NCBI RefSeq assembly: GCF_001888185.1 | Contig: NZ_CP016364.1 | Span: 1,302,001-1,366,000 of the forward strand | Origin: Phaeobacter porticola | Lineage (GTDB): Bacteria; Pseudomonadota; Alphaproteobacteria; Rhodobacterales; Rhodobacteraceae | Reading direction: 5' to 3' | Length of the DNA stretch: 64,000 nucleotides | In this document: positions 1-64,000 of the stretch, piece after piece | Layout of the letters: each line of letters begins with the position of its first letter | Numbering within the stretch: the stretch's first letter is position 1 | Translations under genes and position numbers: made by a program | Notes under the pieces: generated by a model | What the model was told of the DNA's origin: nothing | Databases searched by the model: none | Seen by the model: only the letters and a program-made list of their open reading frames with translations

Positions 1-741
1 GTGCCGATCATCTTTGGTATTGTTGTGCTGATCGTTTGGGAACTGCTGGTGCGCGGGCTTGAGGTGTCTCTCGTGATCCTGCCAGCGCCTTCTTTGATCG
101 TGACGCGATTTGCTGCGAGCCTGCCGATCCTTTGGCAAGATTTTCAACAAACGATTTTGAAGGGCGCTCTGTCCGGTTATCTGATTGGCTGCACAGCAGC
201 GCTGCTGATGGCGATTGCGGTTGATCGCAGTGATTTTCTGCGCCGGGGTCTATTGCCAGTGGGGAATTTTGTGGCGGCACTGCCGATTGTTGGCACTGCA
301 CCTATCCTGGTGATGTGGTTTGGATTCGATTGGCAGTCCAAGGCGGCGGTTGTTGTTGTGATGGTGTTCTTCCCGGTTCTTGTGAACACGGTTGCTGGCT
401 TGCGCGAGACCTCAGCGATGCAGCGCGATTTGATGCAAACCTATGCGGCCAGTTATTGGCAGAGCTTTTTTAAGTTACGCTTGCCTGCTGCTTTGCCGTT
501 CATCTTCAACGGGCTCAAGATCTCGACGACTTTGGCATTGGTTGGGGCGATTGTGGCTGAGTTCTTTGGCTCACCGACTGTCGGCATGGGCTTTCGAATC
601 TCGACCTCGGTTGGGCAATTGGCGCTGGATATGGTCTGGGCCGAAATTTTGGTGGCAGCCCTTGCGGGGTCGGCGTTTTACGGTGTGATGGCACTGTTTG
701 AGAAAACGCTTACTTTCTGGCATCCGTCGCAACGGGGGTAA
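1..741 (+). CDS. ABC transporter inner-membrane permease (partial at window edge)
   Basis: This is a binding-protein-dependent transport permease of the class that imports small organics such as pyrimidine precursors, riboflavin, taurine or nitrate. The 246 visible residues contain about six hydrophobic segments. The cytoplasmic coupling loop lies near residues 145-170, where the chain reads YAASYWQSFFKLRLPAALPF, a good EAA-type motif. The reading frame is open at base 1, so the true start probably lies upstream and the GTG there may be accidental. The next gene on the same strand encodes an NMT1-like binding protein, and the ATPase is presumably upstream outside the window. The substrate is not readable from the sequence. 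Confidence 0.85.
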   Translation: MPIIFGIVVLIVWELLVRGLEVSLVILPAPSLIVTRFAASLPILWQDFQQTILKGALSGYLIGCTAALLMAIAVDRSDFLRRGLLPVGNFVAALPIVGTAPILVMWFGFDWQSKAAVVVVMVFFPVLVNTVAGLRETSAMQRDLMQTYAASYWQSFFKLRLPAALPFIFNGLKISTTLALVGAIVAEFFGSPTVGMGFRISTSVGQLALDMVWAEILVAALAGSAFYGVMALFEKTLTFWHPSQRG

Positions 742-859
742 GCTGAGGCTCTGACATGGCCTTTGTATCTTGGCTCGATGATGAAAAAACCTTGGATAAC
801 ACAGGGGAATTCGCGCAGAGTTTCGCAATAACAATAGACATAACAACAGGGAGAAGACG

Positions 860-1846
860 ATGAAAACATTGCTGACAGCCGCCGCCATGGCGCTGGGAAC
901 CGCATCGGTTGCACAAGCCGCTGACGAGGTGAAGTTGCAATTGAAGTGGGTGACGCAAGCCCAGTTCGCTGGCTACTATGTCGCTTTGGACCAAGGGTTC
1001 TATGAAGCGGAAAACCTGGATGTGACCATTCTGCCCGGTGGTCCGGATATTGCACCGACGCAAGTGATCGCCGGTGGCGGCGCTGATGTGACCGTTGAAT
1101 GGATGCCCGCAGCCCTTGCCGCGCGTGAAAAAGGCCTGCCGCTTGTTAACATCGCCCAACCTTACAAAAGTTCGGGCATGATGCTGACCTGCTGGAAAGA
1201 CACCGGTATCGCGGCACCAGAGGATCTGGCCAATCGCACACTGGGGGTTTGGTTCTTTGGCAACGAGTTCCCATTCATGAGCTGGATGAGCCAGATGGGC
1301 ATTTCCACCGAAGGCAAGGGTGATAAGGGCGTTGAGGTCTTGAAGCAGGGCTTCAATGTGGATCCCTTGTTACAGCGTCAGGCGGATTGTATTTCGACCA
1401 TGACCTACAACGAATATTGGCAGGTTATTGACGCCGGTGTTGCCCCAGATGAGCTGATTACCTTCAAATACGAGGATCAGGGCGTCGCGACGCTGGAGGA
1501 TGGGTTGTATGTGTTGGAGGACAACCTCAGTGATCCAGCCTTTGTCGATAAGATGCAGCGCTTTGTACGCGCATCGATGAAAGGCTGGAAGTGGGCTGAG
1601 GAAAACCCGGATGACGCAGCCGAAATCGTGCTGGACAATGATGCCTCTGGTGCCCAGACCGAAGAACATCAAAAGCGCATGATGTCTGAGGTCGCCAAGC
1701 TGACTGCGGGCAGCAATGGCGCGCTGAGCGAAGAGGATTACCAGCGCACCGTGAAGACGTTGCTTGACGGCGGCTCTAGCCCGGTGATCACCAAGGAGCC
1801 TGCTGGCGCTTGGACGCATGTCATCACTGATGCTGCCCTGAACTGA
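860..1846 (+). CDS. ABC transporter substrate-binding protein, NMT1/THI5-like
   Basis: This is a periplasmic solute receptor of 328 residues with a Sec signal peptide (MKTLLTAAAMALGTASVAQA, cut before ADEV). The mature start, with KLQLKWVTQAQFAGYYVA, is typical of the NMT1/THI5-like family, which binds thiamine pyrimidines, riboflavin or related ring compounds. The start is supported by a GGGAGAAG ribosome-binding site. It follows the permease by about 120 bases and is closed by a strong hairpin, so it ends the operon. Riboflavin or hydroxymethylpyrimidine uptake is an inference from the family only. Confidence 0.85.
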   Translation: MKTLLTAAAMALGTASVAQAADEVKLQLKWVTQAQFAGYYVALDQGFYEAENLDVTILPGGPDIAPTQVIAGGGADVTVEWMPAALAAREKGLPLVNIAQPYKSSGMMLTCWKDTGIAAPEDLANRTLGVWFFGNEFPFMSWMSQMGISTEGKGDKGVEVLKQGFNVDPLLQRQADCISTMTYNEYWQVIDAGVAPDELITFKYEDQGVATLEDGLYVLEDNLSDPAFVDKMQRFVRASMKGWKWAEENPDDAAEIVLDNDASGAQTEEHQKRMMSEVAKLTAGSNGALSEEDYQRTVKTLLDGGSSPVITKEPAGAWTHVITDAALN

Positions 1847-1859
1847 TTGCGAGGCGCTT

Positions 1860-1898
1860 AAACGATGCCCCTGTCCGCGTTAGCGGGCGGGGGCGTTT
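1860..1898 (+). terminator. Rho-independent-like terminator after the binding-protein gene
   Basis: The arms AAACG...GCCCC...CCGC and GCGG...GGGGC...CGTTT flank a GTTA loop just after the stop codon. The right arm ends in TTT, but there is no longer T-tract. Confidence 0.6.
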
Positions 1899-1997
1899 GG
1901 TTTGCAGAATGGATTTTTTAGCGCAGGTTCGCCTGCGTGTTTTCTTGCGTTATCCAGAGCGATCGACGCGCAGTATGAATTTGATTGGGCGGTCAAT

Positions 1998-2216
1998 TTG
2001 AGAAACAGTTTAAGGGCCAAGATCATCACGGTCTGCAATGATAAAATCACCAAGAAAGGGGAAACCGTAGGCCTGTCTTTCTATGCATTCTTTGCGAACC
2101 GAAATGACGACCCTGTGCTGCTGATGGAAGCGGCGGAATGGTGGATCAAGACCCATGAATTGGACCATTTTGAAAAAGCGGTAAAGATCCGCGATATGGT
2201 CGAGGCGGGCGCCTGA
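1998..2216 (+). CDS. Small conserved protein, DUF6500-like
   Basis: This is a soluble protein of about 72 residues, starting at an in-frame TTG with LRNSLRAKIITVCNDKI. The frame is open from 1902, but the upstream residues look like non-coding translation. The core (GLSFYAFFANRNDDPVLLMEA, then WWIKTHELDHFEKAVKIRD) looks like a compact helical domain I recall from small roseobacter proteins now called DUF6500. Function is unknown. It stands alone between the ABC operon terminator and a 500-base gap. The family name is from memory and uncertain; that the reading frame is real is more secure. Confidence 0.55.
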   Translation: MRNSLRAKIITVCNDKITKKGETVGLSFYAFFANRNDDPVLLMEAAEWWIKTHELDHFEKAVKIRDMVEAGA

Positions 2217-2742
2217 CGGCTAAGCCCGATCGACTTAGCTATATTTTGTCGACCGCTTGCATCGTGTCGCAGCCCCAGATCTCTACCCGGCATCCGCTGT
2301 CCGGCATTGAACGCCTTGTATCTTATCCAGTGGATACATCAGCGGGCCACTGAGACCGGCGTTGGGACCTTCTTGCAGGGGAAGCAAGATCCAGCCCCCG
2401 CTTTAACGTATGGGCCCTGCCTGTGAGGACCGAAATCACGTCAGGCGGAAGGAGACGACACTCTTTCTTATCTGGCGGTGCATTGTCGGTGCCGTCATGG
2501 ATCAGCCTTTGAGGCGCTGATTTCCAACATGTGCGTCACCAGCGCGATATGAACACGGCGAGAACCAAGATCGGAACAGAACTCTTGGCAGGAACCGGGT
2601 CGTTATAAGGGATAAATGACAGTTAAAAGTTGAGTCTAATTTTTGATTACACGTTACAGGTAGAGAATCCGTGGTAGTCTGAAATTATCAAACGATGGGG
2701 CGTATTGGCTGTGGTTTGGTTCTCAATCCGAAAGGATAGGCC
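2217..2742. other. Gap with no supported gene
   Basis: About 525 bases follow in which no frame shows recognisable protein. The stretch from about 2600 is AT-richer and probably carries the promoter or decayed upstream part of the ferredoxin-like pseudogene. Confidence 0.5.
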
Positions 2743-4017
2743 ATGACTATCTGGGAAAATGTGCAACTAAGTCTTCGGTCTCAGCCCGGAGCGCAAGAGC
2801 TGCTAGATCGCAGGCAAACCGTCCGGGTGTCCCATCCTGGGTCTTCCTATCGGCGGTATAACCCGGAGAGCGATGTACGCTGGCCGCTGGCCGCATTGTG
2901 CGCGGCTGCCACGGCACGAAGAGTGCAACAGACCAAAAACGAGGAACTTCAACCAGAGCGCATTGATCAGGTATTGGTGCTGCATGACGCCCAGACGCGG
3001 GCGCGGCTAATTGGCTTGCAGGATCGTGTCTCCGTGTCGGGAATGAATGTCACTGTTGCTGCAACCAGCGGGTTGGAACGGGCAGGCCATGCGGACCTTC
3101 TGCATGCGGTTTCTGATGGGTTCGACTGGGTGTTGCTTGAGGCGGCGGAAGAAAAAAATGCACGGCTTGCGCAGCTGCGGGAGATGGAACTGGCGGCGTG
3201 CCTTGGGCTGGAAGAGCGCGTGGCGCTATTCCATTCCGTGGCGCATCTTGAACAGTTGTTGTCAGAGGGCATCGGACAGTTGCCTGAGATCACACATCGT
3301 AGCGAAGACGCCAAAGGCATTGCCAAGCCGTCTCATCGGCGCGAAGCGATTCAATTGTTTGCCAGTGTCACTTTGGCAGAGACAGCGGATGTCGTCGCGC
3401 TACCGCAGGATGCACCCTATGGGGGTATTGAAATCACTGGGGATTGTACCTTGTGTCAGGCCTGTACCTGGGTGTGCCCGACCAGCGCATTGATTGGTAC
3501 AGAAAACGGAAGTGGTCTTGATTTTGTTGAAGCGGATTGCATGCAATGCGGGCTGTGTGTTTCGGTGTGCGGACAAAACGCACTGAGTTTGGTGCCGCGC
3601 TTAGAGATCTGTCGCGATCGGCTACCTGTTTCCCTGACACATCCAAGTTTTTGTTGGTCAGACGGGATGTCCGGTTCTGGTGCGATTGATCAGCTTGGCC
3701 GCGATGGGGCGGCCATCGGGACAGATACAACGGGCGGCTTAGAGAGCGTTGATGCAGGGCCCTTGCACCGACCTCTGCCAGCAGCCGGTACCCATGATTG
3801 CAGACGCATCAAGGATCACGACCATGATGGGCCTGATGATTGGCCAAAGGACGGGGCAGGGCGCTGGTCTGAGGAGGCCGTCAGCGGTATCCCAGATGAA
3901 GAGCCTGCATCCCTTGGGCGAGCTCAGCAAAACTCCAGGCAGAGAAGCGATCTGCTGCCCGATTGCACGCGCCTATTGTCGCTGTTTGGAGTGACGCGAG
4001 AAGATAAACTATCTTAG
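2743..4017 (+). pseudogene. Degenerate 4Fe-4S ferredoxin-type protein
   Basis: The open frame codes 424 residues, but only about residues 65-290 look like a real protein. That part matches the C-terminal half of the large (about 650 residue) roseobacter 4Fe-4S proteins that sit beside formate dehydrogenase genes. It has two cluster motifs, CTLCQACTWVCP and CMQCGLCVSVCG; the second has G where P is usual. The first 65 residues and everything after LVPRLEI are low-complexity, non-family sequence. The usual C-terminal CxxCGKPFG segment is missing in all three forward frames. No partner genes (fdh, TorD-like) are nearby. It is probably a remnant left by deletion at both ends. Confidence 0.7.
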
Positions 4018-4058
4018 CTGGTATTGGTTGCGATCCAAAGTGAGGCAGATTTCGAAAC

Positions 4059-4559
4059 TCAGCTTTGCTCTAGAAACCCACCGTATTGGCCACGTTTGAA
4101 GATCAACCCCTTGCCTGGTCGACTGGTGGTGCGCAGGACGGCGCCAATCAAAATGCTATGATCACCGCCATCATGACAAGCGTGCTGCTTGCAGTCGAAC
4201 CGGGCAATCACATCCGGCAGCACAGGTATTCCCTGGTCATTCTGGGCATTCGGCACACATGAGAAATCCTCGCCATTGCGGGCAAACTGCATTGCCATAT
4301 CCAACTGATCCTCCGCCATCACGTGAATGGCAAAATGGGAGGCGGTAACAAAGGGATCGTGGCGTTTGGATTGACGTGCCGGGCACCACAGCAAAAGCGG
4401 CGGATCCATTGAGACAGAGGTGAAACTATTGGCGGTAATTGCCAGTGGCCCGCGCTCAGTGCGGGTTGTGACCACAGTGACACCGGTTCCAAAACATCCC
4501 AAGGCATCGCGATAGGCCCGCAGGCTGTCGGGGCCAGGGATAAAGCTTGTTTCAGACAT
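4059..4559 (-). CDS. Flavin reductase-like (FMN-binding split barrel) protein
   Basis: This is a 166-residue flavin reductase of the HpaC/DIM6 type, which would supply reduced FMN or FAD to a monooxygenase. The diagnostic core is FGTGVTVVTT followed by AITANSFTSVSMDPPLLLWC, with a C-terminal HDGGDHSILIGAV. I chose the ATG at 4559 (MSETSFIPG) because it matches the usual family start and has AAGG upstream; the open frame extends 17 codons further. It is a close paralogue of the reductase at 20897-21421. No oxygenase partner is adjacent, so its client is unknown. Confidence 0.85.
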   Translation of the reverse strand: MSETSFIPGPDSLRAYRDALGCFGTGVTVVTTRTERGPLAITANSFTSVSMDPPLLLWCPARQSKRHDPFVTASHFAIHVMAEDQLDMAMQFARNGEDFSCVPNAQNDQGIPVLPDVIARFDCKQHACHDGGDHSILIGAVLRTTSRPGKGLIFKRGQYGGFLEQS

Positions 4560-4751
4560 GTCGCGCGCCTTTGATCCGTTCTGGTTGCTGGTGCCATGCA
4601 AAACCTGCAATGTCCACCAGGTTCCAATGTGGCACGCAAAGCTTCAAAAACCAGAGAGGATTGAAAACAGGCTCACATTTCTGCGAGCCTGCCCGATCTT
4701 ATAGGTTTTTCAACAACACGCTTTGGTTGATATTGGCGATATTCATCGCCA

Positions 4752-5447
4752 TCAGGTGGTTGCAACACTCACAACTTTTTGTAGAGACGTTGCAATATGA
4801 TCAATCTCGCCCATCGCGTCGACTCGTTGTAGCACGCCCTTACCATCGTAATAGCTGATCAAAGGGGCTGTCTGTGCATGATAGGCTGCCAGGCGGCTGC
4901 CTACGGTTTCAGCGTTATCATCCGCGCGACGGGTCATTTCCGTGCTGCCACAGCGATCACAAGTACCAGCAACGCGCGGCTGTTTGAACTGATCGTGATA
5001 GCCTTCGCCGCAGCCGCCACAGGTGTAGCGGCCAGCAACACGGGCCACCATAGCGGCGTCATCCACCTCAAGACTGACTGCGGCGTTGATCTGCTGACCC
5101 GATTCCGCCAGCAGCCGGTCCAGTGCTTCGGCCTGCACCGTGGTGCGGGGGAACCCGTCAAGGATCACGCCCTTGGCGCAGTCCGGTTCAGCCAGCCGGT
5201 CGCGAAGGATGTTGATCACGATCTCATCGCTGACCAGCTCGCCGGCCTCCATTACTGCCTTCGCCGTAAGACCGGCAGGTGTGCCAGCAGCCACTGCCGC
5301 CCGCAACAGATCGCCGGTCGACAGTTGCACAAGGCCGAACCCTTGTTCCAATTTGCGCGCTTGCGTCCCTTTGCCGGCACCAGGAGGGCCGAGCAGGATC
5401 AAAACAGCGGGGCGGGTAAGAACTGCGGTGTCCATATCGGCAATCAT
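4752..5447 (-). CDS. adk: Adenylate kinase (long, zinc-finger type)
   Basis: The enzyme converts ATP and AMP to two ADP. The 231 residues show the P-loop GPPGAGKGT, the FPRT motif and a LID domain with a four-cysteine knuckle ([11 protein letters not shown] ... GTCDRCGS), the zinc-binding type. Its start overlaps the acs stop by four bases (ATGA), so the two are translationally coupled. This suggests a role in clearing the AMP made by acetyl-CoA synthetase. Rhodobacteraceae usually carry another adk in the ribosomal protein cluster, so this is probably a second copy. Confidence 0.93.
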
Positions 5448-7405
5448 CCTTTGTCGGCTCGGTTTGCGATCAGATCATCGACTACTGAGGGATCAGCCAA
5501 TGTCGAGGTGTCACCAAGCGCGCCAAAATCATTCTCAGCAATCTTTCGCAAGATTCGGCGCATAATCTTGCCTGAGCGAGTCTTGGGCAGGCCGGGCGCC
5601 CATTGGATCACATCCGGGGAGGCAATCGGGCCGATCTCGGTACGCACCCATGCGCGTAACTCTTTCAATAGATCATCCGATGGCTCGCGGTCGTTCATTA
5701 GCGTGACATAGCAATAAATACCTTGCCCCTTGATGCTATGCGGGTAGCCGACCACGGCTGCCTCCGCCACGGCGGCATGGGCGACCAGCGCGCTTTCGAC
5801 CTCGGCTGTGCCCATACGGTGGCCGGAGACATTGATTACGTCATCGACGCGGCCAGTGATCCAATAGTCGCCATCCGCATCGCGACGGCAGCCGTCGCCG
5901 GTGAAGTAGTAGCCTTTGTAGTCTGAGAAATACGTCTTCTCGAACCGCTCATGGTCACCCCAGACAGAGCGCATCTGGCCGGGCCAGCTGTCCTTGATGC
6001 ACAGAACGCCCTCAACGCCATTGCCCTCGATCTCTTCGCCCGATTGGGGGTCAAGCACAACAGGGGCCACACCAAAGAAGGGCTTCATCGCGGCTCCGGG
6101 TTTTGTCGCATGGGCACCGGGCAGCGGGGTCATCAGATGGCCACCAGTTTCGGTCTGCCACCAAGTATCGACAATGGGGCATTTACCTTTGCCGACGACA
6201 TCATTGTACCAGGTCCAGGCCTCGGGATTGATCGGCTCGCCCACGGTGCCAAGGGTGCGCAGGGAGGACAGGTCGCATTTTTCGACCCATTCATTGCCCT
6301 GACCCATCAGCGCGCGCAATGCCGTGGGTGCCGTGTAGAACTGCGTTACCTGATGTTTGTCACAGACCTGCCAGAACCGGCTGGCATCGGGGAAGGTTGG
6401 CACGCCTTCAAACATCAGCGTGGTGGCACCATTGGCCAGCGGGCCGTAGACGATATAGCTATGACCGGTCACCCAGCCGACATCTGCCGTGCACCAGTAG
6501 ATATCGCCGTCATGGTAATCAAAGGTGATCTCATGCGTCATTGCCGCATAGGTCAGGTAGCCGCCCGTGGTATGGACAACGCCCTTGGGCTGGCCGGTGG
6601 AGCCGGAGGTGTAGAGGATGAACAGCGGATCTTCTGCGTTCATCTCAGCGGGTTTGGAGTAGTCGTTCGCCTCCAGCGCCATCTCGTTGTAGTCGTAGTC
6701 GCGCCCGTCCACCCAGGTCGTCTGGCCGCCGGTGCGTTTGACCACCAGACATTTCACAGTGTCCTTGGTGTGCAGGAGTGCGGCGTCGGCGTTGGATTTC
6801 AGCGGGGTCTTGCGGCCACCGCGGGGGGCCTCATCCGCGGTGATGAGGACCTTGGCATCGCAGCCATTGACCCGTGCCGCGAGCGCGTCGGGGGAGAAGC
6901 CGGCAAAAACAATGGAGTGAATTGCGCCGATGCGGGCACAGGCCAGCATCGCATAGGCCGCTTCGGGGATCATCGGCAGGTAGATCACGACCCGGTCACC
7001 CTTGCGCACGCCCATAGTCTCTAGCACGTTGGCCATGCGACAGACGTGCGTATGCAATTGCTTGTAAGTTATATGCTGTGCTGGCTCATCCGGGCTGTCA
7101 GGTTCCCAGATGATTGCGGTCTGCTCGCCGCGTGTCTCAAGATGGCGGTCGACGCAGTTGGCAGCGACATTCAGCGTGCCATCAGTATACCAGTTGATTG
7201 AAACATTTCCGAGGGTGAAATTGACGTCTTTCACCTGTGTGAAAGGCTTGATCCAGTCGATCCGCTCGGCCTGCTGACGCCAGAAACCCTCAGGGTCCTG
7301 CATAGATGCAGCGTACATCTCATCATATTGTGTGGCATTGACATGGGCGCGTGCAACCGTCTCCTTTGACGGTGCGTAGGCTTTGCTGTCGCTCTCCTGG
7401 GTCAT
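5444..7405 (-). CDS. acs: Acetyl-CoA synthetase, AMP-forming
   Basis: This is a cytoplasmic enzyme that activates acetate to acetyl-CoA through acetyl-AMP. The 653 residues have full family length. Visible features are the adenylate-forming signature [11 protein letters not shown], the [10 protein letters not shown] motif, and the C-terminal [19 protein letters not shown], which contains the lysine normally controlled by acetylation. A GGAGGGAGGG ribosome-binding site precedes the ATG. It is the first gene of an acs-adk operon. The 600-base region upstream holds palindromic sequence that may regulate it. It is divergent from the TRAP operon. Confidence 0.97.
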
Positions 7406-8012
7406 GCTGGTGTCCCTCCCTCCAGTCTAGTCTCGGATTGGCACACCACAGCGCATGGCCTCATGTGTCAAACCTTTTCCGTCCTCCAGAGTGATAATAC
7501 CGACGCTTGAAAATAAGGAAATAAGTGTCCAAAGAATAAGGATTTACCTGTAAATCAATTTCCGGGACATGTATGTATTAGTAAAAAATACCCGTTGATG
7601 AGATTTTTTTGATATTTTTATCAAAGCATTGCCTGTAAATTGATCGCCCTGTGTTTGACAGTTCGGATATCAAAGTCGCGCTATGCTGGCGCTATCGCCA
7701 ACCTGCGACTGGCATCATGGCCTGCGGCAAACTGTGTCAGGTCGGCTGATTAATAGTTATCCGCAACCGCCGTGACCATTGCATAGGTATTGTGGTAGTC
7801 TTGCGAACCTTGCGCCAACCTTATGAATTTTGTGCCCATCCCGCACGCGGACGTTGCGGGGTTGGCAGCGCGCTGGCTTGGCGCTAGCGTGGGGCCAGAT
7901 GCCTGCAACCTCGCGGTCCCACATGTCATGAACGAACTGTGGCATGACACCCAGCAATGCTGGGTAGACATAGGGCGCACGGGGGGACAAAGGCAAAAAC
8001 TGGGAGGAAATC
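7406..8012. other. Divergent intergenic region between acs and the TRAP operon
   Basis: About 600 bases without a convincing gene. The half near acs is AT-rich (about 7490-7640) and holds a 16-base palindrome plus a repeat of its half-site, so it probably contains the acs promoter. Small frames near 7750-8010 on both strands overlap each other and resemble no protein I know. Confidence 0.55.
7541..7556. promoter_or_regulatory. Candidate operator: palindrome GATTTACCTGTAAATC
   Basis: Seven-base arms GATTTAC/GTAAATC flank a CT spacer in the AT-rich region upstream of acs. The half-site CCTGTAAAT recurs near 7630 (CCTGTAAATTGATC). Location and symmetry suggest a regulator site for acs. No regulator gene is adjacent and the cognate protein is unknown. 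Confidence 0.4.
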
Positions 8013-9029
8013 ATGAAGACTTATCTAACCGCCGCAACTGCGGCGATTGCGGGCCTGTCCATTGCAGGCAGCGCAGCAGCGACAGAATGGAATGTCTCTG
8101 TCTGGGGCAAACGTCGGGCTTTCACCGAACATGTGGAAAAGCTGGCTGAACTGGTCTCGGAAAAGACTGGCGGCGAATTCACCCTGAATGTCAGTTACGG
8201 CGGCCTGTCCAAGAATAAGGAGAACCTCGACGGGATTTCCATTGGTGCTTTCGAGATGGCGCAGTTCTGCGCGGGCTACCACCGCGACAAGAACCCATCG
8301 ATCACCGTTCTGGAACTGCCGTTCCTTGGCGTGAATAATCTTGAGGAAGAGGTTGCAGTTAGCCACGCCGTCTATGCGCACCCCGCGGTGCAAAAGGATC
8401 TGGCGCGCTGGAATGCCAAGCTGCTGATGACCTCTCCTATGCCGCAGTACAATCTGGTCGGAACCGGCGATCCGCGTGATGAGCTTGCCGAGTTCAAAGA
8501 CATGCGCGTGCGCGCAACCGGCGGTATCGGCAAGGCGTTTTCGGCAGTTGGTGCGGTGCCAACTTCTGTGACCGCGACCGAGGCTTATAATGCGATGGAA
8601 TCCGGCGTGGTGGACACAGTGGCGTTTGCCCAGCACGCACACCTCAGCTTTGGGACCATCAACAAGGCCGATTGGTGGACCGCAAACCTGAATCCCGGCA
8701 CCGTGAATTGCCCCGTTGTGGTCAATACCGATGCCTATGATGCCCTAAGTGACGCTGAGCGTGCGGCGCTCGACAGCTCTGTTGATGAGGCAATCGCCCA
8801 TTATCTGGAAAACTACGCGGCTTTGCTGACCAAATGGGATACCGTGCTGGAAGAGAAAGGTGTGGAGAAAGTCGAGATCTCTGACGCACAACTGGCAGAG
8901 TTCCGCAAAGTTGCGGCTGATCCGATCCGGGAACAGTGGATTGCGGATATGAGCGCGCAGGGTCTTCCGGCGCAGGAGCTTTATGACCTAGTGCAGAAAA
9001 CCCTGAGCGACGTGCGCTCGGGCAGCTGA
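8013..9029 (+). CDS. dctP: TRAP transporter substrate-binding protein, DctP family
   Basis: This is a periplasmic receptor of 338 residues with a signal peptide ending GSAAA before TEWNVSVWG. The fold and length fit the DctP family: an N-terminal lobe, the central segment DMRVRATGGIGKAFSAVGAV holding the conserved arginine that binds carboxylate ligands, and a helical C-terminus. It is followed by dctQ and dctM, making a complete TRAP system. A hairpin terminator lies directly after it, which should make this subunit more abundant than the membrane parts. The ligand is probably an organic acid, but its identity is not readable. Confidence 0.9.
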   Translation: MKTYLTAATAAIAGLSIAGSAAATEWNVSVWGKRRAFTEHVEKLAELVSEKTGGEFTLNVSYGGLSKNKENLDGISIGAFEMAQFCAGYHRDKNPSITVLELPFLGVNNLEEEVAVSHAVYAHPAVQKDLARWNAKLLMTSPMPQYNLVGTGDPRDELAEFKDMRVRATGGIGKAFSAVGAVPTSVTATEAYNAMESGVVDTVAFAQHAHLSFGTINKADWWTANLNPGTVNCPVVVNTDAYDALSDAERAALDSSVDEAIAHYLENYAALLTKWDTVLEEKGVEKVEISDAQLAEFRKVAADPIREQWIADMSAQGLPAQELYDLVQKTLSDVRSGS

Positions 9030-9048
9030 TCATTAGAAAATTGAAACA

Positions 9049-9078
9049 GGGGCTGGCGGATTCGAGCCGGCCCCTTTT
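9049..9078 (+). terminator. Intra-operon terminator between dctP and dctQ
   Basis: GGGGCTGGC pairs with GCCGGCCCC (one G-U pair) around an eight-base loop and is followed by TTTT. It sits 20 bases after the dctP stop and before dctQ, so it probably acts as a partial terminator. Confidence 0.75.
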
Positions 9079-9110
9079 GCATATCACGACGGAACTGATG
9101 GGGGCAGGGT

Positions 9111-9761
9111 ATGGCAAGCGGCGCAGCTGTGCTGGAGGACGGCAGTCTGATCAGCAGGGTCGACAGGGGTCTGTTGAAACTGGAACGCATATTGGCGCTG
9201 GTCAGCGGGCTGGCAGTATTTTCACTGATGATGCTTGCGGTGGTCTCTGTTGGTGGCCGAAACGCCTTCAACGCGCCATTGCCGGGGTATGTGGATTGGA
9301 TCGAGCAAGCCATGCCGTTGATTGCCTTTATGGGCGTCTCCTTTGTGCAGCGTGACGGCAGTCATATCCGTATGGATCTGGTGATTTCATCGCTTCGCGG
9401 GCGCGCGCTGTGGTTGTTTGAGCTGATCTCGGTTCTTTTGATCTTGGTCCTGATGCTGGCACTGCTCTGGGGCAGCTGGTCGCATTTTCTCCGATCGTTT
9501 GATTTTGCGGCACCATTGTGGAGCCGCGATAGCTCTATCGACATCGGCCTGCCGATCTGGCCCGCCAAATTGCTGGCGCCGGTTGCCTTTGGCGTGCTGT
9601 GCCTGCGTTTGATGCTACAGGTTTGGGGGTATGGCCGTGCACTGGTGCTGGGCCTTGCAAGCCCGGCGGCGGTACCGCTGGTCCAAAGTGCAGCTGAGCA
9701 GGCCGCGGCTGAGGCAGAACATCTCGGGGGCGTCTCTGTCGCCACCAGCGACCGCGACTGA
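9111..9761 (+). CDS. dctQ: TRAP transporter small membrane subunit, DctQ family
   Basis: This 216-residue integral membrane protein has four hydrophobic segments (about residues 32-52, 65-85, 100-122 and 145-168). Between the first two is the family-typical NAFNAPLPGYVDWIEQAMP stretch. It couples the binding protein to the large DctM channel. The C-terminal 30 residues are alanine- and glutamate-rich and cytoplasmic. It lies 80 bases after dctP, across a terminator-like hairpin, and 13 bases before dctM. Confidence 0.88.
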   Translation: MASGAAVLEDGSLISRVDRGLLKLERILALVSGLAVFSLMMLAVVSVGGRNAFNAPLPGYVDWIEQAMPLIAFMGVSFVQRDGSHIRMDLVISSLRGRALWLFELISVLLILVLMLALLWGSWSHFLRSFDFAAPLWSRDSSIDIGLPIWPAKLLAPVAFGVLCLRLMLQVWGYGRALVLGLASPAAVPLVQSAAEQAAAEAEHLGGVSVATSDRD

Positions 9762-9774
9762 AGGGGCAGGAAAC

Positions 9775-11175
9775 ATGGAACCCATTGAAATTGGCCTTTG
9801 GGTCAGCGGCTTTCTTCTGGCGACGGTCCTATTGGGAATGCGCGTTGCCTTTGCGGCCGGTTTGGCCGGGCTTGTTGGTCTGATCTGGATATTTTGGGCT
9901 AAGTTTGGCTATGATCCGGCGCGTTTTATCAAAGCATTGACCATTGCGGTCAAAACCGCCGGTCAAGTCCCCCATTCCAAGGTCTCAAGTCAGGCACTGA
10001 GCCTTATTCCGACCTTCATCCTGATCGGCTATCTCGCCTATTATGCAGGGCTGACCAAAGCACTGTTCGAGGCCGCCAAACGCTGGCTGGCCTGGGTTCC
10101 GGGCGGGCTTGCCGTTTCAACTGTCTTTGCCACGGCAGGCTTTGCGGCGGTCTCTGGCGCCTCGGTTGCGACCTCTGCGGTCTTTGCCAGGATCGCCATC
10201 CCGGAGATGCTGGCCATCGGTTATGATAAACGTTTTGCGGCGGGCGTTGTGGCGGCTGGCGGCACGCTTGCGTCGCTGATCCCACCTTCGGCAATTCTGG
10301 TGATCTATGCGATCATCGTAGAGCAGGATGTCGGAAAACTGCTATTGGCGGGGTTCATCCCGGGCGCATTCTCGGCACTGGTCTATGCGCTGCTGATCAT
10401 TGGCATGGCGGTGACGATCAAAGGGTTCGGACCGCCGGTGCGCGGTTTTACCTGGCGTGAACGGTTGGTGTCCCTGCCACCCGCACTGCCGATCCTTTTC
10501 GTGGTCGCGACGATTATTCTGTTTGTTTACAACCCTTTTGGGGGTGCCGCCTGGGGTACCCCCACCGAAGGTGGCGCGATCGGGGCCTTTGTGGTCTTTC
10601 TGATGGCGCTGTTTCGGGGCATGCGGTGGGCACAGCTGAAGGATGCGTTGCTGGAAACTGCAAAATTGTCGGTGATGATCTTTACCATTATCTGGGGCGT
10701 ATTGGTTTATGTGCGGTTTCTGGGCTTTGCTGAACTGCCCGCGGCGTTTTCCGACTGGATCACTTCGCTGACACTGTCGCCCATGCTGATCCTCGTCTGC
10801 ATCCTCTTGGCCTATGCCGTGCTGGGCATGTTTATGGATGCCATCGGGATGTTGCTCTTGACCCTGCCGGTGGTCTACCCGGCTGTCATGGCATTGAATG
10901 GCGGTGAGTATGTTTCGGCAGCGGAAAGCACATTTGGCATGTCTGGGCCGATGTGTGCGATCTGGTTTGGCATTCTGGTGGTGAAAATGGCCGAGTTTTG
11001 CCTGATCACACCGCCCATCGGGCTCAACTGCTTTGTGGTCGCAGGTGTCCGCGATGATCTGACGGTTCAGGATGTGTTCAAAGGCGTCACGCCCTTTTTC
11101 ATCGCCGATGGCATTACCATCGCCCTTCTGGTGGCCTTTCCAGCAATTGTTCTCTGGTTGCCAAGCCTGGCGTGA
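9775..11175 (+). CDS. dctM: TRAP transporter large permease, DctM family
   Basis: This sodium-coupled permease has 466 residues and about twelve membrane segments. The ATG at 9775 (MEPIEIGLWVSG) is preferred over an earlier in-frame codon inside dctQ because GGGGCAGG precedes it and it gives the normal family start. Typical motifs are AAGGTLASLIPPSAILVIYA, TEGGAIGAF and, near the C-terminus, CLITPPIGLNCFV. It is the last gene of the dctPQM operon and faces the broken amidohydrolase tail to tail. Confidence 0.93.
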   Translation: MEPIEIGLWVSGFLLATVLLGMRVAFAAGLAGLVGLIWIFWAKFGYDPARFIKALTIAVKTAGQVPHSKVSSQALSLIPTFILIGYLAYYAGLTKALFEAAKRWLAWVPGGLAVSTVFATAGFAAVSGASVATSAVFARIAIPEMLAIGYDKRFAAGVVAAGGTLASLIPPSAILVIYAIIVEQDVGKLLLAGFIPGAFSALVYALLIIGMAVTIKGFGPPVRGFTWRERLVSLPPALPILFVVATIILFVYNPFGGAAWGTPTEGGAIGAFVVFLMALFRGMRWAQLKDALLETAKLSVMIFTIIWGVLVYVRFLGFAELPAAFSDWITSLTLSPMLILVCILLAYAVLGMFMDAIGMLLLTLPVVYPAVMALNGGEYVSAAESTFGMSGPMCAIWFGILVVKMAEFCLITPPIGLNCFVVAGVRDDLTVQDVFKGVTPFFIADGITIALLVAFPAIVLWLPSLA

Positions 11176-11220
11176 GTGATGATGAGCGAAGGTCCATTAT
11201 AACGCCTGCGGATGCGTAAC

Positions 11221-12083
11221 TCAGGTATTATACGCGTATTCGCGGGCGCTTTGCGGTGATGCTATACACAAGTTATTAAGCGTGGCCGCGTTGCTTTCGA
11301 ATATTGCGGTATGTGCCGCCTTGTCCGGTACGAATGACAGCGCCATTTCGAGCCAGCTGTCATAGTCCGACGCGAGGTTCAGAACCGGCCAGTCGCGGCC
11401 CCAAACCAGACGATGCGAACCGAACTGTGCTATCAAGTGATCAATGTAGGGGTGATATCCGATCTGGCCCAGTCCTCACCTGCGTCGGTTAAGAGCCCAG
11501 GCAATGTGCAATACGCATCGCTGTCTTGTGCAATCAAAGCAATGTCATTGGCCCAGATATCAAATGCGCCGGGTGCGAGATCTGGTTGGGCCCCGTGGTC
11601 AGCGACCGTTTGCAATTGAGGATGGCGCTGCAACAGAAGTCGAAGCCTTGGAAGGTGCCGCGGAAGCGCCGGTGTATCAAAGATCAGATTATGTTTCACC
11701 ATTGCGTCGAACGCTGAGGTGAGGCGCGGATCGAGCATCCAGTCGTCGTCGGGAATACCTTGGATCATCGGTCGCAATCCGACTGGTTTCGGGTGTTTGG
11801 CTTGTCGCGCAATGTCATCCGCAGCGCCGTGTCCTGCGAAATCAACCCATCCGACAACGCCTAGGGCAGATGGTGTTTCGTCAGCCAAGGATAGCAAAAA
11901 CTCTGTTTCAGCATTTGGCGGGGCGGCCTGTACAAGGATCGTTCTGCCGACCCCATTGCGGGAGAACAGTGGCGCAAGATCACCAGGCAAGAATTCGCGA
12001 TAGAGAATGGTCAGTTCAGGTGACAGCCAACCGTAATCGCTGCGATCTGGTTTCCAGAAATGGTGATGCGCCTTAACTATCAT
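11221..12083 (-). pseudogene. Amidohydrolase (COG3618 lactonase type) with a frameshift
   Basis: Two adjacent frames make one TIM-barrel metal-dependent hydrolase of the L-fuconolactonase group. The first (12083 to 11433) starts [12 protein letters not shown] with the metal-binding histidines and stops after DITPTLIT. The second (from 11436 down) continues with HLIAQFGSHRLVWGRDWPVLNL, the normal C-terminal part with the conserved GRDWP aspartate. Adding one C to the CCCC run near 11450 restores a continuous DITPYIDHLIAQFG. It is either a recent one-base deletion or a sequencing error. Relatives hydrolyse sugar lactones, and the convergent TRAP operon might import a related acid, though that link is speculative. 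Confidence 0.8.
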
Positions 12084-12275
12084 TGTCCGATCACGCCTTT
12101 CTTCAGGATGATATTTCCGTACGGACGGGCTTGCCTAGTCTGGACGATTGCAAAAGCGGATTTGGCGCGATCATAGAAAGGAAAGCGTTCTAGGTGCCTA
12201 AGGGGGCAGGGGTGTCCGCTATGTCCGTTACGATCGTTTGAAACTCTGTGACAATTGGCGGTACGGCATCGGGGG

Positions 12276-12975
12276 GGCTTTGTTGCACAAATCGGATGAC
12301 GGGCAGACTTCCCCTTTCCCCGGACGGACTTATCCTACAGCCTGTGTGACAGGTGTGCCAAGAGCAGTGTAGCGATTGAGCACGGCAACACGGATCTGGA
12401 TTTCCGCGACCTGCCGTTCGAAGTCGCGCGCCATCAAAGATTGGCGCAGGCGTTTCACACAATGCATCTTGGTCTCGACGCGACTTTTGCGGTGGTACCC
12501 ACTCCACCGTTTCCAGATGGTTCGACAGAGATAGCGTGAGGCATTGATCGCATCGTTGCGAGCGACGGCCCCGGCGCTGGCGGGTTTCCACGGCTTGGTG
12601 TTTTTTCGTGGCGGTATGACGGCGTTGGCATTGCGAGCGGCAATCGCGTCGTGGCATTTGCACGTGTCGTAAGCCCCTTCGGCAGTGACTGATCCGATGG
12701 TCTGGTCGGGTGAAATTTGATCGATTAGCTCTGGCAGCATCGGCGCGTCGCCGATATTGCTGGTCGTGACTTCGACCGCCCGTATCTCCAGCGTTTCCTC
12801 ATCAATCCCCATATGTATCTTACGCCAAATCCGGCGTTTGGCGCCGCCGTGCTTGCGCGCGTTCCATTCGCCTTCACCCTCGGATTTGATACCTGTACGA
12901 TCGATCAGCAGGTTCAGGGGGCCAGTGCCTCCGCTATAGGACAGGCTGACATTCAGTGCCTTTGCGACGTGCCAG
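12276..12975 (-). mobile_element. Truncated IS5-family (IS903 group) insertion sequence
   Basis: One terminal repeat is present at 12276-12293 (GGCTTTGTTGCACAAATC, near-identical to the IS903-type end GGCTTTGTTGAATAAATC). The element then runs into the C-terminal two thirds of its transposase and breaks off near 12975. Beyond that point the DNA belongs to a phage portal gene on the other strand. The second terminal repeat and the transposase N-terminus are missing, so the element cannot move by itself. Confidence 0.8.
12330..12975 (-). pseudogene. IS5-family transposase, N-terminus deleted
   Basis: The DDE transposase sequence begins abruptly at about AKALNVSLSYSGG and continues through LIDRTGIKSEGEGEWNARKH, the first catalytic-aspartate region. 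It then shows VTAEGAYDTCKCHDAI (second aspartate; the usual ADGAYDTR is here AEGAYDTC) and the C-terminal YHRKSRVETKMHCVK (catalytic glutamate). It ends [12 protein letters not shown], a normal family end. About the first 80-100 residues are lost. The frame stays open to 13061, but the extra residues come from the joined phage sequence. Confidence 0.82.
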
Positions 12976-13672
12976 CCTGACCGCAGACATGCTGGCAGCC
13001 TTGGAAACCGCATTGACCGAGGCTTATGATAGTATGCCGCTTGGGTCTCAGATCGTGCCATTTCCAGAGGCGGCTGATACCGACATGGATGCTCTGGCGC
13101 GTGGGTTCCGTGGTAAGCGTGGCCGGGTTCTGTTGCGGGAAAGCGTGGCGATCACGGCGGCAGGTGGTCCAGCACCGGCGCAAGACTGGAAGGCGTCGGG
13201 CGTGACCCCGGATATGCAGAAAAGCATGTCTCTGGAAACGCTCGAAAGCGCACGGCAATCTATCAGCAACGCTTATGGGGTTCTGCCCGCCCTTGCCAAT
13301 GCCAGCACTACCGGTCCGATGGTGAGGGAAGCGCAACGCCACCTAGCCCAATGGACCTTGCAGCCGATCTGCGCCTTACTGGCAGAGGGAGCCCAAAACA
13401 AGCTGGGCAACTCCGTGACCATTGACGTTATGCGCCCCTTACAAGCCTTTGACGCTGGCGGACGTGCGCGCGCTGCGGCTGGCATCATTCAAGCACTGGC
13501 AATGGCAAAGGAAGCGGGCGTGGACCCGTCGCAAGCATTGGCGCTGGTCGATTGGGATGGGTGGGCGTCTAACACCGACTTTTGTGCACCGCTACCCAAT
13601 CAACAGATGCATGGTACATCATCCCGCAAGCTGCATTGGGACACTCTGCGGGTGGGAAAGGCGATGCTGTGA
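12956..13672 (+). pseudogene. Phage portal protein fragment
   Basis: From about 12985 to 13560 the frame codes a piece of a tailed-phage portal protein: SMPLGSQIVPFPEAADTDMD, then FRGKRGRVLLRESV, then LPALANASTTGPMVREAQRH. The last is the part that typically precedes the alanine-rich C-terminus. The N-terminal half is missing where the IS fragment is joined. After LALVDW the sequence no longer looks like a portal and overlaps the next gene on the other strand. No other phage genes are near, so this is a relic of a lost prophage. Confidence 0.7.
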
Positions 13673-14228
13673 ATGGGTCAATATATGAATCGTAGTTTTC
13701 GGTGCAGAAAGCGCAGCCGTCACGGTGAGCGCCAAGTTGGCTGATACGTCCGAACTCGTGGCCAGAGGCTGTCAGAATGCGCTTGGCACGATCTATCGTA
13801 AAATCTGCGCGCCATAGTGTTAGATAATGTGCCTCTAGCGGTTTCAGCGTGCCCTTCTCGGACAACTCACTTGCGGCCCGCTTGGACATGAAGGCGTTCG
13901 ACCTGATCCCAAACGCTTTCTTTTCTTCTTTGCTCAGTTGCTCCCCGTCTTTTCGATGTGACAGAGCCACAGCTTTGAACCCTTCAGCCATGCAGCGATA
14001 GATAGCGGCCTCAATAGAGGGCTTCACAGACGGTATTAGCAAGCCTAAGTGCTCGAATGCTCCATCAATAGCGTCGCTGGTGATCGTATCGGGGTTGAAA
14101 GTCAGTTTTCGTTTTGGGGAGGCAGGTGCTTGCACACTTCGGGTATTAGTTTGCACGGTAGCCGGTGAACTCGATTCTTCATCCTTACTCGGTGTTCCGA
14201 ACAGACATTCTAAAAGCGCCTTAAACAT
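13569..14228 (-). CDS. Unknown protein with C-terminal cysteine pairs
   Basis: I do not recognise this protein of about 219 residues. The ATG at 14228 (MFKALLECLFG) is preferred over the frame's first ATG at 14273. The middle is helical and charged, with a basic stretch near AIYRCMAEGFKAVALSHRKDG. The C-terminus has CAFC followed 22 residues later by CPNAACG, a possible four-cysteine zinc site. Its 3' end overlaps the debris of the portal fragment, so the original C-terminus may be changed. It lies between phage/IS remains and tRNA-Asn, a typical place for acquired genes. Confidence 0.55.
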   Translation of the reverse strand: MFKALLECLFGTPSKDEESSSPATVQTNTRSVQAPASPKRKLTFNPDTITSDAIDGAFEHLGLLIPSVKPSIEAAIYRCMAEGFKAVALSHRKDGEQLSKEEKKAFGIRSNAFMSKRAASELSEKGTLKPLEAHYLTLWRADFTIDRAKRILTASGHEFGRISQLGAHRDGCAFCTENYDSYIDPFTASPFPPAECPNAACGMMYHASVDWVAVHKSRC

Positions 14229-14379
14229 AACAATGCCCTTCGATGCGCAAATCAGAACCAAGCGTAGCATCAACCTGCCGGGAAATCAGACTTGGGCCAA
14301 CAGATGAATCACGTCGGGCGCAATCAGTTGTTGGGAACAAACCTAACACATAGTGATTTGTTCCCCCGGCGTTCCCCAA

Positions 14380-14417
14380 AAGAAAAAGGGCCTAGAGGAT
14401 CAAACCTCTAAGCCCTT
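14380..14417 (-). terminator. Terminator of tRNA-Asn
   Basis: AAGGGCTTAGAGG pairs with CCTCTAGGCCCTT around TTTGAT (minus strand), followed by TTTCTTTT. It lies nine bases after the tRNA 3' end. Confidence 0.85.
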
Positions 14418-14425
14418 GAAATCTT

Positions 14426-14500
14426 TGGCTCCGGCGGTAGGGATCGAACCTACGACCAATTGATTAACAGTCAACTGCTCTACCGCTGAGCTACGCCGGA
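14426..14500 (-). tRNA. tRNA-Asn (anticodon GTT), CCA encoded
   Basis: The minus strand gives acceptor TCCGGCG / CGCCGGA, D-arm GTAGCTCAGCGGTAGAGC, anticodon loop CTGTTAA with GTT, and T-arm TAGGTTCGATCCCTA. The discriminator is G and the CCA end is encoded. Confidence 0.96.
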
Positions 14501-14588
14501 ACGGTCTGAGCCGTATAGCGTTGCGATCCGCTGGCGTCCAGAGCGGTTTTGCGGTTTTTTGGAAAAAAAGAGCACCACCCCGGCAGGG

Positions 14589-15503
14589 TCAGCGCAGAGT
14601 TCTGAAACGCGCACCGAATGATAGGGGGCCATCCGTTGCAACTCGTGATTTTCCCGCAAGATCAACGAGGTGTGCAAACACATTGCGTTCAGCAGCGATG
14701 CGCAGGGAGGGCGGAGTTTCGGTGTATATCCGCGCTGTCAGCTCGGTGACGGAGGCGGGACCGGCAGTGAGTTCTGCAAGGATCGCGGCCTCTCGCCCCG
14801 TGCGGTGCTCGGTCAACCATGCAAGGCGGGCGGCGGGAGCGGTAACCGGTGCCCCATGGCCGGGGTAAAACACCCGCCAGTCGCGGGCAGCCAGCCGCCG
14901 ACATGAGCCCATGAAATCGGTCAGATCGCCATCCGGGGGCGAGACCAGAGAGCTGGCCCAGCCCATCACGTGATCAGCGGTGAAACAGGCATCCCCCCAA
15001 GCCAAGGCGATATGGTTGCCGAGATGGCCAGGGGTATGGATCACCTCCAGCTGCCAGTCGGGGCCGGTTAATGTCTCCCCATCCCGCAGACAGATGTCCG
15101 GCGCGAATCCGATATCAATGCCCTCGCCACCACCGGCCAGACCTGCGTCGGCAAGCGATGTCATCACTGCGCTGCGTCCCGCGATGGCGTCGCCGAAGGC
15201 ATAGACCGGCGCGCCAATGGCCTCTGCCAGCGGGCGGGCAAGAGGGGAGTGGTCCAGATGGCTGTGGCTGACCAGAATATGACTGATGCGCTGACCTGGT
15301 TCCAGGGCGGTCAGGATCGCCTGCAGATGCGCCTCACTCGCTGGACCGGGATCAATCACCGCAACATCGGTGGCGCCGATCAAATAGGTGTTGGTGCCCC
15401 GGTAGGTCATCGGCGACGGGTTTGGGGCCAGGATCCGGCGCAACCCGGGTTCTAGCGTTTCGGCGATCCCGGCGGGGGGATTGAAATCATCGGGTGCCTG
15501 CAT
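14589..15503 (-). CDS. Metallo-beta-lactamase-fold hydrolase
   Basis: This 304-residue cytoplasmic MBL-fold enzyme resembles the LACTB2/GloB-like group. The metal site SHSHLDHSPL is near residue 90, a HTPGH motif near 155 and a later PGHG near 220. The C-terminal third (TARIYTETPPSLRIAAERNV) is the winged-helix tail typical of this subgroup. I start at the ATG at 15503 (MQAPDDFNPP); the open frame runs 120 codons further, but that part is low-complexity antisense of the kinase gene. It is divergent from the histidine kinase. Substrate is unknown. Confidence 0.88.
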   Translation of the reverse strand: MQAPDDFNPPAGIAETLEPGLRRILAPNPSPMTYRGTNTYLIGATDVAVIDPGPASEAHLQAILTALEPGQRISHILVSHSHLDHSPLARPLAEAIGAPVYAFGDAIAGRSAVMTSLADAGLAGGGEGIDIGFAPDICLRDGETLTGPDWQLEVIHTPGHLGNHIALAWGDACFTADHVMGWASSLVSPPDGDLTDFMGSCRRLAARDWRVFYPGHGAPVTAPAARLAWLTEHRTGREAAILAELTAGPASVTELTARIYTETPPSLRIAAERNVFAHLVDLAGKSRVATDGPLSFGARFRTLR

Positions 15504-15587
15504 CAGGTCTGATCCTTGGTAACAAACGGGGCGCAGGGGGTGCGCGTTTTGCTTTTCAGCGGCGGGGTCGCGGGGTAGGTGTAGCGC

Positions 15588-16907
15588 ATGTTCTTTCAAT
15601 GGCTCAAACACTATATGCCGCGCAGCCTGTACGGGCGGGCGGCGCTTATTCTGCTGGTGCCGATTGTGACGCTGCAATTGGTGGTCTCGGTTGTGTTCAT
15701 CAAGCGCGATCTCGAGGACCTGACGGTCCAGATGACCCTGACCATGCTGCGGGAATTGCGACTGCTGGAGCAGACCATGGCGCCGGCTGCCAGTCAGCAG
15801 GAGGCGTTGTTGCTGGCAGAACCTCTGTTGCAACCCTTGCAGATGCAGCTTCGGTTTCTGGAACAAAGGGAGCCGGTGCCATTGGATCAGATGGGGCTCT
15901 TGGAATTTTCTGGACGGGTGGTGCGCAATACGTTGGAGACCACTGCGCCGCAGTTCATTTCAGCGCAGTTCCCCAACACCCGCCGGGTCCAGTTGGTGCT
16001 TGCGAGTGATCACGGCCCGATGGCGCTGGTATTTGATCGGCGCCGGGTGACTGCGGCGGCACCGCACCAGCTGATCGTGACAGTGATCGCCTTTGGTTTT
16101 CTGATGACGATCATCGCCTTTGTCTACATGCGCAATCAGCTGCGCCCGATCAAACAGCTCGCTGATGCGGCGCAGGCCTTTGGGCGGGGGCGGACGGAGC
16201 CTTATTCACCGCGCGGCGCGAATGAGGTGCGGGCGGCCGGCAGCGCGTTTCTGGACATGCGCGCACGGATCGAGCGGCAGATGGAGCAGCGGACCCTGAT
16301 GCTCTCGGGGGTGAGCCACGACCTGCGCACCCCACTCACAAGGATGAAGCTGGGCCTGTCGATGCTGGACGAGGAGGACGCTGAACCGCTGCGGCAGGAT
16401 GTGGACGAGATGCAGGCGCTCTTGGATGCGTTTCTTGATTTTTCGCGTGGGGTTTCGACCAGTGAGCCGGAGGAAGTCGACCCACATGTGATGATCACGC
16501 TGCTGGTGGATGGTTGGCGCCGACAGGGTAAGGATGTGATGCTGGGTGAGATGAGCGGCAAGGGCAAGGTGATGCTACGCGGGTCTGCGATACGGCGTGC
16601 GGTCCAAAACCTGATCTCCAACGCAGTACGCTACGGCACGCGGGCGCGGGTGTCCGTGACCATGACCGAGAAATTTTTGCGTATCCGGGTTGAGGATGAT
16701 GGCCCTGGTATCGCCGAGGCCGACCGGGCCGAGGCGACGCGCCCCTTCACCCGGCTGGATCCGGCGCGCAATCAGGATCTGGGCAGTGGCGTAGGTCTCG
16801 GACTTGCCATCGTGACGGATATCGCCCGCGCCCATGGCGGCACGCTGCGGCTGGAACAAAGCGTCGCCTTGGGAGGGTTACAAGCCGACATCGTGATCGG
16901 CCTGTAA
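15588..16907 (+). CDS. EnvZ-like sensor histidine kinase
   Basis: This membrane-bound kinase of 439 residues has a first membrane segment at about 17-38, a periplasmic region of about 120 residues, and a second membrane segment at about 163-183. A HAMP linker follows, then the H-box LSGVSHDLRTPLTRMKLGL. The ATPase domain has QNLISNAVRYG (N box), EDDGPGI (G1) and GVGLGLAI (G2). The architecture matches EnvZ. The usual response regulator is not beside it, so its partner must be encoded outside the window. Confidence 0.9.
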   Translation: MFFQWLKHYMPRSLYGRAALILLVPIVTLQLVVSVVFIKRDLEDLTVQMTLTMLRELRLLEQTMAPAASQQEALLLAEPLLQPLQMQLRFLEQREPVPLDQMGLLEFSGRVVRNTLETTAPQFISAQFPNTRRVQLVLASDHGPMALVFDRRRVTAAAPHQLIVTVIAFGFLMTIIAFVYMRNQLRPIKQLADAAQAFGRGRTEPYSPRGANEVRAAGSAFLDMRARIERQMEQRTLMLSGVSHDLRTPLTRMKLGLSMLDEEDAEPLRQDVDEMQALLDAFLDFSRGVSTSEPEEVDPHVMITLLVDGWRRQGKDVMLGEMSGKGKVMLRGSAIRRAVQNLISNAVRYGTRARVSVTMTEKFLRIRVEDDGPGIAEADRAEATRPFTRLDPARNQDLGSGVGLGLAIVTDIARAHGGTLRLEQSVALGGLQADIVIGL

Positions 16908-16928
16908 TACCCTGTCACCGCAGAGGGC

Positions 16929-18035
16929 TCAGATCAGCTCTGATATCTCTACGCTGCGTCGCTCCGCGATGGAGATCTGTGCCGCCATCCCCATCAGCAC
17001 TGCCATCCGCCCATCATGAAGGGTCACCTCTGCAGCGACGCGTTCACCGCGAACCAGTTCGAGGAACTTTTGGTGCTGATAGAAGGTGGATCCGTTGTGA
17101 TCACCTGCCTCAAGAAGCTTGGGATCAACGGGAATCGCTTGTGTTACCGGACCTTTCGGGCTGCGCGGTGAGGTCACCAGCTTTGGCAGCGGAGGCGTGC
17201 CTAGATGGGCGGGCCAGAACCGACCCGGTCCGGGCACAAAGGCTTCGATTTTGCCTATGGGGCCGACGGCGGCAATCTCCTCCTGGTACTCCGCACCTTC
17301 GGCAAACATGCACAGCTCCAGCATGGCGCGCGCGCCGCCGCGGAAGTCGACGATCACGTAGCCATTGTCGAGGATGTCAGGCACACCATCTCTGTAGCGC
17401 TCATCAAGATGGTTCACATCCTGCCCGCCGCTGGCCATCACTCGGACGGGTTCTGATCCCAGGGCCAGCCGCATCAGATCGAAGAAATGGCAGCATTTCT
17501 CAACAAAGGTGCCGCCGGATTTGGCGTCAAACCGGTTCCAGTCATCAACCTTTTCCAGAAACGGAAAGCGATGTTCGCGGATGCTTAGCATTCTAACTCC
17601 GCCGGTGGCTGCTTCGACATCACGCAGGAAGGCGGCAACTGGCGGCATGTAGCGATATTCCATCGCCACCCAGACCGGCGTATCATAGCGCGCGGCAAAG
17701 GCATCCAGCCGCCCAAGATCGGCGAGACTGGTGAACAGCGGCTTTTCGACCAGCACCGGCAGTGGGCGATGTTCGGCCAGCGCTTCCAGCTGTTCGAGGT
17801 GGCGGAAGTTGGGGCTGGCAATCAGCAGGCAATCAAGGTCTGGGTGGTTGAGCAGCGCTTCAAGGCTGTCCATGAACTGGGCCTTTGGCGCCAGTTCAGC
17901 CGAAATCTCACGCATGGTGGCGTTTGGTTCATAGATCGCGCCAACTGCCGTGTTGTCCAGCAACGCGATATTTCGCAGATGTTCCTGGCCCATCATGCCG
18001 CAGCCGATGATCCCGTAGGTGGTGGGTCCGGACAT
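16929..18035 (-). CDS. Gfo/Idh/MocA family NAD(P)-dependent oxidoreductase
   Basis: This 368-residue dehydrogenase has an N-terminal Rossmann motif (YGIIGCGMMGQEH) and the family EKP motif (VLVEKPLF) near residue 97. The C-terminal alpha/beta dimer domain carries KCCHFFDLMRLAL with the catalytic histidine region. Family members oxidise or reduce sugars, inositols and related alcohols. It is directly downstream of gntR: its ribosome-binding site (TAGGAGGAAAC) overlaps the gntR stop codon. It therefore shares the regulator's transcript and likely acts on the substrate handled by the divergent monooxygenase-TRAP operon. Confidence 0.9.
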   Translation of the reverse strand: MSGPTTYGIIGCGMMGQEHLRNIALLDNTAVGAIYEPNATMREISAELAPKAQFMDSLEALLNHPDLDCLLIASPNFRHLEQLEALAEHRPLPVLVEKPLFTSLADLGRLDAFAARYDTPVWVAMEYRYMPPVAAFLRDVEAATGGVRMLSIREHRFPFLEKVDDWNRFDAKSGGTFVEKCCHFFDLMRLALGSEPVRVMASGGQDVNHLDERYRDGVPDILDNGYVIVDFRGGARAMLELCMFAEGAEYQEEIAAVGPIGKIEAFVPGPGRFWPAHLGTPPLPKLVTSPRSPKGPVTQAIPVDPKLLEAGDHNGSTFYQHQKFLELVRGERVAAEVTLHDGRMAVLMGMAAQISIAERRSVEISELI

Positions 18036-18043
18036 GTTTCCTC

Positions 18044-18754
18044 CTAAGTGAGGCGCTGCACGTAGAGCGCCTTTTCCGTGTCAAACCAGGTTCGCGAAAA
18101 CTCAACCGGGGCCGGTTCCTGGGCCCAGCTTAGCCGTTCGATAAAGCCAACAGTGGTGCCGGGAGGCTTGGTGAACTGCGCTGGCGCCCAGTCGGGGACT
18201 GTTCCAAGTGAGACGCGATCCTCGGCGCGACTGATCCAGAACCCCAGTTGCAGGCGGTAATAGCGGTAAAGGGAATCAGACAGTTGGGCGGGATCCACAT
18301 GACCCGCTGCGGCATCCAGCCAGATTTCCTCAACTGCGATGATCGTGCTGTCCAGATAGCGCAGTCTGCGGATGCGTGTGCCCTCAGCGCTGGACCCGAA
18401 TTCGGGCAGATCCGCAGGTTTTTCGCATGCCGTAACCGAAAGGATATCCGCTGTCGGTAGGCCCCCGCCACTGGGAAGTTCCAGCCGAAACATTGAATAG
18501 ACGCTCGGCAGGGTTTGCGTTGTGCGGATATAGTTGCCTGAGCCTTGGATGCGCTCCAGCATACCCTGTTTTTCCAGTTCTGACAGGGCTTTGCGCAGCG
18601 TTCTTACGGTGGTTCCATAGGTCTGTGCCAGTTGGCGTTCCGGTGCCAGGCGTTCGCCATCCGCCAGCCGTCCGGCCGCGATTTCGCGCGTCAGCGCCTC
18701 ACTGATCTGAAGGTAAAGCGGCAGTGCAGTGCCTGAGGTGCGAGGGGTGGACAT
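18044..18754 (-). CDS. GntR family transcriptional regulator with UTRA effector domain
   Basis: This repressor-type protein of 236 residues starts at the ATG at 18754 (MSTPRTSGTALPLYLQISE). It has a winged helix-turn-helix (LAPERQLAQTYGTTVRTLRKA) and a C-terminal UTRA ligand-binding domain of the HutC/PhnF group (from about residue 85). It is divergent from the luciferase-like monooxygenase with 100 bases between them, which contain an inverted repeat. It probably controls both directions: gntR-gfo leftward and the monooxygenase-TRAP operon rightward. The effector is unknown. Confidence 0.88.
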   Translation of the reverse strand: MSTPRTSGTALPLYLQISEALTREIAAGRLADGERLAPERQLAQTYGTTVRTLRKALSELEKQGMLERIQGSGNYIRTTQTLPSVYSMFRLELPSGGGLPTADILSVTACEKPADLPEFGSSAEGTRIRRLRYLDSTIIAVEEIWLDAAAGHVDPAQLSDSLYRYYRLQLGFWISRAEDRVSLGTVPDWAPAQFTKPPGTTVGFIERLSWAQEPAPVEFSRTWFDTEKALYVQRLT

Positions 18755-18793
18755 GGGGCCAATCGTCACGATGTGGAAAAAATTGATGCACCA

Positions 18794-18807
18794 TTGATCT
18801 ACATCAA
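18794..18807. promoter_or_regulatory. Candidate GntR operator in the divergent promoter region
   Basis: TTGAT-CTAC-ATCAA is an inverted repeat. An additional TTGATG half-site at 18783-18788 pairs with CATCAA at 18802-18807. It lies between gntR and the monooxygenase gene, where an autoregulating GntR protein would bind. Confidence 0.45.
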
Positions 18808-18855
18808 GGCGCGGGTTATGCAAGAGTTAAGTTGCCAAGTGCGAGGGAGAGGGTG

Positions 18856-20010
18856 ATGAGCGTTGTTCCAGTAACATCTGCGGATCTTGATGCGGTTGAA
18901 GTGTCCTGGTTCGCCGCGCTCTGCTCCGACGACTACCAGTTCCTTGGTGTGCCAGCTGGGGATCTGCGGTCATCCTGGGCGCATTGCTCCGATATCGTGA
19001 AAGAGGCCGAGGCGCAGGGGTTTCGCAACATACTGTGCCCGTCGTCCTATCAGGTGGGGCAGGACACTCTCAGCTTTGTGGCAGGCTGCGCGCCGATTAC
19101 CGACAAGATCAATATGCTGGCAGCGGTGCGCTGCGGTGAGATGCAGCCGATCATGCTGGCGCGCACTCTTGCGACGCTGGACCACATGCTGGAGGGGCGG
19201 CTGACGGTGAACATCATCTCCTCCGATTTTCCAGGCGAGAAAGCCGACAGCGCCTTCCGGTATCAACGCTCACGCGAGGTGGTGGAGATCCTGAAACAAG
19301 CCTGGACCCGCGATGAGATCAACCACAATGGCGAGGTTTATCAGTTCGAGGGGCTGACCACCGATCCGGCGAAACCCTATCAGACCGGCGGGCCGCTGCT
19401 GTATTTCGGTGGCTATTCCCCGGCGGCGCTGGAGCTGTGCGGTGAGCACTGCGATGTCTATCTGATGTGGCCGGAAAAGATGGAAGAGCTCGCGGGGCGT
19501 ATGAAGGCCGTGCATAGTGTAGCGGAAACCTATGGTCGCACGCTGGATTACGGGCTGCGGGTGCATGTCATTGTGCGCGACACCGAGGCCGAAGCCTATG
19601 AATACGCTGATCATATTGTTTCAAAACTGGATGATGCACAGGGTAAGGCCATCCGGGATCGCGCGCTGGATGCCACCTCGCTTGGTGTGGCGCATCAGGC
19701 CAAGAACCGCGATATTGCCGATGAATTCGGGTTTATTGAACCGAACCTCTGGACAGGGATAGGGCGGGCACGCTCTGGTTGCGGGGCGGCGCTGGTCGGA
19801 TCCACCGATCAGGTCATGTCCAAGCTGGAAGCCTATCAGAAAATGGGTATCCGCGCCTTTATTCTGTCCGGCTATCCGCATCTGGAGGAAGCGCGGCATT
19901 TCGGGGCACGGGTGATGCCACATCTAAAAACCTGCTCGCTGCCGCATGAATATGGCCGGGTACCGCAATCGACCCCGGCAACACCCTTAGGGAATGGAGA
20001 ACGTCGTTGA
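18856..20010 (+). CDS. LLM-class flavin-dependent monooxygenase (SsuD-like)
   Basis: This bacterial luciferase-fold enzyme of 384 residues uses reduced flavin supplied by a separate reductase. The start ATG (MSVVPVTSADLDAV) has a GGGAGAGGG ribosome-binding site; an earlier in-frame ATG at 18832 is less likely. Family features are the TIM-barrel segment MLAAVRCGEMQPIMLARTLATLDHML, the VNIISSDFPGE loop, and LLYFGGYSPAALELC. These resemble alkanesulfonate monooxygenase SsuD. It heads an operon with an aldo/keto reductase, a flavin reductase and a TRAP transporter, and its gene overlaps the next by four bases. The substrate may be a sulfonate or another heteroatom compound, but this is inference. 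Confidence 0.88.
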   Translation: MSVVPVTSADLDAVEVSWFAALCSDDYQFLGVPAGDLRSSWAHCSDIVKEAEAQGFRNILCPSSYQVGQDTLSFVAGCAPITDKINMLAAVRCGEMQPIMLARTLATLDHMLEGRLTVNIISSDFPGEKADSAFRYQRSREVVEILKQAWTRDEINHNGEVYQFEGLTTDPAKPYQTGGPLLYFGGYSPAALELCGEHCDVYLMWPEKMEELAGRMKAVHSVAETYGRTLDYGLRVHVIVRDTEAEAYEYADHIVSKLDDAQGKAIRDRALDATSLGVAHQAKNRDIADEFGFIEPNLWTGIGRARSGCGAALVGSTDQVMSKLEAYQKMGIRAFILSGYPHLEEARHFGARVMPHLKTCSLPHEYGRVPQSTPATPLGNGERR

Positions 20011-20900
20011 TGGAACGTATCAAGATCGCAGAAGGGCTTGATTTCAGCCGTCTGGTCTATGGCATGTGGCGCCTGGGCGATGACAGCGACACCTCATCCG
20101 CCCATGTCGAGGCCAAGATCGAGGCGTGTCTGGCGCAGGGCATCACCACCTTTGATCAGGCGGATATCTATGGCGGGTACACGGCTGAGGGGATTTTGGG
20201 GCAGGCGCTGAAGGGCAATCCGGCACTGCGGGATCGGATGGAGATCGTGACCAAATGCGATATTGTGGCCCCGGTCGGTCGCTATGCCGGTGCGACGGTC
20301 AAACATTACGACACCTCGGCCACGCATATCACCCGGTCAGTGGAAACTTCGCTGTCGGAGATGGGCATCGACCACATCGACCTCTTGCTGATCCACCGCC
20401 CGGATCCGCTGATGGATCATATCGAAACCGGCGCTGTACTGGATGAGCTGGTCGCCGCAGGCAAATTGCGCGCCGTGGGTGTGTCGAATTTTCGCCCCTG
20501 GGATTGGGAACTGCTGCAATCTGCTATGAAGACGCCGCTGGCCACCAATCAGATTGAGATTTCGCTCTCTGAGGTCACTCCTTTCACCAATGGCGATCTG
20601 GCCTTTCATCAGCGTCTGGGCCATCCGTTGATGGCCTGGTCGCCGCTTGGCGGCGGAGGCTTAATGACCGGCAGCGGCCAATTGGCCGAACGGCTAGATG
20701 TAATTGCGCAGGCGCAGGGCGTTGACCGCGCCGCCGTCGCCATAGCCTTCCTGCTGCGGCACCCCGCTCGGATCCTGCCGGTGTTGGGTACCAACAACCT
20801 GGCGCGGATCAAACAGGCTTCTGACGCGCTGAAGGTCGAGTTGGACCGCCCGACCTGGTTCAAATTGTATGAGGCGGCATTGGGCCGGGAGGTCGCATGA
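20007..20900 (+). CDS. Aldo/keto reductase (YdhF-like)
   Basis: This 297-residue NADPH-dependent carbonyl reductase shows AKR motifs: FDQADIYGGYTAEGILGQAL (catalytic Asp/Tyr), a lysine in IVTKCDIV, LLLIHRPDP (catalytic His), and GVSNFRPWDWELL. The late LPVLGTNNLARI segment is typical of the YdhF branch. It overlaps the monooxygenase by four bases and the following flavin reductase by four bases. All three are translationally coupled and probably act in sequence, the AKR handling an aldehyde or ketone released by oxygenation. Confidence 0.92.
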   Translation: MMERIKIAEGLDFSRLVYGMWRLGDDSDTSSAHVEAKIEACLAQGITTFDQADIYGGYTAEGILGQALKGNPALRDRMEIVTKCDIVAPVGRYAGATVKHYDTSATHITRSVETSLSEMGIDHIDLLLIHRPDPLMDHIETGAVLDELVAAGKLRAVGVSNFRPWDWELLQSAMKTPLATNQIEISLSEVTPFTNGDLAFHQRLGHPLMAWSPLGGGGLMTGSGQLAERLDVIAQAQGVDRAAVAIAFLLRHPARILPVLGTNNLARIKQASDALKVELDRPTWFKLYEAALGREVA

Positions 20901-21421
20901 TGTCTGCGCATGCAGGGCAGGGGAAACATAGCTTTGTCCCGGCACCAGATAACACACGACTGCTGCGCGACGCATTTGGCCGGTTCGCAACTGGCGTCAC
21001 CATCGTGACAGCGGCGTCCGAGCAGGGTGTGGTGGCGATCACCGCCAACAGTTTCACCTCGGTTTCGCTGACGCCGCCGCTGGTCCTGTGGTCGCCAGAC
21101 CGCAATTCGCGCCGCTTTCCCTATTTTGAGGAGGCCCGCCACTACGCCATCCATGTGTTGGCGGCGGATCAGGATGATCTGTGTTGGCAGGTCGCAAAAG
21201 ATGCTTTTGGGCTGAACCATTTGCAGCTTGCGCAGAACGAGAACGGTGTGCCGCTCCTGGAGAACTGTCTGGCGCGCTTTGAATGCACCCGCTCAGCTAT
21301 CCATGACGGAGGGGACCACGCCATTGTGCTGGGACATGTGGACCGCGCCACCATGCGCGAAGAAGGGGATGCATTGACATTCTACAAGGGCCAGATGGGC
21401 CAGATCGCCGCCTCAAGTTAG
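20897..21421 (+). CDS. Flavin reductase-like protein, partner of the monooxygenase
   Basis: This 174-residue split-barrel FMN reductase has FATGVTIVTAASEQGVVAI, ITANSFTSVSLTPPLVLW and HDGGDHAIVLGHV. It starts within the last codons of the AKR gene (ATGA overlap). In the operon it most likely reduces FMN for the luciferase-like oxygenase three genes back, the usual two-component arrangement. It is a paralogue of the lone reductase at 4059-4559. Confidence 0.92.
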   Translation: MMSAHAGQGKHSFVPAPDNTRLLRDAFGRFATGVTIVTAASEQGVVAITANSFTSVSLTPPLVLWSPDRNSRRFPYFEEARHYAIHVLAADQDDLCWQVAKDAFGLNHLQLAQNENGVPLLENCLARFECTRSAIHDGGDHAIVLGHVDRATMREEGDALTFYKGQMGQIAASS

Positions 21422-21479
21422 CGGCCGGTTGTCCGCACCGAGGGAGGTCGGGGCGGCACAAGGGGAGGAGAGAGACGCG

Positions 21480-22070
21480 ATGACGGCAGTTCTATCTGTC
21501 CTGAATATACTGCGCCCACTCAACACCGGCTTGCTTGCAGCCGGTCGTTGGGTGGGCGTTTTTGCCATTGGCCTGATGGTTCTGGCAATCCTGATTCAGG
21601 TCTTCTTTCGCTATGTGCTGGGCAGCGCGTTACCCTGGCCGGATGAGGCTGCGCGGTTCTGCATGTTGTGGATGACTGGGCTGATGGCGCCCACGGCACT
21701 GCGCAGCGGTGGTTTTGTCGCCATTGATGTTGTCGACTCCCTGCTGCGAGGCTGGCTGTTTCACCTCTTGCAACTGCTGCTTCTGATGATTGGCCTGACC
21801 GTGCTGATCGTGGGGCTCCAGATCGGCTACAAGGAGGTCACAGGGCTTGGCGGACGCTTTGCCACAGCTTCGCTCTACCTGCCGACATCGCTGGGGTTCG
21901 ACAGCTGGTTCCGGGTGCCGCGCAGCTGGATGATGCTCTCGCTTGTGGTGGGGCTGGGCCTGTTAATTCTGGTGAATATCGAGCTGATCCTCGAACGCAT
22001 CGTGCGATTGTTTGGCCAGGGAGATCGCCTGCCGGAGCGTCCGGGGCTGAGCATCGGAGGGGCGGAGTGA
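21480..22070 (+). CDS. dctQ: TRAP transporter small membrane subunit, DctQ family
   Basis: This 196-residue membrane protein starts at the ATG at 21480 (MTAVLSVLNILRPLN), preceded by GGGGAGGAG. It has four hydrophobic segments; the motif FFRYVLGSALPWPDEAARF between the first two is the DctQ signature. It is followed by dctM with a four-base overlap and then dctP, so this TRAP system is ordered QMP rather than PQM as at 8-11 kb. Confidence 0.9.
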   Translation: MTAVLSVLNILRPLNTGLLAAGRWVGVFAIGLMVLAILIQVFFRYVLGSALPWPDEAARFCMLWMTGLMAPTALRSGGFVAIDVVDSLLRGWLFHLLQLLLLMIGLTVLIVGLQIGYKEVTGLGGRFATASLYLPTSLGFDSWFRVPRSWMMLSLVVGLGLLILVNIELILERIVRLFGQGDRLPERPGLSIGGAE

Positions 22071-23545
22071 TGTTGATCTGGTTCCTGCCGCTGTTTCTGT
22101 TCCTTCTCCTGATTGGCTTGCCGGTGTTTTTCTGCCTGTTGGCAGCACCGGGGGCGCTGCTGTGGCTGAACGGACAAGAGCGCGACCTGACCCTACTGTA
22201 TCGCAATCTTTATAACGGGATGGACAGCTTTCCGCTGATGGCGATCCCGTTTTTCATGCTAGCGGGAGAGCTGATGAACCGGGGTGGCATCACCGTGCGA
22301 CTCGTCGAGTTTTCGCAGGCCCTGATGGGGCATCTGCGCGGCGGGCTGGCACAGGTGAATATTCTGTCGTCGATCCTGTTTGCGGGGCTCTCTGGCTCTG
22401 CCGTGGCGGATACCTCGGCGCTGGGTTCCATGCTGATCCCTGCAATGGAGCGCGAAGGGTACAGCCGGAAATTCGCGGCGGCCGTGACCGCTGCCAGTTC
22501 GGTGATCGGGCCGATCATTCCGCCCTCGGGTATTATGATCATCTATGCCTATGTCATGGGTGAAAGCGTCGCTGCGCTGTTCCTCGCAGGGATTGTGCCG
22601 GGTGTACTGGTGGGCGTTGGCCTGATGATCATGGTCCGCGCCATGGCCGACCGGTATGAGCTGCCGGCCGCGCGGCGGGTGGTCTTCGACAGTGTTGAGA
22701 TCGGCGTGATGGAGCGTTGGTTCTCCCTCGGATTGGTGCGGTTGAACCTTGGCCTGCTGTTGGCGCAGTTTGTCCCCTTGGCCGAGGGGGCCGGGCCACA
22801 GATGAAATGGCTTGCCTTCTTTGGGGCGGTGCTGTTTGCACATGGGTTGATGCTGGGGCTGCGTCGGGTGGTCAGCCCGGCGTTCCGCACAATCTGCAAA
22901 CGGGCCGTGGTGCCATTACAAACGCCAGTCCTGATCCTTGGCGGCATTCTCGCTGGCGTCTTCACCCCGACGGAGGCTGCGGCAGTGGCTGTCGCCTATG
23001 CGCTGCTGATCAGCTTTCTGGTGCTGGGATCGATGCGGCTGGCGGACCTACCGCAGGTGTTTTCGCGCGCTGGGATCACCTCTGCCGTGGTGCTGTTGCT
23101 GGTGGGCGCCGCGATGTCGTTCAAGACCGTGGTCAGCCTTAGTCACGCGCCGGAGCAACTGGCCGATTTCATCCTGACGCTCTCGGAAAACCCGCTGATC
23201 CTGCTGTTCCTCATCAATCTGCTGCTGTTTGTCGTCGGCATGTTTCTGGATGCAGGACCTGCGATCATCATCCTTGGTCCGATCCTTGGGCCGGTGTTCA
23301 CCGATCTTGGCGTTGAATCTGTGCATTTCGCCATCATCATGTGTGTGAACCTGACAGTCGGCCTTGCGACCCCGCCCATGGGGCTGGTGTTATTTGTGGC
23401 CGCTGCCGTCTCACAGGAGCGTGTCACCACTATTGCCAAGGCGATCCTGCCGTTTCTGGCGATTGAAATAGCGGTGATTTTTCTGATCACCTTTGTTCCG
23501 GCCATCTCGCTGACCATTCCGCGATTGACCGGGTTTCTGAACTAA
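22067..23545 (+). CDS. dctM: TRAP transporter large permease, DctM family
   Basis: This 492-residue polytopic permease has about 12 membrane segments. Family motifs include FSQALMGHLRGGLAQVNIL, SSVIGPIIPPSGIMIIYAY, GVFTPTEAAAVAV and LTVGLATPPMGLVLFV. It is somewhat longer than usual because of an extra loop at residues 205-265 that links two halves. It overlaps dctQ and is 45 bases before the binding protein. Confidence 0.94.
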   Translation: MMLIWFLPLFLFLLLIGLPVFFCLLAAPGALLWLNGQERDLTLLYRNLYNGMDSFPLMAIPFFMLAGELMNRGGITVRLVEFSQALMGHLRGGLAQVNILSSILFAGLSGSAVADTSALGSMLIPAMEREGYSRKFAAAVTAASSVIGPIIPPSGIMIIYAYVMGESVAALFLAGIVPGVLVGVGLMIMVRAMADRYELPAARRVVFDSVEIGVMERWFSLGLVRLNLGLLLAQFVPLAEGAGPQMKWLAFFGAVLFAHGLMLGLRRVVSPAFRTICKRAVVPLQTPVLILGGILAGVFTPTEAAAVAVAYALLISFLVLGSMRLADLPQVFSRAGITSAVVLLLVGAAMSFKTVVSLSHAPEQLADFILTLSENPLILLFLINLLLFVVGMFLDAGPAIIILGPILGPVFTDLGVESVHFAIIMCVNLTVGLATPPMGLVLFVAAAVSQERVTTIAKAILPFLAIEIAVIFLITFVPAISLTIPRLTGFLN

Positions 23546-23590
23546 GGACGACCGAAAAACCAAATAAAAGAGCAACAGGAGGAGATAAGA

Positions 23591-24649
23591 ATGCTCAGGA
23601 AATTGGCAAAGACAGTGGCCCTGTCAGCCCTGATGGCAGGCACAGCCCTGTCGGCCTATGCGGCAGATTACAAGATCCGCGCAACCGCGAATTCAAACGA
23701 GAATGACGAGGATTACGACGGTCTGGTGGTGTTCAAAAACTACGTCGAGGCGGCCTCAAACGGCGCAATCGAGGTTGAATTGTTCATCGGCACGCAGCTT
23801 TGCTCCAATGGGGCAGAATGCCTGCAGGGCGTCGCCGACGGCTCGATTGACGTCTATATCTCCACCTCCGGTGGCGCGTCGGGGCTGTTTCCCTATGTTC
23901 AGGTGCTCGATCTGCCCTATCTGATGGCCGACGATCGGATCGCCGAACATGTCTTGTCGGGTGACTTTACCCGTGCCATGCGCCAGATGGCGCTGGAGGA
24001 TTCCGGCGACTCCATTCGACTGATGACCGTTGGCAATACCGGCGGCTGGCGGAACTTTGCCAATACCAAGCGTCGTGTGGCGGAACCTGCCGACATGGAA
24101 GGTCTGAAAATCCGCACTGTCGTTGCCGACTTGCCGCAGGAACTGGTGAAGGCGCTGGGGGCCTCCCCGACACCGATCCCGTGGCCTGAGCTGTTCACCT
24201 CGTTCCAGACCGGCGTGGTCGAAGGGTCCAAGAACGGCATCACCGATATTATGGGCATGAAGTTCCCGGATGCTGGCCTGCAATATGTGACGCTGGACGG
24301 TCACGCCTATATGGGCGCGCTGTGGTGGATGTCGAACAAGACCTTCATGGATATGCCGGAGGACATGCGTCAGGTTGTCGTGGACGGGTTCTATGCGCTG
24401 CAGCAGGCGACGTTTGCTTCGCCCAAGCGCAAGTCGATCCAGGCCTATGAGGATTTTGTCGCGGGCGGCGGTGATCTCTATGTGCCCACGCCAGATCAGA
24501 AGGCCGCTTTCAAATCCGCTGCCGAGCCGGTTTATGACTGGTTTAAGTCCAACGTGACCCGCGGTGATGAGATCTTCACTGCATTGGCGGAGGCCGTGGC
24601 CGAGGCAGAAGCCGACGTCAGCGCGGCTCGCGCGGCAGATCTGAATTGA
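23591..24649 (+). CDS. dctP: TRAP transporter substrate-binding protein, DctP family
   Basis: This 352-residue periplasmic receptor has a signal peptide ending ALSAYA before ADYKIRATAN. An AGGAGG ribosome-binding site precedes the ATG. The central ligand segment reads MEGLKIRTVVADLPQELVKA, with the conserved arginine, followed by PIPWPELFTSFQTGVVEGSK. It is the last gene of the monooxygenase operon, so its ligand is probably the substrate of those enzymes. The mature N-terminal half has an unusual cysteine pair (LCSNGAEC) that could form a disulfide. Confidence 0.92.
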   Translation: MLRKLAKTVALSALMAGTALSAYAADYKIRATANSNENDEDYDGLVVFKNYVEAASNGAIEVELFIGTQLCSNGAECLQGVADGSIDVYISTSGGASGLFPYVQVLDLPYLMADDRIAEHVLSGDFTRAMRQMALEDSGDSIRLMTVGNTGGWRNFANTKRRVAEPADMEGLKIRTVVADLPQELVKALGASPTPIPWPELFTSFQTGVVEGSKNGITDIMGMKFPDAGLQYVTLDGHAYMGALWWMSNKTFMDMPEDMRQVVVDGFYALQQATFASPKRKSIQAYEDFVAGGGDLYVPTPDQKAAFKSAAEPVYDWFKSNVTRGDEIFTALAEAVAEAEADVSAARAADLN

Positions 24650-24670
24650 TACCGTCTTGAGAAAATACCG

Positions 24671-24697
24671 GGCGGCGCGGGGTCACCTTGCGCCGCC
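24671..24697. terminator. Hairpin between convergent dctP and sel1 genes
   Basis: GGCGGCGC pairs with GCGCCGCC around an 11-base loop. There is no T-tract, so termination by this hairpin alone is uncertain. Confidence 0.45.
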
Positions 24698-24707
24698 TGC
24701 CTGTCCC

Positions 24708-25214
24708 TCACCGGAATGGATACATCCAGACCTTGTAATCCTCGACCAGAACATGCGCCTTATCGATCTCTGCCGGGGTCATCTTCTTGACCACTTCTTC
24801 CAGGCTGATGGCCGCATCAGGGTCACCGCCGATGGCCGACAGCGTGTACCACATATAGGCGCGCACCAGATCGGGGGCGGGCATCCCACGGCCGATTTCA
24901 TAGTACCACCCGATACCGGACTGCGCGCCCGGATGCCCCTTCATGGCGCTGCGCAGGTACCATTCAAAGGCCCGGACATCGTCTTGCTCAACGCCCAGCC
25001 CCATGGCGTACATCACGCCGATCAACTCTTCCGCATCGGCATTGCCGGATCGCGCCGCAGGCCAAAGCGCATCATGCGCCGCCGCAAACTGCCCGGCCTC
25101 CATCAGATCGCGGGCCTGTTCGATTTCAGCCCAAGCGGGCAGAGGCGCAGTCATCGTCAGGCTGGTCATGGACAGCGCCACCGCGACCAGAACCGGTTTC
25201 CATCTCTTGCGCAT
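24708..25214 (-). CDS. Exported Sel1-repeat protein
   Basis: This 168-residue protein has a good signal peptide (MRKRWKPVLVAVALSMTSLT..., cut after PAWA). It has about three Sel1/TPR-like repeats: DAEELIGVMYAMGLGVEQDD, a second with GWYYEIGRG, and a third with YMWYTLSAIGGD. Such proteins act as periplasmic scaffolds or in envelope signalling. Its start abuts the presumed start of the divergent di-heme peroxidase gene, so the two share a very compact control region. Partner is unknown. Confidence 0.85.
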   Translation of the reverse strand: MRKRWKPVLVAVALSMTSLTMTAPLPAWAEIEQARDLMEAGQFAAAHDALWPAARSGNADAEELIGVMYAMGLGVEQDDVRAFEWYLRSAMKGHPGAQSGIGWYYEIGRGMPAPDLVRAYMWYTLSAIGGDPDAAISLEEVVKKMTPAEIDKAHVLVEDYKVWMYPFR

Positions 25215-26552
25215 GTGCTCTCCTGTGTCGTGCTGACCCTTGGCCTTTGTACGAGGGCGGCCCTGGCAGAGGAACCGCAGCTGCCGCCATCGCTGAGGCC
25301 CGGCGATTTTATACCCGTGGATCCGGCGAAGGCGGAACTGGGGCGATTGCTATTTTATGACAAGATCCTGTCGGGGAACAGAAATATCAGCTGCGGCACC
25401 TGTCATCATCCGCGTCATGGCACCTCTGATGGATTGTCGCTGGGGTTGGGCGAGGGGGCAGAGGGGCTGGGACCTGCGCGTCTGTCCGGCAGAGGCGCAA
25501 ACCGGGTGCAGAAACGTGTGCCGCGCAATGCGCCAGCGCTTTGGAACCTCGGGGCGACATCCATCCGCGTGCTGATGCATGACGGGCGGATCAGCGAGGA
25601 TCCCATCTATGGCAATGGTTTCAACACCCCGGCGGAGGAATGGCTGCCGAAAGGGTTGCAATCGCTGCTGGCTGCGCAGGCCTTGTTCCCCATGACCTCC
25701 AGCGTAGAGATGGCAGGCAATGTCGGCGAGAATGAGGTGATAGGCGCCACCCGCGACAGGATTGATCTGGTCTGGCCGATCATTGCCAAACGCGTCCGCA
25801 GCTTGCCGGACTATCGCGGAGGGTTCGTTGCCGCCTTTGATCACATCTCGGCACCGGAGGATGTGGAAATCACAGATATTGCCGAGGCGCTGGCCCAGTT
25901 CATGGTGCAGGATTTCACCTCGGTTGATAGCCCATTTGATGCCTATCTGGCGGGGAATGACACCGCCCTGACCGCGCAGCAAAAAGCCGGGGCGGACCTG
26001 TTCTTTGGCTCTGCCGGATGCAGCGGGTGCCATGCTGGGCCGCTGTTTTCGGATCAGAACTTCTACGCCCTCGGTTTGCCGGCCTTCGGCCCTGGTCGCG
26101 CGCGCCGATTTGACCCTTATGCCCGGGACGTCGGTCGTATGGGCGAAAGCGATGATCTGGCAGACGCCTACCGGTTCCGCACGCCTATGTTGCGCAATGT
26201 GGAACTGACTGGCCCTTATGGCCATAATGGCGCTTTCCCGACACTGGAGCGGATGATCCGGCACCATCTTGATCCAGTCGCAAGCCGTTCGGCGTGGATG
26301 CCTGACGATCTGCAATTGCCAGATGTGCCCTGGCTGGCCGCCACAGATTTTGTGGTGCAGCAGGACCGGTTCGAGATGGCGCGTCAGGCGCGGACCCGCG
26401 ACATCTATCTGCGTCAGGACCTGAGCGATCAGGATATCGCGGCGCTGGTCGCCTTTCTCACGGCGCTGACCGGCGAAAAAGCACGCGCACAGCAATCGTC
26501 TGTCCCCTCCGCCGTTCCCAGCGGCCTGCCCGTTGATGGGGCAAAGCGCTGA
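25215..26552 (+). CDS. Di-heme cytochrome c peroxidase / MauG family protein
   Basis: This periplasmic protein of about 445 residues has two c-type heme sites: CGTCH (Cys at about residue 60) and CSGCH (Cys at about 269). The frame also shows YGHNGAFPTLERMIRHH near the C-terminus, as in the family. The start is not obvious. The frame is open far upstream, but an alternative GTG at 25215 gives a plausible export signal (VLSCVVLTLGLCTRAALA) lacking the usual positive charge. Members reduce peroxides or carry out post-translational oxidation. It converges with the mannitol dehydrogenase gene. Confidence 0.82.
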   Translation: MLSCVVLTLGLCTRAALAEEPQLPPSLRPGDFIPVDPAKAELGRLLFYDKILSGNRNISCGTCHHPRHGTSDGLSLGLGEGAEGLGPARLSGRGANRVQKRVPRNAPALWNLGATSIRVLMHDGRISEDPIYGNGFNTPAEEWLPKGLQSLLAAQALFPMTSSVEMAGNVGENEVIGATRDRIDLVWPIIAKRVRSLPDYRGGFVAAFDHISAPEDVEITDIAEALAQFMVQDFTSVDSPFDAYLAGNDTALTAQQKAGADLFFGSAGCSGCHAGPLFSDQNFYALGLPAFGPGRARRFDPYARDVGRMGESDDLADAYRFRTPMLRNVELTGPYGHNGAFPTLERMIRHHLDPVASRSAWMPDDLQLPDVPWLAATDFVVQQDRFEMARQARTRDIYLRQDLSDQDIAALVAFLTALTGEKARAQQSSVPSAVPSGLPVDGAKR

Positions 26553-26605
26553 ACATTGGATGGGTCGCGACTCCGCGCGCGCTGCCCGTCGGCGAAATAG
26601 GACTG

Positions 26606-28072
26606 TCAGTGCCCTAGATATTCACGAAGCGCCGCGCGGCAACCCTGCGCCCGGATCATCGACAGCCAGTAAGAAAACCGCGCAACCACGTCCTGTTGCT
26701 CTGATAGATCTCCATAGATCTGGCTTTGCTGCAACCAGACCTCAGGGGTTTTCTGCGCGCGTTCCGCTGCGGATTTGCGGGCCTCCCAATCGGGGTCGTT
26801 TGGCGCGATCCCGCTGGTATCCTCGCGCTGCCCGGTACACATCTGCGCCCAGAGCGCCTCCACAAGGCAAAGCCCGTCAATTGCGCTCTTGCTCCGCACG
26901 GCATCGCGCAGGATCGGCAGCACAAACCCCGGATGGCGCGATGAGCCGTCATAGGCCACACGCCGCGTCGTGTCGCGGATCTCCGGATTGGAGAAGCGCG
27001 CCTCAATCAGGGTAAGGTAATCCTCCGGCGCCATCTCGGGTACTGCCGTCACATGCGGTAGAATTTCCACCGTCTGTACCTTGCGAAAGAAGGCCGCCAG
27101 CAAGGGATCTTTCATGCAGTCGGCGATGGTCGCGATCGACAGCAGCTCACCTGCGTTGGCCAGCACCTGATGGCCCGCGTTCAGCACGCGGATTTTCATG
27201 CTTTCGTAGCCGTGAACATCGTCGGTGAAGATGGCCCCCGCCAGATCCCAAGGAGGGCGCCCGGCGCAGAATTCATCCTCAATGACCCAATGCCGGTAAT
27301 TCTCATGTGACACGGGGGCGGTGTCCTCAATCCCGTAGTCCCTGGCCAGAGCGATCTCAGCCGGACCGGTGGCGGGCACAATGCAATCCACCATGGAATT
27401 TGGAAAGGCCCCGGTTTGATCAATCCATGCGGCAAGCTCCGGATCGGTCTGCTGCGCCAGTGTCACCACTGCAGCGCGGGTAATTTGACCGTTGCCCTGG
27501 AGGTTGTCGCAGCTTTGCACGGTGAAGGCGGGCAGGCCACGACCCCGGCGCAGGCGCAGCGCCGCAACTATGGCACCAAACACGGTGCGTGGGCGGTCGG
27601 GCCGGGCAATGTCATGCCGGATATCCTCATGGTTGAGGTCCAGTCCCTTGTGCTGTGCGTCCTGATAATAGCCACCTTCGGTCACAGTCAGCGAAACGAT
27701 ACGGATGGCGGTGCCTGCCATGCAACGGATCAGGCTGGTATTGTCATCTTCGACCGGTAGGAAATCGATCATCGGTCCGATCACCTCGGCGGACCGGCCG
27801 GTCGGATCCAGTTCGATCAATGTTGTCAGACAATCCTGCGCCAGCAAGCGGTCCCGCATTCCTGCATCGGCCGCACGGACGCCGGCCCCGATGATGCCCC
27901 AATCCATCGCCAAGCCCCGCTGCATCAAGGCATGCAGATACCAGGCCTGATGCGCGCGGTGAAAATTTCCAAGTCCGATATGGACGATGCCAGGGCTGAT
28001 TTCGGCGCGGTCATAACTGGGCCGGCCAATCGTCTGCGGCAGTTGGCTCAATGTATCATTCGAGAGTTTCAT
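26606..28072 (-). CDS. mtlK: Mannitol 2-dehydrogenase (polyol-specific long-chain family)
   Basis: This 488-residue NAD-dependent enzyme oxidises D-mannitol (and often arabinitol or sorbitol) to the ketose. Signatures are GIVHIGLGNFHRAHQAWYLH, the dinucleotide-binding start, and NSMVDCIVPATGP; the catalytic lysine segment follows KIRVLNAGHQ. I start at the ATG at 28072 (MKLSNDTLSQLP). It is the last gene of the smo operon, as in Rhodobacter, giving a complete uptake-and-oxidation route for hexitols to fructose. Confidence 0.95.
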   Translation of the reverse strand: MKLSNDTLSQLPQTIGRPSYDRAEISPGIVHIGLGNFHRAHQAWYLHALMQRGLAMDWGIIGAGVRAADAGMRDRLLAQDCLTTLIELDPTGRSAEVIGPMIDFLPVEDDNTSLIRCMAGTAIRIVSLTVTEGGYYQDAQHKGLDLNHEDIRHDIARPDRPRTVFGAIVAALRLRRGRGLPAFTVQSCDNLQGNGQITRAAVVTLAQQTDPELAAWIDQTGAFPNSMVDCIVPATGPAEIALARDYGIEDTAPVSHENYRHWVIEDEFCAGRPPWDLAGAIFTDDVHGYESMKIRVLNAGHQVLANAGELLSIATIADCMKDPLLAAFFRKVQTVEILPHVTAVPEMAPEDYLTLIEARFSNPEIRDTTRRVAYDGSSRHPGFVLPILRDAVRSKSAIDGLCLVEALWAQMCTGQREDTSGIAPNDPDWEARKSAAERAQKTPEVWLQQSQIYGDLSEQQDVVARFSYWLSMIRAQGCRAALREYLGH

Positions 28073-28101
28073 GGCTGGTGCCTCCCACCTGTGTTCCCGC
28101 A

Positions 28102-28875
28102 TCAGCTCATCCATTGGCCGCCATCGACGTTGTAGGTCTGAGCCACCACATAATCGGCGGCCTCGCTGGCCAGAAAGACGACCATTCCGGTCAGATCTGC
28201 TGCGGTGCCCATCCGCCCGTAAGGAACAGATTGCGCCACCTCGGCCTTTTTCTGGCCGGGGGCCTTGCCTTCATATTTGGCAAAGAAGGCATCAACCCCG
28301 TCCCAATGTTCACCGTCGACGACACCGGGGGCGATGGCGTTCACATTGATCCCATGTGAGATCAGGTTCAGCCCGGCAGATTGCGTGAGGCTGATCACCG
28401 CCGCCTTTGTCGCGCAGTAGACGGATACCAAAGGCTCACCCCGACGGCCGGCCTGGCTGGCCATGTTGACAATCTTGCCGCCGGTGCCCTGGGTGATCAT
28501 CTGTTGTGCCGCTGCTTGCATCATGAACAACGTACCGGAAACATTGATGTCAAAAGTGCGCTGGTAGGCTTCTCGGGTCACCTCAACCAGCGGCGCCGCC
28601 GTGAATACGGCGGCGTTGTTGATCAGAATGTCGAGGCCGCCGAAGCACTCAACGGTGCGGGAGAGGGCGCGGTCAATGCTGGCTTGATCCGTGACATCCA
28701 GCTCGACGGCAATCGCCGCCGCGCCGATTTGCGCGGCAGTTGCCTCTGCACGGGCAGTATCAATATCGGCGATCATCACGCGCGCGCCCTCATTCGCATA
28801 GGCTTCGGCAAAGGCCGCCCCGATGCCACGGGCAGCACCTGTGATCAGGGCGCGTTTTCCACTCAGCCGTTTCAT
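28102..28875 (-). CDS. smoS: Sorbitol dehydrogenase (short-chain dehydrogenase)
   Basis: This 257-residue SDR oxidises sorbitol (glucitol) or galactitol with NAD. It has [10 protein letters not shown] (cofactor loop), INNAAV, MASQAG serine and the YCATK active-site motif with the catalytic tyrosine and lysine, then the C-terminal [10 protein letters not shown]. Length and sequence match SmoS of Rhodobacter sphaeroides as I remember it. Its start overlaps the smoK stop by four bases. Confidence 0.93.
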
Positions 28876-29876
28876 TCGATCCGCAGCCCGTCGGAACCAA
28901 ACCGATGCAGATGCGTCATGTCAGGCGTTAGGAAAACGCGTGCGCCGTAGCCCAGATCTAGCTCCCCGCTCGCTCGCACGGTAAGCGGGTCGTCAAAGGC
29001 GTCACATTGCACGTGGAAAAAAGTGTCGGATCCCAGATGCTCAGAGACACCAATGGTTCCCGCCCACATCCCCTCTGTTTCTGAGATGCTGAGATGTTCG
29101 GGCCGGATGCCGATGGTGGCTACATTGTGCTGCGCTGCCTGCGGGCCGGTTAGAAGGTTCATCTTCGGCGATCCGATAAAGCCCGCGACAAATACATTGC
29201 GTGGCGCGCGATACAGCTCCATCGGACTGCCGACCTGTTCGATCACGCCAGCCTGCAAGACGACGATCTTGTCAGCCATGGTCATCGCCTCAACCTGATC
29301 ATGGGTCACATAGATCATGGTGGTTGCAAGGCGTTTGTGCAGCTCCGAGATTTCCAGCCGCATGCCAACGCGCAGGGCGGCATCCAGATTGGACAGCGGT
29401 TCGTCAAACAGAAACGCCGCCGGTTCACGCACAATGGCACGGCCGATCGCGACGCGTTGACGTTGACCGCCCGACAGCTGGCCGGGGCGGCGATCCAGAT
29501 AGTCGGTGAGGTTCAGCGCCGCAGCGGCGTTATCAATTCGGCGCTTCTGCTCATCCGCCGGAATGCCCGCCATCTTCATCGGAAAGGTGATGTTCTTGCG
29601 CACCGACATATGCGGATAAAGCGCGTAGGATTGAAACACCATCGCCAGTCCGCGTTTCGCCGGGGGGATGTCGGTTGCATCCTCGCCATCGATGCGGATG
29701 GTGCCGGAGGTGATATCCTCCAGTCCCGCGATCAGGCGTAGCAGTGTTGATTTGCCACAACCGGACGGGCCGACAAAGACGGTGAATTCGCCATCTTCAA
29801 TGGTCAGGTCCAGCGGCGGGATGACCTCAACGGGGCCAAAATTCTTGGTCACGCTTTCAAGTTTGATCTGTCCCAT
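28872..29876 (-). CDS. smoK: Polyol ABC transporter ATP-binding protein
   Basis: This 334-residue ATPase energises sorbitol/mannitol import. It shows Walker [10 protein letters not shown], the signature LSGGQRQRV, Walker [14 protein letters not shown], and a C-terminal MalK-type OB/TOBE domain ([10 protein letters not shown]). I start at ATG 29876 ([14 protein letters not shown]); the open frame runs 68 codons upstream into smoG. It sits between smoG and smoS and overlaps smoS. Confidence 0.95.
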
Positions 29877-29887
29877 AGGTGTCTTCC

Positions 29888-30718
29888 TTATTTCACGGCG
29901 CCGAAGGTCAGGCCGCTGACAAGTTGTTTCTGGCTGAACCAGCCAAGGATGAGGATCGGAGCGATGGCCATTGTCGAAGCTGCCGACAGCTTGGCGTAGA
30001 ACAGGCCTTCGGGGCTGGAATAGCTGGCGATGAACGCGGTGAGCGGTGCGGCCTTGGCGGCGGTCAGGTTCAGTGTCCAAAAGGCTTCGTTCCAGGCCAG
30101 GATGATGTTCAACAGGAGGGTGGAGGCGATTCCGGGGATGGCCATCGGTGTCAGCACATAAAGGATTTCCTCCTTCAGCGTGGCACCATCCATACGCGCC
30201 GCCTCAAGGATCTCACCGGGGATTTCCTTGAAGTAGGTGTAAAGCATCCAGACAATGATCGGCAGGTTGATCAGCATCAGCACCACAACCAGACCAAAGC
30301 GGTTGTCCAGCAGCCCCATTTTGATGAACAGGATGTAGATCGGGTAGAGTACGCCGACCGCGGGCAGCATCTTGGTCGACAGCATCCACAGCAGGATATC
30401 CTTGGTGCGTTTCGACGGCACAAAGGCCATCGACCAGGCAGCAGGCACCGCGATGATAATGCCCAGAATGGTCGAGCCACCGGCGATGATCACCGAATTC
30501 CAAAGGAACCGCATATAGTCGGAGCGTTCCTGCACAACGCTGTAGTTTTCCAGCGTCCAGTCAAAGAACAGGAAGACGGGCGGATCGCTGATGGCCTGTG
30601 CCTCGGTCTTGAAACTTGTGAGAATGGTCCAGAGGATGGGAAAGAAGATCAGTAACCCGACAGCCCAGGCCAGCGCCGTATTGATGGCTTTGCGTCTTGG
30701 TGTAACGGCTCGTGCCAT
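29888..30718 (-). CDS. smoG: Polyol ABC transporter permease (second)
   Basis: This 276-residue inner-membrane permease of the MalG type has six membrane segments. Its EAA loop reads [17 protein letters not shown] near residue 180, which docks onto the ATPase, and it ends SGLTFGAVK. It lies eleven bases from smoK and nine from smoF in an uninterrupted operon. Confidence 0.94.
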
Positions 30719-30727
30719 GGTGGCCTC

Positions 30728-31594
30728 CTATGCGTCCAGGTTCTTGCCAACGATGCGCATCAGGAAGATGGCAACGATATTGGCGAGGATGATGGCGTAG
30801 ACACCACCGGCAGATCCCAATCCGACGTTCTGGCTCTCCAAAACACGCTGATAGATCAGATAGGTGAGGGTTTTGGTCCCGAAGGAGCCTTGGGTGGTGA
30901 CAAAGATCTCGGCGAAGATTGACAGCAGAAAAATCGTCTGGATCAGCACAACAACCGTGATAGCCCGGCTCAGGTGCGGCAGGGTGATATAGCCGAATCG
31001 TGCCACCGGCGGCGCGCCGTCCATCTCAGCGGCTTCCAACTGCTCACTGTCCAGCGACTGAATGGCAGTCAGCAAGATCAGCGTCGCAAACGGTAGCCAC
31101 TGCCAGCTGACGATGAGAATAATCGACTGCAGCGAGGCCTCTGACAGCCATGAAACGGGTTCCGCCCCGAAGGCCTTCCACAAGTGAGCAAAGAGACCGT
31201 TCACGGGATCCATGAACATATTCTTCCAGACCAGCGCTGATACCGTCGGCATCACGAAAAACGGCGCGATCACCAGAATGCGGACAATCCCCTGTCCCCA
31301 CATCGGCTGATTGAGCAGCAGGGCAAGAAACACACCGAGGATCACGGTGATGAGCAGGACGCCCCCCACGATGGTCAGTGTCGCCTGAACGCTGGGCCAG
31401 AAGGCGCTGGAGGATAGGAAGCGGGCGTAATTATCAAAGCCCACCCAGCCCAGGTCGCCACCGCGCAGGGGCAGGTATTTCTTGAACGAAAAGTAGAGTG
31501 TCATCGTCAGCGGGACCAGCATCCAGCCCAGAAGCAGGATCACTGCGGGGGCCATCATGATGCGTGCTGCCGACCGGGAATGTTGGGTCGCCAT
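30728..31594 (-). CDS. smoF: Polyol ABC transporter permease (first)
   Basis: This 288-residue permease of the MalF/UgpA type has six membrane segments and the coupling loop EQLEAAEMDGAPPVARFGYI. It starts at ATG 31594 (MATQHSRSAARIMM); an earlier start is less like the family. A stable hairpin separates it from smoE upstream, probably protecting smoE mRNA and lowering permease expression. Confidence 0.94.
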   Translation of the reverse strand: MATQHSRSAARIMMAPAVILLLGWMLVPLTMTLYFSFKKYLPLRGGDLGWVGFDNYARFLSSSAFWPSVQATLTIVGGVLLITVILGVFLALLLNQPMWGQGIVRILVIAPFFVMPTVSALVWKNMFMDPVNGLFAHLWKAFGAEPVSWLSEASLQSIILIVSWQWLPFATLILLTAIQSLDSEQLEAAEMDGAPPVARFGYITLPHLSRAITVVVLIQTIFLLSIFAEIFVTTQGSFGTKTLTYLIYQRVLESQNVGLGSAGGVYAIILANIVAIFLMRIVGKNLDA

Positions 31595-31662
31595 GGCAAA
31601 TCTCCATTGTCGCCGGTTCTTGAGCCGTCGTGACAAATATTGGCTTGTTCTGGAAGAAGGAG

Positions 31663-31697
31663 CCAGAGGGCAGCCGGATTAACGGGCCGCCCTCTGG
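31663..31697 (-). other. Intercistronic hairpin between smoE and smoF
   Basis: CCAGAGGGC and GCCCTCTGG are perfect nine-base arms with further pairing inside (GGCCCG/CCGGCT). No T-tract follows on the minus strand, so it more likely stabilises the upstream smoE message than terminates it. Confidence 0.65.
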
Positions 31698-31710
31698 GAG
31701 GGAGGAGGCG

Positions 31711-33012
31711 TCAGTAACCTGCCGCTTCCATTTCGTCCGCAGTGAGAGCCTGCGCCTTTGCGAGGGCTTCTTCTGCGGTTTGCTGGCCTGCGAGTGCCGC
31801 CGAGAATTCCTGACCAACCTGGGTTGCAATGCCTGCAAATTCCGGGATGGCGGCAAACTGGATGCCGACATAAGGCACCGGATCAACCGTCGGGTTGTTC
31901 GGATCAGCTGACAGGATGCTCTCAAGTGTCATCTTGGCAAACGGGATATCCTTGTAGTTCGCGTTCTCATAAAGCGAGATCCGCGCACCGGGAGGAACAT
32001 TTGCCCAACCTTCGTTCTCGGCAACCAGCTCAATGTAGTCTTTCGAGGTGGCCCACTCGATAAACTCCTTCGCAGCAGCCTCTTTCTGGGTGCCTGCGGG
32101 GATTGCGAGAGCCCAGGCCCAGAGCCAGTTGCTGCGCTTGCCCAATCCGGTGTCCGGTGCCAGTGCAAAACCGACCTTGTCCGCGACGGTGGAGTCACTG
32201 GGGTTGGTCACGAACGATGCCGCAACGGTTGCGTCGATCCACATGCCGCATTTGCCCTGCTGGAACAGCGACAGGTTTTCGTTGAACCCGTTGTTGGACG
32301 CGCCCGGCGGACCTGCATCATTCAGCAGGTTGATGTAGAAGTTGAGCGTGTTCGACCAGGCTTCACTATCGAACTGAGGCGCCCAGTTTTCATCGAACCA
32401 GCGCGCGCCAAAGGAATTGGACATGGCGGTGATGAAGGCTGCGTTTTCACCCCAACCGGCCTTGCCGCGCAGGCAGATGCCATAGGTTTCATTGCCCTTG
32501 TCGGTCATCTGACGAGCAGCATCAGCGACGAATTCCCACGTCGGTGCTGCGGGCATCTCCAAACCGGCCTTCTCCATCAGGTCGGTGCGGTACATGATCA
32601 TGGAGCTTTCGCCATAGAATGGTGCCGCAAAAAGCGTGCCATCATGCGACAGGCCGCCGCGCATGGCGGGCAGAATATCGTCTACATCATACTCGGCAGG
32701 CAGATCGTTTAGTGGCACAAGCCAGCCGTTCTTGCCCCAGATTGGGGTTTCGTACATGCCGATGGTCATGATGTCGAACTGACCACCCTTGGCCGAGATA
32801 TCGGTGGTGACGCGCTGGCGAAGCACGTTTTCTTCAAGGGTGACCCATTCCACCTCATGGCCGGTTTTGGCCGTGAAATCCTCTGTCAGCCCTTGCATTC
32901 GGATCATGTCGCCGTTGTTCACGGTTGCGATGGTGATCGTTTCGGCAAAGGCGGCGGTGCTGGCAAATACGGTCAATGCCGTTGCTGCACGCAATGCGCT
33001 CTTAAGGTACAT
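31711..33012 (-). CDS. smoE: Polyol ABC transporter substrate-binding protein
   Basis: This 433-residue family 1 binding protein has a signal peptide (MYLKSALRAATALTVFASTAAFA, cut before ETITIATV). Motifs such as VPLNDLPAEYDVDDILPAMR and WATSKDYIELVAENEGWANVPPG are typical of the sorbitol/mannitol receptors. It is first in smoEFGK-smoS-mtlK, downstream of a perfect palindrome that matches one in front of the lacI-type gene. Ligand assignment rests on the two polyol dehydrogenases in the operon. Confidence 0.92.
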   Translation of the reverse strand: MYLKSALRAATALTVFASTAAFAETITIATVNNGDMIRMQGLTEDFTAKTGHEVEWVTLEENVLRQRVTTDISAKGGQFDIMTIGMYETPIWGKNGWLVPLNDLPAEYDVDDILPAMRGGLSHDGTLFAAPFYGESSMIMYRTDLMEKAGLEMPAAPTWEFVADAARQMTDKGNETYGICLRGKAGWGENAAFITAMSNSFGARWFDENWAPQFDSEAWSNTLNFYINLLNDAGPPGASNNGFNENLSLFQQGKCGMWIDATVAASFVTNPSDSTVADKVGFALAPDTGLGKRSNWLWAWALAIPAGTQKEAAAKEFIEWATSKDYIELVAENEGWANVPPGARISLYENANYKDIPFAKMTLESILSADPNNPTVDPVPYVGIQFAAIPEFAGIATQVGQEFSAALAGQQTAEEALAKAQALTADEMEAAGY

Positions 33013-33082
33013 CCTTATCCTCCCATGATTGGATGTTGCCATGAAAGGATATCTTGAAAGAGCGTCGCGCGTCAAATTAAAA

Positions 33083-33096
33083 TTTACGCGCGTAAA
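33083..33096. promoter_or_regulatory. LacI-type operator upstream of smoE
   Basis: TTTACGCGCGTAAA is a perfect 14-base palindrome with the CpG-centred symmetry typical of LacI family sites. It lies in the smoE leader, with a second related half-site (GCGCGTCAAATT) about 20 bases nearer the gene. Confidence 0.75.
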
Positions 33097-33126
33097 GTTT
33101 TCAAAAAAATATTAATTCACTAGGAG

Positions 33127-34158
33127 TTAAGCGGATCCTCGCATGACCAGCTTCCCGTCGAACAATATCTCGCGACGGGAATCGAGCGCGCGATTGCTCT
33201 CGATTCGTGCCACCAGCGTCTCGGCGCTGGTCTGTGCAATGGCTGAATAATCCTGTGAGACCGTGGTCAGTGTCGGACATGTATAACGTGAAAACGGATG
33301 ATCATCATGTCCCGCAACACGCAGGGCGCAGCCATCCCCCAACCCGACCCGCAAACCTTGTTGATATGCCGCCGACAGCAATCCGATCGCCAGGCGGTCG
33401 TTGCTGCACAGGATGGTATCTGTCTTCAGGTGACGCTCTGACAAAAGCCGTGTACCTTCGCGAAATCCGATTTCTTCAAAGTCCCAACCATCGCCGTCCA
33501 CTTGGATCAACTGCGGCAGATGCCCCAGTCGTTCCATTGATGATATATAAGCCGTGCGCCGTTTGACGGCATTTGGATTGGTGGGGGTCTTCATCTCGAA
33601 AAACGCCGGTGCATCACCGGTACGGCAGAGATATTCAACAACCGTTGTAATGCTTTGCTGGTTGTTTGAGCCAATGAATGCCTCGCCAATGTCTTCGATG
33701 TTGGCATCAAACAGAACCGTCGGCACCTCGTCGCAGAACTGTTGGATCTGTGGTTTGTCGGACACGCGCCCCAATGGGGCCAATAAGGCCCCAGCAGGCT
33801 TGAGCAAGCGTAGGTTGTTTAAGTTCTCCAGCTCTTGCTCCTGAGTGCCATGCGACCCCAACAGAACGGGACGATACCCTGCTGCAATTACATGATCTTC
33901 AATGTGGCGTGCTATTTTCACAAAAAATGGGTCGGTCAGATTTGGCACGACAATGCCGATGGTTTTGGTTAGCCGCCTGTTTTGGTTCATTGCGTATAGG
34001 TTCGGGCGATAGTCGAATTTCTCCAACGCCTCTTCGATCCGCTCGCGGGTGGATTTTCGGACACTGTCTGGATTGTTGAAATATTTTGACAGGGTAGGAC
34101 GAGAGATCCCGCTCACCGAGGCAAATTCATCCATATTCTTGATTTTTGGCTCACTCAT
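33127..34158 (-). CDS. LacI family regulator of the polyol operon
   Basis: This 343-residue repressor has an N-terminal LacI helix-turn-helix (MDEFASVSGISRPTLSKYFNN), the hinge helix region, and a sugar-binding periplasmic-like core. It lies just upstream of smoE on the same strand. Palindromes of the same type precede both it and smoE, so it very likely represses both and responds to a hexitol or ketose. Rhodobacter's smoC belongs to a different family, so this is a different control solution. Confidence 0.9.
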   Translation of the reverse strand: MSEPKIKNMDEFASVSGISRPTLSKYFNNPDSVRKSTRERIEEALEKFDYRPNLYAMNQNRRLTKTIGIVVPNLTDPFFVKIARHIEDHVIAAGYRPVLLGSHGTQEQELENLNNLRLLKPAGALLAPLGRVSDKPQIQQFCDEVPTVLFDANIEDIGEAFIGSNNQQSITTVVEYLCRTGDAPAFFEMKTPTNPNAVKRRTAYISSMERLGHLPQLIQVDGDGWDFEEIGFREGTRLLSERHLKTDTILCSNDRLAIGLLSAAYQQGLRVGLGDGCALRVAGHDDHPFSRYTCPTLTTVSQDYSAIAQTSAETLVARIESNRALDSRREILFDGKLVMRGSA

Positions 34159-34225
34159 GGTGGCGGTCCTTGTTGTCTGAGTGGTCGTTCTGCCGATCTC
34201 TTGTGTATGGATATTCTCATGCTAG

Positions 34226-34239
34226 TTGACGCGCGTCAA
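34226..34239. promoter_or_regulatory. LacI-type operator upstream of the lacI gene
   Basis: TTGACGCGCGTCAA is a perfect palindrome sharing the ACGCGCGT core with the smoE site. It is 68 bases before the regulator's start, fitting autoregulation. Confidence 0.75.
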
Positions 34240-34891
34240 ATTTGTGACGGCGATGCATGATCAGTTATCAACTTGGGGCCTTACCAGGTGCCCGGTATCG
34301 TTTTATGGCTGCACATGCCAAGGTGCTGAGGGAGGGCGCGCTTCGGAATCTGAAGGCGCAAGAGGTTACTCTTGGCGGCCTGATGTGGCTGGATTTGGAG
34401 CAAAACGCAGCTGAGGATATGGCGGTGGGCAAAACCACGTAGAGCTTTGATCCGAAGCCGCCTGCGCCGGTAGACTGGCGACATCCGCGCCCCATTGTGC
34501 TGGACAGAGACGATAACACTGCGCTTCGCGCTCGAGCACCATACATCGTCTGTAAACGTCTAGGGAAAGGTGGCGATATGCGCATTGGATGGGACCACGA
34601 GGGGACTTGGAAATATAGGTCGCAAAAACGAGTATGTCTGGTTGAGCGGCCCACTTTCCATGGCGCATAGAGTTTGGTTTCTAGCTTCAGAAAAATGACA
34701 AAGATTTGCTATTTGTATCGCCGCTTTTTCCACCATAAAGGCTGAAGAGGGCTTCAAAATGGAATTAGGATGATTTGGTTTTTATCGTGAGGCCATGTTG
34801 CAGGCGTTATTGGGTGACACGATAAACGTGAGATGTGCAGCAGCACAAAGGTACATCCAATGCGTTGAAAATATTTTATTTTTTGGCGGAA
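34240..34891. other. Gap with no supported gene
   Basis: About 650 bases between the regulator promoter and tRNA-Ile. Short frames (for example 34257-34442, plus) lack ribosome-binding sites and known domains. From about 34680 the DNA is noticeably AT-rich, typical of leftover intergenic or acquired sequence next to a tRNA. Confidence 0.5.
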
Positions 34892-34967
34892 TGGTAGGCC
34901 CGGCAGGATTTGAACCCGCAACCAAAGCGTTATGAGCGCTCTGCTCTAACCGTTGAGCTACAGGCCC
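34892..34967 (-). tRNA. tRNA-Ile (anticodon CAT, lysidine-type), CCA encoded
   Basis: The minus strand folds with acceptor GGGCCTG / CGGGCCT, D-arm TAGCTCAACGGTTAGAGC, anticodon loop CTCATAA and T-arm GCGGGTTCAAATCCTGC, then ACCA. The body, with AGCGCTCATAACGCT, matches the Ile2 type that reads AUA after lysidine modification rather than elongator Met. Confidence 0.88.
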
Positions 34968-34979
34968 GCCACAGGCTGG

Positions 34980-35939
34980 TTAGGAAATCGCGGGCAGGAC
35001 GTCAAGCGGTGATCTTGCACCTGGGGGCAACAACGCCGACGTGTCAGCCTGCAAGCTGTCGCGTAGTCGCTCAAGAAAGCCGTTGATTACCACCTCATGG
35101 CGCCGGTCCAGCGCGTGGCGCGAGGGGTAGACCGCAAAGATATCTTTGTTTGGTGCGGTATAGCCAGGCAGGATTTTTTCATAAGTGCCGTCGGTGAGGG
35201 CGGCCTGAACCAAGAGGCGCGGTGCGCGCGAATAGCCTGCTCCCTTTGTCACAGCATGCATGATCAGATCCGTGTCATCGGCGGTAAACCCTACTCGGAT
35301 AGGTGCCTGATAGGTGGCGCCCTCGCGGGTCAGGGGGAAATACCCCATCGTGTGGTCTTCGTGATGCTGGATGTATTTCAATCGCTGCATGTCTTGCGGG
35401 CAGCTGGGGCGGCCAACCCGATCCAGATAGGCGGGCGTCGCAAACAGCACCGTTTCCAGTTCGGCGATCTTGCGCCCGACACCATCCGTATCGCCAAGCG
35501 ATCCCGTACGAATGGCAAGATCGTAGTTCTCGCGCACCACATCCACCAGACGGTCTTCAATCCGCATCACGATATTGAGATCAGGATAAGGCGTGTCGAG
35601 ATCCATCAGCATCGGCCCCAGCACGGCCTGCGCCATGAAACGGCTTGTGCTCACTTTGAACCGTCCCGAGATCTGATCGCTCTGGGCGTCCAGCTCAGCC
35701 GTTAGCCGGTCATAGCCGCCAAGCAGGTTTTGCGCATGGGCATAGACGAGTTCGCCAGCGCGGGTGGCCCGCACGCCACGTGGTGTGCGCAGCATCAGCG
35801 CGTGCCCCAGCAGCGTTTCAAGTGATTTGATCTGCTGGCTGGCAGCTGATTGGGTCAACCCCCGGCGCTGTGCTGCGCGGTTTATACTGCCTTCATCCAG
35901 CGCAATGGCAAAGGTTTCCAGAAGCGTCAGACGGTCCAT
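34980..35939 (-). CDS. LysR family transcriptional regulator
   Basis: This 319-residue regulator has an N-terminal helix-turn-helix (SINRAAQRRGLTQSAASQQI) and a C-terminal two-lobe effector domain. The start ATG at 35939 (MDRLTLLETFAIAL) gives the normal family start. It is divergent from the exported MBL-fold protein and probably regulates it. The effector is unknown. Confidence 0.9.
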   Translation of the reverse strand: MDRLTLLETFAIALDEGSINRAAQRRGLTQSAASQQIKSLETLLGHALMLRTPRGVRATRAGELVYAHAQNLLGGYDRLTAELDAQSDQISGRFKVSTSRFMAQAVLGPMLMDLDTPYPDLNIVMRIEDRLVDVVRENYDLAIRTGSLGDTDGVGRKIAELETVLFATPAYLDRVGRPSCPQDMQRLKYIQHHEDHTMGYFPLTREGATYQAPIRVGFTADDTDLIMHAVTKGAGYSRAPRLLVQAALTDGTYEKILPGYTAPNKDIFAVYPSRHALDRRHEVVINGFLERLRDSLQADTSALLPPGARSPLDVLPAIS

Positions 35940-36062
35940 TATCAGGATCCTTATAAGCACGGCTAATATCTCATATCGCGCGCGGACGCCTGTTGCCAGA
36001 GACATTGACGCGCTAGGTTCTGTATCACGCTACATTTGCTGAACTGGATACCGGAGTTTCTT

Positions 36063-37049
36063 ATGACCCTTTCTCGCAGACATCTTCTTGGTGGCCTTGC
36101 CGCTGCCCCGGTGGCGACCCTCGCCAGTCCTTCGCTGCTGCGCGCCGCGAGCCACAGCGCGGCTGAAAGTGCGACGCCTGACCTGCCCGTGGCCTATCAC
36201 AGTTTTCAGATCGGATCGGCCCGGGTGACCGCGCTGCTAGACGGGCATTTCCTGCTGAACACCAGCCAGATCAACGGGTTTGATCAGGCCGAGGCTGACG
36301 CGGTTCTGGACGGAACATTCTATCGTATCAAGGACGATCAGATGTCACTGCCGGTGAACGGCTATCTGGTGGAGCAGGGCGAGGCTGTGATGCTGATTGA
36401 TGCAGGCACCGCCGATCTCTTCGGGCCGATCCTGGGCGGGCTGGAGGCGGCCCTGCGTGCGGCTGGACGCACACCGGAAGAGATCACCAGCGTGATCGTC
36501 ACCCACCTGCACCCGGATCATATCGGCGGCCTGCTCAAGAGCGATGGCACCGCGCGTTTCCCCAATGCAGAGATCATCGTCGGGCAGGGCGAGTATGATT
36601 TTTGGCATGATGATGCCGTATATGCGGGCGTCCCACAGGACTCGCGAGGGTTCTTTGATATCGCGCGGGCGTCCGTCGCACCTTATCAAAACCGCCTCAA
36701 GATGTTTGATGGCGAGGCGGATGTCATGAGCGGGCTGCGCTCAGTGCCACTGCCAGGGCACACACCTGGGCATTGCGGATACATGCTCGAAACCGGCGCG
36801 GCCCCGCTGCTGATCTGGGGGGATCTGATCCACAGCACAGCGCTGCAATTTGCCCGTCCCGATTGGACACTGGCCTTTGACATGGATCCGGAGCAGACCG
36901 TGAAGAGCCGCACCATGATGCTGGACCGTGCTGCCAGTGAAGGGCTGTTGGTCACCGGTATGCATCTTGATTTTCCCGGTCTGGGCCGCGTCGAGCGGGA
37001 TGGCGATGCCTATGGCTTTGATCAGGCCCCCTGGCAGTTCTCGCTCTGA
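36063..37049 (+). CDS. Exported MBL-fold hydrolase with Tat-type signal
   Basis: This 328-residue protein starts at ATG 36063 with a GGAG ribosome-binding site. The N-terminus MTLSRRHLLGGLAAAPVATL has the twin-arginine motif SRRHLLGG, so it is folded and metal-loaded before export. The zinc site THLHPDHIGG follows near residue 155, and a later PGHTPGH lies near 233. It resembles the AHL-lactonase/methyl parathion hydrolase-like group. It is opposite a LysR gene; substrate is unknown. Confidence 0.88.
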   Translation: MTLSRRHLLGGLAAAPVATLASPSLLRAASHSAAESATPDLPVAYHSFQIGSARVTALLDGHFLLNTSQINGFDQAEADAVLDGTFYRIKDDQMSLPVNGYLVEQGEAVMLIDAGTADLFGPILGGLEAALRAAGRTPEEITSVIVTHLHPDHIGGLLKSDGTARFPNAEIIVGQGEYDFWHDDAVYAGVPQDSRGFFDIARASVAPYQNRLKMFDGEADVMSGLRSVPLPGHTPGHCGYMLETGAAPLLIWGDLIHSTALQFARPDWTLAFDMDPEQTVKSRTMMLDRAASEGLLVTGMHLDFPGLGRVERDGDAYGFDQAPWQFSL

Positions 37050-37092
37050 AGACATCGGTTTCCGGGCTCTGAACACGCCCGGATCCAGCGGT

Positions 37093-37115
37093 CGCACCCC
37101 GGTCTCCGGGGTGCG
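37093..37115 (+). terminator. Strong hairpin between MBL gene and purM
   Basis: CGCACCCCGG and CCGGGGTGCG are perfect ten-base arms with a TCT loop; the following bases are T-rich but not a clean run. It probably separates the MBL and purM transcripts. Confidence 0.6.
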
Positions 37116-37186
37116 GCAGATTCCTTTGTTTCTTTCTGTCGTGCCTTGCGCTAAAGGCTGCGCAACGTCTTTGAAGGAGCACTGAG

Positions 37187-38233
37187 ATGACCAGCGGCAA
37201 GAACGGTTTGACCTACGCGGATGCGGGGGTGGATATTGATGCAGGCAACGCTTTGGTGGACCGCATCAAACCCGCCGCGAAACGGACAAATCGCTCTGGT
37301 GTGATGAGCGGCCTTGGCGGTTTCGGTGCGCTGTTTGACCTGAAAGCTGCGGGATACGAGGATCCTATCCTTGTTGGCGCAACCGACGGCGTCGGCACCA
37401 AGCTGCGGATTGCCATCGACACTGGAGTGGTGGATGGCGTTGGCATCGATCTGGTTGCCATGTGTGTGAATGATCTGGTTTGCCAAGGGGCCGAACCACT
37501 GTTCTTCTTGGATTATTTTGCGACAGGTAAGTTGGAAACAGAAATCGCCGCCCGCATCATTGAGGGCGTTGCCGAGGGCTGCGTGCGGTCTGGCTGTGCG
37601 CTGATCGGTGGTGAAACTGCGGAAATGCCGGGCATGTACCCGGAAGGCGATTTCGACCTTGCAGGTTTTGCTGTTGGTGCCATGGAACGTGGCACTGCAC
37701 TGCCTGCTGATGTGGCCGAGGGCGACGTGCTGTTGGGACTGGCCTCAGATGGTGTGCATTCCAACGGCTATTCTCTGGTGCGCAAACTGGTCGACGTATC
37801 CGGCCTCGACTGGGATGCAGATTGCCCCTTTGGCGAGGGGTCTCTGGGTGAGGCGCTGCTGACGCCAACCCGTCTTTATGTCAAACAATGCCTTGCAGCC
37901 GTGCGGGCTGGTGGCGTACATGCGCTGGCCCATATCACTGGCGGTGGCTTGACCGAGAACCTGCCACGCGTATTGCCCGAAGGGCTGGGCGCCAACATTG
38001 ATCTGAATAGCTGGGATCTGCCGCCTGTCTTTAAGTGGATGGCGGCCACCGGTGGCATCGTCGAGGCCGAAATGCTGAAGACGTTCAATTGCGGAATTGG
38101 CATGATCCTGTCGGTTTCGGCCGACCGCGCAGATGCGCTGGTTGCGGTGCTGGAAGGCGAAGGCGAAACCGTCACGCGCCTGGGCACCGTTACCGCAGGT
38201 GAGGGGATGCGCTACGCGGGCTCTTTGCTGTGA
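37187..38233 (+). CDS. purM: Phosphoribosylformylglycinamidine cyclo-ligase (AIR synthase)
   Basis: This enzyme catalyses the fifth step of purine synthesis, closing FGAM to AIR with ATP. The 348 residues have family motifs [40 protein letters not shown] and [12 protein letters not shown]. An AAGGAG site precedes the ATG. It overlaps purN by four bases and the two form a normal purMN operon. Confidence 0.97.
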
Positions 38234-38826
38234 GCCATAAACGTGTTGCGATCCTGATATCTGGCGGCGGCTCCAACATGGTGTCGCTGCTAGACAGCAT
38301 GACGGATGATCACCCAGCGCGCCCGTGTCTCGTTTTGTCCAACAATGCTGACGCTGGCGGATTGACCAAGGCTGGCGCCGCAGGCGTCGCAACGGCCGTG
38401 GTGGACCATCGCCCGTTCAACGGCGACCGCGCAGCCTTCGAGGCTGAGCTGGTCAAACCGATTTTTGATGCAGGCGCAGACATTGTTTGCCTGGCGGGGT
38501 TCATGCGTGTGTTGACCGCCGGATTCGTCTCTCAATTCGAAGGCCGGATGCTGAATATACATCCGTCTTTGCTGCCTAAATACAAAGGGTTACATACCCA
38601 TGCCCGCGCATTGGAGGCAGGTGATTCAGAGCATGGCTGCACCGTGCACGAGGTGACGCCGCTGCTGGATGACGGTCCAATTCTGGGTCAGGCGCGGGTG
38701 CCAATCCTCGCGGGTGATACGCCAGATAATCTGGCCGCACGGGTTCTGGTGCAGGAGCACAGGCTTTATCCGGCGGTATTGCGTCGCTTTGCAGCGGGCG
38801 AAACATCGCCGGTGACACTGCCCTAG
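38230..38826 (+). CDS. purN: Phosphoribosylglycinamide formyltransferase
   Basis: This 198-residue GAR transformylase uses 10-formyl-tetrahydrofolate. It shows the GGGSNM start, the [10 protein letters not shown] region, and the active-site segment [20 protein letters not shown] with the catalytic Asn-His pair. A GTG start overlaps the purM stop. Its stop overlaps the stop of a small gene on the other strand. Confidence 0.96.
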
Positions 38827-39008
38827 CGCAGATCCTGCACTGAGGCGCTGTTGCCGCGCCAATCCAGCTGTTCGGTCTGCGGTATGGGTGTCAGTAGCGC
38901 AGGCAGACCAAGAACAGTCAGCAATGCCACAGCTGCTATTACTGGCAGTAGCCCGCCGGACAGACGGCTGCGAGAGATCTTGCTTGGAAACATGTCGAGT
39001 ACGGTCAT
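38823..39008 (-). CDS. Small single-span membrane protein
   Basis: This 61-residue protein has one hydrophobic segment at about residues 21-42 (PVIAAVALLTVLGLPALLTP) and a polar C-terminal tail. The start is supported by AGGAG eight bases upstream. Its stop overlaps that of purN on the opposite strand. Not recognised; likely an orphan inner-membrane peptide. It could also be chance, but the ribosome-binding site and clean topology favour a real gene. Confidence 0.6.
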   Translation of the reverse strand: MTVLDMFPSKISRSRLSGGLLPVIAAVALLTVLGLPALLTPIPQTEQLDWRGNSASVQDLR

Positions 39009-39241
39009 CGGTCATTCTCCTATTGGCGGTGTCTCTCCTATCTAAAGGATCGCCTGATATCATGAAAATGAATATTTGATATATTTATTATAACAAATTT
39101 TGATGATATACGCCTCTGAAGCACCTGTCCGCATATGCGCGGTATCAGAAATCACAGACCGTCGTCGCACTTGTTTGCAATGACTGGGACAAGCGCGTAT
39201 CACGGCTCAGCAATCCTGATTAACAAAAAAAGTCGTAATTG

Positions 39242-40399
39242 ATGAAAACTCTTACCTCTACCGAAGAACTACAGGCCTTCTGCGAAGCGGCAGCACAGCA
39301 CCCTTATGTGACGGTGGACACTGAGTTTTTGCGAGAACGGACCTACTACTCGAAACTTTGCCTTGTGCAGCTTGCCTATCCCGGCAAGGAAAACGAGAAC
39401 GCAGTTCTGGTTGATCCGCTGGCCGACGGCTTGTCGATGGAGCCACTTTATACACTTTTTCGCAATGAGAACGTGGTCAAAGTCTTCCATGCGGCACGTC
39501 AGGATCTGGAAATCTTCTGGGTTGAGGCTCAGGTTTTTCCAACGCCTTTGTTCGATACACAGGTCGCAGCCATGGTCTGTGGTTTTGGTGAGCAGGTCGG
39601 TTACGAAACGCTGGTGCGTAAGATCGTCAAACAAGGTGTGGACAAAACCTCGCGCTTTACCGATTGGTCACGCCGCCCACTGAGCGATGCTCAAAAAACC
39701 TATGCCCTCGCTGATGTTACTCATTTGCGTCAGATCTACGAACATCTCGCGGCGGAGCTAAAACGTACAGATCGGTCCCATTGGGTCGCCGAAGAACTGC
39801 AGGTGCTGACCGATCCGGCAACCTATGATGTTGATCCGCAAGAGGCCTGGCGCCGGGTTAAGACCCGCACCAATTCTGGCAAGTTTCTCGCTGTGGTCCG
39901 TGAACTGGCGGCGTTTCGTGAAACCTACGCCAAAACAAACAATGTGCCGCGGAACAGGGTGTTCAAAGATGATGCACTGGTTGAGCTTGCCTCGACCAAG
40001 CCACGTTCGGGCTCGGATCTGGGCAACTCCCGTCTGCTGCTGCGCGAAGCCCGCCGGGGTACCATCGCCGAGGGCATCCTTGAGGCCGTTACACGCGGCA
40101 TCAATTGCCCGGCCGGATCACAGCCCCAGCCTGACCGTAGCCGTGAAAAGCTTCAGGTGAATCCCGCTCTGGCTGATTTGCTGAGAGTTCTTTTGAAGGC
40201 CAAGACCGAAGCCTCCGGCGTTGCGGCAAAATTGATCGCCCCCAGCTCAGATCTGGACGCGATTGCAGCCGGGCAGCGGGACGTGCCAGCCTTGAATGGT
40301 TGGCGTCACGAGGTCTTTGGTGCTGATGCACTGCGCCTTTGCAATGGTGAGATTGCGCTCGCTGCCAAAGGTCAGGACGTAAAGGTCGTAACGCTCTGA
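39242..40399 (+). CDS. rnd: Ribonuclease D
   Basis: This 385-residue 3'-5' exoribonuclease is involved in tRNA and small RNA maturation. The DEDD nuclease domain begins with VTVDTEFLRER (first two acidic residues), then FHAARQDLEI and LADVTHL. The HRDC-like helical domain follows (about residues 205-290). I start at ATG 39242; the frame also has a TTG one codon upstream. A perfect bidirectional terminator follows. Confidence 0.95.
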   Translation: MKTLTSTEELQAFCEAAAQHPYVTVDTEFLRERTYYSKLCLVQLAYPGKENENAVLVDPLADGLSMEPLYTLFRNENVVKVFHAARQDLEIFWVEAQVFPTPLFDTQVAAMVCGFGEQVGYETLVRKIVKQGVDKTSRFTDWSRRPLSDAQKTYALADVTHLRQIYEHLAAELKRTDRSHWVAEELQVLTDPATYDVDPQEAWRRVKTRTNSGKFLAVVRELAAFRETYAKTNNVPRNRVFKDDALVELASTKPRSGSDLGNSRLLLREARRGTIAEGILEAVTRGINCPAGSQPQPDRSREKLQVNPALADLLRVLLKAKTEASGVAAKLIAPSSDLDAIAAGQRDVPALNGWRHEVFGADALRLCNGEIALAAKGQDVKVVTL

Positions 40400-40446
40400 C
40401 TGCAGTGATTGCCACACAGCAGCGCTGCAAAGGTGACTGGTATTCC

Positions 40447-40480
40447 ATACAAAAGGCGCCCTAAATGGCGCCTTTTGTAT
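40447..40480. terminator. Bidirectional terminator between rnd and the lipoprotein gene
   Basis: ATACAAAAGGCGCC and GGCGCCTTTTGTAT are perfect 14-base arms with a six-base loop. A and T runs at the arms serve both convergent genes. Confidence 0.92.
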
Positions 40481-40517
40481 GGCTGAAATATCGTGAAATC
40501 CGCTGAGACGGCCCCCG

Positions 40518-41042
40518 TCAGCGACGACTTTCGCGGGCGTTTTCAGCGGCAACCACTCGAATATTCCGGACACCAGCCAGTTGCTGTTTGGTCAGGCTGA
40601 CCGCCGCGCGCAGGGTGCGGGTGCGATCTGTGCCCACTGCTGTGCGATACTCGGGATAGACAGCACGGAAGGTAAAATCCAACGTCTCATCGCGGGTGCG
40701 GGCGTCGATGTCGGCCTCATCAAGGCGTAGTTCCACCCCAAAAGCCCCCTGACGTGCAGCTGTGCCTGTGGCGTAGAGGATAGCACCTGTGGGGGTGCGC
40801 TCAATTCGCATATCCTGAATGCTTTTCACCAGGACACTGTTGTCCACGGCATCGGGGCGAGAAAACACACCGACGCGGGGTTCAACAGGGATCAACGGGT
40901 TGGTCGACTGGGCTGCGTCACGCTGGGTCTCAACCTCGTCAGAGCCGCCGAACCAATTCAGTGGGTTCACACGCGAGTCGCGAAACCCACAGCCAGACAG
41001 CGCCACGGCCCCAATCAGAATGAGTGCGAGAGATCTTTGCAT
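40518..41042 (-). CDS. Lipoprotein of unknown function
   Basis: This 174-residue envelope protein has a short signal peptide and lipobox (LSGC, Cys at residue 18). After an acidic linker comes a beta-rich C-terminal domain (SIQDMRIERTPTGAILYATG). Not recognised beyond resembling hypothetical roseobacter lipoproteins found beside rnd. It is single, convergent with rnd and divergent from sufE. Confidence 0.8.
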   Translation of the reverse strand: MQRSLALILIGAVALSGCGFRDSRVNPLNWFGGSDEVETQRDAAQSTNPLIPVEPRVGVFSRPDAVDNSVLVKSIQDMRIERTPTGAILYATGTAARQGAFGVELRLDEADIDARTRDETLDFTFRAVYPEYRTAVGTDRTRTLRAAVSLTKQQLAGVRNIRVVAAENARESRR

Positions 41043-41217
41043 AATGGTTCACCCGTTCGATATGTCCTTGCATGTGGTTACCCGATTGCAAGCCACTTGA
41101 AAAGCAGTTGAAAAGCCGATGTTTGCGGCTTAGGTCGTGCAATGTCCCCGGTGCCGATATGCAGGCCTGAGGGTCGGACCCGCATGCGAGGGCAAAACCA
41201 GATGAGGAAACATCCAG

Positions 41218-41628
41218 ATGGCCAGTGCAGCCTTTGAAGAAATTGTCGAAGATTTCGAGTTTCTTGAAGATTGGGAAGATCGCTATCGCCATGTCATCGA
41301 GCAAGGCAAGGCGATGGATTCGCTGGATGACGCGCTGAAGGTTCCGGCAACAAAGGTGGACGGCTGTGCAAGTCAGGTCTGGCTGCATCCCACAATAGAA
41401 AACGGTGTGTTCCATTTTGATGGCGAAAGCGATGCCATGATCGTGCGGGGCCTGATCGCTGTTCTGCGGGCGCTCTACAACGGATTGACTCTGGCTGAAG
41501 TGCTGGCAGTGGACGCCCGCGGGGAACTGGAACGCCTTGGTCTGAATGATCACCTGTCAGCGCAACGCTCAAACGGTCTGACGGCGATGGTGCAGCGCAT
41601 TCGTGAAACCGCGGCTGCGGCGATTTGA
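41218..41628 (+). CDS. sufE: Cysteine desulfuration protein SufE
   Basis: This 136-residue partner of SufS accepts sulfur for iron-sulfur cluster assembly. It has the active-site cysteine in VDGCASQVWLHP and the helical C-terminal half typical of SufE. No other suf genes are near, as is common for stand-alone sufE in this group. Confidence 0.95.
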   Translation: MASAAFEEIVEDFEFLEDWEDRYRHVIEQGKAMDSLDDALKVPATKVDGCASQVWLHPTIENGVFHFDGESDAMIVRGLIAVLRALYNGLTLAEVLAVDARGELERLGLNDHLSAQRSNGLTAMVQRIRETAAAAI

Positions 41629-41644
41629 TCTGCCAGAGCTGACG

Positions 41645-42355
41645 TTAGCTGGGACCGGTTTCGGTGGCCCCCCCTCGTGCGTGCAATAATTTGATGAAGT
41701 CACGCAATAGCGTCACTCGGCGTGGCCGAAAGTTCTCGCCTGTTCTGCAGTAACCGTCGATGCGGGTGACGTGAAAAATGCGAAAATTCTCGCGTTTGCA
41801 ACACCAGGCCAACAGCATCACATTTTGGTCGTGATAGGATAGCGCCAACGGGTAGATGCGGCGCTGGGTTTGTGCGCCGTTCAGGTCGCGGTAGCCAATG
41901 TCCAGCGCTTCCTCTGCCCACATAGATTCGCGCAGCAGGGTCATGTCGATGGTCGGCTTTTCAGGCGTGTTAAAGCGGTGGACTAGATTTACCGCGTGCA
42001 TAGCTTGCCATTGGAGACGCTCCGGCAGAGTGGCGAGGATCTTGACCAGCGCATCATTCGCAGCCTGCGCCAGGTCCGCGTCGCCACGCTGGTTCACATC
42101 AGCCAACCCGAGAGTCAGCGCTTCCAGTTCAATCTGGGTGAATGTTTGCGGGGGTAGGGCGAGGTCCTCGGTCATCGTGTATCCAAGGCCGGCCTCACCC
42201 TCAATTCGCGCACCGGCGGCGCGCAGACTGTCGATGTCACGGTAGATCGTGCGCTCTGAGACTTCCATCGTAGCGGCAAGCTGTGCGGCAGTCACAGGCG
42301 GGCGCAATCCCCGAATGAGGTGCAGCAATCGAAAGAGGCGATCTGTTTTTGGCAT
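41645..42355 (-). CDS. WYL-domain transcriptional regulator (YafY family)
   Basis: This 236-residue regulator has an N-terminal helix-turn-helix (AAQLAATMEVSERTIYRDID) and a C-terminal WYL ligand domain (about residues 135-215). It is divergent from the glutathione transferase gene, 94 bases apart, and likely controls it. Effector is unknown. Confidence 0.9.
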   Translation of the reverse strand: MPKTDRLFRLLHLIRGLRPPVTAAQLAATMEVSERTIYRDIDSLRAAGARIEGEAGLGYTMTEDLALPPQTFTQIELEALTLGLADVNQRGDADLAQAANDALVKILATLPERLQWQAMHAVNLVHRFNTPEKPTIDMTLLRESMWAEEALDIGYRDLNGAQTQRRIYPLALSYHDQNVMLLAWCCKRENFRIFHVTRIDGYCRTGENFRPRRVTLLRDFIKLLHARGGATETGPS

Positions 42356-42449
42356 GAGGTCTTATAGCTGAACTATCCTGACAGGAATTGGCAGGAGGGT
42401 ATCGGCATATCCCCCTTATCATCAATCCGGAAATCAGAAAGTCATTGAT

Positions 42450-43079
42450 ATGTTGACACTTTATCATTCACCATACAGCCGCTCCTCTCGTGTGATTGCG
42501 CAACTCATGCTCATGGGGGAACTCGATGCTGTTGAGGTGATCACAGTCGACGTGCTGCGCCATGACGGTGTTGGGCGTCGTGATCCCCACAATGCCCACC
42601 CTGAGGGGAAGGTGCCTTATCTTGTGACGGAAGACGGACAGGGTATCCGCGAAAGTGCCGCGATCATGATGTATCTGGACGAGGTATTCGGCCAACCTTT
42701 CAGTCCCGAGATCGGATCACCCAAACGCGGCGCATACCTTAGCTGGATGGCCTATGCGGGTGGTGTGCTGGACCCTGTGTTGGTGGCCGCTTTCTCAGGG
42801 CTGGATCACCCGGCGATCACCGGTACCTTTCGCAGCATAGAGGAGGTTTGCACCACGCTGGCAGCCGCACTGAACCAGGGGCCGTTTCTGCTGGGGGACG
42901 AGCTGAGCGTTGCAGATATTCTTTTGGCATCGCCGTTCCAATGGGCACCCCATCTGATGCCTGATAATGCGTCAATCAAGGCTTGGGTGGGGCGTGTCGG
43001 CGACAGGTTGGATGGCGAGACTATAGCCGCGTATGAGGCCAGGGCGACGGCACAGTTGAGCACGCAGGCAGGCACCTGA
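42450..43079 (+). CDS. Glutathione S-transferase
   Basis: This 209-residue protein has an N-terminal thioredoxin fold (LYHSPYSRSSRVIAQLMLM) with the conserved cis-proline region KVPYLVTEDG and ESAAIMMYL. An alpha-helical C-terminal domain follows (LLGDELSVADILLASPF). The serine-rich start suggests a Ser-type GST. The convergent neighbour is DUF1638; the divergent one is the WYL regulator. Substrate is not readable. Confidence 0.92.
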   Translation: MLTLYHSPYSRSSRVIAQLMLMGELDAVEVITVDVLRHDGVGRRDPHNAHPEGKVPYLVTEDGQGIRESAAIMMYLDEVFGQPFSPEIGSPKRGAYLSWMAYAGGVLDPVLVAAFSGLDHPAITGTFRSIEEVCTTLAAALNQGPFLLGDELSVADILLASPFQWAPHLMPDNASIKAWVGRVGDRLDGETIAAYEARATAQLSTQAGT

Positions 43080-43113
43080 CGTATTTCCGTGCAGACAGAA
43101 CGGCGCGCGCGAT

Positions 43114-43839
43114 CTAATCGCGCGTTGCTGTGTCACCCCACTGCAAAAGCGCAGTTTGCAGTTCGCCATACCCGGTGTGGCGATGCTCAAACGCAAGCCC
43201 CATGCGATCCGCGCAATTGCGCGCTTTCTTGACCAGCTCCGGGTCGCTGATCTGTGACTGATAGATCAGCTTGGTATAGTTGCCAAAGACCATGTCCCGC
43301 AGCTCCGGGTGCTTATCGAGCCCCATAGGGCGCCAGACAAAAGCGTCGAACTGTTTTACCAGAAAATCGGTCAGGTAAAAGGCCGTGATTTCACCCGCTT
43401 CGCTCTGGGCAGCAAAACGGTCGTTGCCCTCAAAGAACGAATAACAATGTGGCCCGGCGATCATCTCTACGCCCAGGTCGGCGCATTTTCGTTCTAGCGC
43501 GCCACCGGTGCCGCAGTCGGCGTAGACGATGTAAATCTTGTCATAGACAGCCTTGTGCTTGGCCACTGCGCCGCCAACGGCGTCGACGATTTGATCTGGA
43601 TAGAGGTGTAGCTTCGCAGGCAGGCAAGTCAGGTCGATGTGACCCATCCCGTTGGCTTCCTTGATATCAAGGATTTCGCGCGCCAGCGCGCCACAGGCGA
43701 TCAATAGGATGCGGCCAGTTTTACGCTGCGGTGCGGCCAAGCCCCGTTCGGTGAGGGATGTTTCCTCAAGCGTGCGCCCCGTGGGCGGTTGGAAGGCCGC
43801 CCGCTCAGTCAGGCGGGCGGCGCGTCCTTTGCGTGCCAA
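43114..43839 (-). CDS. DUF1638 protein linked to split methionine synthase
   Basis: This 241-residue protein begins at an unusual TTG one base past the stop of the B12-binding gene, so translation is probably coupled. The core has ILLIACGALAREILDIKE, VYADCGTGGALE and MIAGPHCYSFFEG, as in DUF1638 proteins of corrinoid methyltransferase systems. I recall genetic evidence in Phaeobacter inhibens that such a gene is needed for methionine synthesis; its biochemical role is unclear. A hairpin of CGCGCGAT/ATCGCGCG spans its stop codon. Confidence 0.82.
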   Translation of the reverse strand: MARKGRAARLTERAAFQPPTGRTLEETSLTERGLAAPQRKTGRILLIACGALAREILDIKEANGMGHIDLTCLPAKLHLYPDQIVDAVGGAVAKHKAVYDKIYIVYADCGTGGALERKCADLGVEMIAGPHCYSFFEGNDRFAAQSEAGEITAFYLTDFLVKQFDAFVWRPMGLDKHPELRDMVFGNYTKLIYQSQISDPELVKKARNCADRMGLAFEHRHTGYGELQTALLQWGDTATRD

Positions 43840-43840
43840 A

Positions 43841-44542
43841 TCAGGCGCTCATCTGGTTGTGCTTGCGCGCAACAAAATCCTTGGCCATTTCCACTGCAAC
43901 AGCTGCGTCGCGGCAATAACCGTCCGCACCAATGGCCTTGCCGAACTCCTCGTTCAACGGCGCACCGCCAACCAGGACGACATAGTCATCGCGCTTGCCT
44001 TGCTCGACCAATGTGTCGATCACAACTTTCATGTAAGGCATGGTTGTGGTCAGCAGGGCCGACATGCCAAGGATGTCAGGCTGGTGCTCTTCCAGCGCCT
44101 CCAGGTAGTTTTCAACCGGATTATTGATGCCGATATCAACGACTTCAAAACCGGCACCTTCCATCATCATGGAGACGAGGTTCTTGCCGATGTCATGGAT
44201 GTCGCCCTTGACGGTGCCGATAACCATGGACCCCATGCGCGGTGCGCCGGTTTCCGCTAGCAGCGGTTTCAGGATGGACATTCCGCCCTTCATTGCGTTG
44301 GCCGCCAGCAGCACTTCGGGCACAAACAGAATGCCATCACGGAAATCAGCGCCAACGATGGTCATGCCGCCGACCAACGCCTCGGTCAGGACCTTGTACG
44401 GTGCCCAGCCACGACCAAGCAGCAGATGTACGCTCTCTTCGATTTCTTCCTTCAGGCCATCATAAAGGTCATCGAACATCTGCTGAACGAGGTCTTCGTC
44501 ATTGAGATCTGCCAGGATGATGTCATCTGCGTCTTCCGACAT
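43841..44542 (-). CDS. Corrinoid (B12)-binding protein of the split methionine synthase
   Basis: This 233-residue protein starts at ATG 44542 (MSEDADDIILADL). An N-terminal cap domain precedes a Rossmann-like cobalamin domain with TVKGDIHDIGKNLVSMMM; the histidine in DIHDIG is the cobalt ligand. It corresponds to the B12-binding segment of MetH as a separate protein. It is followed by DUF1638 and divergent from the radical SAM gene. With bmtA nearby it makes the middle of a split methionine synthase. Confidence 0.9.
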   Translation of the reverse strand: MSEDADDIILADLNDEDLVQQMFDDLYDGLKEEIEESVHLLLGRGWAPYKVLTEALVGGMTIVGADFRDGILFVPEVLLAANAMKGGMSILKPLLAETGAPRMGSMVIGTVKGDIHDIGKNLVSMMMEGAGFEVVDIGINNPVENYLEALEEHQPDILGMSALLTTTMPYMKVVIDTLVEQGKRDDYVVLVGGAPLNEEFGKAIGADGYCRDAAVAVEMAKDFVARKHNQMSA

Positions 44543-44764
44543 GGGTGTATTCCTTGACTGGGCGGGGTGACCCCGGTTTGGCCTTGTTTCATTTGTATTG
44601 GTCCAGATTGCCCCTAGGAGACTGCATTGTTTGCGACATTGCCTTGGCCCGAACCGACGTATAGGTCCAAAAGTAGGTGAATAATAATGAAGATTTCGCA
44701 TGGAAATCTTCGGTTTCTTGCGTTTGTTCTTTATTTGTTCCAAATCTTAAGGCACAATCAGCTG

Positions 44765-45862
44765 ATGATCGAGATTGTGCCTCTTCCTCTGCAGCGTCGC
44801 AAAGCCCGCGCAAGCCTCAGCAATGCGGCAGGACGTTTTGATATGGCGCGCGCCGCAGTTGATGATGGCTGGGGCAGTCTGGAGGATTCGGGAGATGCTG
44901 CGGTGCCGATAAAGATCGAAACCGACATTCGCATGGAACAGGCACGGACACTGATTTCCTACAATAAGTCACCTGATCTGCCGTTTGACCGCTCCATCAA
45001 TACCTACCGTGGCTGCGAACATGGCTGCATTTATTGTTTCGCCCGGCCCAGTCACGCCTACCTAGGACTGTCGCCCGGTCTGGATTTTGAAACCCGTCTT
45101 ATAGCGCGCCCAAATGCCGCTGAGGTGCTGCGCCGCGAACTGTCACAGCCCCGCTACAAGGTGGCGCCTATGGCGATTGGCACCAATACGGACCCCTATC
45201 AACCCTGCGAACGTGATCTGGGACTGACCCGCGCCTGTCTGGAAGTGTTGCGCGATTTTTCCCATCCGGTGGCGATTGTTACCAAGGGAACATTGGTTGA
45301 GCGGGACATCGATGTTCTGGCTGCTCTGGCGACGCGGGGCCTGGTGCGAGTGGGGGTTTCCGTCACCACGCTGGACCCGGATCTGTCGCGCCGGATGGAG
45401 CCACGCGCGCCATCGCCTGCGCGGCGTCTTGCCACGATCCGCCGTTTGTCGGACGCCGGCATACCCGTGCGGATCATGACTTCTCCCATTGTGCCTGGCT
45501 TGACCGATCATGAGCTGGAGGCGCTTCTGGCCGCTGGCGCTGAGGCGGGGGCGGATGCCGCAAGCTGGATCATGCTGCGTCTGCCCCGCGAAGTGTCAGA
45601 GCTGTGGCAGGAGTGGCTGGCCGAGCATGTGCCGCTGCGTGCCGAAAAGGTCATGGCGCGGCTGCGTGAAATGCATGGGGGGCGGGACTATGATCCGCGC
45701 TGGGGGCTCCGGATGCGCGGCGAGGGGCCTTATGCAGAGGTCATCGCCAATCGGTTCAAAGCAGCCTGCAAGCGGCTGGGGCTGATACAGAAGTCGCCGG
45801 TGCTGCGCTGCGATCTTTTTACAAAACCGGCGCAGGTTGGCGATCAGCTGGCGTTGTTCTAA
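44765..45862 (+). CDS. PA0069-family radical SAM protein
   Basis: This 365-residue radical SAM enzyme has the cluster motif CEHGCIYC near residue 89 and a conserved NTYRGCEHG lead. The body contains MAIGTNTDPYQPCE and VGVSVTTLDPDLSRRMEPRAP, as in the PA0069/Rv2578c group. The start ATG at 44765 (MIEIVPLPLQRRKAR) is preferred over earlier in-frame codons. Function is unknown. It lies between the B12-binding gene and bmtA, but on the other strand. Confidence 0.9.
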   Translation: MIEIVPLPLQRRKARASLSNAAGRFDMARAAVDDGWGSLEDSGDAAVPIKIETDIRMEQARTLISYNKSPDLPFDRSINTYRGCEHGCIYCFARPSHAYLGLSPGLDFETRLIARPNAAEVLRRELSQPRYKVAPMAIGTNTDPYQPCERDLGLTRACLEVLRDFSHPVAIVTKGTLVERDIDVLAALATRGLVRVGVSVTTLDPDLSRRMEPRAPSPARRLATIRRLSDAGIPVRIMTSPIVPGLTDHELEALLAAGAEAGADAASWIMLRLPREVSELWQEWLAEHVPLRAEKVMARLREMHGGRDYDPRWGLRMRGEGPYAEVIANRFKAACKRLGLIQKSPVLRCDLFTKPAQVGDQLALF

Positions 45863-45943
45863 GTGGCTCAGATATTGGCAGCAGAAAGCCGATAGCGATA
45901 GGTGGATCGCTACCGGCTGAATGTACGTCGGGTGGCGCAGTGG

Positions 45944-46960
45944 TTAGCTGCGACGCCGGCCACGACGGCTGCGGCGCTCGGGTGCGGTATCCTCACCTGT
46001 GCCATCACTCTCGGAGGTGAATGGTCCTAGTACGGAGATGATCTGCTCCAGCGTCGGCCGCTCGCCGCGGGGCCGGGTGTCCAGCGCCTCGCGCATGGCG
46101 CGCAGGTGATCCGGCATGGTGCCACAGCATCCACCAATGATCTTGGCACCGCAATCGCGTGCCATAACGGCATATTCACCCATCAGCTCGGGCGTGCCAT
46201 CGTAATGGATATGTCCATCGACGTATTTCGGAATACCCGCGTTGCCTTTGGAAATGACCGGCCGGGTGGTGCCCTGCGCGGCAAAGCCCAGAACAGTTCG
46301 CAGAATGTCTGACGCCCCGGTGCCGCAATTGGCACCAAAGGCCAGAGGTGCTGGGTCGAACTCCTCGACCAGCTGCGCCATATCGGCGGAGGTGACCCCC
46401 ATCATGGTGCGCCCGGCGGTGTCAAAACTCATGGTGCCGCACCAGGGCATATCTGCCAGTTTGAACGCTTCGGCAGCGGCGCGGTACTCTTCCGGGGCAG
46501 AGATCGTCTCCAGCCACAGCACGTCAACACCGCCTTCTTTAAGGGCCTCGGCCTGTTCATGGAACATCTCGACGGCCAGCGCGTGGCTCAGTTCACCGAC
46601 CGGTTGCATGATTTCGCCGGTGGGACCAACGGACCCGGCCACGGCGATCTTGCGTTCCGCACGATCCGCGACATTGCGGCCCAACTCGGCCCCTGCGACG
46701 TTCAGCTCTCGGACCCGGCGGTGGGCGTCGTGCAGCTTCAGCCGCGCGGCGGTCCCGCCAAAGGTATTGGTTAGAAACAGGTCGCTGCCCGCATCTACCG
46801 ACCCCTGATACAATGCGGTGATCTTTTTGGGTTCATCCACATTCCACAGTTCCGGCGCATCACCGGATTGCAGACCCATGTTGAACAGGTTGGTGCCCGT
46901 GGCCCCATCCGCAAGCAGCGCGTCCTTGGTTTCCAGCAGGGTGATGAAAGTGTTTGTCAT
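45944..46960 (-). CDS. bmtA: Homocysteine S-methyltransferase (split methionine synthase subunit)
   Basis: This 338-residue zinc methyltransferase transfers a methyl group to homocysteine. It shows GATGTNLFNMGL, the zinc-binding cysteines in FGANCGTG and IIGGCCGTMPDHL, and a (beta/alpha)8 barrel. It covers only the homocysteine domain of MetH; the B12 domain is encoded at 43841-44542 and the folate domain must be elsewhere. Annotated homologues are called betaine-homocysteine methyltransferase, but the context favours methionine synthase. The basic tail (RRSRRGRRRS) is unusual. Confidence 0.92.
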   Translation of the reverse strand: MTNTFITLLETKDALLADGATGTNLFNMGLQSGDAPELWNVDEPKKITALYQGSVDAGSDLFLTNTFGGTAARLKLHDAHRRVRELNVAGAELGRNVADRAERKIAVAGSVGPTGEIMQPVGELSHALAVEMFHEQAEALKEGGVDVLWLETISAPEEYRAAAEAFKLADMPWCGTMSFDTAGRTMMGVTSADMAQLVEEFDPAPLAFGANCGTGASDILRTVLGFAAQGTTRPVISKGNAGIPKYVDGHIHYDGTPELMGEYAVMARDCGAKIIGGCCGTMPDHLRAMREALDTRPRGERPTLEQIISVLGPFTSESDGTGEDTAPERRSRRGRRRS

Positions 46961-46992
46961 TTGGGGTATTCCTGTGGGTGGGGCTGTCAGCC

Positions 46993-47011
46993 GGTCCGCG
47001 CCGTGCGGACC
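46993..47011 (-). other. Hairpin in the bmtA leader
   Basis: GGTCCGC and GCGGACC pair around a five-base loop, about 30 bases before the start. No known SAM or SAH riboswitch consensus is evident. Confidence 0.45.
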
Positions 47012-47041
47012 CCGATCGCTATTTGGTAATGGCCCGGTCTG

Positions 47042-49135
47042 TCATGCACGGCGGATCAGGGCAATTTCATTTTCTTCATCTTCATTATGAGTGGCGTCAC
47101 GTCGTGCGCGTTCTCCCCCGTCGTACAATGCGTCCCAGTGTTGATCCTGGGTGTGTTGTTCCAGACCCTGTTGTTCTAGCGTTCGCCACACGGCGTCTTC
47201 TGTCGTGGCAGCCGCAATGTCAGATTGACTGCCGACCGTATTGACCTTTGCATCGCTGTCATCTGTGCTTGCGGGCCAATGAGGTAACGGCGCCGGATAG
47301 TGAACCAGCCGTAGCAGCTCACCAAGGGCGATCATCATGTGCGGCCAGGAAGGGGCCGCAACATAGCGGTCCTCCCATCTGGGGGCGAAACAGGTCTTGA
47401 AACGGCGCAGGCCAGGATCAATGCGCTTTGCGAACCGATGATCCGGGACCGAGGCCAGGGACAGGCGCGGTACATCGGCCTCAGCTGCGCCAGCGATTGC
47501 GGTGCGGATCAGCGCATGACAGCAGCCATCTGGTGCGTCTGGCAACAGGCGGATCAAATCAAGGCACCATTCTGTAGTGCTGTGGTGAAAGCTGACAAAT
47601 CCAACGATCTTGGTATCATGCCACGCGATGAACACGCGTTGCTGCGCCAGATATTCGGGCTGGAACCGGCCCATCGTCGTGCCCATTGCTCCGCCATTTG
47701 CAGCCTGCCAAGCGGCATCGATTTGTGCCATCTGATCAATCGGCAGTACATCAGCCGCAGGCCGTGCACTGACACCTGCCCGTTCGGCCTGTCGTAGCTT
47801 GCGCCGCAATTGGCGACGGTTGGACCCGGTGTCCGAAAACTGCAAAGGGGACAGCACGGCCTCTTGCGCGATGCGCAGCAACCGCCAGCCCGCGCGCCGG
47901 CATTGGACGGCATCACGTGCCGAACATTTATAAAGACAAACGACAGCGTTGCGCAGTTTGGCGTGGGTTCTAAGGCTTTGCAGAACCTCCACCAGATGCC
48001 CGCTGATGGTGCCAAACAGCGCGATTGAGGCCTGCGGGCTATCCAGTAACGCAACTTGGTTCAGGCCGAAGGCATGGATATGACCGCCGTTTTGCTGGAT
48101 CACAGCGCTTTCGGCGATTGGCCGATTGCGGGTTAGGAACGAGGCAGGTCGTATAGCACTGCCTTGCAAGGCTTCTGGGTCCGCGGTGCTGGTCTCGTCT
48201 GATGTGTCGGCAGCCCTAATCGGCGGCGCCAATGACGGCCAGCCTAGACACAGCCCGGCGATCAGTGCGGGCAAGGCGTAGTAGACCAGTCGAAATGCAA
48301 CAATTGCGGCGATAATTTCGGTGGTGGCATGTGCGGGCAGCATGGCGCATAGCGCCAGTTCAAACGCGCCAGCGCCCCCCGGTGCCGATGATAGGATCGC
48401 CACGCCAAGCGCCAGAAAATAGGCAGGAAGCAGGGCCGCCAGCGGCAATTCCGTACCGGAGGGCAACAACAGCCAGAGGGCGGTTCCAGCCGCAACTACG
48501 TCGATCATGGCCCAGAACCCAAGCGCCGCAATAGCCGTCAGTGAAGGCCAGCGCAGCGTCACACGGCCAATCCGTACCACCGGGAAAATCAGCGTCGCGG
48601 CGGTCATTGCTGCTGCGGCGACCAGAATGAAGGTCCCAAGCCAGGTGCTGGAAACATTGGTAGGGCTCGCAATTAGTGCAACGCCGCAAACCCCAGCCAG
48701 TGCAATCAGAAAAGTGATGGCGACTATGCCGGTCAGTTGTGCAGCCTGCAACGGACGCAACCCTTTCAACATGCGCCAACGTGCAAAGGCACCGGTCACC
48801 AGTCCAAAGCCTAACGTCTGCGACAGCGCGATGGCGATGATCCCGGCGCGGCGGGCCTGCGGCCCATCCATCCCGGTTTTCAGGTGGCGATGGGCGACGA
48901 TGTCATAGCGACCCAAGGCCCAAAAACTAACACCTGTCGCGATCAGCGCGCCGATCCATTGCCACGGGGAGAGACTGCGCAAGATATGGCCCAGCTCGCC
49001 CAAACTGGGTAGGACTACATGCATATGCAACAGCTTGAGACAGCCGATCATGACAACGACCGGTAGGATAAGGCGCAGGGCGCGCGCCAGACTCTGCGTC
49101 ACCGCGCGGCGGGCAAAAAACGGGCGTCTGGACAT
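47042..49135 (-). CDS. MprF-like membrane protein with DUF2156 domain
   Basis: This protein of about 697 residues has an N-terminal half with about eight membrane segments, as in the flippase part of phosphatidylglycerol lysyltransferases. A C-terminal cytosolic acyltransferase-like (DUF2156) domain spans about residues 335-610 (RRQLRRKLRQAERAGVSARP; later AWHDTKIVGFVSFHHSTTEW). Relatives add aminoacyl groups to phosphatidylglycerol. The last 60 residues are acidic and low-complexity. I start at ATG 49135 (MSRRPFFARRAV, AAGGA upstream); 49159 is possible. Confidence 0.83.
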   Translation of the reverse strand: MSRRPFFARRAVTQSLARALRLILPVVVMIGCLKLLHMHVVLPSLGELGHILRSLSPWQWIGALIATGVSFWALGRYDIVAHRHLKTGMDGPQARRAGIIAIALSQTLGFGLVTGAFARWRMLKGLRPLQAAQLTGIVAITFLIALAGVCGVALIASPTNVSSTWLGTFILVAAAAMTAATLIFPVVRIGRVTLRWPSLTAIAALGFWAMIDVVAAGTALWLLLPSGTELPLAALLPAYFLALGVAILSSAPGGAGAFELALCAMLPAHATTEIIAAIVAFRLVYYALPALIAGLCLGWPSLAPPIRAADTSDETSTADPEALQGSAIRPASFLTRNRPIAESAVIQQNGGHIHAFGLNQVALLDSPQASIALFGTISGHLVEVLQSLRTHAKLRNAVVCLYKCSARDAVQCRRAGWRLLRIAQEAVLSPLQFSDTGSNRRQLRRKLRQAERAGVSARPAADVLPIDQMAQIDAAWQAANGGAMGTTMGRFQPEYLAQQRVFIAWHDTKIVGFVSFHHSTTEWCLDLIRLLPDAPDGCCHALIRTAIAGAAEADVPRLSLASVPDHRFAKRIDPGLRRFKTCFAPRWEDRYVAAPSWPHMMIALGELLRLVHYPAPLPHWPASTDDSDAKVNTVGSQSDIAAATTEDAVWRTLEQQGLEQHTQDQHWDALYDGGERARRDATHNEDEENEIALIRRA

Positions 49136-49262
49136 CAGGATCCTTGTTGCAAACAGCATGTCGCCATCTGAGGATCCTAGGCCAGATCAATTGTCACCTG
49201 GTTAATGCTCACGGCATCTCAACGCCTTGATCACAAAAAGCCCGTAAAACTGGATCGCTGTC

Positions 49263-49580
49263 TCACGGCATGGAGTTGAGAATCTGCGCCTTCGCCTCTG
49301 GCAGAAGGGCGGCGCGTTTCTCGCGGACGTCTTCGGGACTGGCCAGTCCGTCAAGATCTCCGCTGACCTTGCGCAACACGTCTTCAAACCCGGCTTCTTC
49401 GAAATCGGATTTTATCACATCTCGTGCATATGCCTCGGCGTCGGCGCCGGTCTTGCCCAGAAGGCGCGCGGCCCAGAGGCCCAGCATCTTATTGCAGCGG
49501 GCCTGCGCCTTGAACTGCATTTCCTCGTCATGGGCGTATTTCGTTTCAAATGCCTGCTCACGATTGTCGAATGTGGTCAT
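49263..49580 (-). CDS. ATP synthase inhibitor zeta subunit (DUF1476)
   Basis: This 105-residue helical protein blocks ATP hydrolysis by F1 ATPase in alphaproteobacteria. It starts at MTTFDNREQAFETKYAHDEE, the N-terminal inhibitory segment, with a GGAGGAA ribosome-binding site. The rest (LLGKTGADAEAYARDVIKSD) fits the family. It is a single gene between the MprF-like gene and purC. Confidence 0.93.
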   Translation of the reverse strand: MTTFDNREQAFETKYAHDEEMQFKAQARCNKMLGLWAARLLGKTGADAEAYARDVIKSDFEEAGFEDVLRKVSGDLDGLASPEDVREKRAALLPEAKAQILNSMP

Positions 49581-49860
49581 GGTTCCTCCTTCATGATTAT
49601 ACCTGTGCGATATCAATATGATATGTGGACGGATGATGGCGGTAGCAAGGGGCGGGCGGGGCAGTTTCGATGTTGACTGCAGCGTTTACTCGTTCGCAAT
49701 CTGACGGTTTGCCATGCCTGCCTCGCCCCATGTTACCAGCAGTCTGGTTATCACAGAAGAGCAGCTGGCATGGACCAAGCTTGCGGCAACGTTCCCCTTG
49801 CCTTATGAGGGCGGCAGTTCCCGGGCATGAGATTCCCGCTTTTTTCCCGAAAGGCTCTGC

Positions 49861-50622
49861 ATGGCACGTCGCAAAAAGATCTACGAAGGCAAGGCGAAGA
49901 CGCTTTATGAGGGTCCCGAACCGGGCACCATTGTTCAGTACTTCAAGGACGACGCAACCGCCTTTAACGCAGAAAAGCGTGATGTCATCGAAGGCAAAGG
50001 CGTGCTCAATAATTTGTTGAGCGAATTTTTCATGCTGGGTCTGGGCCAGATCGGCGTCCCGACACATTTCCTGAAGCGGCTCAATATGCGCGAACAGCTG
50101 GTACGCAGCTGCGAGATCATTCCGCTTGAAATCATCGTGCGCAACTATGCTGCCGGGTCCATTTCCAAACGCCTTGGCATCGACGAGGGCACTCAGCTGC
50201 CGCGTCCCATTGTGGAATATTGCTACAAGGATGATGCGCTTGGCGATCCGTTGGTCACCGAAGAGCATATCGCGGCCTTTGGTTGGGCCAGCCAGCAGGA
50301 TATGGACGATATTCTTAGCTTGGCGCTGCGGGTCAATGATTTCCTTTCCGGCGTCATGATGGCCGTGGGCATCAAACTGGTGGACTTCAAGATCGAGATC
50401 GGACGGGTCTATGACGGTGATTTTCAGCGTCTTGTGATTGCTGATGAAATCAGCCCTGACAGCTGCCGCCTATGGGATAGTAAAACCGGGCAGAAGCTGG
50501 ACAAGGACGTGTTCCGCCGCGATCTGGGCAATCTGACTGACGCCTATACCGAGGTGGCGCGGCGACTGGGCGTAATGCCGAACAATCCGCCTGCGGCTGG
50601 CAAGCCGACGCTGGTGAACTGA
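49861..50622 (+). CDS. purC: SAICAR synthetase
   Basis: This 253-residue enzyme joins aspartate to CAIR in purine synthesis. It has [13 protein letters not shown] at the N-terminus, [12 protein letters not shown], and [14 protein letters not shown]. It is the first of purC-purS-purQ, which supply consecutive purine steps. Confidence 0.97.
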
Positions 50623-50731
50623 TCCAAGAATGACATCTGATCCCGTCTTTCCAAAGGGCGGGATTTTGACAATCTATCTAAAGCCAAAGCCTGGATATGG
50701 GCTTTGTCATCGAAACCTGAGGAAAGATGCG

Positions 50732-50965
50732 ATGAAGGCACGTGTGCATGTGATGCTGAAAAACGGGGTTCTGGATCCGCAGGGCGAGGCCGTGCGCCAC
50801 GCGCTTGGCGCCATGGGCTTTGACAAGGTGGACGGCGTGCGCCAAGGCAAGGTGATCGACCTTGATCTGGCGGATGATGCGACCGAAGCCGACGTCACTG
50901 CGATGTGCGAAAAACTGTTGGCCAACACCGTCATTGAATCCTTCAGCGTTGAGATGCAGGGATGA
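50732..50965 (+). CDS. purS: FGAM synthase small subunit
   Basis: This 77-residue protein ([20 protein letters not shown]) bridges PurL and PurQ. The ATG at 50732 gives the family start; upstream codons of the longer open frame are not conserved. It overlaps purQ by four bases. Confidence 0.95.
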
Positions 50966-51630
50966 AGGCGGCTGTTGTAGTCTTCCCCGGCTCCAACTGT
51001 GATCGCGATCTGGCGGTTGCTTTTGAACAAGCAGGCTGTGATGTCTCCATGGTCTGGCACAAGGACAGCGCGCTGCCCGAAGGTATCGATATCGTCGGCG
51101 TTCCGGGCGGTTTCTCCTATGGCGACTATCTGCGCTGCGGTGCGATTGCGGCGCAATCGCCGATCTGTCAGGCGGTTGTCGATCACGCCAACCGTGGCGG
51201 CTATGCCATCGGTGTGTGTAACGGGTTTCAGATCCTGACCGAAACCGGCGTTCTGCCGGGGGCGCTATTGCGCAACGCAGGTCTGAAATACATCTGCCGC
51301 ACCGTGGACCTGGAGATCGCCACCGCCGATAGCGTCTTTACTGATGGCTACAGCGCGGGTGATGTGATTGGCGTGCCGATCGCGCATCATGATGGCAATT
51401 ACTATGCCGATGCCGAGACTGTTGCTGCGTTGCAGGATCAGGACCGTGTGGCGTTCCGTTATGTCGACAACCCCAACGGTTCAGTTGCGGATATTGCAGG
51501 TATCCTTTCTGAAAACCGCCGGGTGCTGGGTATGATGCCCCACCCCGAACGGGCCGCCGATGCGGGTCATGGCGGCACCGACGGGGTGGCAGTGTTCCGC
51601 GCACTGGCCGGGCTTGTCACTGCGGCGTGA
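50962..51630 (+). CDS. purQ: FGAM synthase glutamine amidotransferase subunit
   Basis: This 222-residue class I amidotransferase has the nucleophile cysteine in [12 protein letters not shown] and the His-Glu pair in [10 protein letters not shown]. Together with PurS and an outside PurL it makes FGAM. It overlaps purS and precedes dctB. Confidence 0.97.
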
Positions 51631-51667
51631 CTTGTGAATGCGCCGTGGCTTGCGCTAGGTTTTGCCA

Positions 51668-53437
51668 ATGACTGCCGCGCATGACGCATCCATAACCTCA
51701 GAAAAACCACGCTCCCGCACGACATCGTGGCGGGTGCGTCTTGCTTTGTTACTATTGATGACGGTCGCGGCGGTCACCGTTTGGGTAACCAATCGTGCAC
51801 TGACACACCGCTTTACCGAGAGCACCCGCAACCGGGCCGAACTGCGCTTGGCGCTCTATTCCGGCAATTTGGTGAGCGAACTGGGTCGCCATGCCATCGT
51901 GCCGCAGCTGCTGGCACGAGATCAGGCGCTGATCTCGGCGCTGCAATCCAATGACTTCTCGCTTTCCACTCAACGGTTGATTTCCTTTGTTGAGGAGATC
52001 GGCGCCGCCTCCATCATGCTGATGGCGCAGGATGGGCGGACCGTCGCCGCCACCGATCGCAACCGACTGGGTGAGACCCACCGCAATGCCGCGTATTTTG
52101 TGGATGCACTGCGTGCCAGAACAACGGTGTTTTCCGCGATCCGGCGCGAGGTTGGGAGCTACCGGTTTACGTATTCCCGGCGCATCGTTGATACGTCGGG
52201 CATTCTTGGCGTGATCGTGGTCGAGGTCGATCTGCAAAAGTTTGAACGCGCCTGGGCGGGGATTTCTGACGCGGTGATGGTCAGCGACAGTACCGGGACA
52301 ATCATTCTGGCCACGGAATCGCGCTGGCGGGGCCTGTCGGAAAGCGACGCGTTGCAGTTGCAGACACCAGAAGGCGCCATCCAGCGTGCGATCCGAGCCA
52401 CCGCGGACTGGACGGCGCTGCCAGCGGATGCCTACTTGCAAGGCGAGGCTGTGATGCGGCTGGAGTCGCGGATCCCGTTTCAGGGTTGGCGGCTGACCTC
52501 TTTCACCACTTATGCGTCCATCCGAGAACGGGTGAACACGGTTTTGGCGTTGGAGATCATGGGATTCGCCATCCTATTGGCGCTGGCCTTCTACGCATTG
52601 AGCCGTCGCACCGCGCTGCGCATGGCGCTGTTCCAACGAGAGTCGGCAGAGCTTCGCGTATTGAACGCACGGCTCCAGCGGGAAATTGCCGAACGCGAAC
52701 GTATGCAAGAGACGCTCGCCGTGGCTGAACAGAGCCTTGCGCAAAGCTCCAAACTGGCGGCATTGGGGGAGATGTCAGCCGCCGTCAGCCACGAGCTGAA
52801 CCAGCCGTTGGCGGCGATGAAAACCTATCTTGCCGGCGCGCGTCTTCTGCTCAATCGCAACCGTCCCGAAGAGGCACTGGCGTCCTTTGGGCGGATCGAC
52901 GATCTGATTGAGCGAATGGGCGCCATCACCCGCCAGCTGAAATCCTATGCGCGCAAGGGCGGCGATGCGTTCAGCCCCGTAAACATGGGCGATGCGCTGG
53001 CCTCCTCTCTGTCGATGATGGAGCCGCAGCTGCGGCAGAGGCATGTCAAAATCGCCCGCATTCTGCCTGAACAACCGGTCTATGTGATGGGGGATCGGAT
53101 GCGAATTGAACAGGTTATGGTGAACCTGCTGCGAAACGCGCTAGATGCTACAAAATCAGTGGAACACCCCGAGGTCGAAATCCTGCTTGCAGCGGGTGAG
53201 ACAGCGACCCTGTCGGTGCGTGACAACGGGATGGGGATCAAGGAATTTGGCAGCCTGTTTGAGCCTTTCTACACCACCAAGCAGCCCGGTGACGGTGTCG
53301 GTTTGGGTCTTGCCATCTCTTCGGGTATCGTGAACGACCTAGGCGGTCGGCTGACCGCCCGCAACGGGCAGAGCGGTGGCGCCGTATTTGAAATGCAATT
53401 GCCGATCCTTGTGGACGGCATCGAGGCCGCAGAATAG
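51668..53437 (+). CDS. dctB: DctB-like sensor histidine kinase
   Basis: This 589-residue kinase has a first membrane segment at about 22-42 (LALLLLMTVAAVTVWVTN), a large periplasmic double-Cache sensor (residues 43-285), and a second membrane segment (VLALEIMGFAILLALAFYAL). A coiled coil then leads to the H-box EMSAAVSHELNQPLAAM and the ATPase domain (NLLRNALDA, VRDNGMGI, GVGLGLAIS). It pairs with the dctD gene just downstream. It senses extracellular carboxylates in the family. I start at the ATG at 51668; a TTG lies two codons earlier. Confidence 0.92.
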   Translation: MTAAHDASITSEKPRSRTTSWRVRLALLLLMTVAAVTVWVTNRALTHRFTESTRNRAELRLALYSGNLVSELGRHAIVPQLLARDQALISALQSNDFSLSTQRLISFVEEIGAASIMLMAQDGRTVAATDRNRLGETHRNAAYFVDALRARTTVFSAIRREVGSYRFTYSRRIVDTSGILGVIVVEVDLQKFERAWAGISDAVMVSDSTGTIILATESRWRGLSESDALQLQTPEGAIQRAIRATADWTALPADAYLQGEAVMRLESRIPFQGWRLTSFTTYASIRERVNTVLALEIMGFAILLALAFYALSRRTALRMALFQRESAELRVLNARLQREIAERERMQETLAVAEQSLAQSSKLAALGEMSAAVSHELNQPLAAMKTYLAGARLLLNRNRPEEALASFGRIDDLIERMGAITRQLKSYARKGGDAFSPVNMGDALASSLSMMEPQLRQRHVKIARILPEQPVYVMGDRMRIEQVMVNLLRNALDATKSVEHPEVEILLAAGETATLSVRDNGMGIKEFGSLFEPFYTTKQPGDGVGLGLAISSGIVNDLGGRLTARNGQSGGAVFEMQLPILVDGIEAAE

Positions 53438-53466
53438 CGCGGTATCACTGGATGGAGGGCACGCGA

Positions 53467-54804
53467 ATGGCACAGGCCATGAAAATCGCGATCGTCGATG
53501 ATGAACAGGATATGCGGCAGTCGATCAGCCAATGGCTGGCACTGTCAGGCTATGACACTGAAACCTTTGCCAGCGCCGAAGATGCGTTGAAGGTGTTGGG
53601 TGCGGATTACCCCGGTATCGTCATCTCGGATATCAAAATGCCGGGGATGGACGGAATGCAGTTCCTCAAAAAGCTGATGGGCAGTGACTCTGCGTTGCCG
53701 GTGATCATGATCACCGGTCATGGCGATGTGCCCATGGCCGTTGAGGCGATGCGGGTTGGTGCCTTCGACTTTCTCGAGAAACCCTTTAACCCGGACCGCA
53801 TGTCGGAATTGGCCAAGCGTGCCACCGGAGCCCGCCGTCTGACCCTCGACAACCGGGTGCTGCGGCGCGAGTTGTCCGATGGCAGCACGATCATGAAAAA
53901 GCTCATTGGCTCAAGCCCGGTGATGGAGCGGCTGCGTGAGGATATTCTGGATCTGGGGCAGGCCGACGGCCACGTGCTGATCGACGGCGAGACCGGCACC
54001 GGCAAGACACTGGTGGCGCACGCGCTGCATGCGGTCGGCAGTCGGGCGGGCAAAAAATTCGTGTTGGTTTCCTGTGCGGCACTGGAGGAAGAGGCCTTGT
54101 CCAAACGTCTGTTCGGGCCGATGCAGCCCGAGGACAGCTCGTTGCCTGCAATCGAGGAAGCCCGTGGTGGCACGCTGGTTCTGGAAGACGTCGAGGCGCT
54201 GAGCGAGACGCTGCAGGCCAAGCTTCTTAGTGTCATCAACGAGCAGGGTATCCCCGGCGAGACCCGCATCGTGGCGATCTCCAACCTCCAGGAAGCGGGC
54301 AAGACCTGCGAGGACGCGCTGCGCCCGGACTTGTTCTATCGCCTGGCGGCGTTGCGCATCACCGTGCCGCCGCTGCGCCAGCGCGGTGAGGATATCCTGA
54401 CGCTGTTCACCCGCTTGTCAGAGCAATTCTCAGAGGAATATGGCTGTGACGCGCCGCAGGTCAGCGCCCAGGAGGCAGCCCAGCTGTTACAGGCTCCCTG
54501 GCCGGGCAACGTGCGCCAGTTGATCAACATTGCCGAACGCGCTGTGCTGCAATCTCGCCGCGGATCAGGCACAATTGCGTCGCTCTTGATGTCAGATCAC
54601 GAGGACATGCAGCCCGTGATGACGACTGAAGGCAAGCCGCTGAAGGAATATGTCGAGGCGTTTGAGCGGATGCTGATCGACAACACCATGCGCCGTCACA
54701 AAGGCTCTATCGCCAGTGTCATGGACGAACTGTGCCTGCCGCGCCGGACGTTGAACGAAAAGATGGCCAAATATGGGTTGCAGCGCTCTGACTACCTGTC
54801 CTGA
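53467..54804 (+). CDS. dctD: DctD-type response regulator lacking the GAFTGA loop
   Basis: This 445-residue regulator has a receiver domain (IVDDEQDMRQSI; phosphorylated Asp in VISDIKMPGMDGM; LEKPF) and an AAA+ domain with Walker A DGETGTGKTLVAHAL. A C-terminal Fis-type helix-turn-helix follows (HKGSIASVMDELCLPRRTLNEK). Where NtrC-class proteins carry GAFTGA for sigma-54 contact, this one reads RLFGPMQPEDSSLPAIEEA, and the Walker B is TLVLEDVEAL. It may therefore act without sigma-54, as known for Rhodobacter NtrC. The ATG at 53467 has GGAGGG upstream. Confidence 0.9.
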   Translation: MAQAMKIAIVDDEQDMRQSISQWLALSGYDTETFASAEDALKVLGADYPGIVISDIKMPGMDGMQFLKKLMGSDSALPVIMITGHGDVPMAVEAMRVGAFDFLEKPFNPDRMSELAKRATGARRLTLDNRVLRRELSDGSTIMKKLIGSSPVMERLREDILDLGQADGHVLIDGETGTGKTLVAHALHAVGSRAGKKFVLVSCAALEEEALSKRLFGPMQPEDSSLPAIEEARGGTLVLEDVEALSETLQAKLLSVINEQGIPGETRIVAISNLQEAGKTCEDALRPDLFYRLAALRITVPPLRQRGEDILTLFTRLSEQFSEEYGCDAPQVSAQEAAQLLQAPWPGNVRQLINIAERAVLQSRRGSGTIASLLMSDHEDMQPVMTTEGKPLKEYVEAFERMLIDNTMRRHKGSIASVMDELCLPRRTLNEKMAKYGLQRSDYLS

Positions 54805-54840
54805 TACCGAAGAACTGGATCAGTCACGCCGTTAACCAAG

Positions 54841-54870
54841 AAAAGCCGCGATCGCGAGGTTGCGGCTTTT
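54841..54870 (+). terminator. Rho-independent terminator after dctD
   Basis: AAAAGCCGC and GCGGCTTTT are perfect nine-base arms around a 12-base loop, ending in TTTT. Confidence 0.85.
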
Positions 54871-55380
54871 GCGATTCTAGTAACCAAATATTCACGATAT
54901 TTACCCTAGGAACCAATGGGATAGTATTTAGATCGCAGGTGTGACGAATGACCATTGTCATTACCTATCCACAGGTCTTATGCTGTTCAGATGGGGATGA
55001 GACCATAGTGATCTTCTCCCCTCTTGATGAGATTCGCTGCCTTTGTTTTTGTCCGGCAAGATCCGAGAAAGCAAAGTCAGACCGATTGGTCCCGCAATAT
55101 TTCGGGGCAGTTTAGCACCTGACTGGGTTTTCCCAGCGGGGATATAATCAGGGCAGGGCGCGGATATTCCCACCTGTCGGAGAAGAAACGCGATGACGCG
55201 CGCGAGAGAGAACAGCAGACAGGCAGGAGGGCCGGACAGATGTTCCGGGGCTAACCGCTGTACTGCATGGGCCAATCGCACGCCACAAGACATCGCCCAG
55301 ACAAGACATCACCCCGATCGCTCACGTCCGCCCGGCAACGGGCCAGATGCGCGTATGCGCGGTAGGTGCACTAAGGACAC
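54871..55380 (+). other. Long leader region of rne
   Basis: About 510 bases with no supported gene. The last 300 likely form the 5' untranslated region of rne; in other bacteria the rne leader mediates autoregulation by RNase E. Confidence 0.55.
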
Positions 55381-58300
55381 ATGGCTAAGAAGATGCTTAT
55401 TGACGCCACCCACGCGGAAGAGACCCGCGTCGTGGTGGTCGACGGAAACAAGGTTGAGGAGTTCGACTTTGAATCTGAAAACAAACGCCAGCTTGCTGGA
55501 AATATCTATCTCGCAAAAGTAACTCGCGTCGAACCGTCGCTGCAGGCGGCTTTTGTGGATTATGGCGGAAACCGTCATGGTTTTCTGGCATTTTCGGAGA
55601 TTCATCCCGACTATTATCAGATTCCCGTCGCTGACCGTGAGGCATTGATGGAGGAAGAGCGCGCCTATGCCGAGGCTCAGCGCGCCCGAGATGACGAAGA
55701 AGATGCAAAGCCTGCTCGGCGTCAGTCGCGGTCTCGCCGTAGCCGGACCAAGGCTGCGGATGTTAAATCCGCGGATGTAGTCGAGACCAAGGATGTCAGC
55801 CTTGAGGCGGCCGAAACTGGCGCCGATATCGCGGGTATGGAAACGATCGACCTGACCGATGATATCGACGCAGGCGATACCAAACCGACCGAGACGCCAG
55901 ATAGTGCGTCTGCCGGCGCGCCTGTTGCGTCTGCCGAAGCTGAGGCTCCGGTTGTGGAAGAGGCTGTCAAAGATGCCTCTGATGCGCCTGAGATGCCGGC
56001 GGTTGATACGATTGCTGAAACATCGGAGCCTCAGGCCGATGCGGGTGCTGAAACACAAGACGACAGCGCAGCAGACGCTGCTGAGGCCGAAGCCGCAACG
56101 GCCACTGAGATCGACGCACCTGAGATTGAAGCAGATGACAGCGTCGAAGAAGAGACCGCAGCTGATGCGACGTCCAAGGACGAAAGCATCGAATCTGTTG
56201 CGGATGAAGATGACAGCGAAGACATCCGCCCGGTTCGTAAACCGCGCCCACGTCGTTACAAAATTCAGGAAGTGATCAAGGTTCGTCAGGTCCTGCTTGT
56301 GCAGGTCGTGAAGGAAGAGCGCGGCAATAAAGGCGCTGCCCTCACAACCTATCTGTCTCTGGCTGGCCGGTATTGCGTGCTGATGCCCAACACCGCACGT
56401 GGTGGTGGCATTTCCCGCAAAATCACCAACGCAGTTGATCGCAAGAAACTCAAAGATATCGCGGTTGAGCTGGACGTGCCCACGGGCGCGGGCCTTATTG
56501 TTCGTACTGCCGGTGCCAAGCGCACAAAATCCGAGATCAAGCGCGACTATGAATATCTGCAACGCCTGTGGGAACAGATCCGCGAGCTGACGCTGAAATC
56601 CATCGCGCCCGCCAAAATCTACGAAGAAGGTGACCTGATCAAACGTTCGATCCGCGATCTTTACAGCCGCGAGATTGACGAAGTTCTTGTCGAGGGCGAG
56701 CGCGGCTACCGCATCGCCAAGGACTTCATGAAGATGATCATGCCGTCCCACGCCAAGAACGTGAAGAATTACCAGGACCAGCTGCCGCTCTTTGCACGGT
56801 TCCAGGTGGAAAGCTATCTGGGTGGAATGTTCAACCCGACCGTTCAGCTGAAATCGGGTGGCTATATCGTGATCGGTGTGACCGAGGCGCTGGTGGCGAT
56901 TGATGTGAACTCTGGCCGGGCCACCAAGGAAGGCTCAATCGAGGAAACCGCGACTAAGACCAATCTGGAGGCTGCCGAAGAGGTGGCCCGCCAACTGCGT
57001 CTGCGCGATCTGGCTGGTCTGATCGTCATCGACTTCATCGATATGGACGAGCGCAAGAATAATGCCGCCGTCGAAAAGCGCATGAAAGACAAGCTAAAGA
57101 CCGACCGCGCTCGCATTCAAGTGGGTCGTATTTCGGGTTTTGGTCTGATGGAAATGTCCCGTCAGCGTCTGCGTCCGGGGATGATTGAGGCGACAACCGC
57201 GCCGTGCCCGCATTGCCATGGCACTGGCCTGATCCGTTCGGATGACTCGCTGGCGTTGTCGATCCTGCGCCAGATCGAGGAGGAAGGCACACGCCGTCGC
57301 TCCCGCGAGGTCTTGGTGCGCTGCCCGGTCAGCATCGCCAACTATCTGATGAATCAGAAACGCGAACATATCGCTCAGATCGAAACCCGCTACGGTCTCT
57401 CCGTGCGGATCGAAGGTGACCCACATCTGGTCAGCCCTGATTTCTCGTTGGAGAAGTTCAAGACCGCGTCGCGTGTGGTCCCTGTCGCAACCGCCCCCGT
57501 GGTTTCTGTCGACACCTCGATCATGGATCAGGTTGATGCCGATGAGGCGAATGACGAGATCGAAGAGATCGAGGATGACGTGGCCGAGGTTGAGGCCGCT
57601 GAGGCCAATGCCGAGACTGGTGATGACGGCGAGGGAGACAACAAACCCAAGCGCAAGCGTCGTCGTCGGCGGCGGCGGAAGTCCTCCGGTGGCGAAGGTG
57701 ACGACACCAATGGGGAGCCCCAACGCGACGCTCAGGGAGAGGCAAACAGTGACGGCCAGCCTGCTGCTGAGGGTGGCGCTGATACCGACACGGGTGAAAA
57801 CGACGCCAAGGCAGATACAGCCGACGGCAAGGACGCATCCGCTGAGGGTGAAGGCGCGGTGAAGAAACGCACCCGGACTCGCACCCGCTCGCGCAGTCGG
57901 AAGAAAAAGACGGATGAGACCGTTGCAGCAGAGACGCAGGAAACTGCGGCGGCAGAGGCCAAGACCGAAGAGGCATCAGCCGAGACAATGACATCGTCTG
58001 ATGCACCCGTGGCGGACACTGCGGGCGCGATAGCGAAAACCGAGGTCAAAGCTGACGCTTCAACCCTAAACGGCGCGGCCCCAGAAGCGGAATCTGCGGC
58101 AGTGGAAGCTAAGACAGACGAGACGCCGGTCGAAGTGGCAAAAGTCGCAGAGATCAAGGCCGATGATGCCACAGCGCAGGATGTCCCTGCGGAACAGGCA
58201 GAAGTCCAGGTCGAGATCCAAGCGGAAACCCCGGCAGAGCCGACGCCTGAGCCGTCTTCCGAGCAACCAGAAACAGAAACTTCCGAAGCGCCAGTGGCGG

Positions 58301-58416
58301 AAGAACCTGTTGCTGAGGTCAAACAGACGCCTGAACCTGCGCTTGCCGCAGCTGAGGTCGAACCAGCGAGCCCGCCCAAGCCGAAACGGCGCGGCTGGTG
58401 GTCAGTTGGCAGCTAA
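55381..58416 (+). CDS. rne: Ribonuclease E with acidic insert in the S1 domain
   Basis: This 1011-residue endonuclease starts RNA decay and rRNA processing. The S1 RNA-binding domain begins at about residue 38 (GNIYLAKVTRVEPSLQAAFV). It is interrupted at about residues 95-291 by an acidic, low-complexity insert, then resumes with VLLVQVVKEERGNKGAALTTY. The catalytic DNase I-like domain has LVAIDVNSGR near 505, and the Zn-link CPHCHGTGL near 608. The C-terminal 300 residues are disordered, rich in Ala, Glu and Arg runs, and form the degradosome scaffold. Such an insert is usual in alphaproteobacterial RNase E. Confidence 0.96.
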   Translation: MAKKMLIDATHAEETRVVVVDGNKVEEFDFESENKRQLAGNIYLAKVTRVEPSLQAAFVDYGGNRHGFLAFSEIHPDYYQIPVADREALMEEERAYAEAQRARDDEEDAKPARRQSRSRRSRTKAADVKSADVVETKDVSLEAAETGADIAGMETIDLTDDIDAGDTKPTETPDSASAGAPVASAEAEAPVVEEAVKDASDAPEMPAVDTIAETSEPQADAGAETQDDSAADAAEAEAATATEIDAPEIEADDSVEEETAADATSKDESIESVADEDDSEDIRPVRKPRPRRYKIQEVIKVRQVLLVQVVKEERGNKGAALTTYLSLAGRYCVLMPNTARGGGISRKITNAVDRKKLKDIAVELDVPTGAGLIVRTAGAKRTKSEIKRDYEYLQRLWEQIRELTLKSIAPAKIYEEGDLIKRSIRDLYSREIDEVLVEGERGYRIAKDFMKMIMPSHAKNVKNYQDQLPLFARFQVESYLGGMFNPTVQLKSGGYIVIGVTEALVAIDVNSGRATKEGSIEETATKTNLEAAEEVARQLRLRDLAGLIVIDFIDMDERKNNAAVEKRMKDKLKTDRARIQVGRISGFGLMEMSRQRLRPGMIEATTAPCPHCHGTGLIRSDDSLALSILRQIEEEGTRRRSREVLVRCPVSIANYLMNQKREHIAQIETRYGLSVRIEGDPHLVSPDFSLEKFKTASRVVPVATAPVVSVDTSIMDQVDADEANDEIEEIEDDVAEVEAAEANAETGDDGEGDNKPKRKRRRRRRRKSSGGEGDDTNGEPQRDAQGEANSDGQPAAEGGADTDTGENDAKADTADGKDASAEGEGAVKKRTRTRTRSRSRKKKTDETVAAETQETAAAEAKTEEASAETMTSSDAPVADTAGAIAKTEVKADASTLNGAAPEAESAAVEAKTDETPVEVAKVAEIKADDATAQDVPAEQAEVQVEIQAETPAEPTPEPSSEQPETETSEAPVAEEPVAEVKQTPEPALAAAEVEPASPPKPKRRGWWSVGS

Positions 58417-58428
58417 TCTTTAACCCCA

Positions 58429-58459
58429 AAAAAAGGCGGGCATTTAGCCCGCCTTTTTT
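58429..58459 (+). terminator. Rho-independent terminator after rne
   Basis: GGCGGGC and GCCCGCC pair around ATTTA with flanking A run and six T residues. Confidence 0.92.
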
Positions 58460-58491
58460 ATGTCTTTGACCCAAGGGAAATGCCAATCAGT

Positions 58492-58908
58492 ATGTCCATT
58501 GAAACAAATGACACCCTATCAGAACAATTGCTGCGAGAGTTGTTAGAGGCGGAAACCGCGGTCTGGACAGCCTTGCAGCAAGGCGACGTCGCGGCAGATC
58601 TTGCGGCACTGCATCCGCAGTTTCTGGGTGTCTATCCCAGTGGATTTGCCGGTCGCAATGACCATGCAGAGCAGCTGGAAAATGGCCCCTCGGTCGCGGA
58701 ATTCACCATAGAGGATGTGCGTGTTCTGCCGCTTGCAGCGGGGTGTGCGTTATTGGCCTACCGCGCCTGCTACCGGCGCACTGGCCAAGACAAGACAGCT
58801 GCCATGTATGTCAGTTCCATTTGGCAGCGCTGCGACGGGGCATGGATAAACATCTTTAGTCAAGACACCGAAGCCCTGCCTGCCGGCGCGCCAAACACGC
58901 TGCCATAG
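58492..58908 (+). CDS. Small NTF2-like (DUF4440/SnoaL-type) protein
   Basis: This protein of about 138 residues has an N-terminal helix (LLRELLEAETAVWTALQQGD), then a beta barrel with LGVYPSGFAGR and ISSIWQRCDGAWINIF-like strands. These resemble NTF2-fold domains that bind small ligands or act as enzymes. The ATG at 58480 is an alternative start. It stands alone between the rne terminator and a tusA-like gene. Function is unknown. Confidence 0.78.
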   Translation: MSIETNDTLSEQLLRELLEAETAVWTALQQGDVAADLAALHPQFLGVYPSGFAGRNDHAEQLENGPSVAEFTIEDVRVLPLAAGCALLAYRACYRRTGQDKTAAMYVSSIWQRCDGAWINIFSQDTEALPAGAPNTLP

Positions 58909-58937
58909 ATCATCTGTAATCCGGAGAACTGAGGAAT

Positions 58938-59171
58938 TCAGCCACCCTTACGGATCAGATAGGTCTGGTGCTTCTGATTGTCGCGGATTCCCAGCAGCTC
59001 ATGCCCGGCTTCATGGCAGAAATGTGGGATGTCCACTACCGCAGCTGGATCATCCGCATGGATTTCCAAAATCGCCCCGGTTTCTAATGGTTTCAAACGC
59101 TTGCGCGCCTTTAGGACGGGCAGGGGGCACAGCAGCCCGATGGCGTCGAGGGTCTCGTTCGTGTCTGTCAT
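58938..59171 (-). CDS. TusA-family sulfur carrier-like protein
   Basis: This 77-residue protein has the family motif GLLCPLPVLKARKRLK with the active cysteine and a C-terminal FCHEAGHELLGI. The start at 59171 (MTDTNETLDAIG) is normal for TusA; the frame extends 12 codons upstream. TusA proteins carry sulfur for tRNA thiolation or redox sulfur metabolism. It is divergent from ccdA, a pairing common in this family. Confidence 0.92.
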   Translation of the reverse strand: MTDTNETLDAIGLLCPLPVLKARKRLKPLETGAILEIHADDPAAVVDIPHFCHEAGHELLGIRDNQKHQTYLIRKGG

Positions 59172-59264
59172 ATCTTGCAGATAAGGCGCTTGTTTCATCC
59201 TGTCCACAAGGTTGTGACCGGCCCCCCCCGTGACCTTTGTCAGAGGCTGGTCTAAGGGTTGGGC

Positions 59265-60017
59265 ATGTTTGGAATTGAAATCATCGACGCAGGGCTGATC
59301 CCTGCCATGCTGGTGGCGCTAATGGCTGGGTTGGTCAGCTTTCTGTCACCCTGTGTGCTGCCCATTGTGCCGCCCTATCTTGCCTATATGAGCGGTGTAT
59401 CCATCGGCGAGATCCAAGGCACGTCGCAGGCGCGGCGCAAGGCCATCGTGGCGGCGCTGTTCTTTGTCATGGGTCTTTCCACCGTGTTCCTGCTGCTGGG
59501 GTTCACCGCCTCGGCATTCGGGGCGTTTGTGTTGCAAAACCAAGAGCTGTTCGCCCAGGTGTCTGGCGTTGTTGTCATCATATTTGGTCTGCATTTCCTG
59601 TCGGTGTTCCGCATCCCCATTCTGGACCGTGAGGCGCGGATGGAGACGGACCAGTCCGGGGGCTCGGCTGTTGGCGCCTATATTCTTGGCCTGGCTTTTG
59701 CTTTTGGGTGGACACCCTGTATTGGACCGCAACTGGGTGCGATCCTGTCGCTGGCCGCGACCGAAGCCTCTGTTGCGCGCGGCACGCTGTTACTGGGGAT
59801 CTATGCGCTTGGGCTTGGGGTTCCGTTTTTGCTCGCGGCGGTATTTCTGACGCGCTCAATGGTACTGATGAACCGGATCAAACCTTATATGGGGCTGATT
59901 GAGAAACTCATGGGCGGGCTGCTGATCCTTGTTGGCTTTATGCTGGTCACGGGCCTGTTTTCTGAGTTCTCCTTCTGGCTCCTGGAAACTTTTCCGGCGC
60001 TTGCAACATTGGGCTGA
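59265..60017 (+). CDS. ccdA: Cytochrome c biogenesis protein CcdA
   Basis: This 250-residue membrane protein carries electrons from thioredoxin to the periplasm. It has six hydrophobic segments, the first redox cysteine in FLSPCVLPIVPPY and the second in FGWTPCIGPQLGAIL. The start at ATG 59265 is preceded by AAGGG. A terminator follows. It supports heme attachment to c-type cytochromes such as the di-heme peroxidase elsewhere in the window. Confidence 0.95.
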   Translation: MFGIEIIDAGLIPAMLVALMAGLVSFLSPCVLPIVPPYLAYMSGVSIGEIQGTSQARRKAIVAALFFVMGLSTVFLLLGFTASAFGAFVLQNQELFAQVSGVVVIIFGLHFLSVFRIPILDREARMETDQSGGSAVGAYILGLAFAFGWTPCIGPQLGAILSLAATEASVARGTLLLGIYALGLGVPFLLAAVFLTRSMVLMNRIKPYMGLIEKLMGGLLILVGFMLVTGLFSEFSFWLLETFPALATLG

Positions 60018-60053
60018 ACCGTATTGCGCCTCGACGGACCCTGTTGGATTGTA

Positions 60054-60087
60054 TAAGCCCCGCTTGGCAGATGCCCGGCGGGGCTTA
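60054..60087 (+). terminator. Rho-independent terminator after ccdA
   Basis: TAAGCCCCGC and GCGGGGCTTA are perfect ten-base arms; TTTT follows after ACGC. Confidence 0.8.
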
Positions 60088-60155
60088 CGCTTTTGATGTG
60101 ACGCGGTTAAGCTGGTCCAAGACACCACATCCGGGCAGGACAGGTCGAACAGGCC

Positions 60156-61478
60156 GTGCAGATAGAACAGGGCAAGAGCGTATTGGCAGCGGACTGTAGC
60201 CATGACGACACCGCAGCACCCGTGCGGCGTCGCAAGCTGTTCTATATTCCGGGTTACGATCCCATCCACCCCCGTCGCTACCGCGAGCTGTACCGCAAGG
60301 AAGGCGCAGAGCAAGCGGCGATTTCTGGCTATGAAATCGCGCTATCGGCACGCCCGAACCGACAAGCTGCGCAACCAGGAGTGTCCGGCGGTGGCTATGG
60401 CTGGCAGGTTGATGCAGTGATCGACGGACACAGCACCCATACCGAGGTAGAGGTACTTGTTTGGTCCGATATCGTGCGTGGCAGCATGACCCCTTCTATC
60501 GCTGAGACATACGGGCAGATGCTGCGCACTGCGTGGATTTATATCAGCACCGGCACCCTGCGCCGCCTGATGTGGCTGCGCAAGGGGCCGGTTATCGCAG
60601 CGCTTTATCCTGTTGCAGTCTTGCTTTTGCAGGCCATTCTTGCCGCTATTCTGGCGCTGACCATTGCTAGGATTGGGCCGTGGGGCACTGCGGCATTGGG
60701 GAGGCTGGCCGCTTGGATTGACGTTCTGGTCGCCGGCCTGTTCTGGACCCTTGGCCTTGCGGCAGCGGTTATGTTGATGCGCTGGTTCCGCAGTATGGAT
60801 GGCAAAATCTACGCCTATTACCTGATGCATGATTATGCCCATTCTGCGGCCTTGCGCGGCGCCTATGCACCCGAGCTGGAGCAACGTATTGCAGAATTTT
60901 CAGCAGAGGTCGCCACAGCACTGAATGATCGGGATCTGGATGAGGTTCTGGTGGTTGGCCATTCCTCCGGCGCACATGTCGGGACCAGCGTATTGGCCGA
61001 TGTCATGCGCATGGGGCAGGCAGGCCGCTGTGTGCCGCTAGGGTTTCTGAGCCTCGGGCAAGTGGTGCCGATGGTGTCTTTCCTGCCCAAGGCGCAGCGC
61101 CTGCGACGCGATCTGCAAGAGCTGTCGCAGCGCGGTGATATCTGCTGGGTTGATGTTACGGCACCGGGGGATGGCTGCGCCTTTGCCCTGTGTGATCCAG
61201 TGGCTGTCAGCGGCGTTAGCACTGCGAAAACACGCTGGCCACTTGTGATTTCCGCCGCCTTTACCCAGACATTAAGCCCGCAGCGTTGGGCGACGCTGCG
61301 TTGGCGGTTTTTTCGGCTGCATTTTCAGTATCTCTGCGCGTTTGATCAGCCTGGTGATTATGATTACTTCCAGATTACTGCGGGGCCGCAGACCCTGGCT
61401 GAACGCTACCAGCACCGCAATGCGTCGGGATCGCGGATTGATGTGACAGCCTCGAAACATACGTCGGTGAGCGATTGA
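60156..61478 (+). CDS. Membrane protein with GxSxG (alpha/beta-hydrolase-like) motif
   Basis: I do not recognise a named family for these 440 residues. The N-terminal part begins with a probable GTG start and a polar region containing KLFYIPGYDPIHPRRYRELY. Two hydrophobic segments (about residues 145-172 and 188-208) follow. Next is a soluble part with VLVVGHSSGAHVGTS near residue 268, a nucleophile elbow. A C-terminal histidine candidate is not obvious. The gene overlaps the cytochrome P450 by one base (TGATG), so the two are translationally coupled and probably work together, perhaps on a lipid or ester. Confidence 0.75.
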   Translation: MQIEQGKSVLAADCSHDDTAAPVRRRKLFYIPGYDPIHPRRYRELYRKEGAEQAAISGYEIALSARPNRQAAQPGVSGGGYGWQVDAVIDGHSTHTEVEVLVWSDIVRGSMTPSIAETYGQMLRTAWIYISTGTLRRLMWLRKGPVIAALYPVAVLLLQAILAAILALTIARIGPWGTAALGRLAAWIDVLVAGLFWTLGLAAAVMLMRWFRSMDGKIYAYYLMHDYAHSAALRGAYAPELEQRIAEFSAEVATALNDRDLDEVLVVGHSSGAHVGTSVLADVMRMGQAGRCVPLGFLSLGQVVPMVSFLPKAQRLRRDLQELSQRGDICWVDVTAPGDGCAFALCDPVAVSGVSTAKTRWPLVISAAFTQTLSPQRWATLRWRFFRLHFQYLCAFDQPGDYDYFQITAGPQTLAERYQHRNASGSRIDVTASKHTSVSD

Positions 61479-62956
61479 TGGACAATGCCCCCATATCAGA
61501 GCCAGCTACCGCACCAATAGGTGCTGCTGACACCACATCCGCCAGTCAGTCTGGCCAGCAGGAAGTGCTTCCGCCCAAGCCAACGGCGCGGCAGGAAAAG
61601 GTCTCGCTTTGGCGGTATCTGCGATTGTTCCGGGCGGATTTGCTCTCGGCGCAACCGGCCAAGCTATACCGCGCCTGGATGGCAGAGTTTCGCACGCCGT
61701 TCTTTCGCTCTTATCTGGTGAATCAGCCGGAACTGGTCGACACCGTGCTAAAGTCACGGCCGGATGAGTTTCCAAAGTCGAACCGTGTCAGCGAAGGATT
61801 GCGTCCGCTGCTTGGCAATTCGGTCTTTGTCACCAATGGTGCCACCTGGAAACGCCAGCGCCGGATTATTGATCCCGCGTTTGAGGGGGGGCGCTTGAAA
61901 CACAGCTATCCTGCAATGCACGCGGCGGCACAGGCGGCAGTGGCACGTCTGACCGATCGGATCGCCGCAGCACCAGATAATTCGATTGAGATAGAGGCAG
62001 AAACCTCGCATGCGGCGGCGGATGTGATCTTTCGCACGTTGTTTTCCATTCCGATCGAACACCATCTGGCACAGGAGGTGTTCCATCGGTTTCGTGCCTA
62101 TCAACAGGGGCAACCGATTTTGAATCTGGCCGCCTTTGTGCCGTTGCCGCGTTGGCTGCCGCGGTTCCATCGTCGCGACACCCGCCGCAACGCCGCTCAC
62201 ATCCGTGCATTGATCACCCGTCTTACGGAGGAACGGATGCAGGCGATCGCAGCAGGCTCAGCGCCGCGGGATCTGGCAACGAAGATCATGACCACTGCGG
62301 ACCCGGAAACCGGCGAACGGTTTTCAACCGATGAAATGGCTGATCAAGTGGCGATCTTCTTTTTGGCGGGCCATGAAACCAGCGCCTCGGCCCTGGCCTG
62401 GGCGTTATATCTGGTCGCATTGGCCCCGAAGTGGCAGGACCGCATTGCCGAAGAGGCCGCTGACCTGCCGTTAGAAACCTTCTCGGCCGCCTCAAAACTG
62501 CGCATCAGCCGCGACGTCTTTCGTGAGGCGCTGCGGCTCTATCCGCCGGTGCCGATGATGGTGCGCGAAGCCACCTGTCCACAGCAATTCCGGGGCCGTA
62601 CCCTGCCGAAAGGCGCGCAAGTGGTGCTGAGCCCTTGGCATCTGCATCGCCACACGCGGCTCTGGGACAATCCCGATGGCTTTGATCCGGGACGATGGGA
62701 AACGGATAATGGTAAGACCTGTCAGAGAGAGGCCTATATACCGTTCTCAGCTGGTCCGCGCGTTTGTACCGGTGCTGGCTTCGCAATGATTGAAGGACCG
62801 CTGATCCTATCGATGATCCTGCAACGGTTTCGGGTGGAACCTGTTGCTGGCCAGGAGCCGATCCCGGTCGCCCATCTGACAGTCCGGTCAAAAAACGGGA
62901 TCTGGCTGCACCTGGCGCCGCGACAGCGCGAAGCGCAGCCAGATAATGATCGCTAG
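61478..62956 (+). CDS. Cytochrome P450
   Basis: This 492-residue monooxygenase has the I-helix AGHETSASALAWALYL near residue 297, the ExxR motif EALR near 350, and the heme ligand cysteine in FSAGPRVCTGAGFAMIEG near 430. No membrane anchor is evident, so it is soluble; a redox partner is not encoded here. It starts at ATG 61478 within the stop of the GxSxG gene. Sequence resembles the CYP family 4-like fatty acid hydroxylase group in general outline, but subfamily is not certain. Confidence 0.93.
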   Translation: MDNAPISEPATAPIGAADTTSASQSGQQEVLPPKPTARQEKVSLWRYLRLFRADLLSAQPAKLYRAWMAEFRTPFFRSYLVNQPELVDTVLKSRPDEFPKSNRVSEGLRPLLGNSVFVTNGATWKRQRRIIDPAFEGGRLKHSYPAMHAAAQAAVARLTDRIAAAPDNSIEIEAETSHAAADVIFRTLFSIPIEHHLAQEVFHRFRAYQQGQPILNLAAFVPLPRWLPRFHRRDTRRNAAHIRALITRLTEERMQAIAAGSAPRDLATKIMTTADPETGERFSTDEMADQVAIFFLAGHETSASALAWALYLVALAPKWQDRIAEEAADLPLETFSAASKLRISRDVFREALRLYPPVPMMVREATCPQQFRGRTLPKGAQVVLSPWHLHRHTRLWDNPDGFDPGRWETDNGKTCQREAYIPFSAGPRVCTGAGFAMIEGPLILSMILQRFRVEPVAGQEPIPVAHLTVRSKNGIWLHLAPRQREAQPDNDR

Positions 62957-63309
62957 TTGGTGAATTTCACCGGTGTACCTGTTGCATGGCGGCACCCCCA
63001 GCTCAGCGGACAGACCTGGATACCAGTGACATTGACGCCGATGACAGCGTCAGCGCCGACCTTGGCGGCTTCGATCCGCAGTTTTTGCTGGGCTTGTGCA
63101 ACCGTGGGAGCAGGGTGGAAAGCCGTGACCTTGGCTACGGTTGTCTTGAGAGGCGGAAGGGACGTGAAGTTTCCGCCGTTAACCGTCGCCGACGAGACCA
63201 GCTTGATCTCATTCACAGGTGTCGCAGACACCGCGTTCGCAGCCTTGGACTGTTTTTCTAGCTGAGAAGGATAGCTAATTGTGTCTCCACAGGCCGACAA
63301 TAGGGCCAA
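62953..63309 (-). CDS. Small lipoprotein, start codon unclear
   Basis: The encoded product is about 118 residues with a lipobox (LLSACGD) and a C-terminal domain (AQQKLRIEAAKVGADAVIGV) with two cysteines near the end. The only start is TTG at 63309, which leaves a signal of just seven residues. Upstream in frame lie hydrophobic residues (NLTLVAA) and then a stop, with no ATG. The original start was probably lost by mutation, or a one-base error is present. The stop overlaps the P450 stop on the other strand. Confidence 0.65.
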   Translation of the reverse strand: MALLSACGDTISYPSQLEKQSKAANAVSATPVNEIKLVSSATVNGGNFTSLPPLKTTVAKVTAFHPAPTVAQAQQKLRIEAAKVGADAVIGVNVTGIQVCPLSWGCRHATGTPVKFTN

Positions 63310-63430
63310 TGCTGCAACAAGAGTTAGGTTTTATTTTAAATCCTTATTTTCAATAATGATGACGGCAAGCTTAGGGCTTTGATCCAAGCCGTTCGCGGTA
63401 AACTATTGATTGGCGTGATGTCATCCAGAG

Positions 63431-63682
63431 TTAAGTGGGTTTTTGCGCATCGCTGGAGACGACGCGCTGTTTTCTTAAACGTCGCAACACATGCAGACGA
63501 ATGGCCGAGGCCAGACCACAGTCCACGCCTCTATTTTCGTCTATTTCAGCGGCCAGGTCGTTGATGGCTCGGTTGTCTTCGGCGGCAATCTCGCGGAAGG
63601 CCTGCCAGAACTCATCCTCCAGCGACACCGAGGTGCGGTGACCACGCAGGGTAAGCGAGTGTTTCCGTGGGCGATTAGTCAT
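63431..63682 (-). CDS. Ribbon-helix-helix domain protein
   Basis: This 83-residue protein has the sequence HSLTLRGHRTSVSLEDEFWQ, typical of RHH_4-type DNA-binding or toxin-antitoxin-like proteins. ATG 63682 (MTNRPRKH) overlaps the DUF4169 stop. Conserved in this order behind fumC in Rhodobacteraceae; function is unknown. Confidence 0.85.
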   Translation of the reverse strand: MTNRPRKHSLTLRGHRTSVSLEDEFWQAFREIAAEDNRAINDLAAEIDENRGVDCGLASAIRLHVLRRLRKQRVVSSDAQKPT

Positions 63683-63881
63683 CGTTGGTCTTGGGATCGT
63701 CGCATTTTGTGCCATCCAGTCGCCGCATATCTTGCGCGTTGCGGGCCTGGTCCAGATCCTTCTCGGCCTTGGTCCGGCCATAAGTCACGGCATTCTGGTC
63801 GGCGCGGGCCTTCTTCTCAGCCCGCGCCTTTTCCTTGCGATACCGGTTCAGATTGACCGGGCCTGAACCGGAACCAGCCAT
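63675..63881 (-). CDS. DUF4169 family protein
   Basis: This 68-residue basic protein (VNLNRYRKEKARAEKKARAD, then TYGRTKAEKDLDQARNA) matches the small DUF4169 family. Its ATG overlaps the fumC stop and its end overlaps the ribbon-helix-helix gene start, so the three form a tight operon. Function is unknown. Confidence 0.85.
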   Translation of the reverse strand: MAGSGSGPVNLNRYRKEKARAEKKARADQNAVTYGRTKAEKDLDQARNAQDMRRLDGTKCDDPKTNDD

Positions 63882-64000
63882 CAGTCTTTCGGGCCGATCA
63901 TCTGCTCTGGGCGGACAACGGCGTCAAACGTCGCCTCATCGACGAAGCCAAGCGCGATGGCCTCTTCCTTCAGCGTGGTGCCGTTCTTATGCGCGGTTTT
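63881..64000 (-). CDS. fumC: Fumarate hydratase class II, C-terminal end (partial)
   Basis: The last 39 codons ([20 protein letters not shown], then [14 protein letters not shown]) match the fumarase C-terminus. The rest lies beyond the window. The stop overlaps the next gene's start (TGATG). Confidence 0.85.

Follow-up and report, generated by a model that had tools for sequence, protein, structure and literature searches.

Described sulfoquinovose systems and the composition of the locus

Plants and algae hold large amounts of the sulfur sugar sulfoquinovose (SQ) in their membranes. Its yearly production and degradation have been put at about 10 billion tons (PMC10755693), and its marine users include Roseobacters. 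Papers are cited here by PMC number. In the sulfo-SMO pathway (sulfo-ASMO) of Agrobacterium tumefaciens, SQ is converted to sulfite and glucose by SmoC, SmoB and a flavin reductase (PMC12890257, PMC9594981), and SQ-glycerol is taken up by an ABC transporter (PMC9594981). According to Kaur et al. 2023 (PMC10755693), nearly all sulfo-SMO clusters found in marine Roseobacters carry GH188, and a Phaeobacter inhibens cluster is listed in the Figure 5 legend of the same paper.

The locus described here lies in a window of 64,000 nucleotides, which is the whole stretch of DNA that was analysed. With high confidence, it was identified as a cluster for the sulfo-SMO pathway (sulfolytic sulfoquinovose monooxygenase) whose substrate would enter through a TRAP importer, and this marine Roseobacter-type bacterium very probably takes up and fully uses SQ via these genes by a known route. 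A first-pass annotation had described positions 18044-24649 as a possible catabolic module for an unknown compound, with parts for substrate uptake, FMN supply, oxygenation and the reduction of carbonyls, and had named no characterised system with exactly this set as known. The module and its four functions were borne out by the identities given below. A characterised counterpart of the gene set does exist: SmoC, SmoB, the flavin reductase and GH188 make up the known sulfo-SMO pathway, and by the identities of SmoC, SmoB and GH188 the compound is very probably SQ.

In a profile search all the genes named in the annotation were recovered, each above the curated Pfam cut-off. The minus strand carries the GH188 gene (16929-18035) and the gene of a HutC-type GntR regulator with a UTRA domain (18044-18823; PF00392 6.8e-16, PF07702 6.7e-19), whose translation more likely begins at the ATG at 18754 than at the TTG of the ORF list, which is probably placed too far upstream. 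On the plus strand lie smoC, with a Bac_luciferase domain (ORF 18832-20010, likely ATG 18856), smoB, with an Aldo_ket_red domain (20007-20900), the gene of a flavin reductase of the FerA/HpaC type in a putative SmoA role (20897-21421; PF01613 (Flavin_Reduct) 3.2e-37), and those of the TRAP small permease DctQ (21429-22070; PF04290 2.5e-19), the large permease DctM (22067-23545; PF06808 6.1e-113; TIGR00786 above its cut-off) and the binding protein DctP (23591-24649; PF03480 1.6e-51). The genes are tightly spaced or overlapping as described earlier, with smoC/smoB, smoB/flavin reductase and dctQ/dctM sharing 1-4 bp according to which start codon is taken. The extent of the module had been drawn too narrowly: the minus-strand 'gfo' gene (now GH188) falls outside the span, yet belongs to it, and the sel1 and mauG-like genes after dctP had been missed.

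The neighbourhood survey suggested with the annotation was carried out, and the gene set was not confined to this strain. Of 394 genomes sampled from the family, 164 contained SmoC. GH188, GntR, aldo-keto reductase, flavin reductase, DctQ, DctM and DctP surrounded SmoC in the same order and orientation in 63 of the 80 named loci, and with such recurrence the gene order is not a matter of chance. The regulator was in place in all 80 loci, smoB in 79 and the flavin reductase in 77.

The monooxygenase matched 7olf and 7oh2, which we take to be SmoC, with E-values of 7e-213 and 8.4e-205 and identities of 78.3% and 75.5%, respectively. The aldo-keto reductase matched 7bbz (2.3e-127) and was 66.9% identical to 7bby, presumably SmoB. 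By sequence, the two proteins are identified as SmoC, a predicted FMNH2-dependent SQ monooxygenase cleaving the C-S bond, and SmoB, predicted to convert 6-dehydroglucose to glucose; from the earlier suggestion of C-S, C-N or C-P cleavage, C-S was retained. The PDB names of 7olf, 7oh2 and 7bby are 'Methanesulfonate sulfonatase', 'Alkanesulfonate monooxygenase' and 'Aryl-alcohol dehydrogenase', respectively. One published criterion for sulfo-SMO is the presence of SmoB and SmoC inside a 10-ORF window (PMC13372026), and here the smoB reading frame touches smoC. The flavin reductase scored 196.7 bits with the FerA model (cut-off 260), and no SmoA model or structure was found among its matches.

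In phmmer, the product of 16929-18035 was placed with GH188, resulting in E-values of 2.1e-107 with 8qc3 (ArSqgA; 50.7% identity) and 1e-106 with 8qc2 (FlSqgA); 8zn9 ('Oxidoreductase, putative') was a nearer relative (2.6e-160). The earlier 'Gfo' oxidoreductase, a sugar dehydrogenase, was rejected, and the protein is a glycosidase by sequence. Residues K98, Y127, E154, R156, L160, K162, E179, H183 and H313 were kept, and none of them varied in the 92 aligned rows, among which is that of the window. By count on the alignment, these nine are the SQ-contact and catalytic residues that define SqgA membership, reported for ArSqgA as Lys107, Tyr136, Glu163, Arg166, Leu170, Lys172, Glu189, His193 and His321 (PMC10755693), with the glutamate counted at 164 and numbered 163 in the paper. 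The gene is assigned to the SqgA-type GH188 enzymes, predicted NAD+-dependent sulfoquinovosidases. GH31 (PF01055) gave no match in the bacterium's own genome, the identical search being positive in 6 of 14 control genomes, which fits the reported complementary distribution of GH188 and GH31 (PMC10755693).

Between the divergent gntR and smoC genes, a 17-bp operator-like site, ATTGATGCACCATTGAT, was located at 18782-18798 of the plus strand. Upstream of smoC, 79 of the 80 loci had exactly one copy of the consensus ATTGATRYACYATTGAT, and the 1.55 Mb that the loci comprise held no other. In the window the consensus was matched once versus 0.01 expected (up to two mismatches allowed), and in the 4.2-Mb genome one mismatch-free match and five matches with two mismatches were determined. 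A putative smoC promoter, TTGATC - 17 bp - TATGCA (18794-18822, plus strand), is suggested by the columns conserved in an alignment of 73 of the 81 upstream stretches (with the window); it was not picked up by the sigma-70 consensus scan. Assignment of the regulator as the phosphonate regulator PhnF was rejected (TIGR02325, 69.8 bits; cut-off 156.8).

The Sel1 and MauG-like pair

The gene of a Sel1-repeat protein (24708-25214, minus strand; PF08238 5.5e-15) lies antisense between dctP and the gene of a MauG-like dihaem c-type protein (about 25215-26552, plus strand; PF03150 3e-33; two CxxCH motifs), which would start with the GTG at 25215. Both are predicted periplasmic proteins, the signal peptide of Sel1 being read by eye, and seem to travel with the SQ cluster. 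The pair is a new part of the cluster and, like the TRAP importer, less expected than the SQ pathway itself, which is already known. The MauG-like protein has a CCP_MauG domain, and its best NCBIfam match was TIGR03981 with 240 bits (cut-off 340). The MauG, MbnH and HXS MauG-like equivalogs were rejected with 112, 134 and 240 bits, below the cut-offs of 443.85, 362.85 and 340, respectively. The mean pLDDT of its AlphaFold2 model was 58.6, therefore, the model was too poor for a structure search.

It is tentatively proposed, at slightly under an even chance, that the use of SQ by Rhodobacterales involves an oxidative component in the periplasm that has gone unrecognised. This would be a MauG-like dihaem enzyme, joined by a Sel1 partner where a TRAP serves for import, and it would act before or during uptake in both sulfo-SMO and sulfo-EMP2-like settings, with the TRAP as sulfosugar importer. 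That sel1-mauG is instead a neighbour through shared ancestry, unrelated to SQ, is possible, if doubtful. Sel1 was found in 105 of 144 genomes with DctP and in 0 of 250 without it (raw count, relatedness uncontrolled), the latter including 0 of 55 genomes with SmoC, and it was present in both settings, in 78 of 109 DctP genomes with SmoC and 27 of 35 without. A MauG-like gene started within 2.5 kb of sel1 in all 105 Sel1 genomes. Moreover, mauG abuts pfkB in two sulfo-EMP2-like loci (L116, L126) and comes immediately after smoC-smoB-flavin reductase in four loci with neither TRAP nor Sel1 (L142-L145). These distributions argue against mere neighbourhood, whereas shared ancestry is favoured by the 39 of 144 DctP genomes without Sel1, the 20 of 105 pairs distant from dctP or on another contig and the wide occurrence of MauG-like homologues (215 of 394 genomes at E <= 1e-100). 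The control on the SmoC tree was weak and underpowered, with four independent supported pairs: on average, Sel1 tracked the TRAP in 2.5, opposed it in 0 and did not differ in 1.5 (median p 0.25), and MauG tracked it in 2.1 and opposed it in 0.2 (median p 0.5). In a FastTree of 22 MauG-like rows most TRAP-linked rows were set apart, with mixed support.

By analogy with MauG and MbnH, the MauG-like enzyme could oxidise aromatic residues of the Sel1 protein; another possibility is that its target is the substrate derived from sulfolipid. No DctP column, as a possible MauG target, separated the sel1-mauG loci from the others (66 vs 19 rows, the 19 including L077, whose sole DctP match is a 28% relative). 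By comparative genomics, the sel1-mauG pair hints at a possible periplasmic step tied to SQ use. Among the matches listed, the text parts examined held no mention of MauG or Sel1 with sulfoquinovose. A word beginning with 'maug' does occur together with sulfoquinovose in PMC7647112, where it is an author name, and in PMC4744853 and PMC10688794.

The TRAP importer and its cargo

DctP, DctQ and DctM, side by side and all above the Pfam cut-offs, form a DctP-type TRAP transporter. The usual TRAP cargoes are carboxylates (PMC11668362), to which a TRAP arginine limits the cargo according to a 2015 study (PMC4646407), and a carboxylate-type substrate had been suggested for the present transporter as well. 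Among 20 SmoC-less DctP loci read, out of 35 such genomes, 14 contained a sulfo-EMP2-like set of an SQ isomerase homologue, PfkB kinase, LacD-type aldolase and GH188; the families were searched for L116 alone, where the isomerase match was 279 bits, under the curated cut-off of 700. The same TRAP next to an unrelated SQ pathway suggests that it imports SQ or an SQ glycoside, and the carboxylate as default cargo was rejected on this ground. Judged from gene context, the predicted cargo is most likely this sulfonate sugar and not a carboxylate.

A putative anion site of DctP, R154, R175, N215 and W198, aligned by count with R152, R173, N213 and the aromatic residue 196 of 4p47; the corresponding residues of OaIseP, a documented sulfonate-binding TRAP protein, line the sulfonate site (PMC11668362). 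The acidic residue 76 of 4P47 is N73 in DctP (by count), flanked by C71 and C77, which were invariant across the aligned relatives. With the predicted DctP model (pLDDT 76.7), Foldseek returned many TRAP binding proteins, SiaP and IseP included, with similar scores, so the model picks no ligand.

It is unlikely that the sulfo-SMO enzymes are rightly assigned while the TRAP carries a glycerol derivative, a carboxylate or a C3 sulfonate and SQ enters otherwise. Such a cargo would agree with the usual TRAP substrates, with the 6 of 20 SmoC-less loci that lacked a second SQ pathway (L118, L120, L121, L125, L130, L132) and with the lack of this DctP in 55 of 164 SmoC genomes, which means that the TRAP is not obligatory. 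On the other hand, the TRAP stood in order with SmoC in the 63 loci and was common to the second SQ pathway in the 14, its anion site is compatible with a sulfonate, and in the TRAP-less loci L035, L040, L070 and L072 it was replaced by ABC-sugar-importer-like ORFs and a YeiH-type exporter (family searches on L070, ORF reading for the other three). Of the 99 genomes with both genes placed, 93 had the DctP start no more than 8 kb from SmoC, and the remaining 6 had the two on different contigs; the SmoC position was listed for 150 of the 164 genomes.

With SQ or its glycoside as the preferred cargo, the uptake step becomes a sharp prediction: one TRAP for two SQ pathways of unrelated chemistry, replaced by an ABC importer in some relatives. 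Binding of SQ or SQ-glycerol by DctP would make it a sulfosugar TRAP, of which none was found in the literature searched, among the matches listed. The papers containing both TRAP and sulfoquinovose (PMC10507020, PMC6386719) concern, in their available parts, taurine metabolism.

Other substrates, proposed working and known systems

It is very improbable that the module serves simple alkanesulfonates (methanesulfonate, taurine-like) and that its monooxygenase is of the SsuD type and scavenges sulfur. The monooxygenase does fall in the SsuD superfamily, and its match 7olf is named a methanesulfonate sulfonatase; however, SsuD itself was rejected with 248.2 bits to TIGR03565 (equivalog cut-off 518.2), the 78% identity to 7olf contrasts with an E-value of 8.9e-55 to SsuD 1nqk, and the GH188 sulfoquinovosidase and SmoB-type reductase would have no evident role. 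SfnG membership was ruled out by the curated cut-off. A different sulfosugar, e.g. sulfofucose, is scarcely credible: SmoC/SmoB chemistry could in principle suit epimers, but the described sulfofucose pathway has ED-type enzymes and ABC transporters (PMC12421959), and the GH188 residues contacting the SQ sulfonate and hydroxyls are all kept.

With SQ as the substrate, DctP would capture sulfoquinovosyl glycerol and/or SQ by its two-arginine anion site, and DctQM would import it using an ion gradient. GH188, supported by identity and residues, would split the SQ glycoside with NAD+ by transient C3 oxidation. The flavin reductase would supply FMNH2, with which SmoC would cleave SQ to sulfite and 6-dehydroglucose, and SmoB would convert the latter to glucose, both enzymes being recognised by identity. 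Removal of sulfite would fall to genes elsewhere; within the cluster, neither a sulfite exporter nor a sulfite oxidase was recognised. The GntR/UTRA regulator may act at the single conserved site, which lies over the -35 region, and repress both divergent units as long as no SQ-type effector is bound. Sel1 and the MauG-like dihaem protein accompany the cluster.

In the sulfo-SMO cluster of A. tumefaciens the sulfoquinovosidase is presumably a GH31 enzyme. The Phaeobacter locus likewise has SmoC, SmoB and a flavin reductase, but differs by a TRAP in place of the ABC transporter, GH188, the divergent GntR/UTRA regulator and sel1-mauG downstream. The Roseobacter-clade clusters have the same pathway with GH188 (PMC10755693); the main-text portion of that paper held no mention of TRAP, Sel1 or MauG. 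The GH188 protein shares the nine SQ-contact and catalytic residues with SqgA (8qc2/8qc3; 51% identity to 8qc3), the activity being predicted here. The two arginines and the asparagine contacting the sulfonate in OaIseP (8t9t) are kept in DctP; OaIseP takes a C2 sulfonate (PMC11668362), whereas the DctP cargo would be a sulfosugar. The MauG-like protein shares the CCP_MauG domain and two CxxCH motifs with the MauG, MbnH and His-Xaa-Ser-system proteins, and, unlike them, it is under all the curated cut-offs listed and has a Sel1 protein as its neighbour.

Enzymes and the assigned pathway

The LLM protein matched the structures 7olf (7e-213, 78.3% identity) and 7oh2 (8.4e-205, 75.5% identity), whose PDB names are generic and which we take to be SmoC; its match to SsuD was only 8.9e-55. 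The protein scored under the curated cut-off of each of the 21 NCBIfam models listed, among them SsuD and SfnG, which were rejected as its identity. The AKR matched 7bbz (2.3e-127) and 7bby (66.9% identity), presumably SmoB structures, and the flavin reductase was of the FerA/HpaC type with no specific model. The Gfo/Idh/MocA protein matched 8qc3 and 8qc2 at about 1e-107, which are ArSqgA and FlSqgA, the GH188 prototypes, in the available text of PMC10755693. The equivalents of nine residues of sulfoquinovose (SQ) contact or catalysis named in that text were all kept in the window protein and were invariant in 92/92 aligned rows (the window and 91 loci, 15 of the latter SmoC-less). No GH31 match was found in the P. 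porticola genome by the family search, which fits the complementary GH188/GH31 distribution reported in the same text.

The sulfo-SMO pathway is defined by SmoA, SmoB and SmoC (PMC13372026; PMC12890257) and is recognized in genomes by SmoB and SmoC inside a 10-ORF window (PMC13372026). On this criterion and the enzyme identities, the cluster would most likely convert SQ glycosides to SQ, SQ to sulfite and 6-dehydroglucose, and the latter to glucose. As the core is a known pathway, the proposal of the first-pass annotation that the block serves an unknown compound was not borne out. The genes it had named were all found, tightly packed and each above its Pfam cut-off; its range, 18044-24649, was correct for them except gfo (the GH188 gene, 16929-18035), which lies outside yet is part of the block. 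The window corresponds to G000:C1:1302001-1366000 of the 4.2 Mb genome with 6 contigs.

An EnvZ-like sensor histidine kinase gene (15588-16907) is convergent with the GH188 gene. On the other side, a leftward polyol-type operon (26606-30718) adjoins, with a mannitol dehydrogenase family gene (Pfam) first, followed by SDR, ABC ATPase and permease genes as read from the ORFs. No gene for sulfite handling was recognized within the cluster. The genome contained six TauE-family matches and no match to the YeiH-type PF03601; in an ABC variant of the cluster (locus L070 of a relative), a YeiH-type PF03601 match adjoins the importer.

Putative regulatory site and distribution of the cluster

A 17-bp site with the sequence ATTGATRYACYATTGAT is situated between gntR and smoC. 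In 79/80 named loci (the best 80 of at least 526 relatives), L080 being the exception, the 400 bp upstream of smoC contained a single site of this type, and no further copies were detected in 1.55 Mb of these loci. In the P. porticola genome, the pattern matched perfectly at one position and with two mismatches at five; read backwards, it gave zero matches. The site overlaps the putative -35 element of a putative promoter, TTGATC - 17 bp - TATGCA, which the consensus scan did not report. The simplest interpretation is that the two divergent units share one repressor site.

SmoC was detected in 164/394 sampled genomes of the family (E <= 1e-120). The closest SmoC among the best 80 loci was that of Phaeobacter italicus (92% identity), in a set from which records very close to the P. 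porticola genome may be absent. The window's order of GH188, GntR, SmoB, flavin reductase, DctQ, DctM and DctP was kept in 63 of these 80; singly, GH188 was in place in 76, GntR in 80, SmoB in 79, flavin reductase in 77, DctQ and DctM in 67 each and DctP in 63. Of the 17 loci that lack DctP at this position, three (L030, L075 and L080) are truncated by contig ends and a fourth (L020) contains a masked stretch. In the stretches read around the SmoC clusters of L049, L061, L065, L073 and L085, TRAP was not matched; their importer may be encoded away from the cluster. Nine plasmid records had one place spanning at least 80% of the cluster.

The TRAP importer

DctP was found in 144/394 genomes (E <= 1e-90), 109 with and 35 without SmoC. 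A place was listed for 150 of the 164 SmoC genomes, and 99 of these 150 had DctP; the two genes were on one contig at most 8 kb apart in 93/99 (the listed starts were a median of 4654 bp apart) and on different contigs in 6. An ABC-type ORF set occupied TRAP's position in L035, L040, L070 and L072 (Pfam searched for L070 only).

Of the 35 SmoC-less DctP loci, 20 were read. In 14, the same TRAP occurred together with GH188, a PfkB kinase, a LacD-type aldolase and a homologue of SQ isomerase (a sulfo-EMP2-like set); family searches covered L116 alone, the isomerase homologue of which scored 279 bits against NF048012 (cut-off 700). The set was absent in L118, L120, L121, L125, L130 and L132. Three of these six kept smoB, and smoC was matched neither in the stretch read nor genome-wide at E <= 1e-120: L120 (TRAP, smoB, GH188, GntR, flavin reductase), L125 (TRAP, smoB, flavin reductase) and L132 (TRAP, smoB). 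These three may use a different desulfonating enzyme or may have lost the gene.

SQ and its glycosides are what both catabolic routes have in common and are therefore the most likely cargo of the TRAP importer. DctP residues R154, R175, N215 and W198 were kept and align to R152, R173, N213 and aromatic 196 of 4P47 (counted by hand on the alignment). According to the available text of PMC11668362, the corresponding arginines and asparagine of OaIseP touch the isethionate sulfonate and the tryptophan lines the site. The structure comparison of DctP singled out no single ligand. The invariant C71 and C77 may form a disulfide.

The sel1-mauG pair

On the 3' side of dctP, sel1 on the opposite strand is followed by a MauG-like dihaem gene on the forward strand. 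At 24708-26552 of the window, sel1 (-) runs antisense in the gap that separates dctP from the mauG-like gene; sel1 and the mauG-like gene have apparent back-to-back starts at 25214/25215. The layout, which recurs in relatives, points to a gene transcribed in opposition to its operon.

Sel1 was present in 105/394 genomes (E <= 1e-40; weakest match 1e-63), all within the 144 with DctP and in 0/250 others: 78/109 with SmoC and DctP, 0/55 with SmoC alone, 27/35 with DctP alone and 0/195 with neither, relatedness of the genomes being uncontrolled in these counts. The sel1 gene was at most 8 kb from dctP in 85/105 (median 1175 bp), farther on the same contig in 6 and on other contigs in 14. A MauG-like start lay within 2.5 kb of sel1 in 105/105 genomes. 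Among the 100 loci read for the pair (80 named, 20 SmoC-less), both genes occurred together in 65, always with DctP, and either one alone in 0; 19 had a DctP match without the pair, among them L077 with only a 28% DctP relative, and in 16 all three were absent. At E 1e-5, no MauG-like match was obtained in the 35 loci without the pair.

The pair was found in the stretch read in 12/14 sulfo-EMP2-like loci (absent in L122 and L134), and mauG abuts pfkB in two of them, L116 and L126. The SmoC loci L142-L145 gave no match to TRAP or Sel1 and have a mauG homologue (52-54%) directly 3' of the flavin reductase gene. In these contexts and counts, mauG thus accompanies SQ clusters of several kinds, and sel1 those that have the TRAP. 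The order smoB-flavin reductase-mauG is consecutive in L142-L145 and in L148, which has no TRAP or Sel1 match either and also lacks smoC in the stretch. L147 (genome G097) has a flavin reductase gene (47%) immediately 5' of one for a MauG-like protein (51%), and the remaining SQ proteins were not matched in the stretch read; this may be a remnant or a different use of the pair.

A tree of SmoC was built from L142-L145 together with 78 of the 80 named loci, 82 rows in all, of which 77 were counted after five of unknown state were excluded. The minimum changes were 9 for TRAP, 13 for Sel1 and 14 for MauG. In this control, underpowered with four independent supported pairs, Sel1 followed TRAP in 2.5, opposed it in 0 and showed no difference in 1.5 (averages; median p 0.25), and MauG followed TRAP in 2.1 and opposed it in 0.2 (averages; median p 0.5).

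MauG-like homologues occurred in 215/394 genomes (E <= 1e-100). The P. porticola genome has a second one (49%) at G000:C2:40381-41655, with no Sel1 or SQ-gene match within the surrounding 17 kb. Because such homologues occur elsewhere too, mauG alone is no marker. The MauG-like protein of the cluster was nearest to the TIGR03981, MbnH and MauG models, all under cut-off, and its predicted structure model was poor. Compared with the known sulfo-SMO pathway, this cluster is a noteworthy variant for its TRAP importer and even more for its sel1-mauG pair.
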